Of a stretch of 64,000 nucleotides of DNA, positions 1 through 64,000 are shown one piece after another. Position numbers and translations under genes: made by a program. This DNA is from Sulfurimicrobium lacus (GTDB lineage Bacteria; Pseudomonadota; Gammaproteobacteria; Burkholderiales; Sulfuricellaceae), in contig NZ_AP022853.1 in NCBI RefSeq assembly GCF_011764585.1, positions 2,568,501 through 2,632,500 of the forward strand, written 5' to 3'. Position 1 is the stretch's first letter. Each line of letters opens with the position of its first letter. A model generated the notes under the pieces. The model worked only from the letters and a program-made list of their open reading frames with translations. It made no database searches and was not told where the DNA came from.

Positions 1-3000
1 TATCGGCATTCTGCTCAGCCCATATCCGTCCGCCGTAGTTCTCGACCAGGGAGCGGCAGATCGCCAGCCCCAAGCCAAGTCCGTCCTTTTTCGAAGTCTG
101 GAAGGGGTTGAAAACCCGTTCCAGGTCGGCCTCTGGAATGCCCTTTCCCGTATCGCTTACCGTTACCAGGACATTTCCAGAATCAATTAGGCACGTGGAC
201 AAGTGCAACTCCCGCCTCGGCAGTGAAGCCATGGCATCGATGGAGTTTTTCATGAGGTTGAGCAATACCTGTTCGATTTCGATCTTGTTCACCCAGACCG
301 GCGGCAAAACTGAAAAATGAGGGATAACGCGGATGGATTGATGGCTGATGTCCTGCGCCAGGAAATCGACACTGTCCTCGATCAGGTCGTTGATATCCAA
401 CATGGCTCTTTCGGGGCCCTGCTTGCGGATAAATGCCTTGAGGTGGCTGATGATGCCTCCCGCCCGTTCGGTCTGGAGATAGGCCAGTCTGACTGCTTTG
501 CGGAGTTTCTCCCGGTCCCATTCAGCCAGCTCCATGCGGTGCAGGCAGCCGTCCAGGTAATTGCTGGCGGCCGTGAGCGGCTGACTTAGCTCATGCGCCA
601 GCCCGGAGGCCATTTCACCGGCAATATTGAGCCGCCCGACATGCTCCACCTCCGCGCGCATTTCCTCGATCAGCTTCTGGTCGGTAATGTCTACACAGAT
701 ACCGATAAAACCAAGAAACTCCCCTTCCGTGGTGAATCGCGGCTCGCCGGCGTCCCGTATCCAGCGGTAAACCCCGTCCTTCCGCCGCAGACGGTATTCG
801 ATCCTGAACTCGCGGGTCTCCTCAAACGCCCTGATGTAGGCGTCGAGGCAGCGCCCCCTATCGTCAGAGTGAATGAAGGCCATCCAGTTGTATCCTTGCG
901 ACTCTTCGAGCGTGAGGCCGGTGAAGTCGTGCCACTGCTTGTTGAAGAACCCGCAGCCTGTATACATCTTTCCCTTGTCGATATTGGCCATCCAGATGAT
1001 GATGGGCGCATTGTCAGCCATGGTGCGGAAGCGTTGCTCGCTTTCAAACAGCTTTTTCTCCGCCAGCTTGATATCCGTGATGTCCCAGAACACGCCGATG
1101 ACCCCCAGAATCTCCCCTTGCTCGTCCTTGAGAGGCGCCTTGGTGGTATGGACGAATCGCTCCTGTCCGTGCTGGACGTAGAGTTCTTCGAAGCTGCTTG
1201 CCTCTCCTGAACTGATGATGCGGCTATCGTCCGTGATATATTTTTCGGCCAGTTCCTCGGAAAAAAAATCATAATCCGTCTTGCCGACGATCTCTTCCGG
1301 CTTAATCCCCAAATCTGCCGCAAAAAGTGTGTTGCAGGCCGTGTAGACGGAATTCGCATCCTTGACGAAAACTTTCTGCGGCAGATTTCCCACCAGGGTC
1401 CTGAATTTCTCCTCGCTCAGCCGCAATGTTTCCTCGGCCTCCCTGCGCCGCTCCTCACGGGCAAAGTTGTCCAGGGCGATCGATATGTCCCGGGAAAGAC
1501 TGGTTAACAGATTCGTCAGTTCCTGGTCGAAATAACCGACCTCATCCGAATAGACTGTCAGCGCCCCCACTATCCGGCCTTCTGCTCCCAAGGGGCACGA
1601 GGCGCTGGAGTGAAGCCCATACTTGCGTGCGTTTTCCTGCCAGGGCCGGGTGCGGGGATCCTTGAAAAAATCTTCGCAGACGTATTCCCTGTTATCGCGG
1701 ATTGACATGCCGACGGGACCGCGGCCTTCCGGTTTGTCGGCATCGATGGAAACAAGTATGCCGTCCAGGTAGTCACGTGCCGGTCCGCTGGATGCGGTGA
1801 CTTTCAGCGTTTGAGTGGCGTCATCCACCAGGCCGATCCACGCCAGTTTGAACTGGCCTGACTCAACGGCAATTTGGCAGATTTCATTGAGCAGCAAGTC
1901 GCGATCATTGATCCGTACAATTGCCTCGTTGGCACGGCTTATCGCGGAATAGAGGCTATTGAGACGCTTGATTTTCCGTTCGGCCTGCTTGCGATCGGTA
2001 ATATCGCGAATAAACACGATGAATCTGCCACCCCGGATATCGAGGAAATGTGCGCTGACCTCGACATCGATAATCCCGCCATCCTTGCGGCGATGACGGG
2101 TTTCGAACAGGGCGCTTCCGCTTTCCCTGAGCGCCATGTTGTGCTGCAAGACATGTTCGGGCGATTCCAGGGCCTCCACATCATCGATGCGCATATTCTC
2201 AAGCTCTTCCACGCTGTAGCCGGTCATTCTGGAATAAGCGATATTCGCGTCAAGAAACCGGCCTTCGTACGCATCGACCACCAGGAAGCCGTCCGTCGTC
2301 GCCTGAAGGATGGCCTGATATTCCTGTTCGGCCTTGTTGTGCTCGGTGATGTCTTGCGTCGTCCCGATGGAGCGAAGCGGTTTTCCGTTCTGGTCGTAAA
2401 AGGTTTCGCACCATTCCCGGACATATTTAACCCGCTGCCCGGGAAAGAGCAGGCGGTGAACGATGCTGTACGGCGTCCGGTCCTTCACCGAGTCGGAATA
2501 AGCCTTGTCCACCATTTCCCTGTCGTCGGGATGAACCGCAGCCAGAAAAGCTTCGTAGGTTGCACCGAACTGGGTCTGTTCAATTTCGAAAATACGGTAA
2601 TTTTCGTCCGACCAGGTCAGCACGTTATTGAGCAGATCCATTTCCCAGGTACCGATATGGGCCATCTTCTGCGATTCCTTGAGCATGGCCTCGCTCCTGC
2701 GCAAGGCATCGTCGGAGCACCTGCGCTCTGTGATATCGCGCAGAATGCCCTGAAGATAGACCTTGCCCTGCACTTCGATGACGCGGGCACTGATTTCCAC
2801 CGGGAACGTCGAACCATCCTTGCGCCGCACGCTTTCCTCGACGCGCAGCTCACCCTTCGCCATAAGTTCAGCGAGCCTGACATTAACATAGGAAAGGTCT
2901 TGCTCAGGATCGCGCAAATCGGCGACCTGCATAGCCAGAAGTTCATCACGCGTGTAGCCAAACGTGTCCAGCATGCGTTCGTTGGCCTCGATAATGCGAG

Positions 3001-4129
3001 TCGTGTCGTCCGCCACCATGATCATATCGTTGGCATGTTTGGTCAGGAGTTCGAAATGCCTGATCAGCGCCTCCCGCTCGACCGCGGCATCGTGCTGTTC
3101 CTTGAGATAGCGGTAGCGGACCTGATAAGCCCTGAGCCAGAAATAAACCACCAGGCCGCCGATGAGCGCCAACGCCAGGCCCAGCGCCATCGACCATTGC
3201 TTGAGCCGGGCTACCGGGGCGAGAAATTCGCCCTTGTCGACCTTGCTCACGATAAACCACGACGTCCCCGGCACCTTGCGCATCGCCGAAACCACCTGAA
3301 CGCCACGATAATCAATGCTGTCGATGCTGCTCGTTTCCCCCTGGATCGCCAATACTCCGGGCACTCTGGTGTTGGTCAGCGGCTGGCGCCGGGAAAGTGC
3401 TGCCCAAGGCCTGTGACGCAATTCACTCAGCACCTGTACGTCATCACCATCCCGGCGCACCAGCAAGCTCTCTGCACTCGGGCTCGGGTATGGCCAGGCG
3501 AGCATCAGCGGATAGAGGAAGTCGCGCGGGTCGAGCTCGAACACCGCCGAGCCCATTACACGGCTTCCGTTTCCCTCAAGGCTGACGAGCGGTGCAACAA
3601 GGTCTATCTTGACCCTGCTCAATTCTGCTCCACCCATGTGGATATCCGACAGAAACACTCGCCGACTGGTAATCGCGGCCTGCGCCATGGCGACATCATC
3701 CGCATCTTGCTGCTCGCCCGGCATGGTCGTAAGCCTCGCCACGCCATCCTTGTCGAACAGCGTGATGGATCTGTAGCCATTCACACGTTGCGTGCCGGCC
3801 AGAAATCGCAGGATTTTTTCCTTCCCTTCATGCGGCATGCCCTGTTCTATCCATAGACCGAATTGTTCCGGCAGGAGGGAGCCATTGGAAAAGCCCTCCC
3901 CTCTACGTATCTGCTGCTGCCTCCAGCCGTTGATTTGCCGCGCCTTGAGATCGGCGACCGCATCGAGATCCTGGATCTTGTCCTTCACGATCACGTCTTC
4001 GATTTGACGAAAGGCCTGAAAGCTGGTGACAGCAAATACCAGCGAAATCACGATGAATCCCAACAGCGGAATATAGGGTGCGAACTTGCGGACGGGCGCG
4101 ATTCCGAACATACGGGATAAGGAAATCAT
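1..4129 (-). CDS. Multi-PAS/GAF membrane sensor histidine kinase A (C-terminus cut by window edge)
   Basis: The frame is open from an ATG at 4129 to base 1 (1376 codons), so only the last few residues are missing. Reading order: a transmembrane helix near residue 20, a periplasmic sensor region of about 270 residues, a second transmembrane helix, three PAS domains, a GAF domain (about bases 1420-1870), two further PAS domains, then the HisKA H-box (GLAHELSQPL) and an HATPase with DTGKGIP and GLGLGLAICRSL. The family autophosphorylates on the H-box His and passes phosphate to a response regulator. The protein is collinear with the kinase at 45780-49595, and the last visible residues NYGGRIWAEQ match its C-terminal region. 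It is transcribed divergently from the receiver-like gene at 4676. The sensed signal is unknown. No response regulator with an intact Asp is seen next to it, so it may use the FixJ-like protein at 45.2 kb (inference). Confidence 0.9.
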   Translation of the reverse strand, partial: MISLSRMFGIAPVRKFAPYIPLLGFIVISLVFAVTSFQAFRQIEDVIVKDKIQDLDAVADLKARQINGWRQQQIRRGEGFSNGSLLPEQFGLWIEQGMPHEGKEKILRFLAGTQRVNGYRSITLFDKDGVARLTTMPGEQQDADDVAMAQAAITSRRVFLSDIHMGGAELSRVKIDLVAPLVSLEGNGSRVMGSAVFELDPRDFLYPLMLAWPYPSPSAESLLVRRDGDDVQVLSELRHRPWAALSRRQPLTNTRVPGVLAIQGETSSIDSIDYRGVQVVSAMRKVPGTSWFIVSKVDKGEFLAPVARLKQWSMALGLALALIGGLVVYFWLRAYQVRYRYLKEQHDAAVEREALIRHFELLTKHANDMIMVADDTTRIIEANERMLDTFGYTRDELLAMQVADLRDPEQDLSYVNVRLAELMAKGELRVEESVRRKDGSTFPVEISARVIEVQGKVYLQGILRDITERRCSDDALRRSEAMLKESQKMAHIGTWEMDLLNNVLTWSDENYRIFEIEQTQFGATYEAFLAAVHPDDREMVDKAYSDSVKDRTPYSIVHRLLFPGQRVKYVREWCETFYDQNGKPLRSIGTTQDITEHNKAEQEYQAILQATTDGFLVVDAYEGRFLDANIAYSRMTGYSVEELENMRIDDVEALESPEHVLQHNMALRESGSALFETRHRRKDGGIIDVEVSAHFLDIRGGRFIVFIRDITDRKQAERKIKRLNSLYSAISRANEAIVRINDRDLLLNEICQIAVESGQFKLAWIGLVDDATQTLKVTASSGPARDYLDGILVSIDADKPEGRGPVGMSIRDNREYVCEDFFKDPRTRPWQENARKYGLHSSASCPLGAEGRIVGALTVYSDEVGYFDQELTNLLTSLSRDISIALDNFAREERRREAEETLRLSEEKFRTLVGNLPQKVFVKDANSVYTACNTLFAADLGIKPEEIVGKTDYDFFSEELAEKYITDDSRIISSGEASSFEELYVQHGQERFVHTTKAPLKDEQGEILGVIGVFWDITDIKLAEKKLFESEQRFRTMADNAPIIIWMANIDKGKMYTGCGFFNKQWHDFTGLTLEESQGYNWMAFIHSDDRGRCLDAYIRAFEETREFRIEYRLRRKDGVYRWIRDAGEPRFTTEGEFLGFIGICVDITDQKLIEEMRAEVEHVGRLNIAGEMASGLAHELSQPLTAASNYLDGCLHRMELAEWDREKLRKAVRLAYLQTERAGGIISHLKAFIRKQGPERAMLDINDLIEDSVDFLAQDISHQSIRVIPHFSVLPPVWVNKIEIEQVLLNLMKNSIDAMASLPRRELHLSTCLIDSGNVLVTVSDTGKGIPEADLERVFNPFQTSKKDGLGLGLAICRSLVENYGGRIWAEQNAD

Positions 4130-4272
4130 GGCCACAATTTATTATCGTAACGTAATGCGCTGTTAAGCATCGGTAAAACCAGGAATGGCACGTAAGTCGG
4201 ACTCCGCCGTGTGAAACGAATCGATATCAAAAAACTCTTTTTAGCATCATGTAGGGGATTTTACCCAGGCTC

Positions 4273-4302
4273 AATAGGGGTAATTACGTATACCCATAGG
4301 TG
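4273..4302. promoter_or_regulatory. Inverted-repeat operator box A between kinase A and receiver A
   Basis: The stretch contains GGGTA and TACCC in inverted orientation around an ATTACG core, followed by TAGGT. A closely similar arrangement lies at 49687-49713 in the equivalent intergenic region, and the flanking bases (tcaatagg before, aatggttttc and the -10 after) are conserved too. Its centre is about 60 bases upstream of the predicted transcription start, which suits activation by a FixJ/NarL-type regulator. Binding by the FixJ-like protein at 45167-45787 is inference. Confidence 0.55.
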
Positions 4303-4334
4303 CACGAACAAATGGTTTTCAGTGAGCAGAAACC

Positions 4335-4340
4335 TATACT
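4335..4340 (+). promoter_or_regulatory. Predicted -10 element (TATACT) for the small ORF and receiver A
   Basis: TATACT followed by TGATCC matches the TATACT-TGACCC block at 49747. The upstream block AATGGTTTTC is conserved in both copies but is a poor -35, consistent with an activator-dependent promoter using the box at 4273-4302. Transcription would start near 4347, before the small ORF at 4405. Confidence 0.5.
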
Positions 4341-4404
4341 TGATCCACCGTAGAAATGGACGACGCATCCCATTCAATCGTGACCACGAACGAGGCAATA
4401 CAAC

Positions 4405-4641
4405 ATGACATTTCCTTTTATAAACAAGGTCTCATCCATTCTTCAAGAGTTTTCCCTGGTACATCAGTTTTCCCTGATGCAACGCGAAATGGAAACGCTG
4501 GCCCGAGATGAGGCACGCTTCCTTGAAGTGACCGGAAACACCATCTCGCTGCTTTCCGCCCTGCAGGAAAATGGCGACTTCCAGCAGCGACGATCTTCGC
4601 AACCGATGACTGGCTTTGCGCATAAATCTACCAGCAACTAG
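4405..4641 (+). CDS. Small hypothetical protein, 78 aa
   Basis: The ORF lies between the predicted promoter at 4335 and the receiver-like gene at 4676, on the same strand, with a weak purine-rich site (GAGGC) upstream. The product is soluble and rich in Gln, Glu and Arg; residues 20-40 (HQFSLMQREMETLARDEARF) look helical. No domain is recognised. The duplicated module at 49.8 kb has no equivalent ORF. It could be a real leader gene of the receiver transcript or chance coding in a long 5' leader. Confidence 0.4.
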   Translation: MTFPFINKVSSILQEFSLVHQFSLMQREMETLARDEARFLEVTGNTISLLSALQENGDFQQRRSSQPMTGFAHKSTSN

Positions 4642-4675
4642 ACAAATCCAACTTTCAGATTAACAGGAGAACAGG

Positions 4676-5158
4676 ATGCGCATTCTTATTGCAGAAAAAG
4701 ACCCGAACGGACGCCGTTTACTGGAGCAGATGATGCGGATGGAGGGTTACGACGTGTTCGTAGCCCAGGGCTGCAAGCAGGCGAAAAGCCTGATCAGCGA
4801 AGTGAACCCCGACATCATCCTGATGAACGTATTCAGCCCGCTCCAATCCGGCAATGAACCGCTGGAACAGGTCAAAGTCTACTGCAATGAAGGAATGGAA
4901 TCTGCGATATACGTGACTTGCATCGGACAATGCAACGAACTGAACGCGGACGAGGCGAGCGAGTCCAGCCACTCGCTGTTCGACCATCTGCCGACCCGCC
5001 TGAAAATCAACATCGTGGAACGCATCCAGCGCCTGTGCATCGCCCTGAAGCAACTCAAGCGCTGGCTGGTCTCGCAGACCGGCTTCAGCCTGGAAAGGAC
5101 CTTCGCGCTGGAGGAACTGGAATCCTACGCACTTGCCCGGATCATGCGCTGCAGCTGA
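4676..5158 (+). CDS. Receiver-like protein A (pseudo-receiver), 160 aa
   Basis: The N-terminal 120 residues follow the response-regulator receiver fold, beginning ILIAEKDP and followed by PDIILMN at the end of beta-3. The position normally held by the phospho-acceptor Asp is Asn51 (LMNVF instead of LMDVF), and the acidic pair is Glu-Lys-Asp. The Thr of beta-4 (YVTC) is kept. The last 40 residues are helical and contain no recognised output domain. A strong AGGAGA site precedes the ATG. The paralogue at 49813-50298 has the same substitutions. By family knowledge such pseudo-receivers act without Asp phosphorylation, through protein contacts or ligand binding; the role here is unknown. Confidence 0.8.
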   Translation: MRILIAEKDPNGRRLLEQMMRMEGYDVFVAQGCKQAKSLISEVNPDIILMNVFSPLQSGNEPLEQVKVYCNEGMESAIYVTCIGQCNELNADEASESSHSLFDHLPTRLKINIVERIQRLCIALKQLKRWLVSQTGFSLERTFALEELESYALARIMRCS

Positions 5159-5169
5159 GCCGGCACAGA

Positions 5170-5592
5170 ATGAAAGCCCGAGTCACTGTCATTACCATCG
5201 GCGTCGACGACCTGGAGCGGTCGCTGCGCTTCTATCGCGACGGCCTGGGCTTGAAGACGGAAGGCGTTTTCGGCAAGGAATTCGAATATGGCGCAGTGGC
5301 ATTTTTTGACCTGCAGGCCGGCGTGAAACTCGCCATCTGGCCGCGCAAGAGCATCTCGCTCGATTCGGGCCTTCCCCTGAGCGGCCCGAGTGCCACCGAA
5401 TTCACGCTCGGGCATAACGTCTCGTCCAAAGCCGAAGTCGACGAGGTGATGGAGCAGGCTAAAACCGCCGGAGCCGTCATCGTAAAGCCCGCGGAAGCAA
5501 CCTTCTGGGGCGGTTACGCCGGTTACTTCCAGGATCCTGATCAGCACTTGTGGGAGGTCGTATGGAATCCCCAGTGGGCATTCCCGGATTAA
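5170..5592 (+). CDS. VOC-family (glyoxalase/bleomycin-resistance-like) protein, 140 aa
   Basis: The product begins MKARVTVITIGVDDLERSLRF and continues FYRDGLGLKTEG, the usual opening of one vicinal-oxygen-chelate module. It ends with GYAGYFQDPDQHLWEVVWNP, where the Glu of WEV is a typical metal ligand. One betaalphabetabetabeta pair of modules fits the 140-residue length. The open frame extends upstream into the receiver gene, but the ATG at 5170, 11 bases after that gene's stop, gives the right family N-terminus. The substrate cannot be told from sequence; such proteins include glyoxalases, dioxygenases and antibiotic-binding proteins. Confidence 0.8.
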   Translation: MKARVTVITIGVDDLERSLRFYRDGLGLKTEGVFGKEFEYGAVAFFDLQAGVKLAIWPRKSISLDSGLPLSGPSATEFTLGHNVSSKAEVDEVMEQAKTAGAVIVKPAEATFWGGYAGYFQDPDQHLWEVVWNPQWAFPD

Positions 5593-5643
5593 GGCGGGCA
5601 AACTGGACCCCGACGGCTGAAAGCTGAAGGCTGACAGCTGATA

Positions 5644-6318
5644 ATGCTCAGCATCCGCAATCTCGGCAAATCCTACCTTGGCCCCGGAATCCGGCAGGTG
5701 CTGCGCGATATTTCGCTGGACGTGGCACGCGGCGAATATGTCGCGATCATGGGCGAATCCGGCATCGGCAAGTCCACCCTGCTCAATCTCGTCGCCGGGC
5801 TTGAACCGCCCGACACCGGTTCCATCCGGATCGACGGCTGCGAAATCGTCGGTCTCGACGACGACCGCCTCACGCGCCTGCGGCGGCAAAAAATGGGCTT
5901 CGTGTTCCAGGCATTCCACCTCCTGCCCTACCTCACCGTCGCCCAGAACATCGCCCTGCCGCTGGCCCTCAACAAGGTGGCGGCAAGCGAGTCCGGCCTC
6001 CGCGTGACCGCGCTGCTGGCGGCAATCGGGATGAAGGAACGTGGCGACAGCTATGCCCGCGAGCTCTCCGGCGGCGAGATGCAGCGCGTCGCCATCGCCC
6101 GCGCGCTGGCGCACCGCCCGCAGCTCATCCTGGCGGACGAGCCCACCGGCAACCTCGACCCGGCCAGCGCCGCCCAGGTTCTGGCGCTGCTGCGCGAACA
6201 GGTGACGACAAGCCACGCGGCGGGCATCCTGGTAACCCATTCCGCCTCCGCCGCCGCCACGACCGACCGCACCTACGTGCTGGGCGCGGGTGGGCTTTTT
6301 CCCTCGGCTTCGCCATGA
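5644..6318 (+). CDS. ABC transporter ATP-binding protein (LolD/MacB/AttE type)
   Basis: This 224-residue ATPase has Walker [10 protein letters not shown] (about residue 38), the signature [15 protein letters not shown], Walker [13 protein letters not shown] and the H-loop His in VTHSAS. This is the subclass that energises FtsX-like permeases without a translocation channel (LolD, MacB, FtsE and AttE). The stop overlaps the permease start by four bases (ATGA), so the two are translationally coupled. With the permease and the lipocalin-like protein downstream, the set resembles AttEFGH. The transported or extracted molecule is unknown. Confidence 0.92.
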
Positions 6319-8831
6319 GCGCGCTCGCCATCGTCCGTGCTGTGCTCGGTCCCATCGCCGACCATCCCGGGCGCATTTTCCTGAGTCTGCTGGGGATTGC
6401 GCTGGGCGTCGCGCTGGGTGTTTCCATCGATCTCATCAACCGCACCGCCGTGGGCGAGTTTTCCCATGCGGTACGCAACATCTCGGGGCAGGCCGATCTG
6501 ACGGTCCGGGGGCCGGCCACAGGCATGAATGAAAATATCTATCCGCGCCTGGCGAACATGGCCGAAATCGCGCTCGCCAGTCCCGCCGTGGAGATCGAGG
6601 CCAGGCTGCCGGGTCGCCGCGATACGCTCCGCATCGTCGGTCTCGACGTATTCCGCGCTTCCCGGCTGTTGCCGCTGGCTGTCGGAAGCGCACAGGGGAC
6701 TTCCGCCGGCACGACGCTACTCGACCCGAACGCAATCTTCCTCAGCGCCGCCGCTGCGCGATGGCTCGGCGTCAGCGTGGGCGAGACGCTCATCCTTCAG
6801 GCCGGGCTAGGCACGGTGCGCCTGCGCCTGGCGGGAATTCTTCCGCAGGAGAGCTATCGCCAGCGCCTGGGCGTGATGGATATCGGTGCAGCCCAGTGGC
6901 GTTTCGATTCCCTGGAACGCATCAGCCGGGTCGATCTGCGGCTGAAGGCCGGCGTGCCGGTGGAGCAATTTCGCCGCCGACTGGAAGCGCTGCTGCCACC
7001 CGGCATCGAGGCCATCGCGCCTGCCGCCGCCAGCACCCGCGCGGCGAACCTGTCGCGCGCCTACCGGGTCAACCTCGACGTGCTGGCGCTGGTCGCGCTG
7101 TTCACCGGCGCATTCCTGGTATTCACCACCGAGGCGCTGACGGTACTGCGGCGCCGCCCCCAGATCGCCCTGCTGCGCGTGCTCGGCGTCACACGCGGCG
7201 CCGTGTCCTGGCTGCTGCTGGCCGAAGGCGCCGCGATCGGCGCGGTCGGCGCGGGGCTGGGCATCGCGCTGGGCTATGCTGCCGCCGCGTACGGCCTGCA
7301 CCATTTCGGCGCCGACCTCGGCGGCGGTTATTTCGAGAGCGTGGTGCAGGTATCCGAGGTCGCGCCGGGCGACCTCGTGCTCTACTTCGCGCTCGGCACC
7401 GGCGCCGCCATGCTCGGCGCCCTGGTTCCGGCACGTGAAAGCGCGCGTACGCCGCCCGCCCAGGCACTCAAGCCAGGCGACCGGGAACGCGCGCGCGCCA
7501 AGGGCGCCAGCGCCTGGCCGGGGATGGTGCTGCTGGCGCTCGGCGCGGTGCTGATCCCGTTGCCGCCGCTCGGGGGCTTGCCGCTGTTCGGTTATTTCGC
7601 CATCGCCCTGATGCTGCTGGGCAGCGTGCTGCTGATGCCGGCGCTCGCGGCGCGCAGCTTCGCCTGGCTGCCCGGCTCGCGCTACGTGCCGCTCCACATC
7701 GCCGCAGCGCAACTGCGCGGCGCACCGGGACGCGCCGCCATCAGCATGGGCGCGATCCTGGTGAGTTTCAGCCTGATGGCGGCGATGGCCATCATGGTGG
7801 GATCCTTCCGCCACTCGGTGGAGCGCTGGCTGGAAGAAATCCTGCCAGCCGACCTGTATGTGCGCGCCGCCCAGGTGGTGGAAAGCGCATTCATCGGCCC
7901 GGAAATACAGGCGCTCATCCTGCAGACGCCCGGCATCCGGCAGGTGGACTTCCTGCGCAGCAGCGACCTCCTGCTGCGGCCGGGTTTCGCGCCCGTGACC
8001 CTGGTCGCGCGCCCCATGGCAGGGCGGGACGTTCGCAGCATTTTGCCGTTCACCGAACTCGGCGCCCCACCTGTTCAGGGCGACCCACCACCGGTCTGGA
8101 TATCGGAAGCGGTCGTCGATCTCTACGGCTACCGCGTCGGGCAGCACATCCAGCTCCCCATCGGCGGCGCGCAGATGCAGTTCACCGTGGCTGGAATCTG
8201 GCGCGACTATGCCCGCCAGTCCGGCGCCATCGTGATCGACCGCGCGCGCTACATCCGGCTCACGGGCGACCGGCGCGCCAGTTCTGCTTCGTTGTGGCTC
8301 GCACCCGGCGTATCCCCGGCAGCGGTTGCGGCAACGCTGCGGTCACGCATTCCGGGCGGGTCGCTGCTCGAAATCGCCGAGCCCGGCGAAATCCGCGTGC
8401 GGAGCCTGGAAGTGTTCGACCGCAGCTTCGCGGTCACCTACCTGCTGGAGGCGGTGGCGGTGCTGATCGGCCTGTTCGGCGTCAGCAGCGGTTTCGCCGC
8501 CGAGGCGCTGGCGCGCCGCAGCGAGTTCGGCATGCTGCGCCACATCGGCATGTCGCGCCGCCAGATCGGCGCCATGTTCGTGCTGGAAGGCGCCCTGGTC
8601 AGCACGCTGGGCGCGGCCGCCGGCCTGGCGCTGGGCTGGCTGCTCGGGCTCATCCTGATCCACGTGGTGAACCGCCAGTCCTTCCACTGGAGCATGGACC
8701 TGCACCCGCCCTGGGCTTTCCTGCTCGCACTGGCGGCGACGCTCGTTGCCGCCGCATCGCTCACCGCCATGGCCGCCGGACGGCGCGCGATGAGCGGCGA
8801 TCCCGTGCATGCGGTGCGGGAGGACTGGTGA
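6315..8831 (+). CDS. FtsX-like ABC permease with two MacB-type halves (AttF-AttG-like fusion), 838 aa
   Basis: An N-terminal transmembrane helix is followed by a periplasmic core domain (roughly residues 45-250), three helices of an FtsX domain (about 255-370), two or so connecting helices, a second periplasmic domain (about 490-700) and a second C-terminal FtsX block (about 705-830). The two-half layout equals two AttF/AttG-sized permeases joined in one chain. It overlaps the ATPase gene by 4 bases and the downstream gene by 1 base (TGATG), so all three are one translation unit. By family knowledge these permeases transmit force to periplasmic or outer-membrane partners rather than forming a channel. 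Confidence 0.88.
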   Translation: MSALAIVRAVLGPIADHPGRIFLSLLGIALGVALGVSIDLINRTAVGEFSHAVRNISGQADLTVRGPATGMNENIYPRLANMAEIALASPAVEIEARLPGRRDTLRIVGLDVFRASRLLPLAVGSAQGTSAGTTLLDPNAIFLSAAAARWLGVSVGETLILQAGLGTVRLRLAGILPQESYRQRLGVMDIGAAQWRFDSLERISRVDLRLKAGVPVEQFRRRLEALLPPGIEAIAPAAASTRAANLSRAYRVNLDVLALVALFTGAFLVFTTEALTVLRRRPQIALLRVLGVTRGAVSWLLLAEGAAIGAVGAGLGIALGYAAAAYGLHHFGADLGGGYFESVVQVSEVAPGDLVLYFALGTGAAMLGALVPARESARTPPAQALKPGDRERARAKGASAWPGMVLLALGAVLIPLPPLGGLPLFGYFAIALMLLGSVLLMPALAARSFAWLPGSRYVPLHIAAAQLRGAPGRAAISMGAILVSFSLMAAMAIMVGSFRHSVERWLEEILPADLYVRAAQVVESAFIGPEIQALILQTPGIRQVDFLRSSDLLLRPGFAPVTLVARPMAGRDVRSILPFTELGAPPVQGDPPPVWISEAVVDLYGYRVGQHIQLPIGGAQMQFTVAGIWRDYARQSGAIVIDRARYIRLTGDRRASSASLWLAPGVSPAAVAATLRSRIPGGSLLEIAEPGEIRVRSLEVFDRSFAVTYLLEAVAVLIGLFGVSSGFAAEALARRSEFGMLRHIGMSRRQIGAMFVLEGALVSTLGAAAGLALGWLLGLILIHVVNRQSFHWSMDLHPPWAFLLALAATLVAAASLTAMAAGRRAMSGDPVHAVREDW

Positions 8832-9874
8832 TGCGCGCCCTGCTTCGGCTGCTGCTATTGACGGCACTCTGGCCGCTGCTGGGGTCGGCAGCGAACATCG
8901 ACCTGGCGCGCGACGCCGGCAGCCACCCTGCCGCTCGCACCGAATGGTGGTATGTCACGGGCTGGCTGCGCACCGAAGAGGGCAATGCGCTCGGCTTCCA
9001 GGTCACGTTTTTTCGCAGCCGCACCACGGGAAACGATGCTAATCCCAGCCGTTTCGCTCCACGCCAGATCCTGTTCGCTCATGCTGCCATAAGCGACCCG
9101 CGCCTCGGCCATCTGCTCGGCGATCAGCGTGCGGCGCGGGCTGGTTTCGGGCTGGCCGAGGCACGGGAGGGAAAAACCGAAGTCTGGATCGACGACTGGT
9201 CGCTGCGCCAGGCTGACGACGGGGACGGCTATACGATCCGACTCCCGGCGCGGGAATTCAGCCTGGCCCTCGTACTGAAAACCACGCAAGCTCCCCTGTT
9301 GAACGGCCCCGGCGGTCTCAGCCGAAAAGCTGCCGAACCTGGCGCCACCAGCCACTATTACAGTCAGCCCCAACTGCTGGCCAAGGGCACCGTCGCACGC
9401 GACGGGAAAACCTCTCCCGTCACTGGCAGCGCCTGGCTGGACCACGAATGGTCGGACAGTTACCTGGAAGCGGATGCGGTCGGCTGGGACTGGGTCGGCC
9501 TCAACCTGGCCGACGGCGGCGCCCTGATGCTGTTCCGCATGCGCGACAGGAACGGCGGCACACGCTGGGCCGGCGGCAGCCATCGCAAGGCGGATGGGTC
9601 GGTGACCTTGTTCGAACCCGGCGACATCCGCTTCACGCCCCTGCGGCTGTGGCGCTCCCCGCGCAGCGGGACGAGCTACCCCGTTGCCTGGCATATCGAC
9701 GCCAAGGGTCTTGAGTTCGACCTCGAGCCCATGATGGACGACCAGGAAAACGATGCCCGCGCCACGGCAGGAACGATCTACTGGGAGGGCGCAGTGCGAG
9801 CCCTTGCAACCGGCAGGGAAATCGCCCGCGGCTACCTGGAGCTGACCGGCTACTGGCTGCCGCTCAGGCTGTAA
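8831..9874 (+). CDS. Secreted lipocalin-like AttH/CrtC-family protein, 347 aa
   Basis: A signal peptide (MRALLRLLLLTALWPLLGSA) is followed by HPAARTEWWYVTGWL and GFQVTFFRSR, the hallmark of the AttH / carotenoid 1,2-hydratase family. SAWLDHEWSDSYL in the middle is the second conserved block of that family. The mature protein should fold as two lipocalin-like barrels. Its start overlaps the permease stop by one base. AttH-type proteins act outside the cytoplasm with their ABC transporter. Carotenoid hydration is less likely because no carotenoid genes are near. The ligand is unknown. Confidence 0.83.
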   Translation: MRALLRLLLLTALWPLLGSAANIDLARDAGSHPAARTEWWYVTGWLRTEEGNALGFQVTFFRSRTTGNDANPSRFAPRQILFAHAAISDPRLGHLLGDQRAARAGFGLAEAREGKTEVWIDDWSLRQADDGDGYTIRLPAREFSLALVLKTTQAPLLNGPGGLSRKAAEPGATSHYYSQPQLLAKGTVARDGKTSPVTGSAWLDHEWSDSYLEADAVGWDWVGLNLADGGALMLFRMRDRNGGTRWAGGSHRKADGSVTLFEPGDIRFTPLRLWRSPRSGTSYPVAWHIDAKGLEFDLEPMMDDQENDARATAGTIYWEGAVRALATGREIARGYLELTGYWLPLRL

Positions 9875-10008
9875 CCGGCGAATGTGCCCTACCTCCCGAA
9901 ATACAGTGCATTCACCCGGAGATTATGCAATTCCCCCCACAGCCGACATTGCAATTCCGGCTTAAAGTTTGAAGCATGTATTAGTGGGTTTTCTAACCGG
10001 AGCCATGC

Positions 10009-12132
10009 ATGTCTCATTCGATCTTGCAGCGAAACGAGGCGCCACATATTGTCACCAGGAATTCGCTGGGCCGCGCCATCGAGCAAACTCTGCACCAGTG
10101 GGTGGATGCGATCAACGCCATCGCCAGTCCGATCTTCATCCATGACCAGGAATGCCGCATCGTGCGCGCCAACCGCGCCTACGCGGCGCGTGCCGGATTG
10201 AAGCCCGGCGAATTCGTCGGCAAGCCATACTGGGAGGTCTTCCCCAAGGGAAAGGGCCCGTTGCCCGGCTGCGTTCACGCTTACAAAGAACATCAGACCG
10301 ATGAAGGCCGGGACGAAGTCGTTACCGCCGAGGGCAATATCTTCCTTTCAAATTCCTTCGTCATTCGCGACAAATTCGGTGAATACCTTCATTCCGTGCA
10401 CGTCATGGAAGACATTACCGAACGTTACAGGGCTGAAGCGCAACAACGGATTGCCTCCCAGGTTTTCAATTCCACCGCCGAGAGCATCATGATCCTCGAT
10501 GCCCGCATGTCGATCATCGATGTAAACCAGGCCTATACCGCCACAACCGGCTACTCCCTGACGGAAGTAGCCGGGCGCAAGCCGTGGCATATCGAGGCGA
10601 TGGTGGACAAAACGCTATTCGACTCGGTCAGGAAAACACTGCGACTCTGTGATCACTGGCGCGGAGAAACACGCAAGCAGCGCAAGAACGGGGAAATCTA
10701 CCCTGCCCTGCTGAATTTCAGCGTGGTGCGGGACGCGCGCGGCAGGTCCTGCCGTTATATCCTGATGTTCAACGACATCTCGGACCTCAAGGCAACCCAG
10801 GAACATTACGAATACCTGGCAAACCACGACCGCCTGACGGGGCTGCCCAACCGCAACCTGTTCTATGACCGCCTCCAGCACGGCCTGGACAAAGCCATGC
10901 GGAGCAAGGAAAAGCTGGCAGTGATGTTCATCGACCTGGACAACTTCAAGAACATCAACGACACCATGGGCCACGAAATGGGCGACCTGGTGCTATCGCA
11001 GACAGCCGAGCGCCTGCGCGCCTGCACGCGCAAGGAGGACACCATCGCACGGCTGGGTGGGGACGAATTCACCGTGCTGGCCGAGGATCTGCATGATCCG
11101 GTGGGCGTGGTTTCATCCACGGCAAGCCGGATCATCGAAATGCTGGCCCAGCCCTTTCATTTCGATGGCCAGGAAGCACAGGTGAGCGCCAGCGTGGGCA
11201 TCGCCCTTTATCCCGACAACGGTCCGGACCTGCAAAACCTGCTCAAGAACGCGGATGCCGCCATGTACCAGGCCAAGCTGACGGGAAAGAACAATTACCA
11301 GTTTTTCACCGAGTACATGAACGTCAAGGCCAAGCAAAGAGTGCAAATGGACAGGGATTTACGCCATGCGCTGAAGAACGGCGAACTGTTTCTCGCCTAC
11401 CAGCCGCAAATCGAGCTGGACTCGGGCCGCATCATCGGCGTGGAAGCCCTGTTGAGATGGCGCCATCCCCAACTGGGCCTGATACCCCCGCAGCAGTTCA
11501 TCCCGGTGGCGGAATCCAGCGGGCTTATCCTTTCCCTCGGCGATTGGGTCATGAACGCGGCATGCAACCAGATCGCGGAATGGGAAAAGCGGGGAATGAA
11601 CGGATTCCGCGTTGCGGTCAATCTATCCGCACGGCAGTTTCGCCATAATCATCTGGCGGAATCCATCCGCAACATCATCGCGGAAAAAAATGCCGATCCC
11701 ACGCTTCTGGAAATCGAACTGACGGAAAGCGCCATGATGGACGACACCGAACAGGCCAGCCGGACCATGCATCAGCTGAAGGATATGGGAATCCACATTG
11801 CGGTCGACGATTTCGGCATGGGCTATTCCTCCCTCAATTACCTCAAGCGTTTTCCCATCGACTCCCTGAAAATCGACGGCAACTTCATCCGCGAAGTCGC
11901 CTCCAGCGAGGACGACGCCGCTATCGCAACGGCCATCATCACCATGGGACACAGCATGCAACTCAAGGTGATCGCCGAGGGCGTGGAAACGCAGGAACAG
12001 TTGGGGTTCCTGAGAGCGCGCGACTGCGACGCCGTGCAGGGTTTTTTTATGAGCCACCCCATGCGGGCGGAAAAGATGACCGCAATCCTCGGTGTCGATC
12101 CGGGGTGTTTTGCGGCTACGCGCGAAGATTGA
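10009..12132 (+). CDS. PAS-PAS-GGDEF-EAL cyclic-di-GMP signalling protein, 707 aa
   Basis: Two PAS domains (about residues 25-145 and 150-265) precede a GGDEF domain (about 270-430) with an intact RLGGDEF active-site loop and a C-terminal EAL domain (about 445-690) with EALLRW, and DDFGMGYSSL further on. No transmembrane segment is seen, so it should act in the cytosol. Both the cyclase and phosphodiesterase motifs look intact, so the direction of activity cannot be predicted. The start follows a GGAG at a spacing of six bases. The gene stands alone between the AttH-like gene and the PEP-CTERM gene. Confidence 0.92.
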   Translation: MSHSILQRNEAPHIVTRNSLGRAIEQTLHQWVDAINAIASPIFIHDQECRIVRANRAYAARAGLKPGEFVGKPYWEVFPKGKGPLPGCVHAYKEHQTDEGRDEVVTAEGNIFLSNSFVIRDKFGEYLHSVHVMEDITERYRAEAQQRIASQVFNSTAESIMILDARMSIIDVNQAYTATTGYSLTEVAGRKPWHIEAMVDKTLFDSVRKTLRLCDHWRGETRKQRKNGEIYPALLNFSVVRDARGRSCRYILMFNDISDLKATQEHYEYLANHDRLTGLPNRNLFYDRLQHGLDKAMRSKEKLAVMFIDLDNFKNINDTMGHEMGDLVLSQTAERLRACTRKEDTIARLGGDEFTVLAEDLHDPVGVVSSTASRIIEMLAQPFHFDGQEAQVSASVGIALYPDNGPDLQNLLKNADAAMYQAKLTGKNNYQFFTEYMNVKAKQRVQMDRDLRHALKNGELFLAYQPQIELDSGRIIGVEALLRWRHPQLGLIPPQQFIPVAESSGLILSLGDWVMNAACNQIAEWEKRGMNGFRVAVNLSARQFRHNHLAESIRNIIAEKNADPTLLEIELTESAMMDDTEQASRTMHQLKDMGIHIAVDDFGMGYSSLNYLKRFPIDSLKIDGNFIREVASSEDDAAIATAIITMGHSMQLKVIAEGVETQEQLGFLRARDCDAVQGFFMSHPMRAEKMTAILGVDPGCFAATRED

Positions 12133-12246
12133 AAATCAGGCATCTTGGCTTTGTCGCTTTGAACGCCTGTCGAGTTTTTTTACACCCAAGGAGCCAAACT
12201 CGGCATCACTCATCTAATCATATGATTTATTGTTGTTTATAACCAA

Positions 12247-12262
12247 TGGCACAGTTATTGCA
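12247..12262 (+). promoter_or_regulatory. Sigma-54 (-24/-12) promoter of the PEP-CTERM gene
   Basis: TGGCAC, five bases, then TTGCA is a full match to the RpoN consensus, 41 bases before the ATG at 12303. This leaves a leader of about 30 bases with a GGGAG ribosome site. PEP-CTERM genes are often under the sigma-54 activator PrsR (established for exosortase systems), so context supports it. Confidence 0.8.
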
Positions 12263-12302
12263 AAATACGCAATACCCGACCATTTTACTGGGAGTAATTA
12301 TC

Positions 12303-12908
12303 ATGATTAAGAAAATTATTGCCGTTGCTGGACTTGCGATGTTCAGCCAAATAACGAATGCGACGCCGATTTCCAATAGCGCAAGCGGGCTCGCATCACC
12401 TCTCTCAACCATTACATTCAACGAGCATGTGCTGGCCGCCGACGCAGCCGTGACAAATGAGTACTCTGACCTGGGCGTGATTTTCTCTCCGAATCTCTAT
12501 TACTCGGCCCAAACGGGTTTTCCGAACATCGATGGCAATACCCTTACAAACTTCACTGATTCTGGTAGCGGCCCGAGTGTATTCCAGTTTTCGCTCAACT
12601 TCCTGGCCAGCCAGACCGATGCCGCTTTCGCGATGGTCTCGAATGGAAGCTCGTGGGACTTTGAAGCGCTGCTTGGTGGTGCCGTCGTTGAAACCTTTTC
12701 CACACTAGTAGACACATCGGCGTTGGATTTTTTTGGCTTCACGGGGATTTCCTTCGATGAAATCAGAGTCACGTCGTCCGTAGAAGACTTCATGATCCTC
12801 GACAACCTGCAGATAGGCAACGCAGTACCCGAGCCGACCTCAATGGCGCTATTGGGACTTGGCCTGGCCGCCCTGGTTGTGGCGAGACGGCGTGTCAAAT
12901 GGGCCTGA
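12303..12908 (+). CDS. PEP-CTERM sorting-domain secreted protein, 201 aa
   Basis: A signal peptide (MIKKIIAVAGLAMFSQITNA) is followed by a Ser/Thr/Asn-rich beta-type domain and a C-terminal tripartite sorting signal: VPEPTS, a hydrophobic helix (MALLGLGLAALVV) and the basic tail ARRRVKWA. By family knowledge exosortase cleaves such signals and the proteins go to the exopolysaccharide matrix. The ATG at 12303 is chosen because GGGAG lies ten bases upstream and the signal peptide begins there; in-frame codons further upstream lie inside the sigma-54 promoter. No exosortase is in the window. Confidence 0.85.
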   Translation: MIKKIIAVAGLAMFSQITNATPISNSASGLASPLSTITFNEHVLAADAAVTNEYSDLGVIFSPNLYYSAQTGFPNIDGNTLTNFTDSGSGPSVFQFSLNFLASQTDAAFAMVSNGSSWDFEALLGGAVVETFSTLVDTSALDFFGFTGISFDEIRVTSSVEDFMILDNLQIGNAVPEPTSMALLGLGLAALVVARRRVKWA

Positions 12909-12922
12909 GCCGCGAATTAAAC

Positions 12923-12943
12923 GCGGGGCATCATGCGCCCCGC
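12923..12943. terminator. Hairpin between convergent genes
   Basis: GCGGGGC and GCCCCGC form a 7-bp GC stem around a 7-base loop, between the PEP-CTERM gene stop (12908) and the CusF-like gene stop (12973), which face each other. No T-tract follows on either side, so it may serve both directions weakly. Confidence 0.5.
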
Positions 12944-12972
12944 AGTAAACTGAATTTCTCCAGCTCATCCCA

Positions 12973-13284
12973 TCACTTCATGGGCGGCTCACCCTTGGTG
13001 AAGCTCAATTCGACCGTGATGGCGTCGCCGTTCTTGAGATCCTTGACCGATGGCGGCGGGAAATGCAGCGACATGTCCGCCATCCCGCTCTTGAGTACGA
13101 GCGTACCCTTCGCATGATCGATCTTGTCGACAGTGCCGGACATCCTGTGTTTGCCCATCATCATGCCGTCGCCCTTCATTTTTTCCATGCCCATCCCGGG
13201 ACTGCCATAGTCCGCAGCCTGAGCGCTAACGGCGAAGTTGGCCGCGAACAGGCCACTTATCAGAATTATCGAAAATTTCCTCAT
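12973..13284 (-). CDS. Periplasmic CusF-like copper-binding protein, 103 aa
   Basis: After a signal peptide (ending SAQAA) there is a Met-rich stretch (GMGMEKMKGDGMMMGKHRM), then a small OB-fold-like domain with GTVDKIDHAKGTLVLKSG, SLHFPPPSV, and LKNGDAITVEL. This matches the layout of CusF-type Cu(I)/Ag(I) chaperones, although the usual Trp that caps the metal is not evident. It is the last gene of the oxidase directon and follows the SCO gene and the small membrane peptide, which supports a copper-delivery role. AGGAGA lies seven bases upstream of the ATG. Confidence 0.7.
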   Translation of the reverse strand: MRKFSIILISGLFAANFAVSAQAADYGSPGMGMEKMKGDGMMMGKHRMSGTVDKIDHAKGTLVLKSGMADMSLHFPPPSVKDLKNGDAITVELSFTKGEPPMK

Positions 13285-13299
13285 GCTCGATCTCCTATT

Positions 13300-13321
13300 A
13301 AAAATCCCGCCTTGCGCGGGA
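13300..13321 (-). terminator. Terminator-shaped hairpin in the CusF-like leader
   Basis: On the minus strand TCCCGC, five bases, GCGGGA is followed directly by TTTTT. It ends only about 16 bases upstream of the CusF-like ATG (13284), with the ribosome site in between, so it is either the end of the SCO transcript or an attenuator in a read-through leader. Confidence 0.6.
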
Positions 13322-13408
13322 GTTGAAAATGGCTCTTCAGACGTGCCTTACTCTGCCTTGTGCGAAAAGACAAGGCATGAGTTCATTGCCAGTAAAGCCT
13401 GCAGACCT

Positions 13409-13522
13409 TCAAACGAAAATCACCAGCAACAAGAAGAACAGGTAGAGCATCAGCGCCAGAATGCCGAAACCCGGCACCGGCTGTTTAGGGCTTGAAATAG
13501 ACGAAACGCGTAAATGGTCCAT
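13409..13522 (-). CDS. Small single-pass membrane peptide, 37 aa
   Basis: The ATG at 13522 is preceded by AAGGA at a spacing of nine bases. The 37 codons give a polar N-terminus (MDHLRVSSISSPKQPVPGFG), then one strongly hydrophobic helix (ILALMLYLFFLLLVIFV) to the stop. Such a layout is typical of real small membrane proteins that attach to a larger membrane enzyme. It lies between the SCO gene and the CusF-like gene on the same strand, so a link to copper or respiratory assembly is plausible. I recognise no family. Confidence 0.6.
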   Translation of the reverse strand: MDHLRVSSISSPKQPVPGFGILALMLYLFFLLLVIFV

Positions 13523-13721
13523 GATGTTTGATCCTTAACATTCGGACTCGACAATTCAAGATGCATGCCTGAGGCAAATTCAAGAAAAACCGGCATTCCG
13601 ACTGAACTCTACTCGTAATGTCGCGCCCGTCCTATTAGGGAAAACCTGTAGATCAGGGTACAGGGGACTTGTAATTCACCCTGCCCACACGGGGCGGAGC
13701 TGGCACAACGACATTCAACAT

Positions 13722-14360
13722 TCAACTCGATGGGAGCATGTTCCGTATTTCCTCCACCAGCTCGTTCGCCGTCGCAAATCCCTCGATCCTGATCCAGGGC
13801 TTGCCGGGAGCCGCGCGCAAAAAAGTGACCGGGGTGTGGTTCATCTTGTCGCCGCGGTAAGCGCCGAAGGCCCGCTGCGCTTCGACACTCGCCGCGAGCG
13901 TGCCGGTATAGTGCTGCCATTCCGGCCCAGCGCCATATTTTTTGGCGTAGGCAGCCAGCCGCGCAGGCGTGTCTTCCTCGGGGTCGATCGAGATCGACAC
14001 CAGATGCACCTGGTCCCGCTCGTCACCGAGTTTTCGCTGCAATTGCGAAAGGGTCTGGCTGACCAACGGGCAAATCGCCGTACAGGTCGTGTAGATGAAA
14101 TTCAGGACCACCGGGCGCCCATCGTTCAACTCATCCTGCAGCGCAACGCTCTTGCCGTCTTCCCTGACCAGTTCGACATTGGGAACGGTGTATTCAGCCA
14201 TGCGTCGGGTTGTCTCAGGCATCTGCATCATGTGATGGTGAGCGTGCGGGTCATGCATCTCCGGCATATCGTCGGCTTGCGAGACGGCAACCAGCGGGCC
14301 GAGCGTGCCGGCAACAGCCAGCGCCGTGGCGCTGACGAGGGTTTTGGCAAATGTTTTCAT
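13722..14360 (-). CDS. SCO1/SenC-family copper chaperone/thioredoxin-like protein, 212 aa
   Basis: A signal peptide is followed by a His/Met-rich segment (residues 31-49, with HDPHAHHHMMQM) and a thioredoxin-fold domain with the SCO metal site: CTAIC (Cys93 and Cys97) and the distant His174 in MNHTPVTFL. SCO proteins bind copper and deliver it to, or reduce, the Cu site of extracytoplasmic enzymes such as the CuA centre of cytochrome oxidase. No oxidase subunits are in the window; the likely clients are the multicopper oxidases encoded upstream in the same directon (inference). The extra N-terminal His/Met patch may be a further copper-binding site. Confidence 0.88.
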   Translation of the reverse strand: MKTFAKTLVSATALAVAGTLGPLVAVSQADDMPEMHDPHAHHHMMQMPETTRRMAEYTVPNVELVREDGKSVALQDELNDGRPVVLNFIYTTCTAICPLVSQTLSQLQRKLGDERDQVHLVSISIDPEEDTPARLAAYAKKYGAGPEWQHYTGTLAASVEAQRAFGAYRGDKMNHTPVTFLRAAPGKPWIRIEGFATANELVEEIRNMLPSS

Positions 14361-14531
14361 CTTGATCTCCCCGAAAAGCTGTCAACAATTTTGTAGGCTG
14401 GCGGTGAGCAGCGCGAACCCCACATATCCGAAGCGCCCAAACGCGGGCTTCGTACCTCACCGCCATCCTGCGGTATCGCAACACTTCAACTGTTTAATGG
14501 CCGATTCAGTAACGAATATCCAGTCCTCGGC

Positions 14532-16223
14532 TCACGGCACAACCCAACCGCCGTCAGCAATCAAACGCGTACCCTGAGGCTCCGAAAAATGGACGACATA
14601 TCCGCCTTTGGACGCGAAGCGCTGGCCCTGCGCAAGCGTCAGGTGCGGGTAGTAGCCGGTAATGATGCGACGGTCGATCATGTCCTCGACGCGCTCGACG
14701 AGATAGTCGGGGACAAAGGTATCGGCCATATGTTTGAGCGTTTCGGCGAGCAGGCCGCAGGCAAGATAGGTGTCCACCTGCACCTGCTCGGCGACGACAG
14801 GAATCTGGCGGATGCGGAACCAGCCGAGAGCATAGTCGACGGGGACGCGCCGCCTGTCCGGCAAATCGAAGGTATAGGCGAGTTGCGCGCGGCTGCGCCA
14901 GCTCGGCGGCAGCGGGGAACGCTCGAGGCCACCCATCAGCCCCGAAACGAACACGGCGGACGGCGCGGGCGGCGCCTCGCCGAGCGCGGCGATATCTGAC
15001 GGGCGCAGCCACAGGACGAGCGCATCTGCGCCTGAACTCTGGCGCACTGCTTTGGCGACGCCCTCCTGTCCAGGCGCATTCGCCGCAATGACCTGGCTGC
15101 GCACCTTGACGCCATGGCGCTCGAGGGACGCGGCAAGCACCTGGGCACCCGCCTCTCCGCTGTCTCCGGCGCGATATATCTGCTCCACCCGCTTTGCTGC
15201 CTTGCCGCTGCCCTGCCTGAGGATGCTGTTTGCGATCAACTCAGCTTCAAGCGCTACACCCTTGGAAAAATACAGGGAATAAAAGTCGCGATCGGCGTTG
15301 GCCGGCGGCGCCTCGACATTCGGAAACAGACACGGCACAGCCTGGCGCTCGCAAAATTCGTGGACCGGCGCCCAGTTCTTGCCGCCCAGCCCCGACACCA
15401 CGGCCAGCACCGGTTCCTTTGCGAAATGCCGCTCGAGTTGCCCCTGCCACGTCTCCGCCGGGCCGGTCAGTCGCCAGACATGCAACTGCCAGAGGCGATT
15501 TACCATGAACATCATCTTGCGCGATGTGCGCAGGCGCGGCGTCGCACCGATCGGGAACGTGTTCTTGTCGGCGAAGTATTGCTTGAGGACGTCGAGCATG
15601 CCCTGGGCCTTAACGGGATCGGCATCCGGCGTGATGATGGTGGCGAAGTGCAGCACCGTGTCGGTCACTCCGGGCGATTTGCGCTGGTTGAGGCTTTTCA
15701 GGTAGCCGACGAGCGCCGTCATGTCGGCATCGCTCAGCGCAAAGTGCGGCATCAGATAATTAAGCGGTTTTCCTTCGGAATCGAGGCCATCCCGAATTGC
15801 CCTGGCGAGGGTCGCATCGGTGAAGGGATCGCGATCTGCGCGCATGCTCTCGACGTAGGGCAGATCGAGATCCTCGGCACTTGAAGCGCGCGGATGAAAA
15901 AGATAGCGGCCGGTGATCGGCGGGATGGAGATGAACCCTTCCTTGGATCCGAAGCCGCTGCGCCGGTGACAGTTAACGCAGGCGGCATCCTTGCCGGCGA
16001 GGTGCACACCGGCCGCACGTATCGCATCTAGCTGCTTGCCTGACCCGAGTACGCCATGCCGATAGATTGCCTCGCCTACACTGTCTGTCGGTTCACCCCG
16101 TGCGTGGTCCATGAGCGCCGCCAGCACAATAAACAGGAGGATTGCGGCGACGGCACGAACAGGCGCGGCTGCGCGCAGAGGCCGCAGCATGGAACGCATA
16201 CCCATGCCGGACCGGGCGCGCAC
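14532..16223 (-). CDS. Secreted cytochrome c / periplasmic-binding-protein-like fusion, 563 aa
   Basis: A hydrophobic N-terminal segment (about residues 22-40) leads into a class I cytochrome c domain of about 150 residues with one CVNCH haem motif (Cys82, Cys85, His86) and a likely axial Met in NYLMPHF, closing with LSDADMTALVGYLKSL. From about residue 185 to the end the chain resembles the type 1 periplasmic binding fold used by branched-chain amino-acid receptors. The fusion suggests electron transfer coupled to binding of a small molecule, which is inference. The annotated start is a GTG that overlaps the upstream stop; ATGs at residues 7, 9 and 12 are alternatives. Confidence 0.7.
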   Translation of the reverse strand: MRARSGMGMRSMLRPLRAAAPVRAVAAILLFIVLAALMDHARGEPTDSVGEAIYRHGVLGSGKQLDAIRAAGVHLAGKDAACVNCHRRSGFGSKEGFISIPPITGRYLFHPRASSAEDLDLPYVESMRADRDPFTDATLARAIRDGLDSEGKPLNYLMPHFALSDADMTALVGYLKSLNQRKSPGVTDTVLHFATIITPDADPVKAQGMLDVLKQYFADKNTFPIGATPRLRTSRKMMFMVNRLWQLHVWRLTGPAETWQGQLERHFAKEPVLAVVSGLGGKNWAPVHEFCERQAVPCLFPNVEAPPANADRDFYSLYFSKGVALEAELIANSILRQGSGKAAKRVEQIYRAGDSGEAGAQVLAASLERHGVKVRSQVIAANAPGQEGVAKAVRQSSGADALVLWLRPSDIAALGEAPPAPSAVFVSGLMGGLERSPLPPSWRSRAQLAYTFDLPDRRRVPVDYALGWFRIRQIPVVAEQVQVDTYLACGLLAETLKHMADTFVPDYLVERVEDMIDRRIITGYYPHLTLAQGQRFASKGGYVVHFSEPQGTRLIADGGWVVP

Positions 16224-17110
16224 TAATGGGCAACCCCCGAGCCGGTGAAAATACGTGGATTCGATCCCGGCAAACTCGTGGGTGTGGATGGCGGCTTGCG
16301 GATCGACTGGGGCGCTACCATATTGACCGAAGCCGCATTAGGCCGCCCCGGCACGCTGGGCCTGGCAAATATCTGCTCTTCCAATGGTGGGTTCAGCAAG
16401 ACCTTGTCGATCACCATTTTGTCTGTTGCCTTGGCTGTGTCCGCGCCGCTTTCGATCATGAGCGGCATCTGCAATCCTTCAATCGTCCCGTAGTTGCGGT
16501 AATAAACCGACACCGTGCCCGACTGTCCGGAAGCGCTGCGGGACTGGCGATCGTATTTGACCTCCAGGAAAGTCTCCGCGTCGACCCACACGTGGTTACT
16601 GGCACCTGAAGGAAATTTGACGCTCAAACGATAGGCCTTGTGCCCCTCGACGTCATCGACGCCGTCCAGCGCCACTGCTATTCCCTTGGCCTGATAATCC
16701 ATGAGCGGACCGCCAAAACTCTCCTGCCCGTTCTGCGCAGAACGCAGTTCCTCCGCAGTGTATTGTTCCACCACAGGCATGACGTTACGCGCCGGACGCA
16801 GTTTCCAGCCATGGGTGCCGTCATAGATTCGCACCCACACCTGGTTTTGTGACTTGATCTGGAAACGCGTCTTGTTGGGGCGTTTCTGCTCAAGGACATA
16901 TGGCAGACTCGGCGCGTTTGCATTGGGTCTTTCGATGTGTCCGACCCACACCATGCTCTGGATCTTCCGCCACGCCTCCAGGCCCCCTCTTGCCGCGACA
17001 TTTTTCTCGATGATCTGAGCCGCGGTCAGTTCAGGCACGACGTCAGGCACATTCGCAACAGCAACTGTCGAAAGCCAGCACGCCAGCACACACGCAGCGA
17101 TTTTTCTCAT
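16223..17110 (-). CDS. Secreted LolA-like (outer-membrane lipoprotein-sorting fold) protein B, 295 aa
   Basis: A signal peptide (MRKIAACVLACWLSTVAVA) is followed by IIEKNVAARGGLEAWRKIQSM, which is nearly the same as the block in the neighbouring upstream protein (17107-17925). The body, with QIKSQNQVWVRIYDGTHGWK and later VWVDAETFLEVKYDRQSRS, has the half-barrel LolA/LolB-like strand pattern seen in many periplasmic proteins of unknown role. Its start overlaps the stop of its paralogue by 4 bases. The last 60 residues are Pro/Ser-rich and less conserved. Function in this locus is unknown; a carrier of hydrophobic or metal cargo is possible. Confidence 0.65.
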   Translation of the reverse strand: MRKIAACVLACWLSTVAVANVPDVVPELTAAQIIEKNVAARGGLEAWRKIQSMVWVGHIERPNANAPSLPYVLEQKRPNKTRFQIKSQNQVWVRIYDGTHGWKLRPARNVMPVVEQYTAEELRSAQNGQESFGGPLMDYQAKGIAVALDGVDDVEGHKAYRLSVKFPSGASNHVWVDAETFLEVKYDRQSRSASGQSGTVSVYYRNYGTIEGLQMPLMIESGADTAKATDKMVIDKVLLNPPLEEQIFARPSVPGRPNAASVNMVAPQSIRKPPSTPTSLPGSNPRIFTGSGVAH

Positions 17111-17925
17111 GGGCGCTGCTCCGCCTGCTGGCTGCTCACCTTGGCCATGGTCGCCAGTTGCGGCTTCGCGAACAAGGCGCCCTCCATCGGCTGGTTGACC
17201 GCCACGCGTTCGATGGTCATCTTGTGAGCCTGCTTGTCTTTTTCGACCACGGTTTCCACCAGGTGCGGCACGGTCAACCCGTTCACGCTCTTGTAGTCGC
17301 GAAAATAAATGGCGACGTTGCGCAGCTTGCCGTCCATTTTCCGCGGCTCACCGTCCATTTTCACTTCCAGGAAACGCGCCCCATCGATCCAGATATTTCT
17401 CACCTCGCCATTTTTCATGGTCAGCTTGAGTTTGTAGGCGTTGCGCCCCTCCACGGCTTCCGTTCCCGCCAGTTCGACCCTGGTGCCCTTCTTGGCATAA
17501 TCGATCAGCGGGCCATCCAGCTCCTCCCATGCCGCTGCCGCCTTGGCCTCGGCCGGGGTAAAGGGTTCGGCGTCATCGCGCCCGAGGAAAGGCCGTACCT
17601 TCCAGCCTTGCGTGCCATCGTAGACCTGCACTGCCGTCTGGTCCTGGAAATTAATCTCCAAGCGGCTCATGTGCGATCGCTTCATTTTCATCACGAACGG
17701 CAGTTCCGTATTTTTCTTGCCGCCTGCCTCGAGCCGGCCGGACAGGGTCAATGTGCTGACCGCACGCCAGGCCTCCAGCCCGCCACGGGCCGCCACGTTC
17801 CTGTCGACTATCTGGGTTGCTGTCAGCTTGACTGCCGGTGCACCATCGGGTGAACTCTTGGGCGCCACGGCGGCCGATGCCGCGAATGAAATCAGGCTAA
17901 ATGCCAGGAAAAGAATTCGTTTCAT
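17107..17925 (-). CDS. Secreted LolA-like protein A, paralogue of the next gene, 272 aa
   Basis: The ATG at 17925 is chosen because GGAGGG lies seven bases upstream and the signal peptide (MKRILFLAFSLISFAASA) begins there. The mature part has IVDRNVAARGGLEAWRAVS, VQVYDGTQGWKVRPF and NIWIDGARFLEVKMDGEPR, matching the downstream paralogue along the length. Both belong to the loosely defined LolA-like superfamily; no lipobox is seen. The pair probably arose by tandem duplication. The coupling to cytochrome and SCO genes suggests a part in the same extracytoplasmic system, but the role is not known. Confidence 0.65.
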   Translation of the reverse strand: MKRILFLAFSLISFAASAAVAPKSSPDGAPAVKLTATQIVDRNVAARGGLEAWRAVSTLTLSGRLEAGGKKNTELPFVMKMKRSHMSRLEINFQDQTAVQVYDGTQGWKVRPFLGRDDAEPFTPAEAKAAAAWEELDGPLIDYAKKGTRVELAGTEAVEGRNAYKLKLTMKNGEVRNIWIDGARFLEVKMDGEPRKMDGKLRNVAIYFRDYKSVNGLTVPHLVETVVEKDKQAHKMTIERVAVNQPMEGALFAKPQLATMAKVSSQQAEQRP

Positions 17926-17970
17926 GTTCATACCCTCCGTTATATGCACCACGTTTTCGCTCTCGCGACG

Positions 17971-18528
17971 TCACTCCACCATCAGCCCGTCGGCGTGAAA
18001 GGAACCGATGACTACATTGACGCGATCTCCAGGCTTGACCAGACTGCCCTTGTTGGAAAACACCATCCAGTACTCCTTGCCCGCTTCACCGCTACCGGTC
18101 TGACGCAACTGGCCAATCTTGTCCATGACCGGAATATGCAGCACCGCGCGGCTGCGCTGGCCATACAGCAACGGTGTTGCGAGCTTGTCACCGAGTGCCT
18201 TGGAACGCGCGGGGTCGGTAACGCGGTAGCTGAAGCGGATCAGGTTGCCCGATGCGGTCTGGCGCACCAACATGTTGTCGACGCCCCAAAGCGCCTGGTA
18301 GTAGCCCATGGCGCTGTCCGGCACACCCGGGCGATAGGGAGAGGCCTTGTGCCGCGCGATGGGGGCTGGAGTCTTTGTCGCCGCTGCATTCCCCTGCTCT
18401 TGAACCGATTGGGCCAGACTTGGCAAGGCGAAAAAACCACCTATGAGAACCCCTGCGAGCAATTTAATGCCGAATTCTGAACTTCTGAACATTGGTTTGA
18501 TATCCTGCATTGCCATGTAATTCTCCAT
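17971..18528 (-). CDS. Secreted hypothetical protein, 185 aa
   Basis: The N-terminus has a basic stretch and one hydrophobic segment (IKLLAGVLIGGFFALPSLA) that ends in a plausible signal-peptidase site. The mature part starts polar and Ala/Pro-rich, then holds a compact mixed domain (residues 70-185) with VDNMLVRQTASGNLIRFSYRV, YGQRSRAVLHIPVMDKIGQL and VKPGDRVNVVIGSFHADGL. I do not recognise the family. Its position just behind the giant secreted protein suggests a role in the same system. The start could also be Met5 or Met7. Confidence 0.6.
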   Translation of the reverse strand: MENYMAMQDIKPMFRSSEFGIKLLAGVLIGGFFALPSLAQSVQEQGNAAATKTPAPIARHKASPYRPGVPDSAMGYYQALWGVDNMLVRQTASGNLIRFSYRVTDPARSKALGDKLATPLLYGQRSRAVLHIPVMDKIGQLRQTGSGEAGKEYWMVFSNKGSLVKPGDRVNVVIGSFHADGLMVE

Positions 18529-18549
18529 TTAGACTGGTGCTTGACCAGG

Positions 18550-18578
18550 CTGCGGGCGCCCTGACAGGTCGCCCGCAG
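18550..18578. terminator. Strong hairpin after the giant secreted protein gene
   Basis: CTGCGGGCG and CGCCCGCAG form a 9-bp perfect stem with an 11-base loop, about 50 bases past the stop at 18627 and 22 bases before the start of the next gene. There is no T-tract, so it may be a partial terminator or an mRNA-processing/stability element that sets the ratio of upstream to downstream genes. Confidence 0.5.
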
Positions 18579-18626
18579 ATTTGCCGATTTGGCACTGCTC
18601 AAGTGGCGTTGCCGCCCCGGTATCAG

Positions 18627-21600
18627 TTAGCGTAATTCAACAGCCCCGATATCGTATCCACCACGTTGCGGCCGCGGGGTACCGAAGAAGTCGTGGTTCG
18701 GTGCACCGGTTGCGGTTGCAGTATTGATCGCCGGCGAACCAGACCCGATCGAGTAGTTCGCAAGCGGTGCCTGCGGCGTGCCAGCGGCTGCAATGGCGGC
18801 ATTGATCAAGGACAGCGGACCGTAACCCAGGTTGATCCAGTTGTTGCCTTCGTCGACCGTCGCAGCCACTGTCAACTGGTTCAGCGCAAATACCACGGGC
18901 AGCCCGGTGAATTCCGAGCGTCCGGCCGGCGCGTTGTAGCCCTTGCATCTTGGTTGGTCTACTGCAGCAACTCCGGTGCAATTTTCCGGCGGAATGCGTG
19001 CGCCATTGCAGTACTGGCTCACCACCAACGGGTCGCCGCCGAGGTTGTTGTTACCCGTGTAGGCACCGCTCGACAGGATCGAGTAACGCGGCACAAGCCT
19101 GGCATCTGTGCTGCCGTTGCCAAGGAGCTGGTTGCCTCCTGCGGGACTTGTGTCACCGCGCACACCGATGTCCCAGTAGTTAACAGGGCCACCACTGCCA
19201 GGCGCGCCGACATCGGTACCCTGCGTAGCGCATGCACCAGTCGCTGTTTGATTCAAGGCGGGCACCAGGGTGACCACAGACTGCTGCGCCTGTTGACCAG
19301 TGCCCAGCGCACCCACCTCGACGTGGAACGCGCGGTTGTGCCACAACACGTTGTTGTCCAGCAGCGGGAGGGATACCTGACGGCACGCGCCATTGGCCAG
19401 CGTGCTATAGCCAAAGCCCGTTGGGCAGACCACGTTCGCCGGCAAGGCGGCTGTCATGTTCGGCGTGTTCTGCATCGTCACCACACCGGCAGCCTGATTG
19501 GTCGAGGTCTTGACAGGATTGGTGCAGCTCGGATCCTGCGGCTGTGTCGGGTCGCTGACCGGGTTGCAACCCGGTGGTGGCACGGACGCCAGGGGCGCGC
19601 CAAGGGTGTTGAACAGCACCCCCGCCGAAGCCGTGGTGTCGTTGTTGATCACCGTGTTGTTGATGAATTTGACCCTGAACGCGTCCTGCATCGACACGCC
19701 GCCGCCGTCCCATCCAGCCACGTTGTTGGCGATGATGTTGTTGCTCACGGTGACATCGTTCCATCCCGGACTACGTTGGGCTTGAGGCCCGACCGCAACC
19801 CGGTTCGGACGGGTGGGGAAGGCAACCACATCCTGGCCATTGACCATTTGCAGACGCAGGCCGCCACCAGTACCGCTCTCCGCACTGTTGCCGAGGATCA
19901 GGTTGGCGTCGATCAACAGGTTGCGGCCGGTGCCTTCGGGCAGCCCCGGTGCGCAATCCAGGTCTTGCAGCGCGCCGCACTCAAGGCCAGCGTTGGGGCC
20001 ACTCGCGATAATCCGATCCGGCGACGCCCCCATGACTCCGATGCCGCCGCCATTGGTCGGTATGGTCGGGCTCTGGGTCTGGTTGAAGAGGATCCAGTTG
20101 CGCGCCATGGTGCCGTCGTTGCTGAAGCCGGAGTGCGAAACACCGCCGGAGTCGCCCGTGCTCAGGTTACCGCACACCCAGTTGTTATTGAACATGTAGC
20201 CGTCGGCACCGGGGCTGAACGTGACGCCACCAGCCGCCGAAGGCGTGCCCGAATACAGGGCGTCACCAGTCGATGCGTTGGCGGTGACCGCGTTGTGGTG
20301 CACGTGCACGTTGCGGTTGAAGCCATAGCCGAGCTGGGTACCGATCGGCGTGTTACCCGGAACCGGGAACGGCAGGGCCACGAAATCGGGATCGTTCGCA
20401 GCGAGCACGATGAACGGGTCGGGGAACTCGCCGGTACCGATGGTGATGCCGCCCGTCAGCGTGCCGTGGTTGCCATGAACCCGGGTGTTGGACACTTCCA
20501 GGTTATGGGTCCAGGCATGCGCGAAGACCGCACCGCCACCCTGCGAGCTGTTGATCACGCTGATACCATCGATACGCGACGGGTTGCACAGGAAATTGGT
20601 GCTTTGGTACTCGCGCCAGAACGCTGTGCCGCTGGCCGGGTTGGCGCAGTCCGCATTGGCATTCAGGTACCTGTAGTCCGCCGGGAATCCGCCTGCTGTC
20701 GCAGCGCCGAATTGATCGGCTACGGAGGTGCCTGGCGACATCCACACGCCTTTACCGAGGACCGTGACGCCCGCACCTTCATAGGCACCCATCAGCGTGG
20801 GTTCCTGCAGCATCTGCGCAAGGTTGCCGTTGCCGAGGACGTCCCAGCCGAGGATGGCCTCGAAGTCGATGCGGTCGACGTGCTGACGCATCGAGTTGGG
20901 ACAGGTGTAGCCCAAGCCGGTCGGATCGTAGGGGTTGCTCGTGGTGATGGGTTGGCCGTTCAGCGACAGGCCGAACAGGCAATTCAGTTGCCGACGCCAG
21001 GCGTCCATCTTGCCCGCGGGATGTGCGTCCGCGTTGATGATGACGGACTCCGCGCCAATGCCTTGCAGCCGCACCGGTTTCCACATCAGCAGGTTCTCCT
21101 TGTACGTACCGGGACCGACGATGATCAGGTCGCCAGGAACGGCCCTGTCGATCGCTGTCTGCAGCGGGTTGGGCTGGATGTGGCCGAACGTCGTAATGCT
21201 TGTGCTGGTCGGCGTCACGTAGGTCGGCGCCTTGCCGCCAATCGTCACGGTGACCGTGTCGATGGATTGCTTGCCATTGGCAGCAGTGATGACCAGCTGG
21301 GCGCATCTCATGGTAGCCGGTGCATTACGTTGCTGGATCGCGCAGGTCGAGGCCGCTGGAGGAATGGTTGGCACCGTTCCCGTGATCGTTCCGTCGCTCC
21401 AGCTTACTCCCGTCAGCGGACGGGAAACGCCGTCGCTACCAACAAGAGCCACGGTCCCGGCTGTGCTGCCGAAGCCATAGTGCCGCGTGATGAACTTCTG
21501 GTTGAACGGCACGGCCGTGGCCATCGGACCGGAATAGGCGTTGTTGAGCACTGACTTGTCGCCCAGGGCAGTGATGGTCAGGGACTGTCCGGCTGTGCTA

Positions 21601-24600
21601 ACCCAGGGGCCAGCGCCGCCACCGCTTGCTGTACCGGTCACCGACTTGATCGCAGGCGTCGTATCCATGTATTCGCAATCCGGCAGGTTGTATCCAGCCG
21701 CAGAGGCCATGGTCGGGATCACCGGCGTGTCCAGATATGACGTCTGTCCTGGCATGAACGTCCACTCATAGCAGAAGTTGCTGTACGCCGGGTTGTACAT
21801 CGGGTCGGTGATCGTCTGGCCGGGATGGGCCGAGTCGGGTATCGGGCCCGGATCGTTCATGCAGGCGATCATCACCTGCGGAACATAACCGCTCGGACTA
21901 GGCGGATTGACCGTATAGCTCGAGAAGGTCATGCCATTGAAGTTGCCCCACTGGTCTGCATAGACGCGCGATATTTCCTTGCCGGAAAAATCACGGAACG
22001 CAACCGGCACATTGGGCACCGCGAATTTCTCGCCGAACTGCGGCGAGAACGGGTCGAACTCGGACGCGAAGTCGTTGGTGATCGTCCCGGCGAAACCAGC
22101 AGCAACGTGCGTCGAGTTGAAGAGGTAGAACTTCGCCAGCGCCGTCATTTGGTCGCCGAGCGCAATCTCCTTGCGGTCGCACAAAGGCCGTGTCGCACCC
22201 GCGAACGGTGCCGCTTGGCCCGCACCCGGGAACAGGCTGTTGTAGTCGGGCACGATGCGCTTATCACCAACGCACGGCCAGAACACTTCGACCGAGCCGG
22301 TGTCGCCTTCACGCCGGGCTACCGCACCGTTGTTGGTGGTCGACTGGATCGGGTTGGTCGGGTTGTAGAAGGCGTTCATCGCCGCCTGGTCAGGCATGAT
22401 GAAGATGTTGCCGAAGCCGGCGAACTGCTGCGTGACCGGCGCGATAAACGCGTCGCCAAGCAGAATGTTCTTGTCTTCCTCTTTCACCAGTTCATAACCC
22501 TCAGGCACGATGACTTCGACGACGTACTTGCCTTGCGGCAGCATCGGCGCGTTGTAGTCAAAGTCGGTTGCCGCAGCAAACGTATTCGCAACGCAGCCGG
22601 TGCAGTTGGTCGCGGTCGGCTTGCCGGTGACCGGATTCCTGGCCGTCACGCTCGGGAATTTGTACATCCCGTTGTAAGGCGCCGGCTGGACCTGGTTCAG
22701 CATCGACCAGCCGTCATAGCACTTGAAACGGCCCTCATAGGGCAGCGCCGTAGTCGGATTCAGCGCCTGGGTGCCGCCTTGCATGGTGAAATAGAATGGG
22801 CTGTTGGTTTCCTGGCCCGGGCAGTTCATGTTGGGCTTGCCATCGCTGCGGAAGCCTTGGGCAAAATCATCCCAGCTGCTCGTCATCGTGGTATCCACGA
22901 GTTTGAGGGTCTTGGTGCCGTCCGGCCCGGTGTCTTCCCGGTACAGATTGACCTTTACTTTAGCGATGCCAGGTTCCCAACTCAGTTGCAACAGCAATGC
23001 CGGATCGTCAAACGGACGCGTAGAGGTATAGATCACATGGCCCTTGATACCGCCGTTTTCGCCTGGGGCAAAGGGCTTCATCGCAAATTCGATAAAGCTG
23101 TTCTGGCCCAGCAGCCCTTGCCAACCCTGGGTGGATGCCCATGGCGGATCGACGCGGCCGCTTGAACCGGGATTGCCGGCTGCCGGGTCGAAGCCGGGAT
23201 CAGCAAGAGGACAATCGGCCGAAGCGCAATAACGTGCCCCCGGAACTCGCAGGTCCGCAGGCAAGTGGGCGGTAGGCGATTCGATGGTGTTCGCCATGTG
23301 GTTCGCGATAGTCGAGCTGCCGCCACCAGTGGTGCCGTCGACCGGGCCGCCGGTGTCATAAACGACGTGCACGCCTGACAGTTTGTAGCGCGCGCTATCG
23401 GTATCGACCACCAGCCAGTTCAGGAACGGGAAGACTTCGTTGAACCCCGCATAGCCAGACAAATCGGTATTGTTGAAACCGGCATAGCTGCCGTCGCGGT
23501 AGCGGATGTTGTACGGAGCCAGCGGCAGACCGGGCTCGGATTCCTGCGACACGCCGTCGCCGTTCTGGTCGAGGAATACGCGGCCATACAGGTTGGTGCG
23601 CCATTGCGTCACGGGAATCTCAAGAGGCGTGCCCGCGCTGCTTCCAGGCCCCGTGCTCACTGCCTTGATCGGCGTGGACAGGCCGTCGACGAGCAGGTCG
23701 TTCCATTGGTCGAAGACCGTGACTCTCAGGTTGCCGAGGGGAATGCCGGTGAACGAGAAGGTCCCATCCGGGTTGCATTTGGTGAACGCGAAGTCGTCGC
23801 TGTCCGGCGCGCCCAGGCTCACGTAGCATTGTGCGAAGCTGTAGGCGTCATAGCTGCCGCTGCTGTAGACGCGTTGATCCGGCGTGCGGCTCATGCGCGT
23901 GCTGGTCACCATCCCGTAGAAGTTGCCGGTGCAGTTTCCTGCTGCCGCACAGATGACATTCTTGCGGTCATTGATGATCTTCGGGTTGGCGAAGCCGACG
24001 GCGACGTGGTAGCCGCCAGGCCCGAACTCCTGGAAGTAGGCAGGCTCGCCGGCCTTGATGAACGCCTCGATGGCCTTGGTGCCGTCGAGCGTGTTGGTCT
24101 GCAGCCATTCTTCGCCGCGCGCAATCCGGTCTGCCCCCGGCGTCGCCACGACTTCATACAGGCCGGGGTACATATTGGCGATGATGGCGTGCCCGGCAAG
24201 CGGCGACAGGGTCGTGCCGTCCGACTCGTATTTCGGACAAGTCACAATCATCCCCACCAGCCCGTCGGTCTTCTTCGAAATCGGGCAGGCATCGAGACCG
24301 GTGCTTGGGTCAATTGTCCCAGCCAGTGAGTTGGACACCGGCATGCCGAACATGTCGTAGGTGATCTGTCCGGTCGAGTCGCCCATGGTGCCTGCCTGGT
24401 CGAGCAGCACGAGGCTGAAATCACCCAGGCCGGGCTCGTTGGGCGCCAACACGTCGATCCCCCCGCCGGTATCGACCTCGCCGTTGAGCGGCGCATCGTC
24501 CTCGAATACGACCACTGCGATCTTCGCGGATTCGAGCGGCGTTTTCTGCACGAACACATTGACGGCAGTCTGTCCCGCAGCGATCTGCGCGCCGCCCATG

Positions 24601-26846
24601 GTGTGACCGTCGCTCCCGTCAACGACCGGGTTGGCGCCGTCGCCCGGCAGGACTGAGATGTAATAGCGCTTCAAGGGGTCGAGATGGGCGAGGCTTGGCA
24701 AGACTTCTGTCTTCGCCGTTCCCAGCCGGCACGCACCGTTGCCGACGTCGCACACAGCGGGTTGCCCGAGCAACGTCTGTCCCGATTCGCACGAAATCGC
24801 GCCAACACAGCCCTGCGCCACCACCGGCATGTTGCTGGTGTGGAAGTTGATGGCGAGATTACGAACTGCAGTGGTGCTGCTAGTAGTTTCGATCTTGGGA
24901 TCGATCCAGATGCTGCGGTCTTCCTGGATGATCCAGCGGTAGTCGGTGAGCACCGCTCCGGTCTTGCCATCCTGGACCGTGACGGCAAGGTTGCTGGCAG
25001 TGCCGAAACTCACTGTTGCCGTGGCCGCTCCGCTGGCCGTGTTTTGCGAGTTCACCGCGGTATAGGTGAATGTGCATGACGCGCCTGCCGCCGTGGCGGT
25101 AAACGAACCGTCCGGGCTGAGTTGCACGCTGCTGCAGTCACCGGCGCCAGCCAGCACCGCCTTCAGGGGGTAACCGGAAGGGTCCGTATCGTTAGCCAGC
25201 ACACCTGGCGGACTGATCTGCAGGCGCGAGGCGATGTTGCTGGTGTAGTTGTCAGCGACCGCCGTTGGTGCGGCACCGAGGCATGCGCCGGTACAAGCGG
25301 CCAAGGTGACAGTTGCGGTCGTACCTGATGAACAGGTCGTCCCGCTGACTGTCCCGTTGGCGCAATAGCTGAAGGAGTCTGAAGTCACCCCTGTGCCGGG
25401 CGTATAGGTGAAAGTGCCGTCAGCATTGAGGCTGAGTATGCTGCCAGCGCCTGTCGGTGTGGTCAGCAGTTGCACGCCGTACACGCCGGTATCGTTGGCG
25501 ATCAGCCCCTTGGCCGGTTCGGCGACAGCAAGGACGTTACCGGCGACGAGCGAGTAAGTATCGGCACGAGCGACGGCTGCCACTGATGCTGGCGGAGTAC
25601 CTCCAGCTACACTGATGTAAGTCTGCATACCGCCGTCGCGCTGGTTGTTGGTCGACAAGCCGAGCGCACGGTCGAACACCGCGTAGGTGGCCGCGCCATA
25701 GGTTCCGGCTGCGCTCTGCTTCGGCTGAATCGTCACGTCGTAAGTCTTGCCTGCGGCGAGGAACACCGAACTCTGTACCTTGGGAACGCCCGGCAGCTTG
25801 TTGCCGTCCTCGGCCAGCAGCGTCATGTTCGCGCCGACGACCGAAGGAATGTGCATGCGCAGGCCCGCATTGACAAAGCGCAGCATGACGCGCCCCTGAG
25901 TAGCGGACGCTGGTACCGAGAGCGCCGATGCAGCCGAATTGCTGCGGTCGAACGACGTACCGTTGATCAGGTAATAGCGCGGGTCATAGTTGACCGCGGG
26001 CGGGTAGCAGGTGTGCACTGTCGGGTCGCCGCATTTACCGGTTTGGCCGCTCCACACCAGCGCGTCGCTGAAGCCGGCGGTTCGCACAGCCGTATCGACC
26101 GCGGTGTTTTGCACCGGATCGATTTCGCTCAATAGCAGCGCGACATCCTTATCGAAGGTCTGTCCATACGCCTGGGGTACTGCCACTGTCACCAAGGGAT
26201 CGGTGACCACCAGCACGCCGTACATGCCCATCGCCCCCTGGATCGACGGCTGCGTGCCTGACTCGATCAGGTAGGTGCCGGGGCGAAGATTGTTCCAGGT
26301 CAGCGCAGTCGTCGCTCCTGCCGCGACTTCAGTCGCGAACGAGCGCACACGGTCTGCCTGGGCCGGGGGTGTAAATACCGGGTCACCCGGATTGGTTGTC
26401 CCCAATGTTCCAGGCCACGTTGTTCCCTGCGGTGCATGCACCGGGCTGGGCATACGCGTCGGTGCGCTTCCCAGGCCACCACCGAGCTGGCCGACGATAA
26501 CCAGCGAGGTCGGCACCGTATTGGTCCCGGCACCCGCGGTAAAGCTCAGGTTGTTCGTCAGATTGATCGTCAGGCTGCTAGTCGAGGGAACTGTGATCAC
26601 CACCGGTGACCAATTCCCCGCCGCGTTCGGATTCGAGGCTGCACAGGTAGCGCTCCCGGCGCTTGCAGCAACCGCACCGCAGCTGTAGCCCCACATCGGC
26701 ACCGCTTGCCCGTCAGGCAGCGTGGCTTGACTGGGCGCCGCCGTCAGATTGACGGTGTCAGCAAGCGCAACACCGCTCGCTAGCAGGAGAATGGAGGCGG
26801 CGAGTCCAGCCTTGATCAGGCTCATCTTGGTCATATTGGCTCTCAT
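18627..26846 (-). CDS. Giant secreted protein: cupredoxin-like head, cadherin/SdrD-type repeats, beta-helix tail, 2739 aa
   Basis: A signal peptide (residues 1-29) leads into a cupredoxin-like region (about 30-430) aligned with the MCO at 26865: GTYLIESGTQ and AMGMYG match its GTHAYYSGTQ and EMGLYG, but the copper His residues are absent. Two cadherin/VCBS-like repeats follow (about 430-640; LIANDTG and VLANDTDPSG). Then come SdrD/Cna-B-like modules (about 640-1800), including GRVFLDQNGDGV, and an IPT/TIG-like stretch near 1900. The last 700 residues are a right-handed beta-helix (NNWVCGN, NNIIANN) closing with GYDIGAVELR. AGGAGA precedes the ATG. It resembles very large MofA-type secreted oxidases by size and context only. 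A scaffold or adhesin that carries the oxidases is the best guess. Confidence 0.8.
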   Translation of the reverse strand: MRANMTKMSLIKAGLAASILLLASGVALADTVNLTAAPSQATLPDGQAVPMWGYSCGAVAASAGSATCAASNPNAAGNWSPVVITVPSTSSLTINLTNNLSFTAGAGTNTVPTSLVIVGQLGGGLGSAPTRMPSPVHAPQGTTWPGTLGTTNPGDPVFTPPAQADRVRSFATEVAAGATTALTWNNLRPGTYLIESGTQPSIQGAMGMYGVLVVTDPLVTVAVPQAYGQTFDKDVALLLSEIDPVQNTAVDTAVRTAGFSDALVWSGQTGKCGDPTVHTCYPPAVNYDPRYYLINGTSFDRSNSAASALSVPASATQGRVMLRFVNAGLRMHIPSVVGANMTLLAEDGNKLPGVPKVQSSVFLAAGKTYDVTIQPKQSAAGTYGAATYAVFDRALGLSTNNQRDGGMQTYISVAGGTPPASVAAVARADTYSLVAGNVLAVAEPAKGLIANDTGVYGVQLLTTPTGAGSILSLNADGTFTYTPGTGVTSDSFSYCANGTVSGTTCSSGTTATVTLAACTGACLGAAPTAVADNYTSNIASRLQISPPGVLANDTDPSGYPLKAVLAGAGDCSSVQLSPDGSFTATAAGASCTFTYTAVNSQNTASGAATATVSFGTASNLAVTVQDGKTGAVLTDYRWIIQEDRSIWIDPKIETTSSTTAVRNLAINFHTSNMPVVAQGCVGAISCESGQTLLGQPAVCDVGNGACRLGTAKTEVLPSLAHLDPLKRYYISVLPGDGANPVVDGSDGHTMGGAQIAAGQTAVNVFVQKTPLESAKIAVVVFEDDAPLNGEVDTGGGIDVLAPNEPGLGDFSLVLLDQAGTMGDSTGQITYDMFGMPVSNSLAGTIDPSTGLDACPISKKTDGLVGMIVTCPKYESDGTTLSPLAGHAIIANMYPGLYEVVATPGADRIARGEEWLQTNTLDGTKAIEAFIKAGEPAYFQEFGPGGYHVAVGFANPKIINDRKNVICAAAGNCTGNFYGMVTSTRMSRTPDQRVYSSGSYDAYSFAQCYVSLGAPDSDDFAFTKCNPDGTFSFTGIPLGNLRVTVFDQWNDLLVDGLSTPIKAVSTGPGSSAGTPLEIPVTQWRTNLYGRVFLDQNGDGVSQESEPGLPLAPYNIRYRDGSYAGFNNTDLSGYAGFNEVFPFLNWLVVDTDSARYKLSGVHVVYDTGGPVDGTTGGGSSTIANHMANTIESPTAHLPADLRVPGARYCASADCPLADPGFDPAAGNPGSSGRVDPPWASTQGWQGLLGQNSFIEFAMKPFAPGENGGIKGHVIYTSTRPFDDPALLLQLSWEPGIAKVKVNLYREDTGPDGTKTLKLVDTTMTSSWDDFAQGFRSDGKPNMNCPGQETNSPFYFTMQGGTQALNPTTALPYEGRFKCYDGWSMLNQVQPAPYNGMYKFPSVTARNPVTGKPTATNCTGCVANTFAAATDFDYNAPMLPQGKYVVEVIVPEGYELVKEEDKNILLGDAFIAPVTQQFAGFGNIFIMPDQAAMNAFYNPTNPIQSTTNNGAVARREGDTGSVEVFWPCVGDKRIVPDYNSLFPGAGQAAPFAGATRPLCDRKEIALGDQMTALAKFYLFNSTHVAAGFAGTITNDFASEFDPFSPQFGEKFAVPNVPVAFRDFSGKEISRVYADQWGNFNGMTFSSYTVNPPSPSGYVPQVMIACMNDPGPIPDSAHPGQTITDPMYNPAYSNFCYEWTFMPGQTSYLDTPVIPTMASAAGYNLPDCEYMDTTPAIKSVTGTASGGGAGPWVSTAGQSLTITALGDKSVLNNAYSGPMATAVPFNQKFITRHYGFGSTAGTVALVGSDGVSRPLTGVSWSDGTITGTVPTIPPAASTCAIQQRNAPATMRCAQLVITAANGKQSIDTVTVTIGGKAPTYVTPTSTSITTFGHIQPNPLQTAIDRAVPGDLIIVGPGTYKENLLMWKPVRLQGIGAESVIINADAHPAGKMDAWRRQLNCLFGLSLNGQPITTSNPYDPTGLGYTCPNSMRQHVDRIDFEAILGWDVLGNGNLAQMLQEPTLMGAYEGAGVTVLGKGVWMSPGTSVADQFGAATAGGFPADYRYLNANADCANPASGTAFWREYQSTNFLCNPSRIDGISVINSSQGGGAVFAHAWTHNLEVSNTRVHGNHGTLTGGITIGTGEFPDPFIVLAANDPDFVALPFPVPGNTPIGTQLGYGFNRNVHVHHNAVTANASTGDALYSGTPSAAGGVTFSPGADGYMFNNNWVCGNLSTGDSGGVSHSGFSNDGTMARNWILFNQTQSPTIPTNGGGIGVMGASPDRIIASGPNAGLECGALQDLDCAPGLPEGTGRNLLIDANLILGNSAESGTGGGLRLQMVNGQDVVAFPTRPNRVAVGPQAQRSPGWNDVTVSNNIIANNVAGWDGGGVSMQDAFRVKFINNTVINNDTTASAGVLFNTLGAPLASVPPPGCNPVSDPTQPQDPSCTNPVKTSTNQAAGVVTMQNTPNMTAALPANVVCPTGFGYSTLANGACRQVSLPLLDNNVLWHNRAFHVEVGALGTGQQAQQSVVTLVPALNQTATGACATQGTDVGAPGSGGPVNYWDIGVRGDTSPAGGNQLLGNGSTDARLVPRYSILSSGAYTGNNNLGGDPLVVSQYCNGARIPPENCTGVAAVDQPRCKGYNAPAGRSEFTGLPVVFALNQLTVAATVDEGNNWINLGYGPLSLINAAIAAAGTPQAPLANYSIGSGSPAINTATATGAPNHDFFGTPRPQRGGYDIGAVELR

Positions 26847-26864
26847 AATATTTCTCCTGGTTTG

Positions 26865-28478
26865 CTAGTTCGCTTCGATGATGCTGAAGACCCACGGGTC
26901 CACCAGCATCATCATCATCATTCCGCCGGGGAAGGCATTGTTGGTCGTGATCTCACGCTCGTTATGCGAGTGCCACATATAGGCGAAGCCGGCTTCGTCG
27001 CTCGGGTTCCCGACCGTCCCTGATGGTGGAATCGGCGTGCTGCCGACAGCACGCGCCGTGGCATCCGGCCCGAGATAGGGACTGCCGCCATACCATGGGC
27101 CGTTGGCCAGGATGTTGGGGTCGGGCAGCGAGACGGGACCGCCGCTACCGACCTGGCCGAAGGGCTTCGCTTCCAACGGCTTCTTGTGGTCTGCGCACCA
27201 CTCGAAGTAGTTGGGCGCGGTGAGCGGCGCACCGCTGCCGGTGGTGTAGTAGCCGTTTGCGTCCGGTACGCAGGTATCGGCCGTGATGCCATCGGCATGC
27301 GCGTAGACGTCCCAGTTCAGGCCCTTGCCCGTCCACTGGAAAATGCCGTCCAAAGCCATGCCGGGCGTGGTGGTGGTGGTGAACAGCAGCGGGCCGGCGA
27401 GCTTGTTGGAAGATGGAGTCAGCAGCAGGTTGCCGTCGCGCGCCAGCACGCGGACGTGATTGCCGTGCTCGTGGAACGGGTGTTGCCAGCGGCCGGTGCC
27501 GATGACACGTAGCAGCACGAGTTCGCCGGGGTGCATGTGCGGGTTGCCGTTATACGGCTGGTGCGGATATTGCACCGCGTAGTTCGGGTCCATCAGGTCA
27601 GGCATGGACCGGCCGTTGACGATGTAGTACGCCGGCACGTACGGCTCGGTGGCGACGACCATGCAACCGGTCGGCTGCGTGCATGGGAGTGCCGCCTGGG
27701 CCTGGGCCTGCTGGTGAATCACGGGGTCAATTTCCGAAAACTGGAACAAATACTCGCGGTCATAGCAGGCTGCGGGGTGGTTGTACGCCGATGCGGCGAG
27801 ACGGAAGTCAGGGTCCCCATTCGGCAACGTCGCCGTCGCCCCGGCGGAATGAGCATGGCAGGTGGCGGGCAGATTGGCTGGCGTCGCATAGCCCGCCGGT
27901 ACACTGTTACCGTTGGTCGGCAAGACGATGAGCGCGCCGTAGAGCCCCATCTCGACTTGCAGGTCGCCCTGCGTGCCGCTGTAGTAGGCATGCGTGCCGG
28001 GTGTGCTGGCCACGAAGGTGTAAGTCACCGTCCCGAGGTTCGCTGCCTCTTGCGCGAGCAGGCCGGCGGTTCCGCCGGTCGCGGTCACGTTAAATCCAGG
28101 AAAAAGGATCGAGGTATTGCCTGCGGCTGCCGGCAGATTGTTGTGCAGGGTGACGATCACGATGTCGCCCTGATTCACGATCAGCGTGGGTCCGGGTAGC
28201 TGCATCGCCCCGGCCGGGCAACTGGCATTGGTAATCGTTGCCGGCGCAAACCCGTTCGGTGCAGTGTTGCAGCCATAGCCCCAGGAATAGATGCTCGATC
28301 CGTCGGGCTGGCTGATGTAGCCAGGTACGGCCGTCAGGTCGAAATTCGGCCCGGTGATGCCGGGTGCGGCTGCATGGGCGGTACCGACGAGCAGAGAAGC
28401 AAGGGCCGTCGCGGCAAGCAGGGCGAAATTTGCGATCCAGGTCTTGTTGATCCAGGTCATGTGTGTAATGTGACGCAT
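26865..28478 (-). CDS. Multicopper-oxidase-like protein with C-terminal copper ligands only, 537 aa
   Basis: A signal peptide (to about residue 36) is followed by an N-terminal cupredoxin domain that has lost the usual ligands: where HxHG is expected it reads LHNNLPAAAG, and the second site reads GTHAYYSGTQ. The C-terminal domain keeps HPFHEHGNH (residues 333-341) and WHSHNERE (His503 and His505), the latter with Ser where the type 1 Cys usually lies, then a run of five Met. So it can supply half of a trinuclear cluster but has no type 1 site of its own. AGGAGA lies six bases before the ATG. It sits 36 bases after the other MCO and 18 bases before the giant gene. Confidence 0.85.
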   Translation of the reverse strand: MRHITHMTWINKTWIANFALLAATALASLLVGTAHAAAPGITGPNFDLTAVPGYISQPDGSSIYSWGYGCNTAPNGFAPATITNASCPAGAMQLPGPTLIVNQGDIVIVTLHNNLPAAAGNTSILFPGFNVTATGGTAGLLAQEAANLGTVTYTFVASTPGTHAYYSGTQGDLQVEMGLYGALIVLPTNGNSVPAGYATPANLPATCHAHSAGATATLPNGDPDFRLAASAYNHPAACYDREYLFQFSEIDPVIHQQAQAQAALPCTQPTGCMVVATEPYVPAYYIVNGRSMPDLMDPNYAVQYPHQPYNGNPHMHPGELVLLRVIGTGRWQHPFHEHGNHVRVLARDGNLLLTPSSNKLAGPLLFTTTTTPGMALDGIFQWTGKGLNWDVYAHADGITADTCVPDANGYYTTGSGAPLTAPNYFEWCADHKKPLEAKPFGQVGSGGPVSLPDPNILANGPWYGGSPYLGPDATARAVGSTPIPPSGTVGNPSDEAGFAYMWHSHNEREITTNNAFPGGMMMMMLVDPWVFSIIEAN

Positions 28479-28514
28479 GGCTATTCTCCTATTTGCTGCT
28501 GCCGCAGGCCTTGG

Positions 28515-29996
28515 TCAGAGTATGTGGATCTCGGTCATCATTCCGCCAAAGTTCTCCGCGTCGTTCGACAGGTGGTCGAGCTGCGGCGTGTAGAGGTAGA
28601 AGACCGATCCGGCTGGATATTTAGTGGTGTCCGATGCATCCAGGATCACGTCGAGCGACTCGCCGCCGCCAAGGGTGATCGAGTTCGTGTCGTAGGCCAT
28701 GTTGGTGCCGTCCTGGTCGCGCAACAGCCTGGCGTTAAGGGCAATCACGTGCATCGGGATGCCGAGCGAGGCCAGCGTATGGAACTCGCTCACGTTAAGG
28801 TCCGAGATACGCAGCAGCGCCCTGCCACCCGCCGGAATGTTGATGAGGGCCGGCAGCGGTTGCGAATAACGCGACACACCGTCCGCCGACTGCGTGCTCA
28901 ACGGTTGCGGATTGATCGTGTCCGGGTAGCTCCTCCCGTTCAGCAGGAAGTACTTGTCCTTCAGGTCGATGAAGGTTTCCGGGTTGAAGGTCATGCCGAC
29001 GAAGTGGAAGTTCGGGTCGAAGCCGTGCATCTGGAGCGGGAACTCGACGTCGTAGGCGGTCGATCCGTCGCCGTCGTTGTAGGCGTACATCTTGTTGGCG
29101 GCGCGCGTCACACTATTGACTGGCGGCAGCGGCGTTGAACACAGAATGTCGTCGCCGCACTTGGTGCGCAGGTTGGTCTGCTGCGCAACCAGTCCGTTAT
29201 AAAGAGAGCTCCCCACCGCTACCCGATTCTGCCGCGGCCGCACGTAGATCTGGCCCACCATGCCCATCTGCAGGTGCTCGGGTGGGGTGATGTGGCAGTG
29301 CCAGAAATAGGTTCCCGCGTCGGGCGCCAGGTAGTAGTAAGTGAAGCTGCCGCCGATGTTGATGGCGACGGAGGCATCGGGCACGCCGTCGAAATACGCC
29401 GAAGCGTTGGGGTAGCCGTGAAAGTGAACGGTGTGCTGCTCGAACAGATCGGGACGCATGATCTGGCCGACGTTGGTCAGGGTAAGGAAGAACTCGTCAT
29501 CCTCATCGATCGCCATCAGAGGCGCCGGCGAGTTGCCGTTCAGCACCCCGACATCCATGATCACGCGCGGGTCGACGTGCCCGTTTATCTGGTTGGGGGG
29601 CACGGACATCGGATCAGGGGTGAGGCCGACCGCGCCATTAAAGGTCGTGGACGTGTTCGGTTCACCGACGCCTGGATCGGTTGGGGCGAGCGTGTTGAAC
29701 ACCGCTGCCGTCTGCGTGCCCGGCTTGCCATTGACCATATCGGCAAGGCCGGACAAGGGTCCGAAGGCGAACAGGTAGGTTTGCGTGCCGTCGGCCATGG
29801 TCGCGAAGCCATCGCCACCGGAGATTTGCTGGCACTTGATCAGTCCGGGGTGGGTCGGATCGACCGCGCTGCCATTCGGGTGCATCGTGGTCGTCTGCGG
29901 GCACTGCACGCGGAAGCTAGTTGCCTCGGCGGTCGTGGCAAACAAACACAGCAGCAACAGGGGCAGCAACCGCTCCAAGTTGGGAAAGTTCAACAT
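28515..29996 (-). CDS. Multicopper-oxidase-like protein with N-terminal copper ligands only, 493 aa
   Basis: The ATG at 29996 is chosen for AGGAGG eight bases upstream and the signal peptide (LERLLPLLLLCLFATTAEA). The first cupredoxin domain has HFHG (191-194) and HCHITPPEHLQMGM (His233, Cys234, His235, His241, Met244), which gives a type 1 copper site plus four His for a trinuclear cluster. The second domain lacks the partner motifs: HPxHxHG is replaced by EFHTLASLGIPMHV and the C-terminal HCH by DHLSNDAENF. This arrangement recalls two-domain oxidases and nitrite reductases with type 1 copper in domain 1. It is the first gene of the directon. Confidence 0.85.
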   Translation of the reverse strand: MLNFPNLERLLPLLLLCLFATTAEATSFRVQCPQTTTMHPNGSAVDPTHPGLIKCQQISGGDGFATMADGTQTYLFAFGPLSGLADMVNGKPGTQTAAVFNTLAPTDPGVGEPNTSTTFNGAVGLTPDPMSVPPNQINGHVDPRVIMDVGVLNGNSPAPLMAIDEDDEFFLTLTNVGQIMRPDLFEQHTVHFHGYPNASAYFDGVPDASVAINIGGSFTYYYLAPDAGTYFWHCHITPPEHLQMGMVGQIYVRPRQNRVAVGSSLYNGLVAQQTNLRTKCGDDILCSTPLPPVNSVTRAANKMYAYNDGDGSTAYDVEFPLQMHGFDPNFHFVGMTFNPETFIDLKDKYFLLNGRSYPDTINPQPLSTQSADGVSRYSQPLPALINIPAGGRALLRISDLNVSEFHTLASLGIPMHVIALNARLLRDQDGTNMAYDTNSITLGGGESLDVILDASDTTKYPAGSVFYLYTPQLDHLSNDAENFGGMMTEIHIL

Positions 29997-30531
29997 GGTG
30001 TTGTCCTCCTTTCCATCTATGGGCGCATTGCGCCCTGGTGAGAGCAAATCGCGGTTTATTCGCTGGCGGGCCGGGAATCAATTGGCCCATGGTAAATGCG
30101 AGTTCCGCGATTCAAGCCGTTCAAATCTTCAGTGTCTTTGCCCGGTTACTCTGCTACTGGATCGGTTCAGGCACTGATTACAAAATCCCAAAATTCACGG
30201 GTCACGCAGAAAACAAAACCCGTCAACATTTGTTACAAAGTATTCATGAATTTGTTTTTTATGGCTGCTAGGTAGATCACTCATTTCATTTCTGCGGAAA
30301 CCCTACTCTTGAGCTACCGTGCACTACCTCCACATTGCCCACCCTGCCTGCTTGATTACGTCGCTCTCTCCGCCATCCATTTCGCTCATATCTTCAAAAC
30401 GTTCGAATTGCGTCAGATGGGAATGATTGTCAACCACAAGCGAAATACGCACACTTAAGTCAAACCCTGCATTTCGCCATGGCCGGGACTTCACTTTACG
30501 GGTGGGGGTACTGCGGGGTTTGCTGGAAGAC
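29997..30531. other. 535-base gene-free region upstream of the oxidase cluster
   Basis: No convincing ORF lies here. It holds the leader of the first MCO gene, an inverted repeat at 30021-30035 and an AT-rich stretch (30170-30300) that probably contains the cluster promoter. No sigma-54 match and no copy of the inverted-repeat box of the kinase regions were found. The region also separates the cluster from the lytic transglycosylase gene that ends at 30532. Confidence 0.6.
30021..30035. promoter_or_regulatory. Perfect inverted repeat in the oxidase-cluster leader
   Basis: GGGCGCA, one base, TGCGCCC lies 25 bases upstream of the ATG at 29996, just ahead of the AGGAGG ribosome site. It could be an operator or a leader hairpin that affects translation. 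Confidence 0.4.
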
Positions 30532-31149
30532 TTACAGATCGACCTGGTACTTGCGATAGAAACCGAGCACCTTGGGCACGTAATCCCTGGTCTCGCGAAT
30601 CGGCGGAATGCGATTGCCGGACCTGACGACGGCGTTCTCTCCGGCGTTATAGGCTGCGAGCGCCAGGCTCAAGTCGCTGTTGAACATTTTCAGCAAGTCG
30701 CGCAGGTACCTTGCGCCGCCTTCGATGTTCTGCACCGGGTCGAATGAGTCGGCGACGCCATAGCGTCTGGCTGTTGCCGGCATGAGCTGCATCAGGCCGG
30801 ACGCGCCTTTTCTTGAAACGGCTTTCGGGTTGTAGTGCGACTCCACCGAGATCACGGCATGAAGCAGGGCACCCTCCAGGCCGTAGGTGCGGGCTGCATC
30901 ATCGACGATACGGTCGTAGCGGGCCTTGCCGGCAAGGGCTGACAGTACCTTCTGCTCAGCGTTTGGAGAGGACGCCTGCGCATTGTCTTTCTGGTCGGGA
31001 ATCAGTACCCGGTAGCGATTGTCCGCAGGCACGTTGCTCAGACTCACCGAGCCATCTTCTGCGGTATAGGCGTAAACGCCCGCTGCAGCCAGCCGGACCA
31101 AACCGCATCCGAGCAGAAAAGATAAAAGAACGCACCACAGAGCTTTCAT
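30532..31149 (-). CDS. SLT-family lytic transglycosylase, 205 aa
   Basis: A signal-like N-terminus (MKALWCVLLSFLLGCGLVRLAAA) is followed by a short DUF4124-like segment (VYAYTAEDGSVSLSNVP) and a lysozyme-like SLT domain: catalytic Glu in VISVESHYNP, then SRKGASGLMQLMPATARRYG and AYNAGENAV. It should cleave peptidoglycan in the periplasm with formation of 1,6-anhydromuramyl ends. Enzymes of this type often open the wall for secretion or pilus machines, and a type II-like operon begins 0.9 kb upstream on the same strand. The ATG at 31149 follows a G-rich site; an ATG at 31164 is possible. Confidence 0.88.
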   Translation of the reverse strand: MKALWCVLLSFLLGCGLVRLAAAGVYAYTAEDGSVSLSNVPADNRYRVLIPDQKDNAQASSPNAEQKVLSALAGKARYDRIVDDAARTYGLEGALLHAVISVESHYNPKAVSRKGASGLMQLMPATARRYGVADSFDPVQNIEGGARYLRDLLKMFNSDLSLALAAYNAGENAVVRSGNRIPPIRETRDYVPKVLGFYRKYQVDL

Positions 31150-31306
31150 CGCAGCCCCCCGCATCGAAACTTCGCTTCAACCTTACGCAATGTGGTTGTA
31201 CGTCACAATACGCTGGACACTGTATAGCAGGAGGGTGCTGCCAAGGTGTTGCAGTCCCTCGCGGCCCGCGCGGGGATTGTACGGAACATTCCTGGGCCTT
31301 GAGGCG

Positions 31307-31963
31307 CTAGCCGGCCAGCAGCCCCTTTTCGATCGCATAAGCGGTCAGCATGGACGCATTGTGCAGGTCGAGTTTCTTCATCAGGTTGGAACGGTGCTTT
31401 TCCACCGTCTTGACGCTCAGGCTGTAATAGTCCGCGATGTACTTGTTGGGGTGCCCTTCGGCCACCAGCTTCAGCACTTCCCGTTCCCGGTGCGTCAGCG
31501 TGTCCCACGGGCTCGACCCTGTCGCGCCCTGTCCCGTGCCCAGGTAGCCGTTGATCACTTGAGCCGATATGTCGGGACTCAGGTAGGTCTTGCCGTTCAG
31601 CACGCTGCGGATCGCCACGCGCAATTCGTCGTGCGTCGCGTCCTTGAGGATATAGCCGTCAGCCCCGGCACGCAGGCTTTCGTGGATGTATTCGTCGGTC
31701 TTGTGGATGGTCAGCACCAGCACCTTGGTTTCCGGGTAGCGCCGCTTGATGTCGCGTATCGCTTCGATCCCGTTCATCCCAGGCATGGTCAGGTCCATCA
31801 GCACCAGGTGCGGCGACAGCGCCCCGACAGCCTGGATCGCATCGCGCCCGTTGTCCGCCTCGCCGGCAATCTCGATGTCCGTGTCCTGCGCCAGCAACGC
31901 GCGCAGGCCGGCCCGCAACAGCGTGTGGTCTTCTGCAATCAGCAGGCGATATTTTTTACTCAT
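31307..31963 (-). CDS. NarL/FixJ-family response regulator, 218 aa
   Basis: The receiver domain (residues 1-125) has the acidic pair in LLIAEDH, phospho-acceptor Asp in LVLMDLTMPGMNG, Thr in VLTIHK and the Lys in YILKDA. The LuxR-type helix-turn-helix at the C-terminus has LTHREREVLKLVAEGHPNKYIA and SVKTVEKHRSNLMKKL. All phosphotransfer residues are intact. The gene follows the last pseudopilin gene by 48 bases, so it may be co-transcribed with the secretion operon. No kinase is adjacent; the HisKA_3-type kinase at 43422-44237 is the natural class of partner (inference). Confidence 0.92.
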   Translation of the reverse strand: MSKKYRLLIAEDHTLLRAGLRALLAQDTDIEIAGEADNGRDAIQAVGALSPHLVLMDLTMPGMNGIEAIRDIKRRYPETKVLVLTIHKTDEYIHESLRAGADGYILKDATHDELRVAIRSVLNGKTYLSPDISAQVINGYLGTGQGATGSSPWDTLTHREREVLKLVAEGHPNKYIADYYSLSVKTVEKHRSNLMKKLDLHNASMLTAYAIEKGLLAG

Positions 31964-32011
31964 GATTCACCCCCACAATGAAAACTCCGGGTTTAATTTC
32001 ACCCATATCCG

Positions 32012-32548
32012 TCACGGCTTCGTCACCGGTTTTATGCCAAAACGCACCGTTTTGCTCATGAACACCCAGTCGGAATACTTCATCTTGTCTTCGAAGCTGC
32101 TATCGGCAAGTCTGAAGTTGCGCTTCTTGATCGGTTCATCTTCAGAAAGGCTGTAAACCCCGAGAATTTCTCCGCTCGGCCCCTTGACCAGTCCCCACTC
32201 GGAACTGCCGGTGATCGGGTCGCGATAAATCTTTCTCAAATAACGTTGCGTGGCCGGCGTGCGCGGGTCTTTCAGCAAGTCTTCGAGGCTCACGGGATAT
32301 CGTGCGGAACCGCCTGACGCATGTCTCGAATATTGATTGAGCGCGCGACGGAACTGGTCGCCGACGAACAGCAGTTCGCGCTCCTTTTCACGCTGCACCG
32401 CCATGTGCCATACCTCCCCTGCCGAAGCGAGAACAACGCCGATGATCGCAATAAAGATCAACAGGGCGATATAGGTAAACCCCGCTACGGCAGACGGCGC
32501 ACGGTGGATGTCTTTCATGCCTGCGTATTTTTTGTAGCTCATGCGCAT
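32012..32548 (-). CDS. Minor pseudopilin lacking Glu5, 178 aa
   Basis: A basic leader ends in AG, then FTYIALLIFIAIIGVVLASA, the N-terminal helix of a type IV pilin-like protein. Position 5 of the mature protein is Ala instead of the usual Glu, a trait known from GspK-type tip pseudopilins, but the 178-residue length and the body (YPVSLEDLLKDPRTP, YRDPITGSSEWGLV) are GspG-like. It is the last of three consecutive pseudopilin genes, six bases after the previous stop. It probably caps or starts the pseudopilus. Starts at Met3 or Met11 are possible. Confidence 0.8.
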   Translation of the reverse strand: MRMSYKKYAGMKDIHRAPSAVAGFTYIALLIFIAIIGVVLASAGEVWHMAVQREKERELLFVGDQFRRALNQYSRHASGGSARYPVSLEDLLKDPRTPATQRYLRKIYRDPITGSSEWGLVKGPSGEILGVYSLSEDEPIKKRNFRLADSSFEDKMKYSDWVFMSKTVRFGIKPVTKP

Positions 32549-32554
32549 TTTGCG

Positions 32555-32932
32555 TCACCAGTCCTTGTATTCCGTACCGTCCCTTGCCTTGCCTGGCGCG
32601 CCGCTCTTCAAGTCGTACACGCCCCCTTTTTCAGGCACGTCGGGAGGCACGACGATCCACGTGGTGCTGCTGTCGGTGATGGGATCGACCGGGAGGCTGC
32701 GCAAGTACTTCTTGTTGACCAGCATGTCGAGGGAATCGGGATACTTGCCGTTGTCCCCGTAATACTTGTCCAGAGCCTGCCGTGTCAGGGACAGGTTATC
32801 GCGCAAGACGGTTTCCTTCGATTTTTCGATGCTCTGAAAGTAACGTGGCACGGCCAGGCTCAACAGCAGCGCGATAATCGCCAACACGACCAGCAGTTCG
32901 ACCAGGGTAAAGGCTTTGATTCGCCGGAACAT
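32555..32932 (-). CDS. GspG-like pseudopilin, 125 aa
   Basis: The short leader MFRRIKA is followed by FTLVELLVVLAIIALLLSLAVP, with Glu5 in place. The residue before the cleavage site is Ala rather than the usual Gly. The body has YYGDNGKYPDSLDMLV, LRSLPVDPIT and ends EYKDW, like major pseudopilins of type II-like systems. It lies between two other pseudopilin genes, 15 bases after the upstream stop. It should be cleaved by a prepilin peptidase, which is not encoded in the window. Confidence 0.85.
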   Translation of the reverse strand: MFRRIKAFTLVELLVVLAIIALLLSLAVPRYFQSIEKSKETVLRDNLSLTRQALDKYYGDNGKYPDSLDMLVNKKYLRSLPVDPITDSSTTWIVVPPDVPEKGGVYDLKSGAPGKARDGTEYKDW

Positions 32933-32947
32933 GGTTGCGGGCGCTCC

Positions 32948-33430
32948 TCACCAGTCTTTGTAGCTGATGCCGTTCAGTCCGACACCGCTCGACAACGAGT
33001 ACACGTCGTACACATCGTCGCCCGCTTCCGGGGAATCCGCGCTGCTGGCGTAGCTTCTCTTGCCCCAGGTTTCATCATTGGTATTGGCCGGATCGTCGGA
33101 CATCGGGTCGCGCGGAATGCGCCGCAGAAAATAAATCATTCTTTTTCCGTCCGGGTCGGTTTGATCGGGAACGCCCTCGACCAGCACATTCAGCGTTGGC
33201 GGGTAGCCGGTTTGCTGCATCGAGGTTTTCACGCGCCCTTCGTCCACGGCCTCCTTGTAGGCGTCAATCGCACTGCGAATCTGGCGCAGGTCCAGGCGAA
33301 GCTCCTGCTCCTTGTCGCGCTGCACGACCAGTTCCATCATCGGCAACGCCACGCTTGCCAACAGGCCTACGATCGCCACCGTGACCACCAGCTCGATCAA
33401 CGTGAAGCCTGCGGGGGCGCGCCTGATCAT
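32948..33430 (-). CDS. GspG-like pseudopilin, 160 aa
   Basis: The leader MIRRAPAG and mature start FTLIELVVTVAIVGLLASVALP are canonical, with Gly at -1 and Glu at +5. The body shows LRQIRSAIDAYKEAVDEG, YPPTLNVLVEGV, RRIPRDPMSDD and ends GISYKDW, a pattern shared with the next gene downstream, so these are probably duplicates. The start overlaps the secretin stop by four bases, so the two are translationally coupled. Confidence 0.87.
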   Translation of the reverse strand: MIRRAPAGFTLIELVVTVAIVGLLASVALPMMELVVQRDKEQELRLDLRQIRSAIDAYKEAVDEGRVKTSMQQTGYPPTLNVLVEGVPDQTDPDGKRMIYFLRRIPRDPMSDDPANTNDETWGKRSYASSADSPEAGDDVYDVYSLSSGVGLNGISYKDW

Positions 33431-35772
33431 TGTGTCACCGTGATGGCATGGGGCTCGGGAGCAGCAAGCGCCAACGATCCGCCACCGCTTGCTGCGGAAG
33501 TGATATTTCTGACCGATATCTGCGATGACGGGGCCGCAGCAGTCACTTCGAATACCAGCGTGACAACGCTACCGCCCCCACTTGCTTCACCCGTCCCCGA
33601 TCCGGACAGCCCCACCACGATGTTGCCGCTCTTCTGGTTGATCGTTTTCATGAGGTTCGATTGGGCATTATTCTGTTTCATCGCATCTCCTTCGATCACA
33701 TCGACCGCTTTCAATACGGCGGGGTCGTAGCTCACCTGGAAGCCCAGGCTTTTTGCCCCAAGCGGCGCTGAATTGTTGAGCGTCAGGCTGATCCTGTCGC
33801 CCACCTTCGCCTGGTTGGGGCCGTCCCATGAAAGAGCAACCGCTTGCGGCGCCGCGTCAGCGGGCGTTGCGGTGACCGGCGCTTTGGCTGCCGGTTGCCG
33901 GGGTGCCGGCACAACAGGCTGTGCAACGCTGGAAAAGCCGACGCTCCCGCTCGATTTCATGGTTAAGGCGCTACTGCGCAAAGTGGATTCCGTGCCGGAC
34001 CAATATTCCACTTCGCGCGCGTCCGGAAGGATATTTCTACCGACGATACGCGGGGTGATGGAAAGAACGATCTCCGACTTACTGGTATTGTCGCCATGGC
34101 TGGAGAACAAACGCCCCAGGATCGGCAGTTGGCCAAGACCAGGCACTTTATTGGCGTTTCTGCGATCCTCGTCGCTGATCAAGCCGGCAAGAATCTGGGT
34201 TTCACCGTCCTTGAGGCGCAACACGGTCGAGGCGTTGCGCGTGCCGATCTGATAGGCCTGCGTACCGGAGATGGGATTGTTGACCTGCTTGACGATCGAA
34301 CTCACATCTAAATTAATCTTGATAGAAACATCGTTGTCGAGATGTATCTCGGGCTCGACCTCGAGCTTCATGCCCACGTCCAGATACTGGACGCTGCCCG
34401 TTACCACGGGCGTCCCGGTCGAAACCGGAGTCACGGCGTTGGTGATCACCGGCACGCGGTCGCCGATCATGATCTTGGCCTTTTCATGGTTGCGCACGCG
34501 GATGCGCGGGCTGGCAAGCAGATTGGTGTCCGTGTCCTGCAGCATCAAGTTGAGCGCGAGACTCAACGGCGTGGCAGTGTAGCTCTTCAAGGGGGTGTGC
34601 AGGAGTTGTCCGAGGCTGCCAGGAACGTTTGTTGTGCTCTGCACGCCAGCGCTCGTTGTGAGCGTCGTACCCGTTGGCGAGGTCAGAGTCAGCGTATCTG
34701 GCCACTTGATTCCCAACTCGCTCAGGCGCGAGGTGCTCACCTCGAGCACTTCAACTTCCAGCATGACTTCCGGATCGGCAATATCCTGGTCGGCAACCAT
34801 TTTTTCCGCTAGCCGGATGGCCTCCGGCGTATCCCGCATCACGATGGAATTGGTTTTCTCGTTGATGAAGATATCCTTGGTCTTGAGCAGGGTTTTGATC
34901 ATCGTCAGAACCTGCTTGGGATCAGCATTGGTGAGGTGAAAGCTCCTGATCTTGAGGTCCTGGTAATCCTTGAGTTTGGCTGGCGTATTGGGGTAGATGA
35001 ACACCGTGTTGTCGCTGATGATCTTTTTCTCCAGCTGGCTTTGCAGCAGGATTAAATCGATGGCATCTTCCACCGACACATCCTTGACGAAAATCGAGGT
35101 TTTGAGGTCCGCCCTCACATCCTTGTCGAGCAGGATATTGATCCCGCTGGTGCGCGACAGGGCCTCGAACACCATCTTGAGGTTGGCGTCACGAAATTGC
35201 ATGGTCACCGGCTTCCTGAACTTTCCCTGCAGCGTCGGTTCGGCCAACAGCCCTTTCGCTGCCTGCTCGTCGATCTGCTGTTGCAGCAGGAGCGCCGGCC
35301 CATTCCTCGGGTTCTCCAGCAATACCGTCTTGAGCGCCGCCCGTGCCCCTTCCGCATCGCCCTTCTTGAACAGGCCGGTTGCCTCGGCGACGATCTTGGC
35401 ATGGCGCCGGTCCATGGCCAGCGAGGCCATGCCGTCCTTTGCGCCGTTGCTCTGCGGATCGATGCGCAGAGCATGTTCGTAGATTGCCTGCGCGGCATCG
35501 TAATGCTCCTGGGCTCGTTCGCTGTTCGCGTTCGCCAGCATGCGGTTGACGAGCTGCTCGCGGTAACGCGCCAGCGTAGTGCGATAGGACAGGTTCCCGG
35601 GTTCGGCCTTGGTGGCCTCCTCCAGTTTTGCCAGGCCTTCTTCGCTACGCCCGGCCTGCAGCAGCTCCATTCCCTCATCGTGCAAACGCTGCCCGGCACA
35701 ACCCGCAAGCATCGTCGCAGCAAGCAGGAACAGTATATTGTTGCCTGTGAAGTGCAAATTTAGCCTGTGCAT
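33427..35772 (-). CDS. Secretin (GspD/PilQ-like) lipoprotein with TPR and C-terminal cohesin-like domain, 781 aa
   Basis: The N-terminus is a lipoprotein signal (lipobox LAGC, residues 22-25). TPR-like helices follow (about 30-170), then a short N0/N1-type region starting FRDANLKMVFEALSRTSGINIL, the secretin core (about 330-590) with LLASPRIRVRNHEKAKIMIGD and GQLPILGRLFSS, a Pro/Ala-rich linker and a cohesin-like domain (about 655-780: GAKSLGFQVSYDPAVLKAVDV). The secretin should form the outer-membrane exit channel. Cohesin-like domains on secretins are known in some type II-like systems and may bind substrates or partners. The gene follows the PilP-like gene by 22 bases. Confidence 0.9.
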   Translation of the reverse strand: MHRLNLHFTGNNILFLLAATMLAGCAGQRLHDEGMELLQAGRSEEGLAKLEEATKAEPGNLSYRTTLARYREQLVNRMLANANSERAQEHYDAAQAIYEHALRIDPQSNGAKDGMASLAMDRRHAKIVAEATGLFKKGDAEGARAALKTVLLENPRNGPALLLQQQIDEQAAKGLLAEPTLQGKFRKPVTMQFRDANLKMVFEALSRTSGINILLDKDVRADLKTSIFVKDVSVEDAIDLILLQSQLEKKIISDNTVFIYPNTPAKLKDYQDLKIRSFHLTNADPKQVLTMIKTLLKTKDIFINEKTNSIVMRDTPEAIRLAEKMVADQDIADPEVMLEVEVLEVSTSRLSELGIKWPDTLTLTSPTGTTLTTSAGVQSTTNVPGSLGQLLHTPLKSYTATPLSLALNLMLQDTDTNLLASPRIRVRNHEKAKIMIGDRVPVITNAVTPVSTGTPVVTGSVQYLDVGMKLEVEPEIHLDNDVSIKINLDVSSIVKQVNNPISGTQAYQIGTRNASTVLRLKDGETQILAGLISDEDRRNANKVPGLGQLPILGRLFSSHGDNTSKSEIVLSITPRIVGRNILPDAREVEYWSGTESTLRSSALTMKSSGSVGFSSVAQPVVPAPRQPAAKAPVTATPADAAPQAVALSWDGPNQAKVGDRISLTLNNSAPLGAKSLGFQVSYDPAVLKAVDVIEGDAMKQNNAQSNLMKTINQKSGNIVVGLSGSGTGEASGGGSVVTLVFEVTAAAPSSQISVRNITSAASGGGSLALAAPEPHAITVTQ

Positions 35773-35794
35773 GTCAGATTCTCCCTGGCGGCAT

Positions 35795-36343
35795 TCAAGA
35801 CGAATTGCCGGTGCTTATTGACTGCTTGATGTTGAGCGGCAGGTAAGTCATTTCCACCATGCCATGCTCCACGCGATCCACGCGGTAGGTGCTTTCGATC
35901 ACGTCACCCACTGCGACGGTATATAGCCGGTCGCCCTTGAGCAGCATGATGACCTGCCCCGAATTCTCCTGGTAAAGCCCGAGATAGGTAAACGGCATGG
36001 GCGGCGCGGTCGGTTTCGGCGGCGGCTGGGGCGGGGGCGGTGGGGGCGGCGGCGGGGGTACGTACCAGGAAGTTGCGCCGAATACGTTGCCTATATTTTC
36101 ATTCCCGTTAGCTTGAAGCGCAGCATGGTCCAGACGTTCGAGCTCGACACGTGACTCGTCCGGGGCACGCTGCACCGTTTTCTTCGCCCCGGAGGGGACA
36201 ACTCTGGTTGATTGTTCCGGTTTCTGGTGCGGCTTCTTCGCCGTCCCCCAGCCATCGCCGCAAGCGGCGATGGTGGCAATCGCCGCGAGCAAGCAGCCGA
36301 GAAAGGCAGGCTTGCCCCAATGCAGCCACCGGCGCGCCTTCAT
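35795..36343 (-). CDS. PilP/GspC-like periplasmic linker protein with polyproline tract, 182 aa
   Basis: The ATG at 36343 overlaps the upstream stop by four bases. One hydrophobic segment near the N-terminus (FLGCLLAAIATIAACG) may be a membrane anchor or lipoprotein signal. A run of ten prolines, then KPTAPPMPF, forms a stiff linker to a small C-terminal beta domain (FTYLGLYQENSGQVIMLLKGDRLYTVAVGDVI) like the HR domain of PilP/GspC. Such proteins connect the inner-membrane platform to the secretin encoded next. The proline run would make translation dependent on EF-P (established for polyproline). Confidence 0.75.
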   Translation of the reverse strand: MKARRWLHWGKPAFLGCLLAAIATIAACGDGWGTAKKPHQKPEQSTRVVPSGAKKTVQRAPDESRVELERLDHAALQANGNENIGNVFGATSWYVPPPPPPPPPPQPPPKPTAPPMPFTYLGLYQENSGQVIMLLKGDRLYTVAVGDVIESTYRVDRVEHGMVEMTYLPLNIKQSISTGNSS

Positions 36344-36963
36344 GATGCCTGCTCCAGGTAGAGCACCATTTTGATCTTGGCTTCGACGTTGGGATCGGCA
36401 ACTTTCTGACGCTCGAACTGCACATTCTCCAGCGCGATGACCGGAAGTGTCCCCGGCACATCGGTCAGAAATCTCCGGATCTGCGGATACTCGCCCTTCA
36501 CCGGCAAGGTCATCTGATAGCGCACCAGCTTCCCGACTTTCTCTCGCGTTGCCTTGTATTCCCCATCGTTCAGGGTGAGCCCGCGGGATGCCGCCAGGGC
36601 GACCAGTTTTTCCAGCCACTGGGGCGAACATCCCTCGTGGGGAAATTTCCCGTAGAACTCGGTGAGTTGCTCTGCCGGGCTGAGTCTTGCGCTACTGGAC
36701 GACTTGCCGGCCAGCGCCAGCTGTTCATGCAACCGGTCTGCGCTGAAGCGCGCAGTGTCCAGTCGCGCCTGCATGGGGCGAATCGCGGAAAAATAGAGCG
36801 CCGGGCACATAACCAGTATGCCGATTGCCAGTATTCCTGGCGCACCGATGCGACGCAGCCAGTGCCGCGCCGTCCAGCGCACGCGGCTCCACAAGGGCGG
36901 CGCTATAGCGGCCTCGGAACCGGAGACGATGGGCCGCCGAAGCATGTCGAGAAGCCACCTCAT
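36340..36963 (-). CDS. PilO/GspM-like inner-membrane protein, 207 aa
   Basis: The ATG at 36963 overlaps the stop of the PilN-like gene by four bases. One transmembrane helix (IGAPGILAIGILVMCPALYFSAI, about residues 38-60) is followed by a coiled-coil stretch and a ferredoxin-like periplasmic domain with LTLNDGEYKA, VRYQMTLPVKGEYPQIRRFL and LPVIALENVQFER. Membrane topology, length and gene order after PilM- and PilN-like genes identify it as the PilO/GspM equivalent of the alignment subcomplex. Confidence 0.8.
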   Translation of the reverse strand: MRWLLDMLRRPIVSGSEAAIAPPLWSRVRWTARHWLRRIGAPGILAIGILVMCPALYFSAIRPMQARLDTARFSADRLHEQLALAGKSSSSARLSPAEQLTEFYGKFPHEGCSPQWLEKLVALAASRGLTLNDGEYKATREKVGKLVRYQMTLPVKGEYPQIRRFLTDVPGTLPVIALENVQFERQKVADPNVEAKIKMVLYLEQAS

Positions 36964-37505
36964 GACGGGTCCCGCCAAATGGCCAACAACACGAACCGTA
37001 CCGGTTTTTCAGGGTCCTGCAACTGAATATGGTGGCTTTGCAGATAGACAGTGCCGAACACATCGCGGTTTTCGAGCTGCTTGATGTACTCCAGCATGGC
37101 CGCAATATTCTTTGCCTCGCCGCTGATTTTAACCAGCCCTTTTTCCGTGTCGGGTTCCAGTCCCAGCAAGGTCACGTCTTTGCTGCTGTTGTCCTCCACC
37201 GTCTGGAACAGGCCGTTCCACGGCACACTGAGCTGGCGCAGCACCTGGTTGGCACGCTTCACCTCCAGCGCAAGGTCACTTGCCATGCGCTCGCCTTCAA
37301 GCCCGGCCGGGGACCGCTGCCGCCCGGCGCGTTCGATATGCTCTGCGCGAGACTCCCAAAGCGCTGCCTGATCGCTCAGATTGCGAAAATAGACGCCCGT
37401 CGCCGCCAGGGCTGTCACTGCGACAGCGAGCAGCAGCGCACCCTCCCAGGAGAGGAGTCTGGCCCCGCGCTGATAATCGAGATTTAGTTGAGCCATCGTG
37501 GTCAC
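36960..37505 (-). CDS. PilN-like inner-membrane protein, 181 aa
   Basis: A short cytosolic N-terminus (MAQLNLDYQRGARLLSWEG, with the family's Asn-Leu motif for binding PilM) is followed by one transmembrane helix (ALLLAVAVTALAATGVYF), a coiled coil and a periplasmic ferredoxin-like domain (VTLLGLEPDTEKGLVKISGEAKNI). It starts with a GTG that overlaps the upstream stop (GTGA); an ATG three codons later is possible. Together with the flanking genes it forms the cytoplasm-to-periplasm alignment platform. Confidence 0.8.
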   Translation of the reverse strand: MTTMAQLNLDYQRGARLLSWEGALLLAVAVTALAATGVYFRNLSDQAALWESRAEHIERAGRQRSPAGLEGERMASDLALEVKRANQVLRQLSVPWNGLFQTVEDNSSKDVTLLGLEPDTEKGLVKISGEAKNIAAMLEYIKQLENRDVFGTVYLQSHHIQLQDPEKPVRFVLLAIWRDPS

Positions 37506-38344
37506 CCGCTCAATGCCATGGCGAAGCGGCCTTCATATGCAGGGACGAGGGATGCCCGCACCGTTGGCCGCAAATTATGAATTTTCCAGCGACCGTTCTC
37601 CGGCAGTTCTGCGTTTCCAAGCTCGGGCGCCCAGAGGTAAACCTCGTTGGTCGCCGAGCCCGGCTCCGCCAGGTAGATTTCCCGGTCCAGAACCGTTGAC
37701 AAGGTGTCGCGCCAGTCGCTGCCTATCCTCATCGTCCGCACGCTGGCCAAACGCCCATGCTGCAACAGGGCCAGGCACAGACATCCAGGCTCATAAAGCA
37801 CAAACCACCCGCTGCGTTTCGCCAAGGTCGGGCGGCAGTGATTGAAGGCAGCCATCAGACGGGGCTGTACCGACGCGAGAGCCACGCCCTTGCGTTCGAA
37901 CACCGCGCGCAATGCCGCAAGCAGGCGCCTGTCCACGGCGCTCGCCAGCTGTGGCTGTCCGGCTGGCTCCGGGTTCAGGCGCAATTCCCACTGTTCCGCA
38001 GCCGCCCCATAGATTTGCCTGAAACAGTGCCGCGCATAGCCCTCTTCTTCCGCCGCGCTGCTCAGCCCGTCGCTCCAGGGCATCAGGGTGTAGCGCATGA
38101 AATGATTCGACAGGATCACAGTTGCGACCGACTTGCGAACCAGCACGCGCGGCAGTTCAGTCTCCAGGGTCTTGATCGCTTCTTCCCATGGCACTTCGCC
38201 ATCGCCGGGGGTGCAGTCGACGACAATTTTCGCCTCCACGCGGCGTGTCGGACCGCGTCTCGTCAGCGTCCAGCCGAGGCGCACCAGCACCACCTGATCG
38301 GGCGCCAGCACCACACGCAATTCATCACGCCACGAAAGTGACAC
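37502..38344 (-). CDS. PilM/GspL-like cytoplasmic actin-fold protein, 280 aa
   Basis: The start is the GTG at 38344, seven bases after AGGAG, inside the end of the ATPase gene; the frame is open further upstream but that part only mirrors the ATPase gene. The product has no transmembrane segment. The order of strands (WTLTRRGPTRRVEAKIVVDC, SVATVILSNHFMRYTLMPW, LAALRAVFERKGVALASVQP) and its place before the PilN-like gene fit PilM or the cytosolic half of GspL, though sequence motifs are weak. It would bind the PilN-like tail. Confidence 0.65.
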   Translation of the reverse strand: MSLSWRDELRVVLAPDQVVLVRLGWTLTRRGPTRRVEAKIVVDCTPGDGEVPWEEAIKTLETELPRVLVRKSVATVILSNHFMRYTLMPWSDGLSSAAEEEGYARHCFRQIYGAAAEQWELRLNPEPAGQPQLASAVDRRLLAALRAVFERKGVALASVQPRLMAAFNHCRPTLAKRSGWFVLYEPGCLCLALLQHGRLASVRTMRIGSDWRDTLSTVLDREIYLAEPGSATNEVYLWAPELGNAELPENGRWKIHNLRPTVRASLVPAYEGRFAMALSG

Positions 38345-40025
38345 GGTTAATCTCCTGTAAAGTCGTTTCGCCCTGCCGCACCATTTCCACCGCGGTTTCG
38401 CGCAGGAAGTGCGTACCGTTACGCCGTGCCGCCTCGCGTATGACGCGGGCCGGTTCACGGTTGATGATGAGTTCGCGTATCTGGTCGTTGAGCACCAGAA
38501 TCTCGCCGATCGCCTTGCGCCCCTTGAATCCGGTACCGCGGCACTGCCCGCAGCCGGTACCGGCACGGAAACGCATGCTGACCGCATCCTGCTTGTCGAT
38601 TCCAGAATCGGCGATCAGTTGCTCGTCGGGCACCTGCTCAACTGTGCAGTGGGGGCAGTTCACGCGCACCAGCCGCTGCGCCATGATGCCGTTGAGGGCG
38701 GAGACGAAGCTATAAGGATCGACCCCCATGTGGGTGAACCGGCCGAGCACGTCGAACACGTTGTTGGCGTGTACCGTGGTGAACACCAGGTGGCCGGTCA
38801 GCGCCGACTGTACGGCGATTTGTGCAGTCTCCGGGTCGCGGATTTCGCCGACCATGATCTTGTCCGGGTCGTGGCGCAGGATGGAGCGCAGGCCGCGCGC
38901 AAAGGTCAGCCCTTTCTTCTCGTTCACCGGAATTTGCAGCACGCCCGGCAACTGGTACTCGACCGGGTCCTCGATGGTGATGATCTTGTCCTGTCCGTTG
39001 TTGATCTCCGAGATCGCCGCATAGAGCGTCGTGGTCTTGCCGCTTCCGGTCGGGCCGGTCACCAGCAACATGCCGTAAGGCGCGCTGGAAAGCCTGCGCA
39101 GCACGGCGATGGAGTCGTCATCGAAACCCAGGTAGCCGAGGCGCAGACCCTTGATCTGGTCGGTCAGGGTCTGCTTGTCGAGAATGCGCAGCACCGCGTC
39201 CTCGCCGAAAATGCTGGGCATGATGGAGACGCGAAAATCCACCTCGTGTCCGCGCACCGCCACCTTGAAACGTCCGTCCTGGGGCACGCGCCGTTCGGCG
39301 ATATCGAGTTCCGACATCACCTTGATGCGGGAAATCACCTGTTCAGCCAGATCCAGGCCGGCTAGGGAGCCAACCGTGGTAAGCACGCCGTCGATACGGT
39401 ACTTGATGCCCAGACCCGACGGCCCGGTCTCCAGGTGGATGTCGCTGGCGGCGATTTTCAATGCGTCGTACACCGTCGAGTGCACCAGCTTGACCACTGG
39501 ACTCGTGTCTTCGCTAATGGTCTTGAACGACAGCTCATCGGCGCCGGTTCTGGTCGTGCTCGCCTTTTCGTCCAGCGCCAGCACGCTATCCATGGCGTGC
39601 AGGGAATCCTCCTGGCGCGCGAGGTAAGCTGCCAGGTCGGCATGGTGCGCCAGCCCCCAGTCGAAGGATTCACCGATGCGCTGCTCCGCCCACGCCTGCA
39701 GACCGATGTCGAACGGGTCGCTCATCACCAGGGTCAGGCGACCGCCATCTCCGCGCAGCGCAATGCACTCGCGTTCGACCGCTTCGGCAAAGGGCAGCAC
39801 CTCGAAAGCGGGCGCCAGGCGGTGCAGATCAACCATGCCTAGAACCGCATAATGCAAGGTGTCGGCCAGGGTCTGGGTAAACGCGCGAGGGTCCATGTTC
39901 GACTGTTCTTCCAGCACTTCTATGACGCGGCGCCGCAAGGCCGAAGCCGTCTCCCTTGCCGCGTGCACCTGCTGCGGGGAAAAAACGGTTGCTGCCGGAA
40001 CCACGGGTTGTTCTGCGATATTCAT
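38325..40025 (-). CDS. gspE: GspE/PilB-family secretion ATPase, 566 aa
   Basis: An N-terminal helical domain of about 120 residues precedes the hexameric ATPase core. Walker A is GPTGSGKTT (324-332), with an Asp box around ITIEDPVEYQLPGV, Walker B in DPDKIMVGEIRDPETAQIA and a His box in GHLVFTTVHANN. Two CxxC pairs (CPHC and CGQC) make the usual zinc knuckle near the C-terminus. It powers pseudopilus assembly from the cytosolic face. Its start overlaps the stop of the next upstream gene (gspF) by four bases. Confidence 0.93.
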   Translation of the reverse strand: MNIAEQPVVPAATVFSPQQVHAARETASALRRRVIEVLEEQSNMDPRAFTQTLADTLHYAVLGMVDLHRLAPAFEVLPFAEAVERECIALRGDGGRLTLVMSDPFDIGLQAWAEQRIGESFDWGLAHHADLAAYLARQEDSLHAMDSVLALDEKASTTRTGADELSFKTISEDTSPVVKLVHSTVYDALKIAASDIHLETGPSGLGIKYRIDGVLTTVGSLAGLDLAEQVISRIKVMSELDIAERRVPQDGRFKVAVRGHEVDFRVSIMPSIFGEDAVLRILDKQTLTDQIKGLRLGYLGFDDDSIAVLRRLSSAPYGMLLVTGPTGSGKTTTLYAAISEINNGQDKIITIEDPVEYQLPGVLQIPVNEKKGLTFARGLRSILRHDPDKIMVGEIRDPETAQIAVQSALTGHLVFTTVHANNVFDVLGRFTHMGVDPYSFVSALNGIMAQRLVRVNCPHCTVEQVPDEQLIADSGIDKQDAVSMRFRAGTGCGQCRGTGFKGRKAIGEILVLNDQIRELIINREPARVIREAARRNGTHFLRETAVEMVRQGETTLQEINRVTFVA

Positions 40026-41212
40026 TGGATGCTCCCGGCGAGCTCGAAAATCGGGAAGTACATCAGCACCACGATGCCGCCGATGATCAGCCCGATAAAG
40101 ACCATCAATAGCGGTTCGAACAGTTTGGTGAAGCGCTCCACCCAGCGCGCCGTTTCCTCTTCATAGAAAGCCGCAATGCGCTCCATCATCTCGCCCATCT
40201 GTCCGGTCCGCTCGCCAACCCGCAGCATGCGCAGCGCCACCGGCGTGGTGAGCCCGTTGCGCTCCATGGACTGCGAGATGGGCTGGCCTTCACTGATGCT
40301 CGCTGCAGCCAGCGCCAACTGTTCGCGCAGCTTCAGTTGCAACAGGTCGGAAACCATCTGCAGCGAGGCCACCGCCGGCATCCCGCCGCGCAGCAACATG
40401 CCCAGAGAACGGTAAAACCGGGCCAGCTGGTAAATGTGAAGGCGCGCGCCGATGGAGGGGAGACGCCATAATACGGTGCTCAGCCACTGCTTGAAAAACG
40501 TCCGAGTAAACAGGTAGAACGAAGACACCAGCAACACAAGCATGCTGCCGAGCAACCCTTCGCTATGCTTGCCGATGAACTGTCCCCACTCCATCAGCAG
40601 CCGCGACATGAATGGCAGATTGCCGCCGATATCGACGTAGATCCGGCTGAAGCGAGGCACGACGTAAAGCATCAGGAACACCATCACCACACCGCCGACG
40701 CCGGCCAGCAATACCGGATAAATCGATGCGCTGACCACATGTCTGCGTACGCTGTCCATTTGGGTCTGGTAGGTGATATAGCGCATCAGCGCTTCCGGCA
40801 ATGCGCCGGTTTTCTCGCTGGCGCGCACTGAAGCCACGTACAGCGGTGGAAAATCAGCCTCGGATTGACGCAATGCATAAGACAGGGGATGTCCTTCATA
40901 GAGGGTGGCAACGATCTGGCTCAGCGTCTTCTTTACGTCCGGCCGCTGTTCCTTTTCGGCCAGTGTTTCCAGCGCCTCAACCAGCGCCAGGCCAGCGTCC
41001 AGAAGCGCAAGTAGCTCCTGGCTGAAAAGCACGAGCGGAAAATGTTTCTTGCCCGGCTTGTTCCAGACGTGCCAGGAATGCCGCGCCTTGACCGCGATAA
41101 CCGTATAGCCCTGTGCCACGGCTTGAGCTGCGGCGTCGCCGGCATCAGTTGCATCCAGCGCAAAAGAGGTCAGTCCCTCGCTGCCACGCAATGCTTTTAC
41201 TTCGTATCGCAT
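40022..41212 (-). CDS. gspF: GspF/PilC-family inner-membrane platform protein, 396 aa
   Basis: The ATG at 41212 follows GGAGG closely and gives the family start MRYEVKALRG. Two T2SSF repeats are visible, each with a helical cytosolic domain (FSQELLALLDAGLALVEALE; YRSLGMLLRGGMPAVASLQM) followed by membrane helices (VLLAGVGGVVMVFLMLYVVP and the C-terminal VFIGLIIGGIVVLMYFPIF). The protein anchors the ATPase to the membrane. It follows gspG by 52 bases. Confidence 0.92.
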   Translation of the reverse strand: MRYEVKALRGSEGLTSFALDATDAGDAAAQAVAQGYTVIAVKARHSWHVWNKPGKKHFPLVLFSQELLALLDAGLALVEALETLAEKEQRPDVKKTLSQIVATLYEGHPLSYALRQSEADFPPLYVASVRASEKTGALPEALMRYITYQTQMDSVRRHVVSASIYPVLLAGVGGVVMVFLMLYVVPRFSRIYVDIGGNLPFMSRLLMEWGQFIGKHSEGLLGSMLVLLVSSFYLFTRTFFKQWLSTVLWRLPSIGARLHIYQLARFYRSLGMLLRGGMPAVASLQMVSDLLQLKLREQLALAAASISEGQPISQSMERNGLTTPVALRMLRVGERTGQMGEMMERIAAFYEEETARWVERFTKLFEPLLMVFIGLIIGGIVVLMYFPIFELAGSIQ

Positions 41213-41264
41213 CGCTCCTCCCACCCTTTTCCACGGTCAATTTCATGTACTCGTCAGCAGCGCA

Positions 41265-41729
41265 TCACCAGTTCGTAACGTCCGCAGCCTCCCCGTCACC
41301 TCCCGGTTGCCCGTCCTTGCCATAGGAGAGCAGGTCGTACTCGCTGTGTTCGCCGGGAATCCTGTACACATAGGGGTTTCCCCATGGATCTTGCGGAACG
41401 TTTTTTTTCAAATAGGGCCCGTCCCACTTGGGCTCGTTTGCCGGCCGCGCAACCAGTGCTGCCAGTCCTTCTTCCATGGACGGGTAATGCCCGGTATCCA
41501 GGCGGAACTGATCCAGCGACTTGTCCAGCGAATCGATCTGCGCTCGTGCAACCTTGATTTCCGACTTGCCGATCTGGGCGAAATATTTCGGGCCCACATA
41601 TCCCGCCAGCAATCCGATAATAACCATGACAACCAGCAGTTCGAGCAGCGTAAAACCCTGCATTTCCGGCACCGGGAGTGTGGTTAATACGGGGCGGCGT
41701 GCTACATGATGCAATTTCGGCATTGTCAT
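41265..41729 (-). CDS. gspG: Major pseudopilin GspG, 154 aa
   Basis: The mature protein starts FTLLELLVVMVIIGLLAGYVGP after MQG, with Gly at -1 and Glu at +5. The body is classical GspG: ALDKSL-type helix, LDTGHYPSMEEGLAALV, DPWGNPYVYRIPG and the calcium-site loop EYDLLSYGKDGQPGGDGE. The ATG at 41729 is chosen for a GCGGAAC site and a leader of 26 residues; an upstream ATG at 41783 would give a leader of over 40. It is the first gene of the secretion operon. Its promoter must lie in 41730-42003, which also serves the divergent diguanylate cyclase gene. Confidence 0.9.
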   Translation of the reverse strand: MTMPKLHHVARRPVLTTLPVPEMQGFTLLELLVVMVIIGLLAGYVGPKYFAQIGKSEIKVARAQIDSLDKSLDQFRLDTGHYPSMEEGLAALVARPANEPKWDGPYLKKNVPQDPWGNPYVYRIPGEHSEYDLLSYGKDGQPGGDGEAADVTNW

Positions 41730-42003
41730 TTTGTTCCGCGCCAAGTTTTCGTGTTGCGCTAACCTTAGCCTTATAGTCGTCAACTTTCTCTGGGTGTATA
41801 GCTGTATTCATTTGTACGCGCTGGACCGTATTTTTTCCTGGGGAAAGCATGCAGATCACTCCATGCCTGGCGAAACCGCTATGCATTCCGTCACTACAGT
41901 CTTTCTGCAGGGAATATTCAGTCTTTTGCTGATTTCTTGCTCTCATGTGCAACGTTAAAGTCATTTCCTTGGCATTTTCCGATCAGACGTTTATTAGCCA
42001 GAC

Positions 42004-43386
42004 ATGCCCACGCACAGAAAACCACCGCATTTGGACAGGCAGGAAACGAGTGATCTTCATCTGCTTGACCTGGCCGAAATCGAGGCATGCAAGCTTGAGT
42101 TGCAGGAAGCGCAACGCTTGCTGGAAGAAGCGCGTTACCGTTATACCGAACTCTTCGATACGGTTCCCGTCGGTTTTCTCACTCTGGATGATTCGGGACA
42201 TACCCTGGAAATCAATCAAGCCGGCGCCGCCATGCTGGGGAGGGACCGCGCGCACATGATCGGCAAGCAATTCATCGCATGGCTTGCCGAAAATGAAAGA
42301 CCGCTGTTTCTCAAATATCTGCACAAGGCATTCCACTCAGCCACAAAAGCCAGTACCGAGTTAACGGTCAAAACACCCCGCGGTACATTGTGCGAAATGC
42401 GCCTGGAAAGCGTGTTCACGAAAGGCGCCGTTCGGCCGCGCGTATGTCGCACTGTGATGATCGATCTGAGCTCCGCAAGAGAAGCCGAACAGGCGTCTAG
42501 CCTGGCTTCCCGCGTGATCGAGAGCGCCGCGGAAGGCATCATGATCACCGATGCGAAAAACATGATTGTTTCGGTCAATCCGGCTTTTGAAAAATCGACC
42601 GGATACAGCGCGCAAGAAGCCGTCGGGAAAAGCCCGTCACTACTCCATTCCGGCCGGCATGACGAGAGTTTCTACCAGGAAATGTGGGCCAACCTGAATA
42701 AGCTGGGGCAATGGCAGGGGGAAATATGGAACCGCCACAAGAGCGGCGAAATATACCCTGAGTGGCTGAGCATCAGCACAGTCAGGAATGCCAAGGGGAG
42801 CGTAACGAACTATGTGGGCATTTTTTCCGATGCCCATACCCAGGAACACGTTCTGGAACGACTGCACTATCTTGCCTACTACGATGGTCTTACCGGGCTG
42901 CCCAACCGGCGCCTGTTCCTCGACCGCCTCAGCCTTTCAATATCCCAGGCGAGGCGAAATCACCAGCAGTTGGCGGTGATGTTCGTCGATCTCGACAACT
43001 TCAAGCAGATCAACGATACGATGGGACACAGGTTCGGTGATGCCTTGCTCATGTCGGTCACGGAGCGCATGAAGGCTTGCCTGCGCGATGGGGACACGCT
43101 CGCGCGGCTGGGCGGGGATGAATTTACCGTCATATTGCCGACCATTCCACAGACCGAAGCAGCTATCAATGTCGCCCAAAAAATCATCGATAGCTACGCA
43201 ATCCCCGTGTACGTCGAAGGAAATGCCGTGCAGATTACGGCCAGCATCGGCATCAGTATTTTCCCCGAAGATGGAAGCGACGCCGATGACCTGCTCAATC
43301 ATGCGGACATGGCGATGTACAAAATCAAGCAGACTGGGCGCAACGGTTACTGGCGCCATGGATGGGGAGATGACAGGAAGGCATGA
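42004..43386 (+). CDS. PAS-PAS-GGDEF diguanylate cyclase, 460 aa
   Basis: Two PAS domains (about residues 40-155 and 165-285) are followed by a GGDEF domain (about 290-455) with the intact RLGGDEF loop and YYDGLTGLPNRRLF at its start. No transmembrane helix is seen. It should make cyclic di-GMP from GTP in response to a cytosolic signal read by PAS. An RxxD inhibitory site is not evident before GGDEF. The ATG at 42004 has a stop three codons upstream in frame and no clear ribosome site, so translation may be weak. It is divergent from the secretion operon. Confidence 0.9.
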   Translation: MPTHRKPPHLDRQETSDLHLLDLAEIEACKLELQEAQRLLEEARYRYTELFDTVPVGFLTLDDSGHTLEINQAGAAMLGRDRAHMIGKQFIAWLAENERPLFLKYLHKAFHSATKASTELTVKTPRGTLCEMRLESVFTKGAVRPRVCRTVMIDLSSAREAEQASSLASRVIESAAEGIMITDAKNMIVSVNPAFEKSTGYSAQEAVGKSPSLLHSGRHDESFYQEMWANLNKLGQWQGEIWNRHKSGEIYPEWLSISTVRNAKGSVTNYVGIFSDAHTQEHVLERLHYLAYYDGLTGLPNRRLFLDRLSLSISQARRNHQQLAVMFVDLDNFKQINDTMGHRFGDALLMSVTERMKACLRDGDTLARLGGDEFTVILPTIPQTEAAINVAQKIIDSYAIPVYVEGNAVQITASIGISIFPEDGSDADDLLNHADMAMYKIKQTGRNGYWRHGWGDDRKA

Positions 43387-43389
43387 CTA

Positions 43390-43407
43390 GGGCGTGTTAA
43401 CACGCCC
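43390..43407. terminator. Perfect 18-bp palindrome between convergent genes
   Basis: GGGCGTGTTAACACGCCC reads the same on both strands and lies 3 bases after the cyclase stop and 15 bases from the stop of the facing kinase gene. It may act as a bidirectional terminator, but no T-tract follows and a protein-binding site is possible. Confidence 0.5.
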
Positions 43408-43421
43408 AGTGCGTGGCAACG

Positions 43422-44237
43422 CTAACTGCATGACCAGGAGACGTATATCCGCGTACCCTGACCGACAGCCGACTCGATGCGATACGTGCCCCCGGAATGA
43501 TTTGCGCGCTCTTTCATGCTCATAAGTCCGAGGCCCTTTTCTATCGACTGGAATCTGCTACGCCCGACCTGGTCGAAACCATGCCCGTTATCCTCGATGG
43601 TGAGATGCAGCGCACCATCGGCTTCGATGAGGCTCACCCGGATGTGGTCGGCATGGGCGTGCTTGACGATATTGCTGACGGCTTCCTGCAGGATGCGGAA
43701 GATCGTTATCTTGAGCGGAACGGGGATGTGATTCTCCTGCACCAGGAGATGTTTCTCGATCTTGATGCCGCGGCAGGCGCTTTCAAACTCGCGGAAGAAC
43801 CACGACAGGGTCGCGAGTATCCCGAGGTCGTCGAGCGTCGAGGGGCGCAGGTCCATGGCAACGCGTCGCAATTCACCGAACGCTTCCTGAACCTTTGTCT
43901 TCAGATGCTGCATCGACTCATCCGCCTCGCGGAACGAATTCTCGGCCAGCAGTTCGGTCAGATTCTCCAGCGCCAGCCTGATCAGCGTCAACGACTGCCC
44001 GAGTCCGTCGTGCAGGTCGGTGGCGATGCGTCGCCGTTCGTTCTCCTGAATCGTCAGAAGCTGAGCCGACATGCGTCGCAATTCGCTTTGCAATGCACAT
44101 ACAGCCTCGCCCCTCACTGCTTCCCCCGCCTGCTCAGGTGTCACGACGCAGATTACCTGGCTTGCGTCGTTCGCGTACATCGTTTCGGCCACAGTGCGAC
44201 ATTGCCGCCTGCTCTTCCCCATGGGTTCTGCATGCAT
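43422..44237 (-). CDS. Soluble NarX/DesK-type (HisKA_3) histidine kinase, 271 aa
   Basis: About 55 N-terminal residues without a membrane helix are followed by HisKA_3 with ENERRRIATDLHDGLGQSL (phospho-His in LHDGLGQ), then an HATPase with ILQEAVSNIVKHAHA, IEDNGHGFD and GLGLMSMKERA. This is the subclass that pairs with NarL/FixJ regulators. No input domain is recognised; three Cys in the N-terminal part (QCR, ICVV, VCAL) could sense redox or metal (speculation). An inverted-repeat box lies about 90 bases upstream. The ATG follows AAGGGGAA. Confidence 0.88.
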   Translation of the reverse strand: MHAEPMGKSRRQCRTVAETMYANDASQVICVVTPEQAGEAVRGEAVCALQSELRRMSAQLLTIQENERRRIATDLHDGLGQSLTLIRLALENLTELLAENSFREADESMQHLKTKVQEAFGELRRVAMDLRPSTLDDLGILATLSWFFREFESACRGIKIEKHLLVQENHIPVPLKITIFRILQEAVSNIVKHAHADHIRVSLIEADGALHLTIEDNGHGFDQVGRSRFQSIEKGLGLMSMKERANHSGGTYRIESAVGQGTRIYVSWSCS

Positions 44238-44321
44238 GGCGTTCCCCTTTTAAAGCGCTTCGACTACAGCGTATCCCACGCTGTCATGAGGAATATCATG
44301 TAGTGAACGCACCCGCTTATC

Positions 44322-44342
44322 AATATGGGCAAATACCTATCC
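44322..44342. promoter_or_regulatory. Third operator box, upstream of the NarX-type kinase
   Basis: AATATGGGCAAATACCTATCCC closely matches the box at 49685-49705 (AATAGGTGAAATTACCTATCC). It lies between the Crp-type gene start side and the kinase start at 44237, both on the minus strand, so it would control the kinase. The 182-base gap has no ORF. Confidence 0.45.
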
Positions 44343-44419
44343 CGGGATTCATAAGCGTTGAGGAAATGTGCAGTTCTGCGTTGCAGGGCAAGGTACAACG
44401 AAGCTGTCGGGGGAGATTT

Positions 44420-45163
44420 TCAGGCGGATATCGCCGCGATCTCAGGCGGCATCTTCTGACGCGGGAGCAGCCGTTCCATTTCTCGCGTAATCACCGTGTA
44501 GCATTCGCATGCCTCACCCTCCAGCCTGGTTCGATCCGGCACAAGAATGTGGCCGCTGCGGCAATCGATCAGCCCGTCTGCCTGCAGTTTCCCTTCGGCT
44601 TCCTTGGCTCCCTCACGGCGCACGCCCAGCATGTTGGCGATCAATTCCTGCGGCGTCTGCATTTCGTTCGATGGCAGGCGATCCAGGCTCAAGAGCAGCC
44701 AGCGGCACAGTTGCTGGATTACCGAATGGTGCCGGTTGCACAGGGCGGTCTGCGTCATCTGGGTGATCAGCGCCTGCGTATGGCGCAGCGCCAGATGTTG
44801 CAGCAACCCGCCCCGGTTGTATTCTCTTTTGAAAACGCTCGCTTTTAGCCGGTAGCCGAAGCCGGCGCTTTGTACCACCGCGCGGTTCGGCGTGCTTTGA
44901 CCCGCGAGGAACAGTGCCACACCGACCAGCCCGTCATTGCCGGTGATGGCGACTTCCGCCGATAACCCGTTTTCCATGACGGAAAGCAAGGACACGATGC
45001 TGGTGGTGGGAAAATACACGTAACCCATCTGGCAGCCGGACTCGCAAATAGCCCATCCGAGCGGCATGGGGACGAGTTCCATATCTGGCAGCAAACGCAG
45101 GTAATCTTCATCCGGCAGCGCGCAGAGAAGGTGATTCTGCCGGGGCGTATGGGGCGTGGGCAT
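44420..45163 (-). CDS. Crp/Fnr-family transcription regulator, 247 aa
   Basis: An N-terminal cyclic-nucleotide-binding-like beta-roll (GWAICESGCQMGYVYFPTTSIVSLL) is followed by a dimerisation helix and a helix-turn-helix (TPQELIANMLGVRREGAKEAEGKL). The N-terminal cysteine cluster of oxygen-sensing FNR is absent, so this is not a classic FNR. It is 3 bases downstream of the FixJ-like gene, so kinase, regulator and Crp-type protein form one operon, as in FixL/FixJ/FixK cascades. The effector is unknown. Confidence 0.88.
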   Translation of the reverse strand: MPTPHTPRQNHLLCALPDEDYLRLLPDMELVPMPLGWAICESGCQMGYVYFPTTSIVSLLSVMENGLSAEVAITGNDGLVGVALFLAGQSTPNRAVVQSAGFGYRLKASVFKREYNRGGLLQHLALRHTQALITQMTQTALCNRHHSVIQQLCRWLLLSLDRLPSNEMQTPQELIANMLGVRREGAKEAEGKLQADGLIDCRSGHILVPDRTRLEGEACECYTVITREMERLLPRQKMPPEIAAISA

Positions 45164-45166
45164 GCG

Positions 45167-45787
45167 CTATTCCAGATCCAGCGCAAGGCGGCATTGGACA
45201 AGTTCGGCAATGGACCGGATATTGAGCTTCTTCATGATATTGGAACGGTGGATGTCCACGGTCCTCGAACTGATGCCGAGTTTTTTCCCGATTACCTTGC
45301 TCGAGTCCCCTGTCACGACGAGTTCCATGATTTCCCGTTCGCGCGCTGTCAAGACGTCAAAATGGCTGCGCAGACCTTCGATCTTTTTATTTTGCTGATG
45401 ATTTTCGCGGTCCAGCTTGAGCGCAGCATTCACCCGGTCCAGCAGTTCCTGGCCGTTGAAGGGTTTCTGGATGAAATCGAAGGCGCCATGCTTGAGCGCC
45501 CGGACTGCCATCGGCACATCGCCGTGCCCGGTGATGATGATCACCGGCTGCACGATGCCGTGGTCTTTCAGTTGTTCCAGGAGTTCCATGCCGCTCATGC
45601 CCGGCATGCGCACATCCAGCAAAATGCAGCCATGCTGGTGCAGATCGCCGGCGTTCAGGAAATCGTTCGCGGAACTGAACATACGGGCGGACAGGCTGAC
45701 CGATTCGAGCAGCCAGTGAATGGATTCGCGCATGGCTTCGTCGTCGTCCACGACGAATATGGTGGGTTGGACGGCAATCTCATTCAT
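45167..45787 (-). CDS. FixJ-family response regulator, 206 aa
   Basis: The receiver has the acidic pair in FVVDDDEAM, phospho-acceptor Asp in CILLDVRMPGMSGMELL, Thr in IITGHGDVPMAV and Lys in FIQKPF. A LuxR-type helix-turn-helix follows (LTAREREIMELVVTGDSSKVIGKKLGISSRTV). This is the FixJ/TodT arrangement. Its start overlaps the kinase stop by eight bases, so it is the cognate regulator of the 1271-residue kinase. It is the best candidate to bind the boxes at 4273, 44322 and 49687 (inference from box type and context). Confidence 0.93.
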   Translation of the reverse strand: MNEIAVQPTIFVVDDDEAMRESIHWLLESVSLSARMFSSANDFLNAGDLHQHGCILLDVRMPGMSGMELLEQLKDHGIVQPVIIITGHGDVPMAVRALKHGAFDFIQKPFNGQELLDRVNAALKLDRENHQQNKKIEGLRSHFDVLTAREREIMELVVTGDSSKVIGKKLGISSRTVDIHRSNIMKKLNIRSIAELVQCRLALDLE

Positions 45788-48700
45788 ACATCACCTCGAC
45801 CGGAAGTGTAAAATTGAATTCCATGCCGCAATCACTCCGCTGTTCAGCCCATATTTTTCCGCCGTAATTCTCGATCAGAGAACGGCATATACCCAGCCCC
45901 AAGCCGAGTCCGTTTTGTTTCGTAGTCTGGAACGGGTTGAATACATTGTCCAGTTCATCCGGAGGTATGCCCTTCCCCGTATCGCTTACCGTGGTCATGA
46001 TCGTTCCGCTGTTGATAAGGCGTGTGGCAAGGCGCATCTCGCGCCGCGCCTGGGACGACATCGAGTCGATGGCATTTTTCATAAGGTTGAGCAATATCTG
46101 CTCGATTTCAATCCTGTTCACGCTGGTCAGGGGCAAATCGCAAAAATCATGAATGACTGCGATGGAATATCTATTCAGATCCTGTTCAAGGAAATTGACG
46201 CTATCCTTGATGACGGAATTGATGTCCATCATTTCACACTTGCGCCCCTGCTTGCGCATCATTTCCTTGAGATGGCTGATGATGTTGCCGGCCCGCTGCG
46301 TCTGGACATGGGCTTGCCTGACTGCTTTCTGGAGTTTCTCCCGGTCCCAGTCGTCTTCCGCCATGCGGTTCAGGCATCCATCCAGGTATATGCCGGCGGC
46401 GGCAAGCGGCTGGCTCAATTCGTGCGCCAGCCCGGACGCCATTTCACCGGCAATGTTGAGGCGCCCGATGTGTTCGATCTCGGTGCGCATTTCCTCGAAC
46501 ATTTTCTGTTCGGTGATGTCGACGCAGGTACCGATGAATCCGAGCAAATTCCCGTCCTCGCTAAAGCGCGGCACCCCGGTATCCTGCACCCAGCGGAAAA
46601 CGCCGTCATGACGCCGCAAACGGTATTCGATCTTGAATGGTCGCGCGCTGAGGAAAGCGGCTTCACACGAATCGAGACAGGAAGCCCTGTCGTCATAATG
46701 AACGCTGTACTGCCAGTTGTAATTCTGTAACCGATCGCTTGATGACAGGCCTGTGAACTCATGCCATCTCTGGTTGAAGAAAGAGCGGCAGTCATGGTTT
46801 TCTTGCGGCAACGGCTCAAGCGTCGGCAAGCTGCACTCATGCCATCCCTGGGTGAAATAGTCGCGGCAGTCATGGCAGTGCCGGTCCTGTTGAGTACCAT
46901 GGGCCTCCGCCATCCAGATCATGACCGGCGCCTTGTCAGCCATGGACCTGAAGCGCTCCTCGCTTTCGCTCAAGCGGTTCTCGGCGAGTTTGCGTTCCGT
47001 GATGTCCTGATGGATGGCCACCCATACCGTTCCATAGTGATGGTGTTCGAAGGTCGAAACGCTGGCATGGCACCAGAAAGGCGTGCCGTCCTGCTTCACG
47101 TTAAGCACTTCGCCGTCCCAGCTACCTTTTCTGATCAGGACTTCGTTTATCATTTTTGCCGTTATTTCAGGATCCCGATAAGTGGGGGCGTTGACGCTGC
47201 TGACATGTTTCCCGATCAACGCACCTGGCTCGTAGCCAAACATCTTTTCGAATTTCGGATTGGCATACACGATCACCCCATCGCGCACGCTGGTGAGGAA
47301 AACGCCCTCCTCCATGTGGGAAACGATTGCGCTATGAAGGCGCAATTCCTCTTCGGCGAATTTGCGAACGGTGATGTCGTGAATGGTCGAACGGCTCATC
47401 AAATACTGGCTCTGCGCATCATAAATGGCAGTTGCGCTCAACAGCATTGTTATCAAGGTGCCATCCTTGCGCACCATTTCGATTTCCAGGTCGTGGACCG
47501 CCCCTGTTTCCTTGAAACGAGGAAAAGTCTGCTGGAAAAGCAATCTGCTTTGCGGCGTATACAAATCAAAAATACGCATTTTTCCGATCAACTCTTCGCG
47601 CGCATAGCCCAGCCACTGGAGTTCGGTATTGTTGACGCGAAGGAACACGCCGTCCTTGTCCAGCGAGTGATAGCCGCACGGGGCATTGTTGTAAAGGTCC
47701 TCGATCTCCTCCACCGACTGGCGCAGTCGCTCCTCTGCCTTCATTCGCTCGGTGATATCCGACGCGATCCCCAGCAGGTTCACCGTGCCATCCGACAGCA
47801 CCATCGGCGTCTTGACCGTCTGGAACCAGCGCTCGTATCCGCTCAGGGAGGTTGGGCTGACCGATATGACCTTGCGCCGCTTCACGATCACCTCGCGGTC
47901 CGCCTGCAAGTAAATCTGTGATTCCTCCTTGTCCGGGATGAAGTCCTCCCCTTTGCGGCCCACCAGCTCTTCCGGGGACTTTCCATATATGGCGGCCATG
48001 GCCTGGTTGACCAATAGAAACCTGCCATCGATGTCCTTGACAAAAATCAGGCTCGGATCGGTGTCAATCACCTGGCGCATGAAGTCCTTCTGCTGCGCCA
48101 ACGCCTCCTCGGCGCGCTTGCGCGTGGTGATGTCGCGGATGATGGCCTGCAAATATCTGACGCCCTGAGATTCGATGCATCGGACGCTGACTTCCACGAT
48201 GAGCTGCGTGCCATCCTTGCGCCGGCTTGTGGTCTCGAAACACAACTCTCCCAGTTCCATGATCCGTTCCATCTGCCGTTTGACGATGGCAGGATCTTCG
48301 GAGGGGTCGCGAAAATCCTGAACATGCAGTTGCAAGATTTCCTCGCGCGTGTAGCCATAAACTTCCATGGCACGCTCGTTGGCCTCGATGATCCGGCCGG
48401 ACTCATCGGCCACGAAAATGACATCGTTGGCGTACCTGGTCAGATATGCGAAATGCTCAAGCAGCAGTTCGCGCTCGACCGCAGCGGCATGCTGCTCGTC
48501 GAGGAATTTGTGGCGAGCATGATTTGCCTTTAGCCAGATATATAGCAGTATGCCGCCGAGCAGGGCAAATACCAGCCCCAGAGATAATGACCATTTTTTG
48601 AGGTGGGTGATGGGCGCAAAGATTTCAGCCTTTGCGACCTTGCTCACCATGAACCAGTCGCTTCCGGGCACCCTGCGCATCTCTGCGACCACCGGGACAC

Positions 48701-49595
48701 CGCGATAATCGAACCCGTCCATGGAACTGGTTTTGCCGAGCACTGCCATCGCAGCCGGTAAAGTGAACGCCGCTAGCGGAACGCGCAAGGAAAGTGCGCT
48801 GCCCTTCAAATGACGCACCTCATTGAGGAATAGAACAGCGTCACCGTCCCGTCTCACCAGCGATGTCTCGGCGCTCGGACTCGGCGTGGGCCATTCATGC
48901 AGTAGCGGGTAGAGAAACAAGCGCGGGTCGATCTGAAACTTCACTGCACCTACGACTTGCTCCCCGTTTCCGCTGTTGGCGACCATTGGCGCGACCAGGT
49001 CGATCACGATCTTGTCGGCATTGCTTTCGCTTCTGTGGATATCGGACATCGCCGCCTTGACGCTACGCATCGCGTCCATTACCAGCTTTTCGTCTTCCAT
49101 GTTGCGCCGCAGATTCTTGGTCGTTGAGATTCTGACCAGGCCCTGCCTGTCGTACAACGAAATTTCCGTGTACCCATTCAGGCGCTGAATGTCGTCAAGC
49201 ATCGCCTGAATCCGTTGCTTAGATGCGTCGGATGGCGCCCCTTGCTGCACCCAGAGGTCGAACTCTTCCTGCAGCAACGTCCCACTGCGGTAAAAATCGG
49301 CCTTTTCCAGTAACCTCTTTTTCCAGGTACTGATCTGTTTGACCTTCAAATCGGCTATTGCGCCGAGGTCTTTCAGTTCAGCCTGCAAGATCAGCGTTTC
49401 TATCTGGCGATAAGCCTGAAAGCTTATTCCGGCAATCAGTGCTGCAATCGTGACGAAGACCACTAGCGGAATGTAGGGTGCAATCTTCCTGATGGGGCGA
49501 GAGAGTTTTTCCGCAGATGGCAGGGCCATGGAGGAAATCTCTTGTGGGAGTAATCTCAAACCTGCCCTCTTCATGATGTCTGCGTTCAGTTTCAT
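45780..49595 (-). CDS. Multi-PAS membrane sensor histidine kinase B, 1271 aa
   Basis: Domain order: transmembrane helix (YIPLVVFVTIAALIAGISF, near residue 45), a periplasmic sensor of about 270 residues, second helix (LSLGLVFALLGGILLYIWL), five PAS domains, HisKA (SGLAHELSQPLAAAG) and HATPase (DTGKGIPPDELDN, GLGLGLGICRSL). The GAF domain of its paralogue at 1-4129 is missing. The last PAS holds an in-frame tandem duplication of about 26 residues (46760-46880). The FixJ-like gene overlaps its stop. The start is uncertain: Met23 (49529) gives an N-terminus nearer to that of the paralogue. The signal sensed is unknown. Confidence 0.92.
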   Translation of the reverse strand: MKLNADIMKRAGLRLLPQEISSMALPSAEKLSRPIRKIAPYIPLVVFVTIAALIAGISFQAYRQIETLILQAELKDLGAIADLKVKQISTWKKRLLEKADFYRSGTLLQEEFDLWVQQGAPSDASKQRIQAMLDDIQRLNGYTEISLYDRQGLVRISTTKNLRRNMEDEKLVMDAMRSVKAAMSDIHRSESNADKIVIDLVAPMVANSGNGEQVVGAVKFQIDPRLFLYPLLHEWPTPSPSAETSLVRRDGDAVLFLNEVRHLKGSALSLRVPLAAFTLPAAMAVLGKTSSMDGFDYRGVPVVAEMRRVPGSDWFMVSKVAKAEIFAPITHLKKWSLSLGLVFALLGGILLYIWLKANHARHKFLDEQHAAAVERELLLEHFAYLTRYANDVIFVADESGRIIEANERAMEVYGYTREEILQLHVQDFRDPSEDPAIVKRQMERIMELGELCFETTSRRKDGTQLIVEVSVRCIESQGVRYLQAIIRDITTRKRAEEALAQQKDFMRQVIDTDPSLIFVKDIDGRFLLVNQAMAAIYGKSPEELVGRKGEDFIPDKEESQIYLQADREVIVKRRKVISVSPTSLSGYERWFQTVKTPMVLSDGTVNLLGIASDITERMKAEERLRQSVEEIEDLYNNAPCGYHSLDKDGVFLRVNNTELQWLGYAREELIGKMRIFDLYTPQSRLLFQQTFPRFKETGAVHDLEIEMVRKDGTLITMLLSATAIYDAQSQYLMSRSTIHDITVRKFAEEELRLHSAIVSHMEEGVFLTSVRDGVIVYANPKFEKMFGYEPGALIGKHVSSVNAPTYRDPEITAKMINEVLIRKGSWDGEVLNVKQDGTPFWCHASVSTFEHHHYGTVWVAIHQDITERKLAENRLSESEERFRSMADKAPVMIWMAEAHGTQQDRHCHDCRDYFTQGWHECSLPTLEPLPQENHDCRSFFNQRWHEFTGLSSSDRLQNYNWQYSVHYDDRASCLDSCEAAFLSARPFKIEYRLRRHDGVFRWVQDTGVPRFSEDGNLLGFIGTCVDITEQKMFEEMRTEIEHIGRLNIAGEMASGLAHELSQPLAAAGIYLDGCLNRMAEDDWDREKLQKAVRQAHVQTQRAGNIISHLKEMMRKQGRKCEMMDINSVIKDSVNFLEQDLNRYSIAVIHDFCDLPLTSVNRIEIEQILLNLMKNAIDSMSSQARREMRLATRLINSGTIMTTVSDTGKGIPPDELDNVFNPFQTTKQNGLGLGLGICRSLIENYGGKIWAEQRSDCGMEFNFTLPVEVMYE
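46760..46880. repeat. 78-bp imperfect tandem duplication inside kinase B
   Basis: CATGCCATCTCTGG at 46760 recurs as CATGCCATCCCTGG at 46838, and both copies end with GCGGCAGTCATGG, giving a period of 78 bases (26 codons). The protein reads HDCRDYFTQGWHE and again HDCRSFFNQRWHE. The paralogous kinase has one copy. Confidence 0.75.
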
Positions 49596-49686
49596 AAGGC
49601 GCGATTTTGTCGAATTACCGGCCCTTCCGCAGTTTGCGGCAAATTTCTCACTGCAACATCATCTAGACAATTTTACCGAGATTCAA

Positions 49687-49713
49687 TAGGTGAAATTACC
49701 TATCCAGTTAGGT
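49687..49713. promoter_or_regulatory. Inverted-repeat operator box B between kinase B and receiver B
   Basis: TAGGT, six bases, ACCTA is a perfect inverted repeat, followed by a third TAGGT half-site at 49709. The flanks match those of the box at 4273-4302. It lies about 50-60 bases upstream of the predicted start of receiver B transcription. Confidence 0.6.
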
Positions 49714-49746
49714 AAGTGACCAAATGGTTTTCCCTGCGCGTAAATC

Positions 49747-49752
49747 TATACT
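49747..49752 (+). promoter_or_regulatory. Predicted -10 element (TATACT) for receiver B
   Basis: TATACT-TGACCC matches the element at 4335-4340, with the same AATGGTTTTC block upstream in place of a good -35. The start codon of receiver B is 61 bases further on. Confidence 0.5.
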
Positions 49753-49812
49753 TGACCCCGGTCAATCGTTTCCTGGAAACAGGATATAAGCAGCAATTTC
49801 GAGGAGAAACAA

Positions 49813-50298
49813 ATGCGTATTCTCATAGCAGAAAAGGATCCTGTTGGCCGGCGTTTGCTGGAACAGATGATGCGCATGGAAGGCTACGAGGTTTTCACAC
49901 CGGATCGCAACAAACCGGCAAAGGATCTCATTAATGAGTTAAGGCCGGACATCGTTCTCATGAACGTATTCAATCCGCTGCAATCCGGGTCGGAACCGCT
50001 GGATCAAATCAAGGTCCGCTGCAACGAAGGGCCTGACCCCGTCATTTACGTTACTTGTATCGGACGTTGCAATGGTCTGGATTCCATGGTCGAAACGAAT
50101 GACACGTCACCCTCACTTTTCGACCGTCTGCCCACGAAGTTAAAAATGCATATCGTAGACAACATTCAACGCCTGTGCATCGCCCTGAAGTTGCTCAAGC
50201 GCTGGGCAGAGCGAGGGATCAGTTCCAGTCTGGAGAAAACCTTTTCCATCGAGGAACTGGAATCCTACTCGTTGATGAGAGCCATGCAATGCCCGTGA
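49813..50298 (+). CDS. Receiver-like protein B (pseudo-receiver), 161 aa
   Basis: The protein is collinear with the one at 4676-5158 (same opening MRILIAEKDP, same RRLLEQMMRMEGYE/D, same PD.VLMN and the same C-terminal SIEEL/ALEELESY region). Asn51 again replaces the phospho-acceptor Asp, and the beta-4 Thr (YVTC) is kept. The C-terminal 40 residues are helical and have no known output domain. GAGGAGAAA precedes the ATG. Because both copies share the substitutions, the loss of Asp predates the duplication and is probably functional. Confidence 0.82.
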   Translation: MRILIAEKDPVGRRLLEQMMRMEGYEVFTPDRNKPAKDLINELRPDIVLMNVFNPLQSGSEPLDQIKVRCNEGPDPVIYVTCIGRCNGLDSMVETNDTSPSLFDRLPTKLKMHIVDNIQRLCIALKLLKRWAERGISSSLEKTFSIEELESYSLMRAMQCP

Positions 50299-50422
50299 CT
50301 ACCTATTTTTCTGCCATCGAATACGCGGCTTTGGCCAGGCAAATAAGGTTAACTGTGCAGAGGAACAACCTGGTTAAAGCCATATGATCTAGTCGACGGT
50401 CTCGCTGACGGGAGATATGGCC

Positions 50423-50722
50423 ATGGAAGAACCAGTATACGACCAGGACGGATTTCTAGCCGACCCGACAAAGTGGGATGAAGACACGGCGCGTCTTATT
50501 GCATCGGATGACGGCATCAAGGAACTAAGCAAGGAGCATTGGACGATTGTCCATTTCCTGCGCGATCACTACCTCAATGGCGGTCTGCCGGCCGTCAGGC
50601 ATGTCTGCCACGTCAACAATTTCGAAGATCTTTGCATCCCCAGCCTGTTCAGCAGCGTGAGATCGGCCTGGCGCATCGCGGGCCTGCCAAACCCAGGGGA
50701 AGAAGCGAAGGCATACATGTAG
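50423..50722 (+). CDS. DsrC/TusE-family protein without the C-terminal cysteines (RspA type), 99 aa
   Basis: The fold pattern is that of DsrC/TusE: DQDGFLADPTKWDED, LSKEHWTIVHFLRDHYLNGG, PAVRHVC and AWRIAGLPNP. Both C-terminal cysteines are missing: the motif normally AC-IAGLPKPTGC reads AWRIAGLPNPGEEAKAYM. In the family scheme DsrC has two, TusE one, and RspA-type proteins none. RspA proteins are thought to be regulatory rather than sulfur carriers. The ATG at 50423 is eight bases after GGGAG; the ATG at 50417 would be too close. It lies 124 bases after receiver B on the same strand. Confidence 0.82.
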   Translation: MEEPVYDQDGFLADPTKWDEDTARLIASDDGIKELSKEHWTIVHFLRDHYLNGGLPAVRHVCHVNNFEDLCIPSLFSSVRSAWRIAGLPNPGEEAKAYM

Positions 50723-50831
50723 AAAAACAAGCTGCAAATCGGTGCCTTGGACCCCTCTCATTAAGTTGACTATTTCCGTTGGTTATTGCTAAACTTCGCC
50801 CATCACTTACGTAATTGATTTGGAGAATTTG

Positions 50832-51407
50832 ATGGCTGTTGAAATCCTGGATGCCGTTGCTGCCGGCGATGTCACAAAAACACAGGCCCTTCTGGCAAGC
50901 GGCGCCGATTGCAATGCGCGCGATGCCGCAGGCGCCACACTGCTGATGCAGGCTTCGGCGAATGGCGACCTGCCCCTGGTCGAGGCGCTTATCAACGCAG
51001 GCGCCGACGTCAACGCCACCGATGAACTGGGCTGGACGGCACTGATGAAGGCCTGCTTCAACGATGACCTGGACCGCGGTTTCCCGGAAGTTGTCCAGCG
51101 TTTGATCGATGCCGGTGCGGAGATGGAAGCACAAATCGTCTATGGAACCCGTGCCCTGATGCTGGCGGCGGGCCGTGGCGAAGCCGGCGTGGTGGACGTA
51201 TTACTCAAGGCAGGTGCCGATGTATTGGCAAAAAATGAAGGCGGTCGTACGGCGCTGATGATGGTGAAAGAAAAGTTCTATGTCGAAGTCATCAATCAGC
51301 TGCACGAAGCCGAAATGGAATTGCTGGGCGAAGGCGCAAGTTGCGGAACAAAGAATGCCCCCGGCTCAAACGTGGTGACCTTTCTGAAACCGCAACAAAG
51401 CCACTAG
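50832..51407 (+). CDS. Ankyrin-repeat protein, 191 aa
   Basis: At least four ankyrin repeats are visible: QALLASGADCNARDAAGATLLM, LVEALINAGADVNATDELGWTALM, RLIDAGAEMEAQIVYGTRALM and VLLKAGADVLAKNEGGRTALM. No signal peptide or membrane helix is seen, so it should be cytosolic and work by binding another protein. The ATG at 50832 follows GGAG by six bases. The partner cannot be named. Confidence 0.87.
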   Translation: MAVEILDAVAAGDVTKTQALLASGADCNARDAAGATLLMQASANGDLPLVEALINAGADVNATDELGWTALMKACFNDDLDRGFPEVVQRLIDAGAEMEAQIVYGTRALMLAAGRGEAGVVDVLLKAGADVLAKNEGGRTALMMVKEKFYVEVINQLHEAEMELLGEGASCGTKNAPGSNVVTFLKPQQSH

Positions 51408-51414
51408 AAGCACG

Positions 51415-51771
51415 CTATTTCCCGTACTTTGCCTTCAAGCGCTTTACTTCTTCGTTGTAGCGATTCTGGTACGTGGTCGATCTCAGGTTGGGATCAGCAA
51501 AGTCATGATGGATTTGCTGCGGACAGGTCTCGACCTCCTTGACCATCGTTTCCACCAGCGTTTTAAGGGCATAGCAGGCAGCTTCGCGCTGCACCACGAT
51601 GTCCACCAACTGATCGATGGTGTGGTCCAGTTCGGCGATTTGCTGTTGTGCATCGTCTTCGCGTGCCTGAAGCAGGACGAGCTGGCTCCGCAACTCATTG
51701 ACCATGCGGCGGTAGTCCTCGATGGACTCCGCGACGCCGTACATGCCAGATAGATCAGATGACCTGACCAC
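51415..51771 (-). CDS. Hypothetical coiled-coil protein, 118 aa
   Basis: It starts at a GTG with GGAAGG five bases upstream. Residues 18-80 (YRRMVNELRSQLVLLQARED, DHTIDQLVDIVVQREAACYA) are strongly helical with heptad pattern, so a coiled-coil oligomer is likely. No domain is recognised. It faces the ankyrin gene end to end with a gap of 7 bases, and its promoter region is shared with the divergent gene at 51845. Confidence 0.6.
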   Translation of the reverse strand: MVRSSDLSGMYGVAESIEDYRRMVNELRSQLVLLQAREDDAQQQIAELDHTIDQLVDIVVQREAACYALKTLVETMVKEVETCPQQIHHDFADPNLRSTTYQNRYNEEVKRLKAKYGK

Positions 51772-51844
51772 GAATGCCTTCCGAATTGCAATAGGGTCTT
51801 GTATATTAGCACCAATATTTGCTTCGGCGCGCTAGCGTAACTTT

Positions 51845-52465
51845 ATGAATCCCGTATTTATTTTTCTCCCCGCCTTGCTGCTTTTAACGCCGCGGGCCGA
51901 AGCTGCCAACTGGCACACGCTGCCTGGTGGCGCGCAAATGACTTTGCAGGCCGACCAGCCACAACTGGAAGCAACGGACAAAGACAAAAAGAAAGACAAG
52001 AGACTGAAGGTCTGGGACAAAATCACCTATTCCCGGCTGCACCAGGCGATCCTGGGTGATTTTTACTATACCTCTGCCAAATCCCTGACCGAAATCAATT
52101 GCACCGCCCGTACGCTGAAACCGTTGCTGAGACTCTATTACGATAGCGACGGCAATGAGGTCAAGTCCATCCACTATCGCTCTAGCGAACCCGCCGAAGC
52201 TGTGGTACCCGACACGCCGGGGGAAGCGGTCTTCAATTTCGCCTGCGCCTTTAAGGCCGCAAGTGCGGTGGCCAAAACAGCGCCGCGCACCAAATCTCCA
52301 GTTCAGACGAAAGCTTCACCGCCGCCCGCCAAGCCGGACGCAGCCAAGGAAAAAACGAAGGAGCAGAAAAAGCCTCAACCTCCCATCGGTACCAAGCCAT
52401 CTCCGCCCCTCGCCCCTTCCGCTCTGCCTGCGAAGTCCGCCGACACAAAAAAAACGGTTCACTGA
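51845..52465 (+). CDS. Secreted protein with surface-adhesin-E-like domain, 206 aa
   Basis: A signal peptide (MNPVFIFLPALLLLTPRAEA) precedes a domain of about 110 residues with ITYSRLHQAILGDFYYTSAKSLTEINCTARTLKPL and VPDTPGEAVFNFACAF, resembling the family of Haemophilus surface-adhesin protein E, which is common in betaproteobacteria. The two Cys probably form a disulfide. The last 70 residues are a Lys/Pro/Ala-rich tail. Its end overlaps the end of gluQ by seven bases, tail to tail. Function in this group is unknown. Confidence 0.65.
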   Translation: MNPVFIFLPALLLLTPRAEAANWHTLPGGAQMTLQADQPQLEATDKDKKKDKRLKVWDKITYSRLHQAILGDFYYTSAKSLTEINCTARTLKPLLRLYYDSDGNEVKSIHYRSSEPAEAVVPDTPGEAVFNFACAFKAASAVAKTAPRTKSPVQTKASPPPAKPDAAKEKTKEQKKPQPPIGTKPSPPLAPSALPAKSADTKKTVH

Positions 52466-53373
52466 CGGTTAATTTGCATCATCGTTGGCAGGGCCGGGAT
52501 TTTTTCCACCGACCAGTGCGCGATGGCCCAAGACCAGAACGAGGTCAGCTCGCCTTGCAACATTTCGCGGGGCGGATCCTGGCCGAGAAACTCCAGTACC
52601 TTGAACAATAGCGGCAAAGGGACATCAGCTTCAACCGCCGAAGCCAGATTCTGCTTGCTGAGTTTTTCACCCTGGACATTTACTGCGACCGGCAGATGAA
52701 GGTAGGACGGCGTGGTCAAACCCAACAACTTTTGCAAATAGATCTGGCGCGGAGTCGAATCGAGAATGTCCGCACCGCGCACAATATCGCTAATCCCCTG
52801 TTCGGCATCATCGACTACCACCGCCAGCTGATACGCATAGAAACCGTCTGCACGGCGCAAAACGAAATCCCCCGTCTCAGCTGCCAGACGCTGTGAACGG
52901 TGCCCCAGCAAACGGTCATGGAACTGGATCAGCACATCATCGGTCCTTACCCGAAGCGCATGCCTGGTCCTTCCCGGCCGCATGCCATTGCGGCAATAGC
53001 CCGGATAGACAAGACTCGAAGAAGAGCCGAGCGCAGAATCAGCAATTTCACGACGCGAGCAGTTGCATGGATAAAGCGCATCTTGGCACTGCAGTTGATC
53101 CAGCGCCTCGCGATATGCGTCGCCGCGCCGACTTTGGTACATTACCGCGCCGTCCCAATGCAGATCCAATGCTTCCAGCGTGCGCAAAATAGCATCTGCT
53201 GCGCCCGCCATGACCCTGGGCGGGTCGAGGTCCTCGATGCGCACCAGCCATTCGCCATGACGTGATTTGGCATCGAGGAAGCTGCCCACGGCCGCCACCA
53301 GCGATCCGAAATGCAGCTCTCCCGTGGGGGATGGCGCGAACCTGCCGCGATGTGGTGAGACTTCGGTTTTCAT
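52459..53373 (-). CDS. gluQ: Glutamyl-Q tRNA(Asp) synthetase, 304 aa
   Basis: The catalytic core resembles GluRS without the anticodon-binding half: APSPTGELHFGSL (HIGH-type motif), WLVRIEDLDPPR, YPCNCSRREI (the zinc/cysteine region of GluQRS), GYCRNG, and EKLSKQN as the KMSKS-type loop. The length is normal for the family. It glutamylates queuosine at the wobble position of tRNA-Asp. No dksA, its common neighbour, is nearby. Confidence 0.92.
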   Translation of the reverse strand: MKTEVSPHRGRFAPSPTGELHFGSLVAAVGSFLDAKSRHGEWLVRIEDLDPPRVMAGAADAILRTLEALDLHWDGAVMYQSRRGDAYREALDQLQCQDALYPCNCSRREIADSALGSSSSLVYPGYCRNGMRPGRTRHALRVRTDDVLIQFHDRLLGHRSQRLAAETGDFVLRRADGFYAYQLAVVVDDAEQGISDIVRGADILDSTPRQIYLQKLLGLTTPSYLHLPVAVNVQGEKLSKQNLASAVEADVPLPLLFKVLEFLGQDPPREMLQGELTSFWSWAIAHWSVEKIPALPTMMQINRQ

Positions 53374-53479
53374 TAAGTGTCAATTCTGCCCCAGAAGACA
53401 AAATCACACAAAGTTCGAGCCATTGCAGAACGCCGCACCGCACCCATATTCCCTCCATCAGCATTTGGAGGAAACAGCC

Positions 53480-54178
53480 ATGATCCAATTACGCAAAGCC
53501 AGCGAACGCGGCCACGCCAACCACGGCTGGCTCGATACCTGGCACAGTTTTTCTTTCGCGGATTATTATGATCCGCAACACATGGGGTTTTCCGTTCTGC
53601 GGGTTATCAACGATGACCGCATCGCCCCTGGGGCCGGTTTCCCTACTCATAGCCATCGCGATATGGAAATCATCACCTATCTCCTGCAAGGCTCCCTGGC
53701 ACACAAGGACAGCATGGGTAATGGGTCGGTCATTCGGCCCGGTGAAATCCAGCGCATGAGTGCAGGAAGTGGCATCAGCCACAGCGAATTCAACGCATCC
53801 GAAAGCGAAGAAGCGCATCTGCTGCAAATCTGGATCGAACCGAAAGAAAACGGCATCACCCCCAGCTACGAGCAAAAATCATTGCCTGTCGCAGGCAACA
53901 ACGCGCAGCTGAATTTGCTGGCCTCTCCTGATGGTCAGGATGGCTCGGTGATCATTCATCAAGACGTGCGCCTCTACGCCACGCATCTTCAAGAACATGG
54001 GGAAGTGGCATATTCATTGCCGGCAGGTCGCCGCGCCTATCTTCACCTCGCCCGTGGCAAACTGAAGTTGAACGGCCTTGAACTCGAAGCCGGAGATGGC
54101 GCGAAAATATTGGATGAAAATATCAACATCCTCAGCACCGAAGCCGGCTCCGAGGCACTACTATTTGATCTGCCATAG
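53480..54178 (+). CDS. Pirin-family (bicupin) protein, 232 aa
   Basis: The N-terminal cupin has the pirin metal-site pattern: FPTHSHRDMEIITYLLQGSLAHKDSMGN and MSAGSGISHSEFN. DTWHSFSFADYYDP near the start is typical. The ATG at 53480 follows GGAGGAAA; the open frame continues further upstream but overlaps gluQ. Bacterial pirins of this type include quercetin dioxygenases and regulators of redox enzymes; the role here is not fixed. Confidence 0.9.
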   Translation: MIQLRKASERGHANHGWLDTWHSFSFADYYDPQHMGFSVLRVINDDRIAPGAGFPTHSHRDMEIITYLLQGSLAHKDSMGNGSVIRPGEIQRMSAGSGISHSEFNASESEEAHLLQIWIEPKENGITPSYEQKSLPVAGNNAQLNLLASPDGQDGSVIIHQDVRLYATHLQEHGEVAYSLPAGRRAYLHLARGKLKLNGLELEAGDGAKILDENINILSTEAGSEALLFDLP

Positions 54179-54235
54179 CCCGCAGCTATAATCCGCCCAA
54201 CCGCTTCAGTTGGCGATTTTTTACAAGGAAAAACC

Positions 54236-54844
54236 ATGCAGCACAAACCCGCAATAACTGCCGTCCCTGTTCATGAAATCATCACCAAGCGTTGGAGCTG
54301 CCGCGCATTTGACGCAGCAAAACCAGTCAGCCGGGATCAGATCGTTGCCCTAATGGAGGCGGCTCGCTGGGCGCCATCCTGCTTTGGCGATGAGCCCTGG
54401 CACTTTATCGTTTGGGATAAGGATACGGATGCTGCGGCATGGAACAAGGCGTTCGACTGTCTGGGGGAATGGAACCAGAATTGGGTCAAGAATGCACCGC
54501 TTCTGATATTGGTTACCGCCAATAGCGTCTTCCACAAAAACGGCAAGCCCAATGCGTGGGGACAATACGACTCAGGCGCTGCAGCCGAAAACATGTGTCT
54601 TCAAGCTGTCGCCATGGGATTGATGGCGCACCAAATGGGCGGGTTTGATCCCGACAAAGCACGGAAAGCGTTCGGCATTCCTGAGCAGTTTTCCTGTATG
54701 GCCATGATCGCCGTCGGTTATCAGGGCGAGGAAACTGTCCTTGACGAAGAGTTGAAGGCACTGGAAGTTGCTTGCAGGGCGAGATCAGCCATTGGCGAGC
54801 ATTTCTTCGAAGGCACATGGGGCAAAGCGATCAAAACCGGTTAA
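54236..54844 (+). CDS. Nitroreductase-family flavoprotein, 202 aa
   Basis: The sequence has the opening RWSCRAFDAAKPVSRDQIVALMEAARWAPSCFGDEPWHFIVW, with the FMN-phosphate Arg-Ser pattern, the central DSGAAAENMCLQAVAMGLMAHQMGGFD and AMIAVGY near the end. These enzymes use NAD(P)H and FMN to reduce nitro compounds or quinones. The gene starts 57 bases after the pirin gene with AAGGAAAAA upstream, so the two may be co-transcribed. Confidence 0.9.
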   Translation: MQHKPAITAVPVHEIITKRWSCRAFDAAKPVSRDQIVALMEAARWAPSCFGDEPWHFIVWDKDTDAAAWNKAFDCLGEWNQNWVKNAPLLILVTANSVFHKNGKPNAWGQYDSGAAAENMCLQAVAMGLMAHQMGGFDPDKARKAFGIPEQFSCMAMIAVGYQGEETVLDEELKALEVACRARSAIGEHFFEGTWGKAIKTG

Positions 54845-54905
54845 TCTATTTCTTTGCCACTGGAAACGTGCTTAAATAAACAAAAATATTCGAGGAGGGC
54901 AAAAA

Positions 54906-55178
54906 ATGGCCAATTCTGACGACATGACCGAACTGGAAAAGAAATTTCCGCGAATTGTAGAGAAACTCGCGTTGCTGTGGGGTCATGAGGGCGTTTCCCC
55001 TTTTCTTACCCATTTGCTGATAGATGACCGTGGCGACCGTCATGGTTTTACTGGCGACATCATGGCCGAGATCATGTTTCTCAACAATCTCCATGAAGAT
55101 ATGGAGAGCGAAAATCAACCGCAGAGCGGCCAAGCCCTGTGGGAAAACCCGCTAATCAAGAACCTGCAAAGCGAATAA
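54906..55178 (+). CDS. Small hypothetical protein, 90 aa
   Basis: GAGGAGGG just upstream of the ATG makes translation likely. The acidic product (TELEKKFPRIVEKLALLWGH, FLTHLLIDDRGDRHGF, DIMAEIMFLNNLHEDM) looks helical and soluble. I do not recognise a family. It follows the nitroreductase gene by 61 bases and faces truB across 15 bases. Confidence 0.6.
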   Translation: MANSDDMTELEKKFPRIVEKLALLWGHEGVSPFLTHLLIDDRGDRHGFTGDIMAEIMFLNNLHEDMESENQPQSGQALWENPLIKNLQSE

Positions 55179-55193
55179 GCCAGGCATGATTTT

Positions 55194-56123
55194 TCAGGAC
55201 AGCAAGGTCGCTTGGTTCTTTGCTGTCACAATGAGCCTCTTGGGCGCAACCTTGCCTGCATCGGTAATTTCCCCCAACCCGAGAAAAACCTGATCCGGTC
55301 CATATAAGCTTACCAGTCCTGTGCTTGACTGCTTTGGTTGCCACACCTCTTGTCCCTGCTGCACGTAGAACGCACTCTCACGATCGAGGAACACCTTGGG
55401 CAAACCTTCAACCAAGCAATCCGCGGGTAGCAAGCAGGCATCGCGTTGTTCGGGCTGCATCTGTTCCAGTTGCGATAGCGTCAGCGCATGAGCGAGGTCA
55501 AAGCCGCCGGTGGAGATTCGCCTTAGCGCCTTAAGGTGAGCACCGCAACCGAGTTCCGCACCGATGTCCTCGGCCAGCACCCGGATATATGTCCCCTTGC
55601 TGCAGCTCACCGTAACACTTAATTCATCGCCACAAAATTCATCCAGGTCAAGACGGTAGATTGTTATATCGCGCGCCTTACGTTCAATATCGATGCCCGC
55701 GCGCGCATAGGTATACAACGCTTTTCCCTGGTGTTTCAGGGCCGAATACATGGGCGGGATTTGTTGCATGGGGCCGGTGAAGTTGCGTAAAACCTGCTCC
55801 ACCTGCATCTGGCTTACACTCACTGGACACTGGCTGATGATTTCGCCTTCGACGTCGCCTGTGGTTGTGGTGGCGCCGAGTTTGATGACTGCCTGGTAGA
55901 CCTTGTCCGCGTCCAGCAAGTACTGCGAAAACTTTGTCGCTTCTCCAAAGCAGAGAGGCAACAGCCCAGTGGCAAGGGGGTCGAGATTTCCGGTGTGGCC
56001 TGCCTTCTCCGCCTGAAACAGCCGTTTAACCTGCTGCAACGCAGTATTGGACGAGATGCCGTGCGCCTTATCGAGAAGCAAGACACCACTGATCGGGCGT
56101 TTAATACGCTTGAACTGCAGCAC
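55194..56123 (-). CDS. truB: tRNA pseudouridine-55 synthase TruB, 309 aa
   Basis: The catalytic motif GHTGNLDPLATGLLPLC with its nucleophilic Asp is near residue 40-50, preceded by SGVLLLDKAHGISSN. Later blocks (SALKHQGKALYTYARAGI, CSKGTYIRVLAEDIG) and a PUA-type end complete the family pattern. It makes pseudouridine 55 in the T-loop of tRNAs. It follows rbfA by 2 bases. The usual next gene rpsO is not found downstream. Confidence 0.95.
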   Translation of the reverse strand: MLQFKRIKRPISGVLLLDKAHGISSNTALQQVKRLFQAEKAGHTGNLDPLATGLLPLCFGEATKFSQYLLDADKVYQAVIKLGATTTTGDVEGEIISQCPVSVSQMQVEQVLRNFTGPMQQIPPMYSALKHQGKALYTYARAGIDIERKARDITIYRLDLDEFCGDELSVTVSCSKGTYIRVLAEDIGAELGCGAHLKALRRISTGGFDLAHALTLSQLEQMQPEQRDACLLPADCLVEGLPKVFLDRESAFYVQQGQEVWQPKQSSTGLVSLYGPDQVFLGLGEITDAGKVAPKRLIVTAKNQATLLS

Positions 56124-56125
56124 GA

Positions 56126-56506
56126 TCAGTCTTCTTCCTGGTCCTGCTTGTCACTCTCCTGGGAGACTGCTTCCTCAATCAGGTGCGAAAGCTGCACGCC
56201 ACGCTCCACTGAGCTGTCGAACACAAAGTGCAACTGAGGCACAATGCGCAGGCGCATGCGATGCGCTAGCTGACTGCGCAGAAAACCCGCAGCGCGATTC
56301 AAACCGACCAAGGTTTCTTCGAGCGAGTGTCCTTGGTTCAACAGCGTAAAGTAGACCTTGGCATGAGCATAGTCAGGCGTGACTTCAACATCAGTCAACG
56401 TCACCATGCCCACGCGCGGGTCTTTCAGCTCCAGTTGAAGCAACTCGGCCAACTCGCGCTGGATTTGCTCGGCAACGCGGCGCGGACGTGAATGGTCTTT
56501 TGGCAT
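56126..56506 (-). CDS. rbfA: Ribosome-binding factor A, 126 aa
   Basis: This small KH-like protein shows RPRRVAEQIQRELAELLQLELKDPRVGMVTLTDVEVTPDYAHAKVYF and the C-terminal HRMRLRIVPQLHFVFDSS, all typical of RbfA. It assists 30S maturation at the 16S rRNA 5' end. It is encoded 14 bases after infB in the conserved operon. Confidence 0.95.
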   Translation of the reverse strand: MPKDHSRPRRVAEQIQRELAELLQLELKDPRVGMVTLTDVEVTPDYAHAKVYFTLLNQGHSLEETLVGLNRAAGFLRSQLAHRMRLRIVPQLHFVFDSSVERGVQLSHLIEEAVSQESDKQDQEED

Positions 56507-56520
56507 AATATTTAAAAGCT

Positions 56521-59256
56521 TTAGAGGCTTCTGGCCACTTCCACCATTTCGAATACTTCAAGCTGGTCACCGACCTCGACATCGTTGAAGTTCTTCAACG
56601 AAAGACCGCATTCAAAGCCGGACCTGACTTCTTTGACGTCATCCTTGAAGCGCTTGAGCGAATCCAGTTCGCCGGTGTGAATCACTACGTTGCTGCGCAA
56701 TAAACGTACCGAAGAGCCACGCTTGACCACGCCATCCAGCACGTAGCAACCCGCTACCGTACCGACCTTGGTAATGCGGAACACGTTACGCACTTCAACC
56801 AAGCCAGTGACGCTCTCTTTGCGCTCCGGCGACAGCATCCCGGACAGTGCGGCCTTAACCTCGTCCACCGCTTCATAAATAATGTTGTAATAATGAACGT
56901 CGACGCCGGAAGACTGTATCAACTTGCGCGCCGTCGCATCAGCCCTGCTGTTGAAACCGATCACGATAGCTTTGGAGGCAATCGCCAGATTGATGTCAGA
57001 CTCGGTAATCGCACCTACACCACTATGCACAATCGTGACTTTGACCTCGTCCGTGGAAAGCTTTTGCAGCGAATGAATCAACGCTTCGTAGGAGCCCTGA
57101 ACGTCGGCCTTGATAATCAGCGGCAGCGATTTGACCTCGCCCTCCGCGATCTGGTCGAACATGTTCTCCAGCTTCGCAGCCTGCTGCTTTGCCAGTTTGA
57201 CTGCGCGGAATTTGCCTTGGCGGAACAGCGCAATTTCACGCGCCTTGCGTTCATCAGAGATAACAATAACTTCTTCACCAGCCATCGGCACTTCGGAAAG
57301 ACCCTGGATCTCAACCGGGATTGACGGGCCGGCTTCCTTCACCGCGGCACCGTTTTCGTCGAGCATGGCGCGCACGCGCCCGAATACTGCACCGGCCAGC
57401 AACATATCACCCAATTTCAGCGTACCAGCCAACACCAGCACAGTAGCCACCGGACCACGCCCCTTGTCGAGACGCGCCTCGATCACCAGCCCCTTGGCAG
57501 GCGCTTCACGCGGTGCCTTGAGTTCAAGAATTTCCGACTGTAGCGCGACACCTTCCAGTAATTCGTCGATTCCCTGGCCGGTCTTGGCGGAAACCTCCAC
57601 AAACATGGCGTCGCCACCCCAATCCTCGGGAACTACCCCTTGCGCAACCAGTTCCTGTTTGACACGCTCCGGATTCGCATCGGCTTTGTCGATCTTGTTG
57701 ACTGCTACCACGATCGGCACACCGGCGGCCTTCGCATGGTGAACAGCTTCGATTGTCTGAGGCATGACGCCGTCGTCGGCAGCGACAACCAGAATAACCA
57801 CGTCGGTCGCTTTCGCGCCACGTGCGCGCATCGCGGTAAACGCTTCGTGCCCCGGCGTGTCAAGAAAAGTAACCATTCCACGCGGCGTTTCGACGTGATA
57901 AGCGCCGATGTGCTGAGTAATGCCACCGGCCTCACCATGTGCGACACGGGTGCGACGGATATAGTCCAGCAAAGAAGTCTTTCCGTGGTCAACGTGACCC
58001 ATCACCGTTACGACTGGCGCACGAGGCTCAAGCGCCGCCTCGTGATGCTCCATCGTATCGTCAAGGAAAGCTTCCGGGTTATCCAGCGCGGCCGGCTTCG
58101 CCACATGGCCCATTTCTTCAACCACGATCATCGCAGTTTCCTGATCGATAACCTGATTAATGGTGACCATCGAGCCCATTTTCATCATGACCTTGATCAC
58201 TTCTGCCGCCTTCACCGCCATTTTCTGGGCCAGTGCCGCGACAGTAATGGTTTCGGGCACCAAAACCTCATGTACGATCGGTTCAGTAGGCATCTCAAAG
58301 GCATGCGGAGCATCGGATTGTTGTCGATGAGCCTTATCCTTGCGCCCACGCCAGCTTCCTGGTGCGCCCATGTCACCGCGCACGCGAAGGCCGCGCTTTT
58401 TGTTGCTATCATCAGACCACGTACTTTCCTTGGTCTTTTTCGCACCCTTTTTCTCAGCCTTGGCAGCTTTCTGTTCCGGTGTAACTGCTGGCTTGTGCAG
58501 TGTGCCTTCAGTCGGTGGAGCCACGGATACAGCCGGAGTTGCCAATTCAAGCAACTTAGCTGCGGCCGCAGCCTTTGCAGCGGCTTCATCAGCCTGGCGT
58601 TTCTGTTCGCGATCCTGTTTTTCACGCAGCTCAGCGCTTTGTCTTGCAAAAAGGGCTGCCTGTCGACGTGCCTCTTCTTCGCGTTTGGCAATTTGTGCCG
58701 CATCCAGTATCGGCGCATGAAGCTGGCGAGTAGGCTGAACCGTTACAGCCGGCTTGGCCTCTTGCACAGGCTCAGGTTCTGGTGCGACCGGTGCGGGTTC
58801 AGCCACCAGTTCGACCACGGGTTCTTCTGCGGGAGGGGGGGATACAACTTCTTCAGCAACTGCGTGCACTGGTTCAACCTGCAGAGACTCTTGCTTTACC
58901 TCCACTTCCTCAACAACGGGTTCGGCAGCGTCCACAGTCACGGCCAACTCTTCAGAGACATCGCGCTTAACAAAAACCCGTTTTTTCTTGACCTCGACCT
59001 GAATCGTCCGCGCTTTACCGGTACTGTCGGCCTTCTTGATTTCCGTCGTTTCACGTCTTGTCAAAGTAATTTTGCTTTTAACGTCCGACGCGCCGTGGGA
59101 ACGACGCAAATAATCAAGTAATTGCGCCTTGTCCTGTTCGGTTAGCGAATCATCGTTCTGGCTTTTGTTCACTCCGGCCGCACGTAATTGCTCAAGCAGC
59201 AGGGCTGCAGGCAATCCCAGTTCTGTAGCGAACTGCGTAACGTTCATATGTGCCAT
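56521..59256 (-). CDS. infB: Translation initiation factor IF-2, 911 aa
   Basis: An IF2-N domain ([19 protein letters not shown]) and a long charged Glu/Ala/Lys-rich linker with [17 protein letters not shown] precede the GTPase domain, with G1 GHVDHGKT near residue 420, G3 DTPGHEAF and G4 NKID. The beta-barrel and C-terminal domains follow, ending [18 protein letters not shown]. It delivers fMet-tRNA to the 30S subunit. Its length is typical of betaproteobacteria. Confidence 0.97.
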
Positions 59257-59277
59257 TCCGGCCTCCTGTCCAATTCT

Positions 59278-60750
59278 TTAAGCAAACCACGGTGCGCGAG
59301 CGGTCATTATCAACTGTTTGGCGCGCTCTTCATCCATACCGGTCATTTCGACCAAATCATCTACAGCCAGGTCTGCAAGATCGTCCATCGTAATAACACC
59401 TTTACTCGCCAGAATCCCAGCAGTGTCATTATCCATACCATCCATCTTGAGCAGGCTTTCAGCAAGGTTCTCGACTTTTTCCTCGCTGGCAATGGCCTCG
59501 GTCAACAAGGCATTGCGCGCACGGCTGCGCAACTCATTTACCGTATTTTCATCAAAAGCTTCAATTTCCAGCATTTCAGACAAGGGCACGTAGGCCACTT
59601 CTTCAAGTGTGCTGAAACCTTCCTGAATCAGGATGTCCGCGAGTTCTTCATCCACATCCAGTTTTTCAATAAATATCTTCCGAATCGACGTATATTCTTC
59701 CTCGTGCTTTTTCTCGGCCTCTTCCACCGTCATGATATTGAGGTTCCAACCGGTCAATTCCGAGGCAAGCCGAACATTTTGACCACTACGGCCAATCGCC
59801 ATGGCTAACTGTTCTTCCTCGACGACCACATCCATACTGTGCTTGTCTTCATCGACAACAATGCTGCTGACTTCCGCAGGGGCTAAAGCACCGATAACAA
59901 ACTGAGCTGGATCCGCAGACCATAAAATAATGTCGACACGCTCCCCGCCCAACTCGCCGGTAACCGCCTGCACTCGCGAACCGCGCATGCCGACGCAGGT
60001 ACCAATGGGATCGATACGCTGGTCATTGGATTTCACCGCAATCTTGGCCCGCATACCCGCATCACGAGCCGCAGCGCGTATTTCCAGAAGGCCTTCTTCA
60101 ATCTCCGGCACTTCCAATTCAAATAACTTAATTATAAATTCTGGCACGACTCGTGACAAAATCAACTGTGGACCACGTCCACCACGATCAATGCGTAACA
60201 AATATGCACGAACACGATCACCAACCCGAAGATTTTCCTTCGGAATCATCTGTTCGCGTGGCAATAAAGCCTCAAGCCGCCCCGACTCAATGATCGCGCT
60301 GCCACGCTCCATGCGCTTGATCACCCCGGTAACCAGATGCTCTTTTCGAGCAAGAAAATCGTTCAGTATTTGCTCGCGCTCAGCCTCACGAATCTTCTGC
60401 AAAATTACCTGTTTAGCAGCTTGCGCACCAATCCGGCCGAATTCGACAGCCTCAAGTGGCTGTTCGATAAAATCATCGATCTGGGCATCACTCTTTTGCT
60501 GTAACGCTTGATCCAGCGTCAACTGACGCTCAGAAAACTCAAGCGCATCATCTGCCACAACTTGCCAGCGCCGAAAAGAATCGTATTCTCCAGTAAGGCG
60601 GTCAATTGACACCCTGACGTCCACATCCTCGTGAAAACGCTTTTTCGTAGCAGACGCCAAAGCAAGTTCAAGTGCGCCGAAGACAATCTCTTTATCCACG
60701 TTCTTCTCACGCGCAAGAGCATCCACAACTAACAATACTTCACGACTCAT
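59278..60750 (-). CDS. nusA: Transcription termination/antitermination factor NusA, 490 aa
   Basis: An N-terminal RNA-polymerase-binding domain ([21 protein letters not shown]), S1 domain ([20 protein letters not shown]), two KH domains ([43 protein letters not shown]) and two acidic C-terminal repeats are in the standard order. It modulates pausing, termination and rRNA antitermination. It lies between rimP and infB, 61 bases after rimP. Confidence 0.97.
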
Positions 60751-60811
60751 ACACCCCTCCGATTCATCATTCGGTCAGATATTGCTCAACTTTTTCGTCA
60801 GGCAAAACTGG

Positions 60812-61243
60812 TTAAAACTGTGGCACCAATCTTGCCTTGTCAATATTGGCAAGGTCGAGAGCGATCACAGCGCCCTCAACCTCCAGCTGCAAATAACCAT
60901 CCTGCACCCCCACAAGGGTGCCAACAAACTTTTTACGCCCCAGCAAAGGAACTCTTAACTTGACCTGTGCCTTTTCGCCACAAAAGCGTACAAAATCGGC
61001 TTCCTTCTTTACCGGCCGATCAAGGCCTGGTGAAGACACTTCCAACCGGTCATACTCGAAATCCATTTCGACAGCCAAAAGACGTGAAATGTGGTTGCTA
61101 ACCAAAACGCAATCTTCAACGTTAATACCATCCGGCTTGTCAATGAACACCCGCAGCAATTTGCCGTGATTACTCAATTCCAAGTCAACCAACTCATAAC
61201 CAAGCCCCTGCAAAGTGGACTCAAGCAAAGAATTCAGTTCCAT
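60812..61243 (-). CDS. rimP: Ribosome maturation factor RimP, 143 aa
   Basis: The ATG at 61243 gives the family start ([22 protein letters not shown]); the open frame upstream runs through the terminator hairpin and is not used. [16 protein letters not shown] and [21 protein letters not shown] are the core RimP motifs. It assists 30S assembly. It heads the nusA-infB operon as in most proteobacteria. Confidence 0.95.
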
Positions 61244-61257
61244 AATCTCACCACAAA

Positions 61258-61282
61258 TAAAAAATGGGCCCCTGCGGCCCAT
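61258..61282 (-). terminator. Terminator-shaped hairpin directly before rimP
   Basis: On the minus strand ATGGGCC, five bases, GGCCCAT is followed by six T. It ends about 15 bases before the rimP ATG. It could stop read-through from the rRNA operon, and would also form at the extreme 5' end of transcripts from the promoter at 61294. Confidence 0.7.
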
Positions 61283-61293
61283 CTTTCGTCGGC

Positions 61294-61299
61294 ATTATA
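61294..61299 (-). promoter_or_regulatory. Predicted -10 (TATAAT) of the rimP-nusA operon
   Basis: GCTATAATGCC on the minus strand is a consensus -10; TTGGCA lies 19 bases upstream as a possible -35. Transcription would begin near 61287, five bases before the hairpin. Confidence 0.55.
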
Positions 61300-61327
61300 G
61301 CAAAAAAACAACAGCATCTGCCAACTC

Positions 61328-61363
61328 AAAAAAAAACCCTCTGCCATTTTGTAGCAGAGGGTT
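61328..61363 (-). terminator. Rho-independent terminator of the rRNA operon
   Basis: On the minus strand AACCCTCTGC, a 9-base loop, GCAGAGGGTT continue into a run of T, 11 bases after the 5S 3' end. Confidence 0.9.
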
Positions 61364-61374
61364 CTTTATAGGGA

Positions 61375-61490
61375 GCTTGGCGGTGACCTACTTTCACATG
61401 CGTAATGCACACTATCATCGGCGCGGAGGCGTTTCACGGTCCTGTTCGGGATGGGAAGGGGTGGTTCCACCTTGCTATTGCCGCCAAGCA
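61375..61490 (-). rRNA. rrf: 5S ribosomal RNA
   Basis: The minus strand reads TGCTTGGCGGCAATAGCAAG at the 5' end, CCATCCCGAACAG in the middle and GTCACCGCCAAGC at the 3' end, which pairs with the 5' end. About 116 bases, as expected. The 107-base spacer to 23S has no tRNA gene. Confidence 0.95.
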
Positions 61491-61597
61491 TAACTTGTCA
61501 CTCACAGCTGACTGGTATTGCGATCAGCTGTCAGTATTAAAACGGAAGAAGTAATGGGTAATGATTGTACTGGCTTATAGAAGCCGCTTAAGGTTAT

Positions 61598-64000
<2,403 letters not shown>

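Follow-up and report, generated by a model that had tools for sequence, protein, structure and literature searches.

A multicopper oxidase centre probably divided between two adjacently encoded cupredoxin proteins in Sulfurimicrobium lacus

Introduction

Two-domain multicopper oxidases are homotrimers, and each trinuclear centre is built by neighbouring chains, one contributing its domain 1 and the other its domain 2. According to an old proposal, such a homotrimer gave rise to ceruloplasmin by duplication, fusion and site loss. The type C enzymes (2dMCO), e.g. the blue copper oxidase of Nitrosomonas europaea (3g5w) and a metagenome laccase (2zwn), carry the type 1 copper in domain 1 and a trinuclear half in each domain, both halves lying on one chain and the homotrimer holding several centres. 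Heterodimeric fungal laccases consist of two different subunits, the whole copper set residing in the large subunit alone. Copper nitrite reductases (NirK) have type 2 copper only, with the motifs HxxDxH and HCxP instead of HxHG and HCH.

As described in PMC3600357, the six-domain oxidases (ceruloplasmin, hephaestin and the bacterial MnxG type) are made of three two-domain units, with a single trinuclear centre retained and the others lost. In Sideroxydans lithotrophicus ES-1, passages of two papers report three tandem extracellular cupredoxin proteins, Slit_1816-1818, one of them very large and motif-less (PMC5566968, PMC12016527). In these passages two members of the trio count as canonical or typical multicopper oxidases, and the lack of a full ligand set in both goes unmentioned (PMC5566968, PMC12016527); the words 'trinuclear' and 'histidine' have no occurrence in PMC12016527. 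OmpB of Geobacter and MofA of Leptothrix are presented in PMC5566968 as large oxidases that are linked to metal oxides outside the cell and have genes for a MofC-like cytochrome and for SCO in their vicinity. A search of largely open-access literature listed no multicopper oxidase with a trinuclear centre common to two different proteins.

The locus analysed here lies in a window of 64,000 nucleotides from Sulfurimicrobium lacus and encodes three tandem proteins, F1, F2 and F3. F1 and F2 are like the type C enzymes in having two cupredoxin domains, with type 1 copper in domain 1 and trinuclear halves belonging to both kinds of domain. In contrast to those enzymes, the halves lie on two proteins, and each of F1 and F2 has a dead domain. 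The use of two different subunits would be a trait in common with the heterodimeric laccases, whereas the six domains of the ceruloplasmin type lie in one chain and those of F1-F3 would be three gene products. OmpB and MofA, likened to this system by their published description and not by sequence, are single proteins, unlike F1-F3.

Results and discussion

Copper ligands of F1 and F2

The two proteins and their sites are as follows:
28515..29996, minus strand: F1, two-cupredoxin protein of 493 aa, with type 1 site and trinuclear half in domain 1
29418..29435, minus strand: F1 HTVHFHG, H188 for type 1 copper, H191 and H193 for the trinuclear half; aligned to HTIHWHG of 3g5w
29259..29300, minus strand: F1 HCHITPPEHLQMGM, H233 and H235 for the trinuclear half, C234, H241 and M246 for type 1 copper
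28749..28775, minus strand: F1 dead site of domain 2, L408/L411/I413, opposite F2 H333/H336/H338 in the profile alignment
26865..28478, minus strand: F2, two-cupredoxin protein of 537 aa, with trinuclear half in domain 2 and type 1 Cys absent
27948..27983, minus strand: F2 dead site of domain 1, Y166-S167-G168...M177, opposite HCH...M of F1 in the profile alignment
27456..27482, minus strand: F2 HPFHEHGNH (H333, H336, H338, H341)
26964..26972, minus strand: F2 HSH within WHSH (H503, S504, H505), Ser at the type 1 Cys position
27186..27197, minus strand: F2 C428-x2-H431

Both reading frames were recovered at these coordinates on the minus strand. The original prediction had assigned HFHG and HCHITPPEHLQMGM to the first domain of F1 and denied this protein HPxHxHG and a C-terminal HCH; frame and residues proved correct. 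HCHITPPEHLQMGM stands opposite HCHVNVNEHVTMRGM of 3g5w in the sequence alignment, and the profile alignment places a Leu/Ile stretch without copper ligands at the ligand columns of domain 2. The type 1 ligands H188, C234, H241 and M246 of the N-terminal domain are kept in 120/120 family rows, as are HTVHFHG and HCH; every F1 ligand recurs in 90/90 locus rows. This type 1 set is confined to F1, being absent from the alignments of F2 and F3.

F2 was equally well described, as lacking HxHG and its HxH partner in domain 1 and having HPFHEHGNH and WHSH in the last. Profile alignments set Y166-S167-G168 opposite H233-C234-H235 of F1; a lone residual His occupies position 166 in 2/120 family and 10/96 locus rows, and the full motif never occurs. 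The four His of HPFHEHGNH are each present in 120/120 family rows; in the locus alignment H333, H336 and H338 hold in 96/96 rows and H341 is looser (91/96). Both His of HSH are found in 120/120 family rows, and H503/S504/H505 in 95/95 locus rows, one more row ending early. H333, which we take by position to be the usual type 1 His, was kept although the type 1 Cys is replaced by Ser. Both residues of C428-x2-H431 are invariant as well (96/96 locus rows) and, judged by sequence, possibly form an extra metal site; the neighbouring C403 is missing from 6 rows of that alignment.

Left out of the locus alignments were L001, L082 and L092, which are copies of the window itself, L091 and L101, both weak, and any row shorter than 401 aa or scoring below 130 bits (for F1, those of L030, L050 and L086-L090). 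Their 90 (F1) and 96 (F2) entries are rows and not genomes, eight genomes (F2) and three (F1) appearing under two locus ids.

The trinuclear His thus number eight, four per chain, and there is one type 1 site, in F1; the expectation that the pair supplies this set and neither protein does so alone was borne out by the count. All eight on one chain occur in 0/426 aligned rows, and the missing-half columns are filled mostly by Leu, Ile, Pro, Phe, Tyr, Ser or Gly. Because each protein has half the ligands, the O2-reducing centre would most likely form only where F1 meets F2.

Fold and family assignment

The best sequence and fold matches were type C two-domain multicopper oxidases, e.g. 3g5w and 2zwn, with two cupredoxin domains per chain as in that type; PMC13151041 describes enzymes of this fold with a trinuclear centre between chains. 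Domain 2 of F2 matched 3g5w weakly (14.1 bits in the profile search), and the match of the F2 HSH to 2zwn was not significant. Affiliation of F1 with NirK was rejected, since F1 has HTVHFHG and HCH and scores 33.9 against the NCBIfam Cu_nitrite_red cut-off of 296.3. The NCBIfam models of three-domain laccase, ascorbate oxidase and CueO all remained far below their cut-offs, and the full set they would need is the one seen in none of the 426 rows.

Gene pairing

Strong matches (>100 bits or E <= 1e-20) to F1 and to F2 fell in the same 9/370 genomes and the same 2/299 genomes, and F1 adjoins F2 in 80/80 loci fetched via F2, these being the loci kept out of 253 confirmed relatives. Finding one protein without the other had been named as grounds for abandoning the split-oxidase idea; no such case appeared, and the pairing of the two genes proved obligatory. 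No best score per genome lay between 65 and ~149 bits. Weaker matches (E <= 0.001, below ~65 bits; 117 and 60 of the 370 genomes) were set aside as other oxidases or nitrite reductases by length and score. In the S. lacus genome, PF07732 and PF07731, the two Pfam families that bear the ligands, have no further member to supply the missing half. Members of the F1/F2 family are frequent among records from soil and freshwater Proteobacteria and Acidobacteria.

F1, F2 and F3 are three separate genes with stop codons between them. In a protein search with the read-through query, no F1-F2 fusion stood among the 120 matches listed of 3488; the search covered best-word candidates of 574-1825 aa, so distant fusions could escape it. 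None of the 115 newly listed proteins exceeded 100 bits to both F1 and F2. A six-domain single chain of the ceruloplasmin type was rejected on the stops between the three genes and the lack of a fusion among the 120 listed matches; a likeness to ceruloplasmin in mode of working is untouched by this. Of the two patterns that the original prediction proposed to look for, co-occurrence was therefore found (the genes are never apart) and fused versions were not, among those 120 of 3488. One candidate F1 fusion, in genome G274, where the frame is open far upstream, was dismissed: F1 is immediately preceded by a Met with a signal-like start, and no Pfam family matched the frame upstream.

It may be asked whether a trinuclear centre exists at all. 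F1 could carry electrons by its type 1 copper while F2 binds copper or plays a structural role, the His of both serving single coppers; the same fold does include type 1 copper proteins without a trinuclear centre, the nitrite reductases. F1 and F2 modelled jointly, as a single read-through chain, gave a structure of low confidence (mean pLDDT 48.9, pTM 0.43) that speaks neither for nor against a contact, so that direct evidence of a complex is missing. In the predicted single-chain structure of F1 the copper loops have pLDDT <50 at residues 179-186, 194-222 and 235-244. Single-copper roles would, however, not demand the invariance seen for all four trinuclear His in F1 and all four in F2. The two genes, moreover, are never found apart, and we regard this explanation as quite improbable.

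F3 and the proposed complex

The third tandem protein is encoded as follows:
18627..26846, minus strand: F3, 2739 aa, beginning with two ligand-less cupredoxin domains, then SdrD_B, cadherin/Ig and beta-helix parts
25557..26846, minus strand: F3 N-terminal part, ~residues 1-430, F2 paralogue with neither trinuclear half
18630..24107, minus strand: F3 C-terminal surface part, ~residues 914-2739

The F3 start aligned to the F2 family with hhalign (99.8%, E 5.9e-28) and, unlike this, gave no alignment with the F1 profile, so that its place as a third trimer chain rests on kinship with F2. It was present in 77/80 loci and in 11/11 further regions. Among the 80 loci it was not found in L030, L049 and L076; L049 and L076 end just past F2, and L030 continues ~1.5 kb beyond F2 and shows no F3 start there. 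Of the 77 starts, 75 were long enough for alignment and, with that of the window, gave 76 rows, in which H137 and H332 are the only conserved His (76/76). The F3 of L116 carries one HSH (residue 339) and no other motif. In a divergent clade the homologue of the surface part has its own gene, immediately upstream of F1 (6/7 upstream frames tested match). F3 likely anchors the enzyme at the cell surface.

The original prediction saw F1 and F2 as a heteromeric split oxidase. Co-occurrence, the absence of an alternative half from the genome and the fold support the split; the plain pair it implied is less likely than a trimer, because a third, ligand-less two-cupredoxin protein accompanies F1 and F2. 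That F1 assembles with F2 is what the sequence data suggest. The best overall explanation, to which we assign a probability of about 0.7, is that the halves of F1 and F2 join, with the trinuclear centre between them, in a heterotrimer with the F3 start.

F1 and F2 might instead share the centre as a simple pair (a dimer or even multimer), F3 being a separate surface protein linked to them by the operon only. Such a pair would suffice, as the eight His and the type 1 site need F1 and F2 alone, and it would agree with F3 aligning to F2 and not to F1. Against it stand the two-domain paralogue that begins F3 in nearly all loci and further regions, the occurrence of this fold type in trimers, and the ligand-less state of all four other domains, which is expected if they face one another; we consider the simple pair unlikely.

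In the heterotrimer, F1, F2 and the F3 start, as diverged chains of two domains each, would form one ring. Its live contact, the site of the trinuclear centre, would be where F1 domain 1 meets F2 domain 2, and the two other contacts would be dead. Electrons would enter at the type 1 copper of F1 and pass over the HCH bridge to the centre common to F1 and F2, where O2 would be reduced to water, and the surface part of F3 would carry the complex.

Loss of ligands from four of the six cupredoxin domains of F1, F2 and F3 would also fit a decayed oxidase, i.e. a duplicated enzyme with copies on the way to losing function. This is highly improbable: the loss is identical in distant clades, the remaining ligands do not vary and the frames are intact. 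Moreover, according to the published passages, Sideroxydans ES-1 on magnetite produces the proteins of what appears to be this cluster.

Neighbouring genes and substrate

The surroundings of the trio are:
32012..41224, minus strand: upstream genes resembling type II secretion/pilus systems (pseudopilins, secretin, PilN-like, T2SSE, T2SSF)
17971..18528, minus strand: 185-aa protein without Pfam match, near the trio in 44/80 loci
17107..17952, minus strand: LolA-like lipoprotein-sorting protein (weak, just under cut-off), near the trio in 33/80 loci
14532..16223, minus strand: cytochrome c with periplasmic-binding-protein domain (Cytochrom_C above, Peripla_BP_6 below cut-off), MofC-like by architecture
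13722..14360, minus strand: SCO1/SenC copper chaperone (PF02630, E 8.8e-22)

Judging by the neighbourhood, the upstream type II-like genes are likely the exporter of the trio, so that the three proteins would leave the cell through the adjoining system; secretin homologues occur within 13/80 loci. The SCO protein may aid copper loading. SCO genes were seen in 4/80 and MofC-like genes in 2/80 loci, counts that are no test of linkage because the loci extend only 10 kb past F2 and F3 fills most of that reach.

The MofC-like label follows the MofC architecture given in PMC5566968. The Sideroxydans-type three-oxidase cluster consists of a tandem of three cupredoxin proteins, among them a large one without motifs, plus cytochrome and SCO1/SenC genes, and all of these were found here; the passages on Slit_1816-1818 likewise place a MofC-like cytochrome and a SCO1/SenC gene nearby. 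Judged by gene content and order, and not by sequence, Slit_1816-1818 are very likely the same cluster. In the published proteome table, the presumed F1 (by gene order) reaches a maximum percentile of 29.5 versus 74.8 and 79.3 for the other two; this lower abundance does not suggest equal amounts of the three proteins. The neighbouring genes and the protein data published for this apparent counterpart point to Fe(II) or Mn(II) as the probable substrate.

For the full picture, a heterotrimeric ring of three tandem-encoded sister chains with a single F1/F2 centre, acting as a ceruloplasmin counterpart that is divided among genes, anchored at the surface and active on extracellular metals as an oxidase, we see an even chance.

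Conclusion

If the proposed assembly is true, it would be the first oxidase with an O2-reducing centre assembled from two different proteins, and the centre of a multicopper oxidase could be built from two gene products. It would also offer a living stage for the proposed origin of ceruloplasmin, two sites having been lost here without fusion. Annotation would change too: F1 and F2 are each now named multicopper oxidase, and on this view neither could be one alone, so that an assay of Fe(II) or Mn(II) oxidation with only one of them expressed would fail trivially. The family may be of importance in extracellular metal oxidation.

Complementary ligand sets in F1 and F2

Two reading frames on the minus strand, separated by 36 bases, were found where the original prediction had placed its two multicopper-oxidase-like proteins, and a third tandem gene lies downstream of F2:

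28515-29996, minus strand: F1, first multicopper-oxidase-like protein (493 aa)
26865-28478, minus strand: F2, second multicopper-oxidase-like protein (537 aa)
18627-26846, minus strand: F3, third tandem protein (2739 aa), gene next to F2

Ligands were assigned by profile alignments to solved two-domain oxidases (PDB: 3g5w and 2zwn), which bore out the claim that F1 and F2 hold complementary halves of the copper-ligand set, with four trinuclear histidines per chain and a type 1 site in F1. Domain 1 of F1 contains the predicted type 1 copper ligands H188, C234, H241 and M246 and the predicted trinuclear-centre histidines H191, H193, H233 and H235; the complementary histidines H336, H338, H503 and H505 lie in the second cupredoxin domain of F2. 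The F1 motifs HTVHFHG and HCH...EH..MGM align with HTIHWHG and HCHVNVNEHVTMRGM of 3g5w, respectively (E 6.6e-16). Residues 306-413 of F2 match the second domain of 3g5w (173-271), HPFHEHGNH aligning with HAIHTHGH; this stretch scores only 14.1 bits in the profile search. The C-terminal HSH falls on HDH of 2zwn within a stretch that is non-significant by itself. The assignment of individual histidines to individual coppers follows what is established for this family.

Every named ligand was present in 120/120 proteins of its own type, F1 or F2, window proteins counted in, an invariance that is weak by itself because most rows are >70% identical to the window proteins. A stronger test is the distant clade included in the alignments from genome loci, with family scores of 150-460 bits versus about 900-1000. 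In these alignments the F1 ligands were kept in 90/90 rows, H333, H336 and H338 of F2 in 96/96 and H503, S504 and H505 in 95/95. The ligand columns of the missing halves are occupied in nearly all rows by L408, L411, I413, Y469 and P471 in F1 and by Y166, S167 and G168 in F2, and a pattern search found both halves within one protein in none of 426 rows, some genomes being present twice. The F2 motif C428-x2-H431 (27186-27197, minus strand) was kept in 96/96 rows, other cysteines being sometimes lost, and is possibly an additional metal site.

Pairing of the F1 and F2 genes

A scan with the F2 alignment, one genome per species, kept 80 of 253 relatives; the F1 gene was located directly upstream of F2 on the same strand in all 80 loci. 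Co-occurrence was confirmed by separate searches with each family: among 370 genomes of the class, the 9 with strong F1 matches are also the 9 with strong F2 matches, and the same holds for 2 of 299 genomes of the phylum, both samples including the window's own genome. All 12 pairs in the class genomes are adjacent, and where a genome has several copies they come as pairs (three in G086 and two in G211, both searched whole). The genome of the window consists of a single contig listed as 100% complete; in it PF07732 and PF07731 match F1 and F2 only and PF00394 matches F3 only. Of 14 control genomes, 6 to 9 gave matches in the same Pfam searches. F1 and F2 are therefore the sole visible partners for each other, should their half-sites be completed in the first place.

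No natural F1-F2 fusion was found among the matches listed (best 120 of 3488). In the window (26846-29996, minus strand) F1, F2 and F3 share one frame, with short spacers and one stop each; the frames of F1 and F2 coincide in 9/80 loci, so that this arrangement is not general. The shared frame of the two genes was exploited for a joint F1-F2 model from a 59-row alignment, which was of low confidence (pLDDT 48.9, pTM 0.43) and counts neither for nor against a shared centre.

The third protein

Across both domains, the first ~430 residues of F3 align with F2 (99.8%, E 5.9e-28); they gave no alignment with the F1 profile. Both halves of the ligand set are absent from this region, in which H137 and H332 alone are conserved (76/76). 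F3 follows F2 in 77/80 loci and in 11/11 regions from nine other genomes. What the sequences themselves show is the ligand sets, the pairing of the genes and their paralogy.

The remainder of F3 is of a surface type, with matches to SdrD_B, cadherin/Ig, beta-helix and choice-of-anchor domains. F3 proteins of the distant clade are shorter, the complete ones having 603-1112 aa. There, what corresponds to the C-terminal part of F3 is encoded by a gene of its own, immediately upstream of F1; six of seven tested upstream frames match F3 residues 633-2739 in part, with 27-32% identity. Such a free homologue was observed in loci L106, L108, L109, L111, L112 and L113 from the F2 search. The surface module has undergone fusion or fission between clades. 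Joined to F3 in one clade and free beside F1 in the other, it forms the sort of link that components of a single complex would be expected to show; the link does not run between F1 and F2.

Genomic neighbourhood and the Sideroxydans cluster

Three neighbouring features suggest, in this order, how the trio could be loaded with copper, linked to electron flow and exported:

13722-14360: SCO1/SenC
14532-16223: cytochrome c
32012-41224: type II-like secretion set

Within this T2SSE/T2SSF/pseudopilin set, which adjoins the trio, the secretin (33427-35772, minus strand) combines TPR repeats at its N terminus with a cohesin domain (PF00963, E 5.8e-13) at its C terminus. A PEP-CTERM sorting motif (PF07589, E 2e-7) is present in the protein encoded at 12246-12908, plus strand. 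Neighbouring genes at 16223-17952, minus strand, encode proteins of 281 aa (LolA-like) and 295 aa that begin similarly (EKNVAARGG and DRNVAARGG) and look like a tandem duplicate; of the 80 loci, 33 have the first and 32 the second close to the trio.

In Sideroxydans ES-1, a tandem of three genes for extracellular oxidases has been noted, accompanied by a MofC-like cytochrome and a copper chaperone (PMC5566968). The three oxidases, Slit_1816-1818, are produced chiefly on magnetite, two being described with canonical motifs and the third without (PMC12016527); that paper uses neither the word "trinuclear" nor the word "histidine". Judged by gene content and order, Slit_1816-1818 and F1-F3 are very likely the same cluster. 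F1 would by gene order correspond to Slit_1818, which has the lowest abundance among the three proteins in the published table (PMC12016527); this does not favour equal amounts of the trio proteins.

Proposed assembly

A trimer of three two-domain chains would comprise six domains and three contacts between a domain 1 and a domain 2. With ligands kept only in domain 1 of F1 and domain 2 of F2, one ring order would create one complete centre and two contacts dead on both sides. Six-domain oxidases of the ceruloplasmin type are described as keeping no more than one trinuclear centre where three would be possible (PMC3600357), the same outcome as proposed for the trio but in a single chain. From the ligand layout and this outcome, the trio may be read as a heterotrimer in which one site is live. 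The full three-chain ring is an even bet; that a trinuclear centre forms between the F1 and F2 chains is the likelier part (probability about 0.7). Searches of open-licence literature turned up no trinuclear centre common to two different proteins.

The split oxidase of the original prediction is supported indirectly: every indirect test run favoured it. How the chains assemble, the route of the electrons, the means of export and the substrate are all inferred. Neither chain has all eight trinuclear histidines, the defining trait of two-domain oxidases, and F1 and F2 are therefore not ordinary members of that group; together, the F1-F2 system probably works like a two-domain oxidase.
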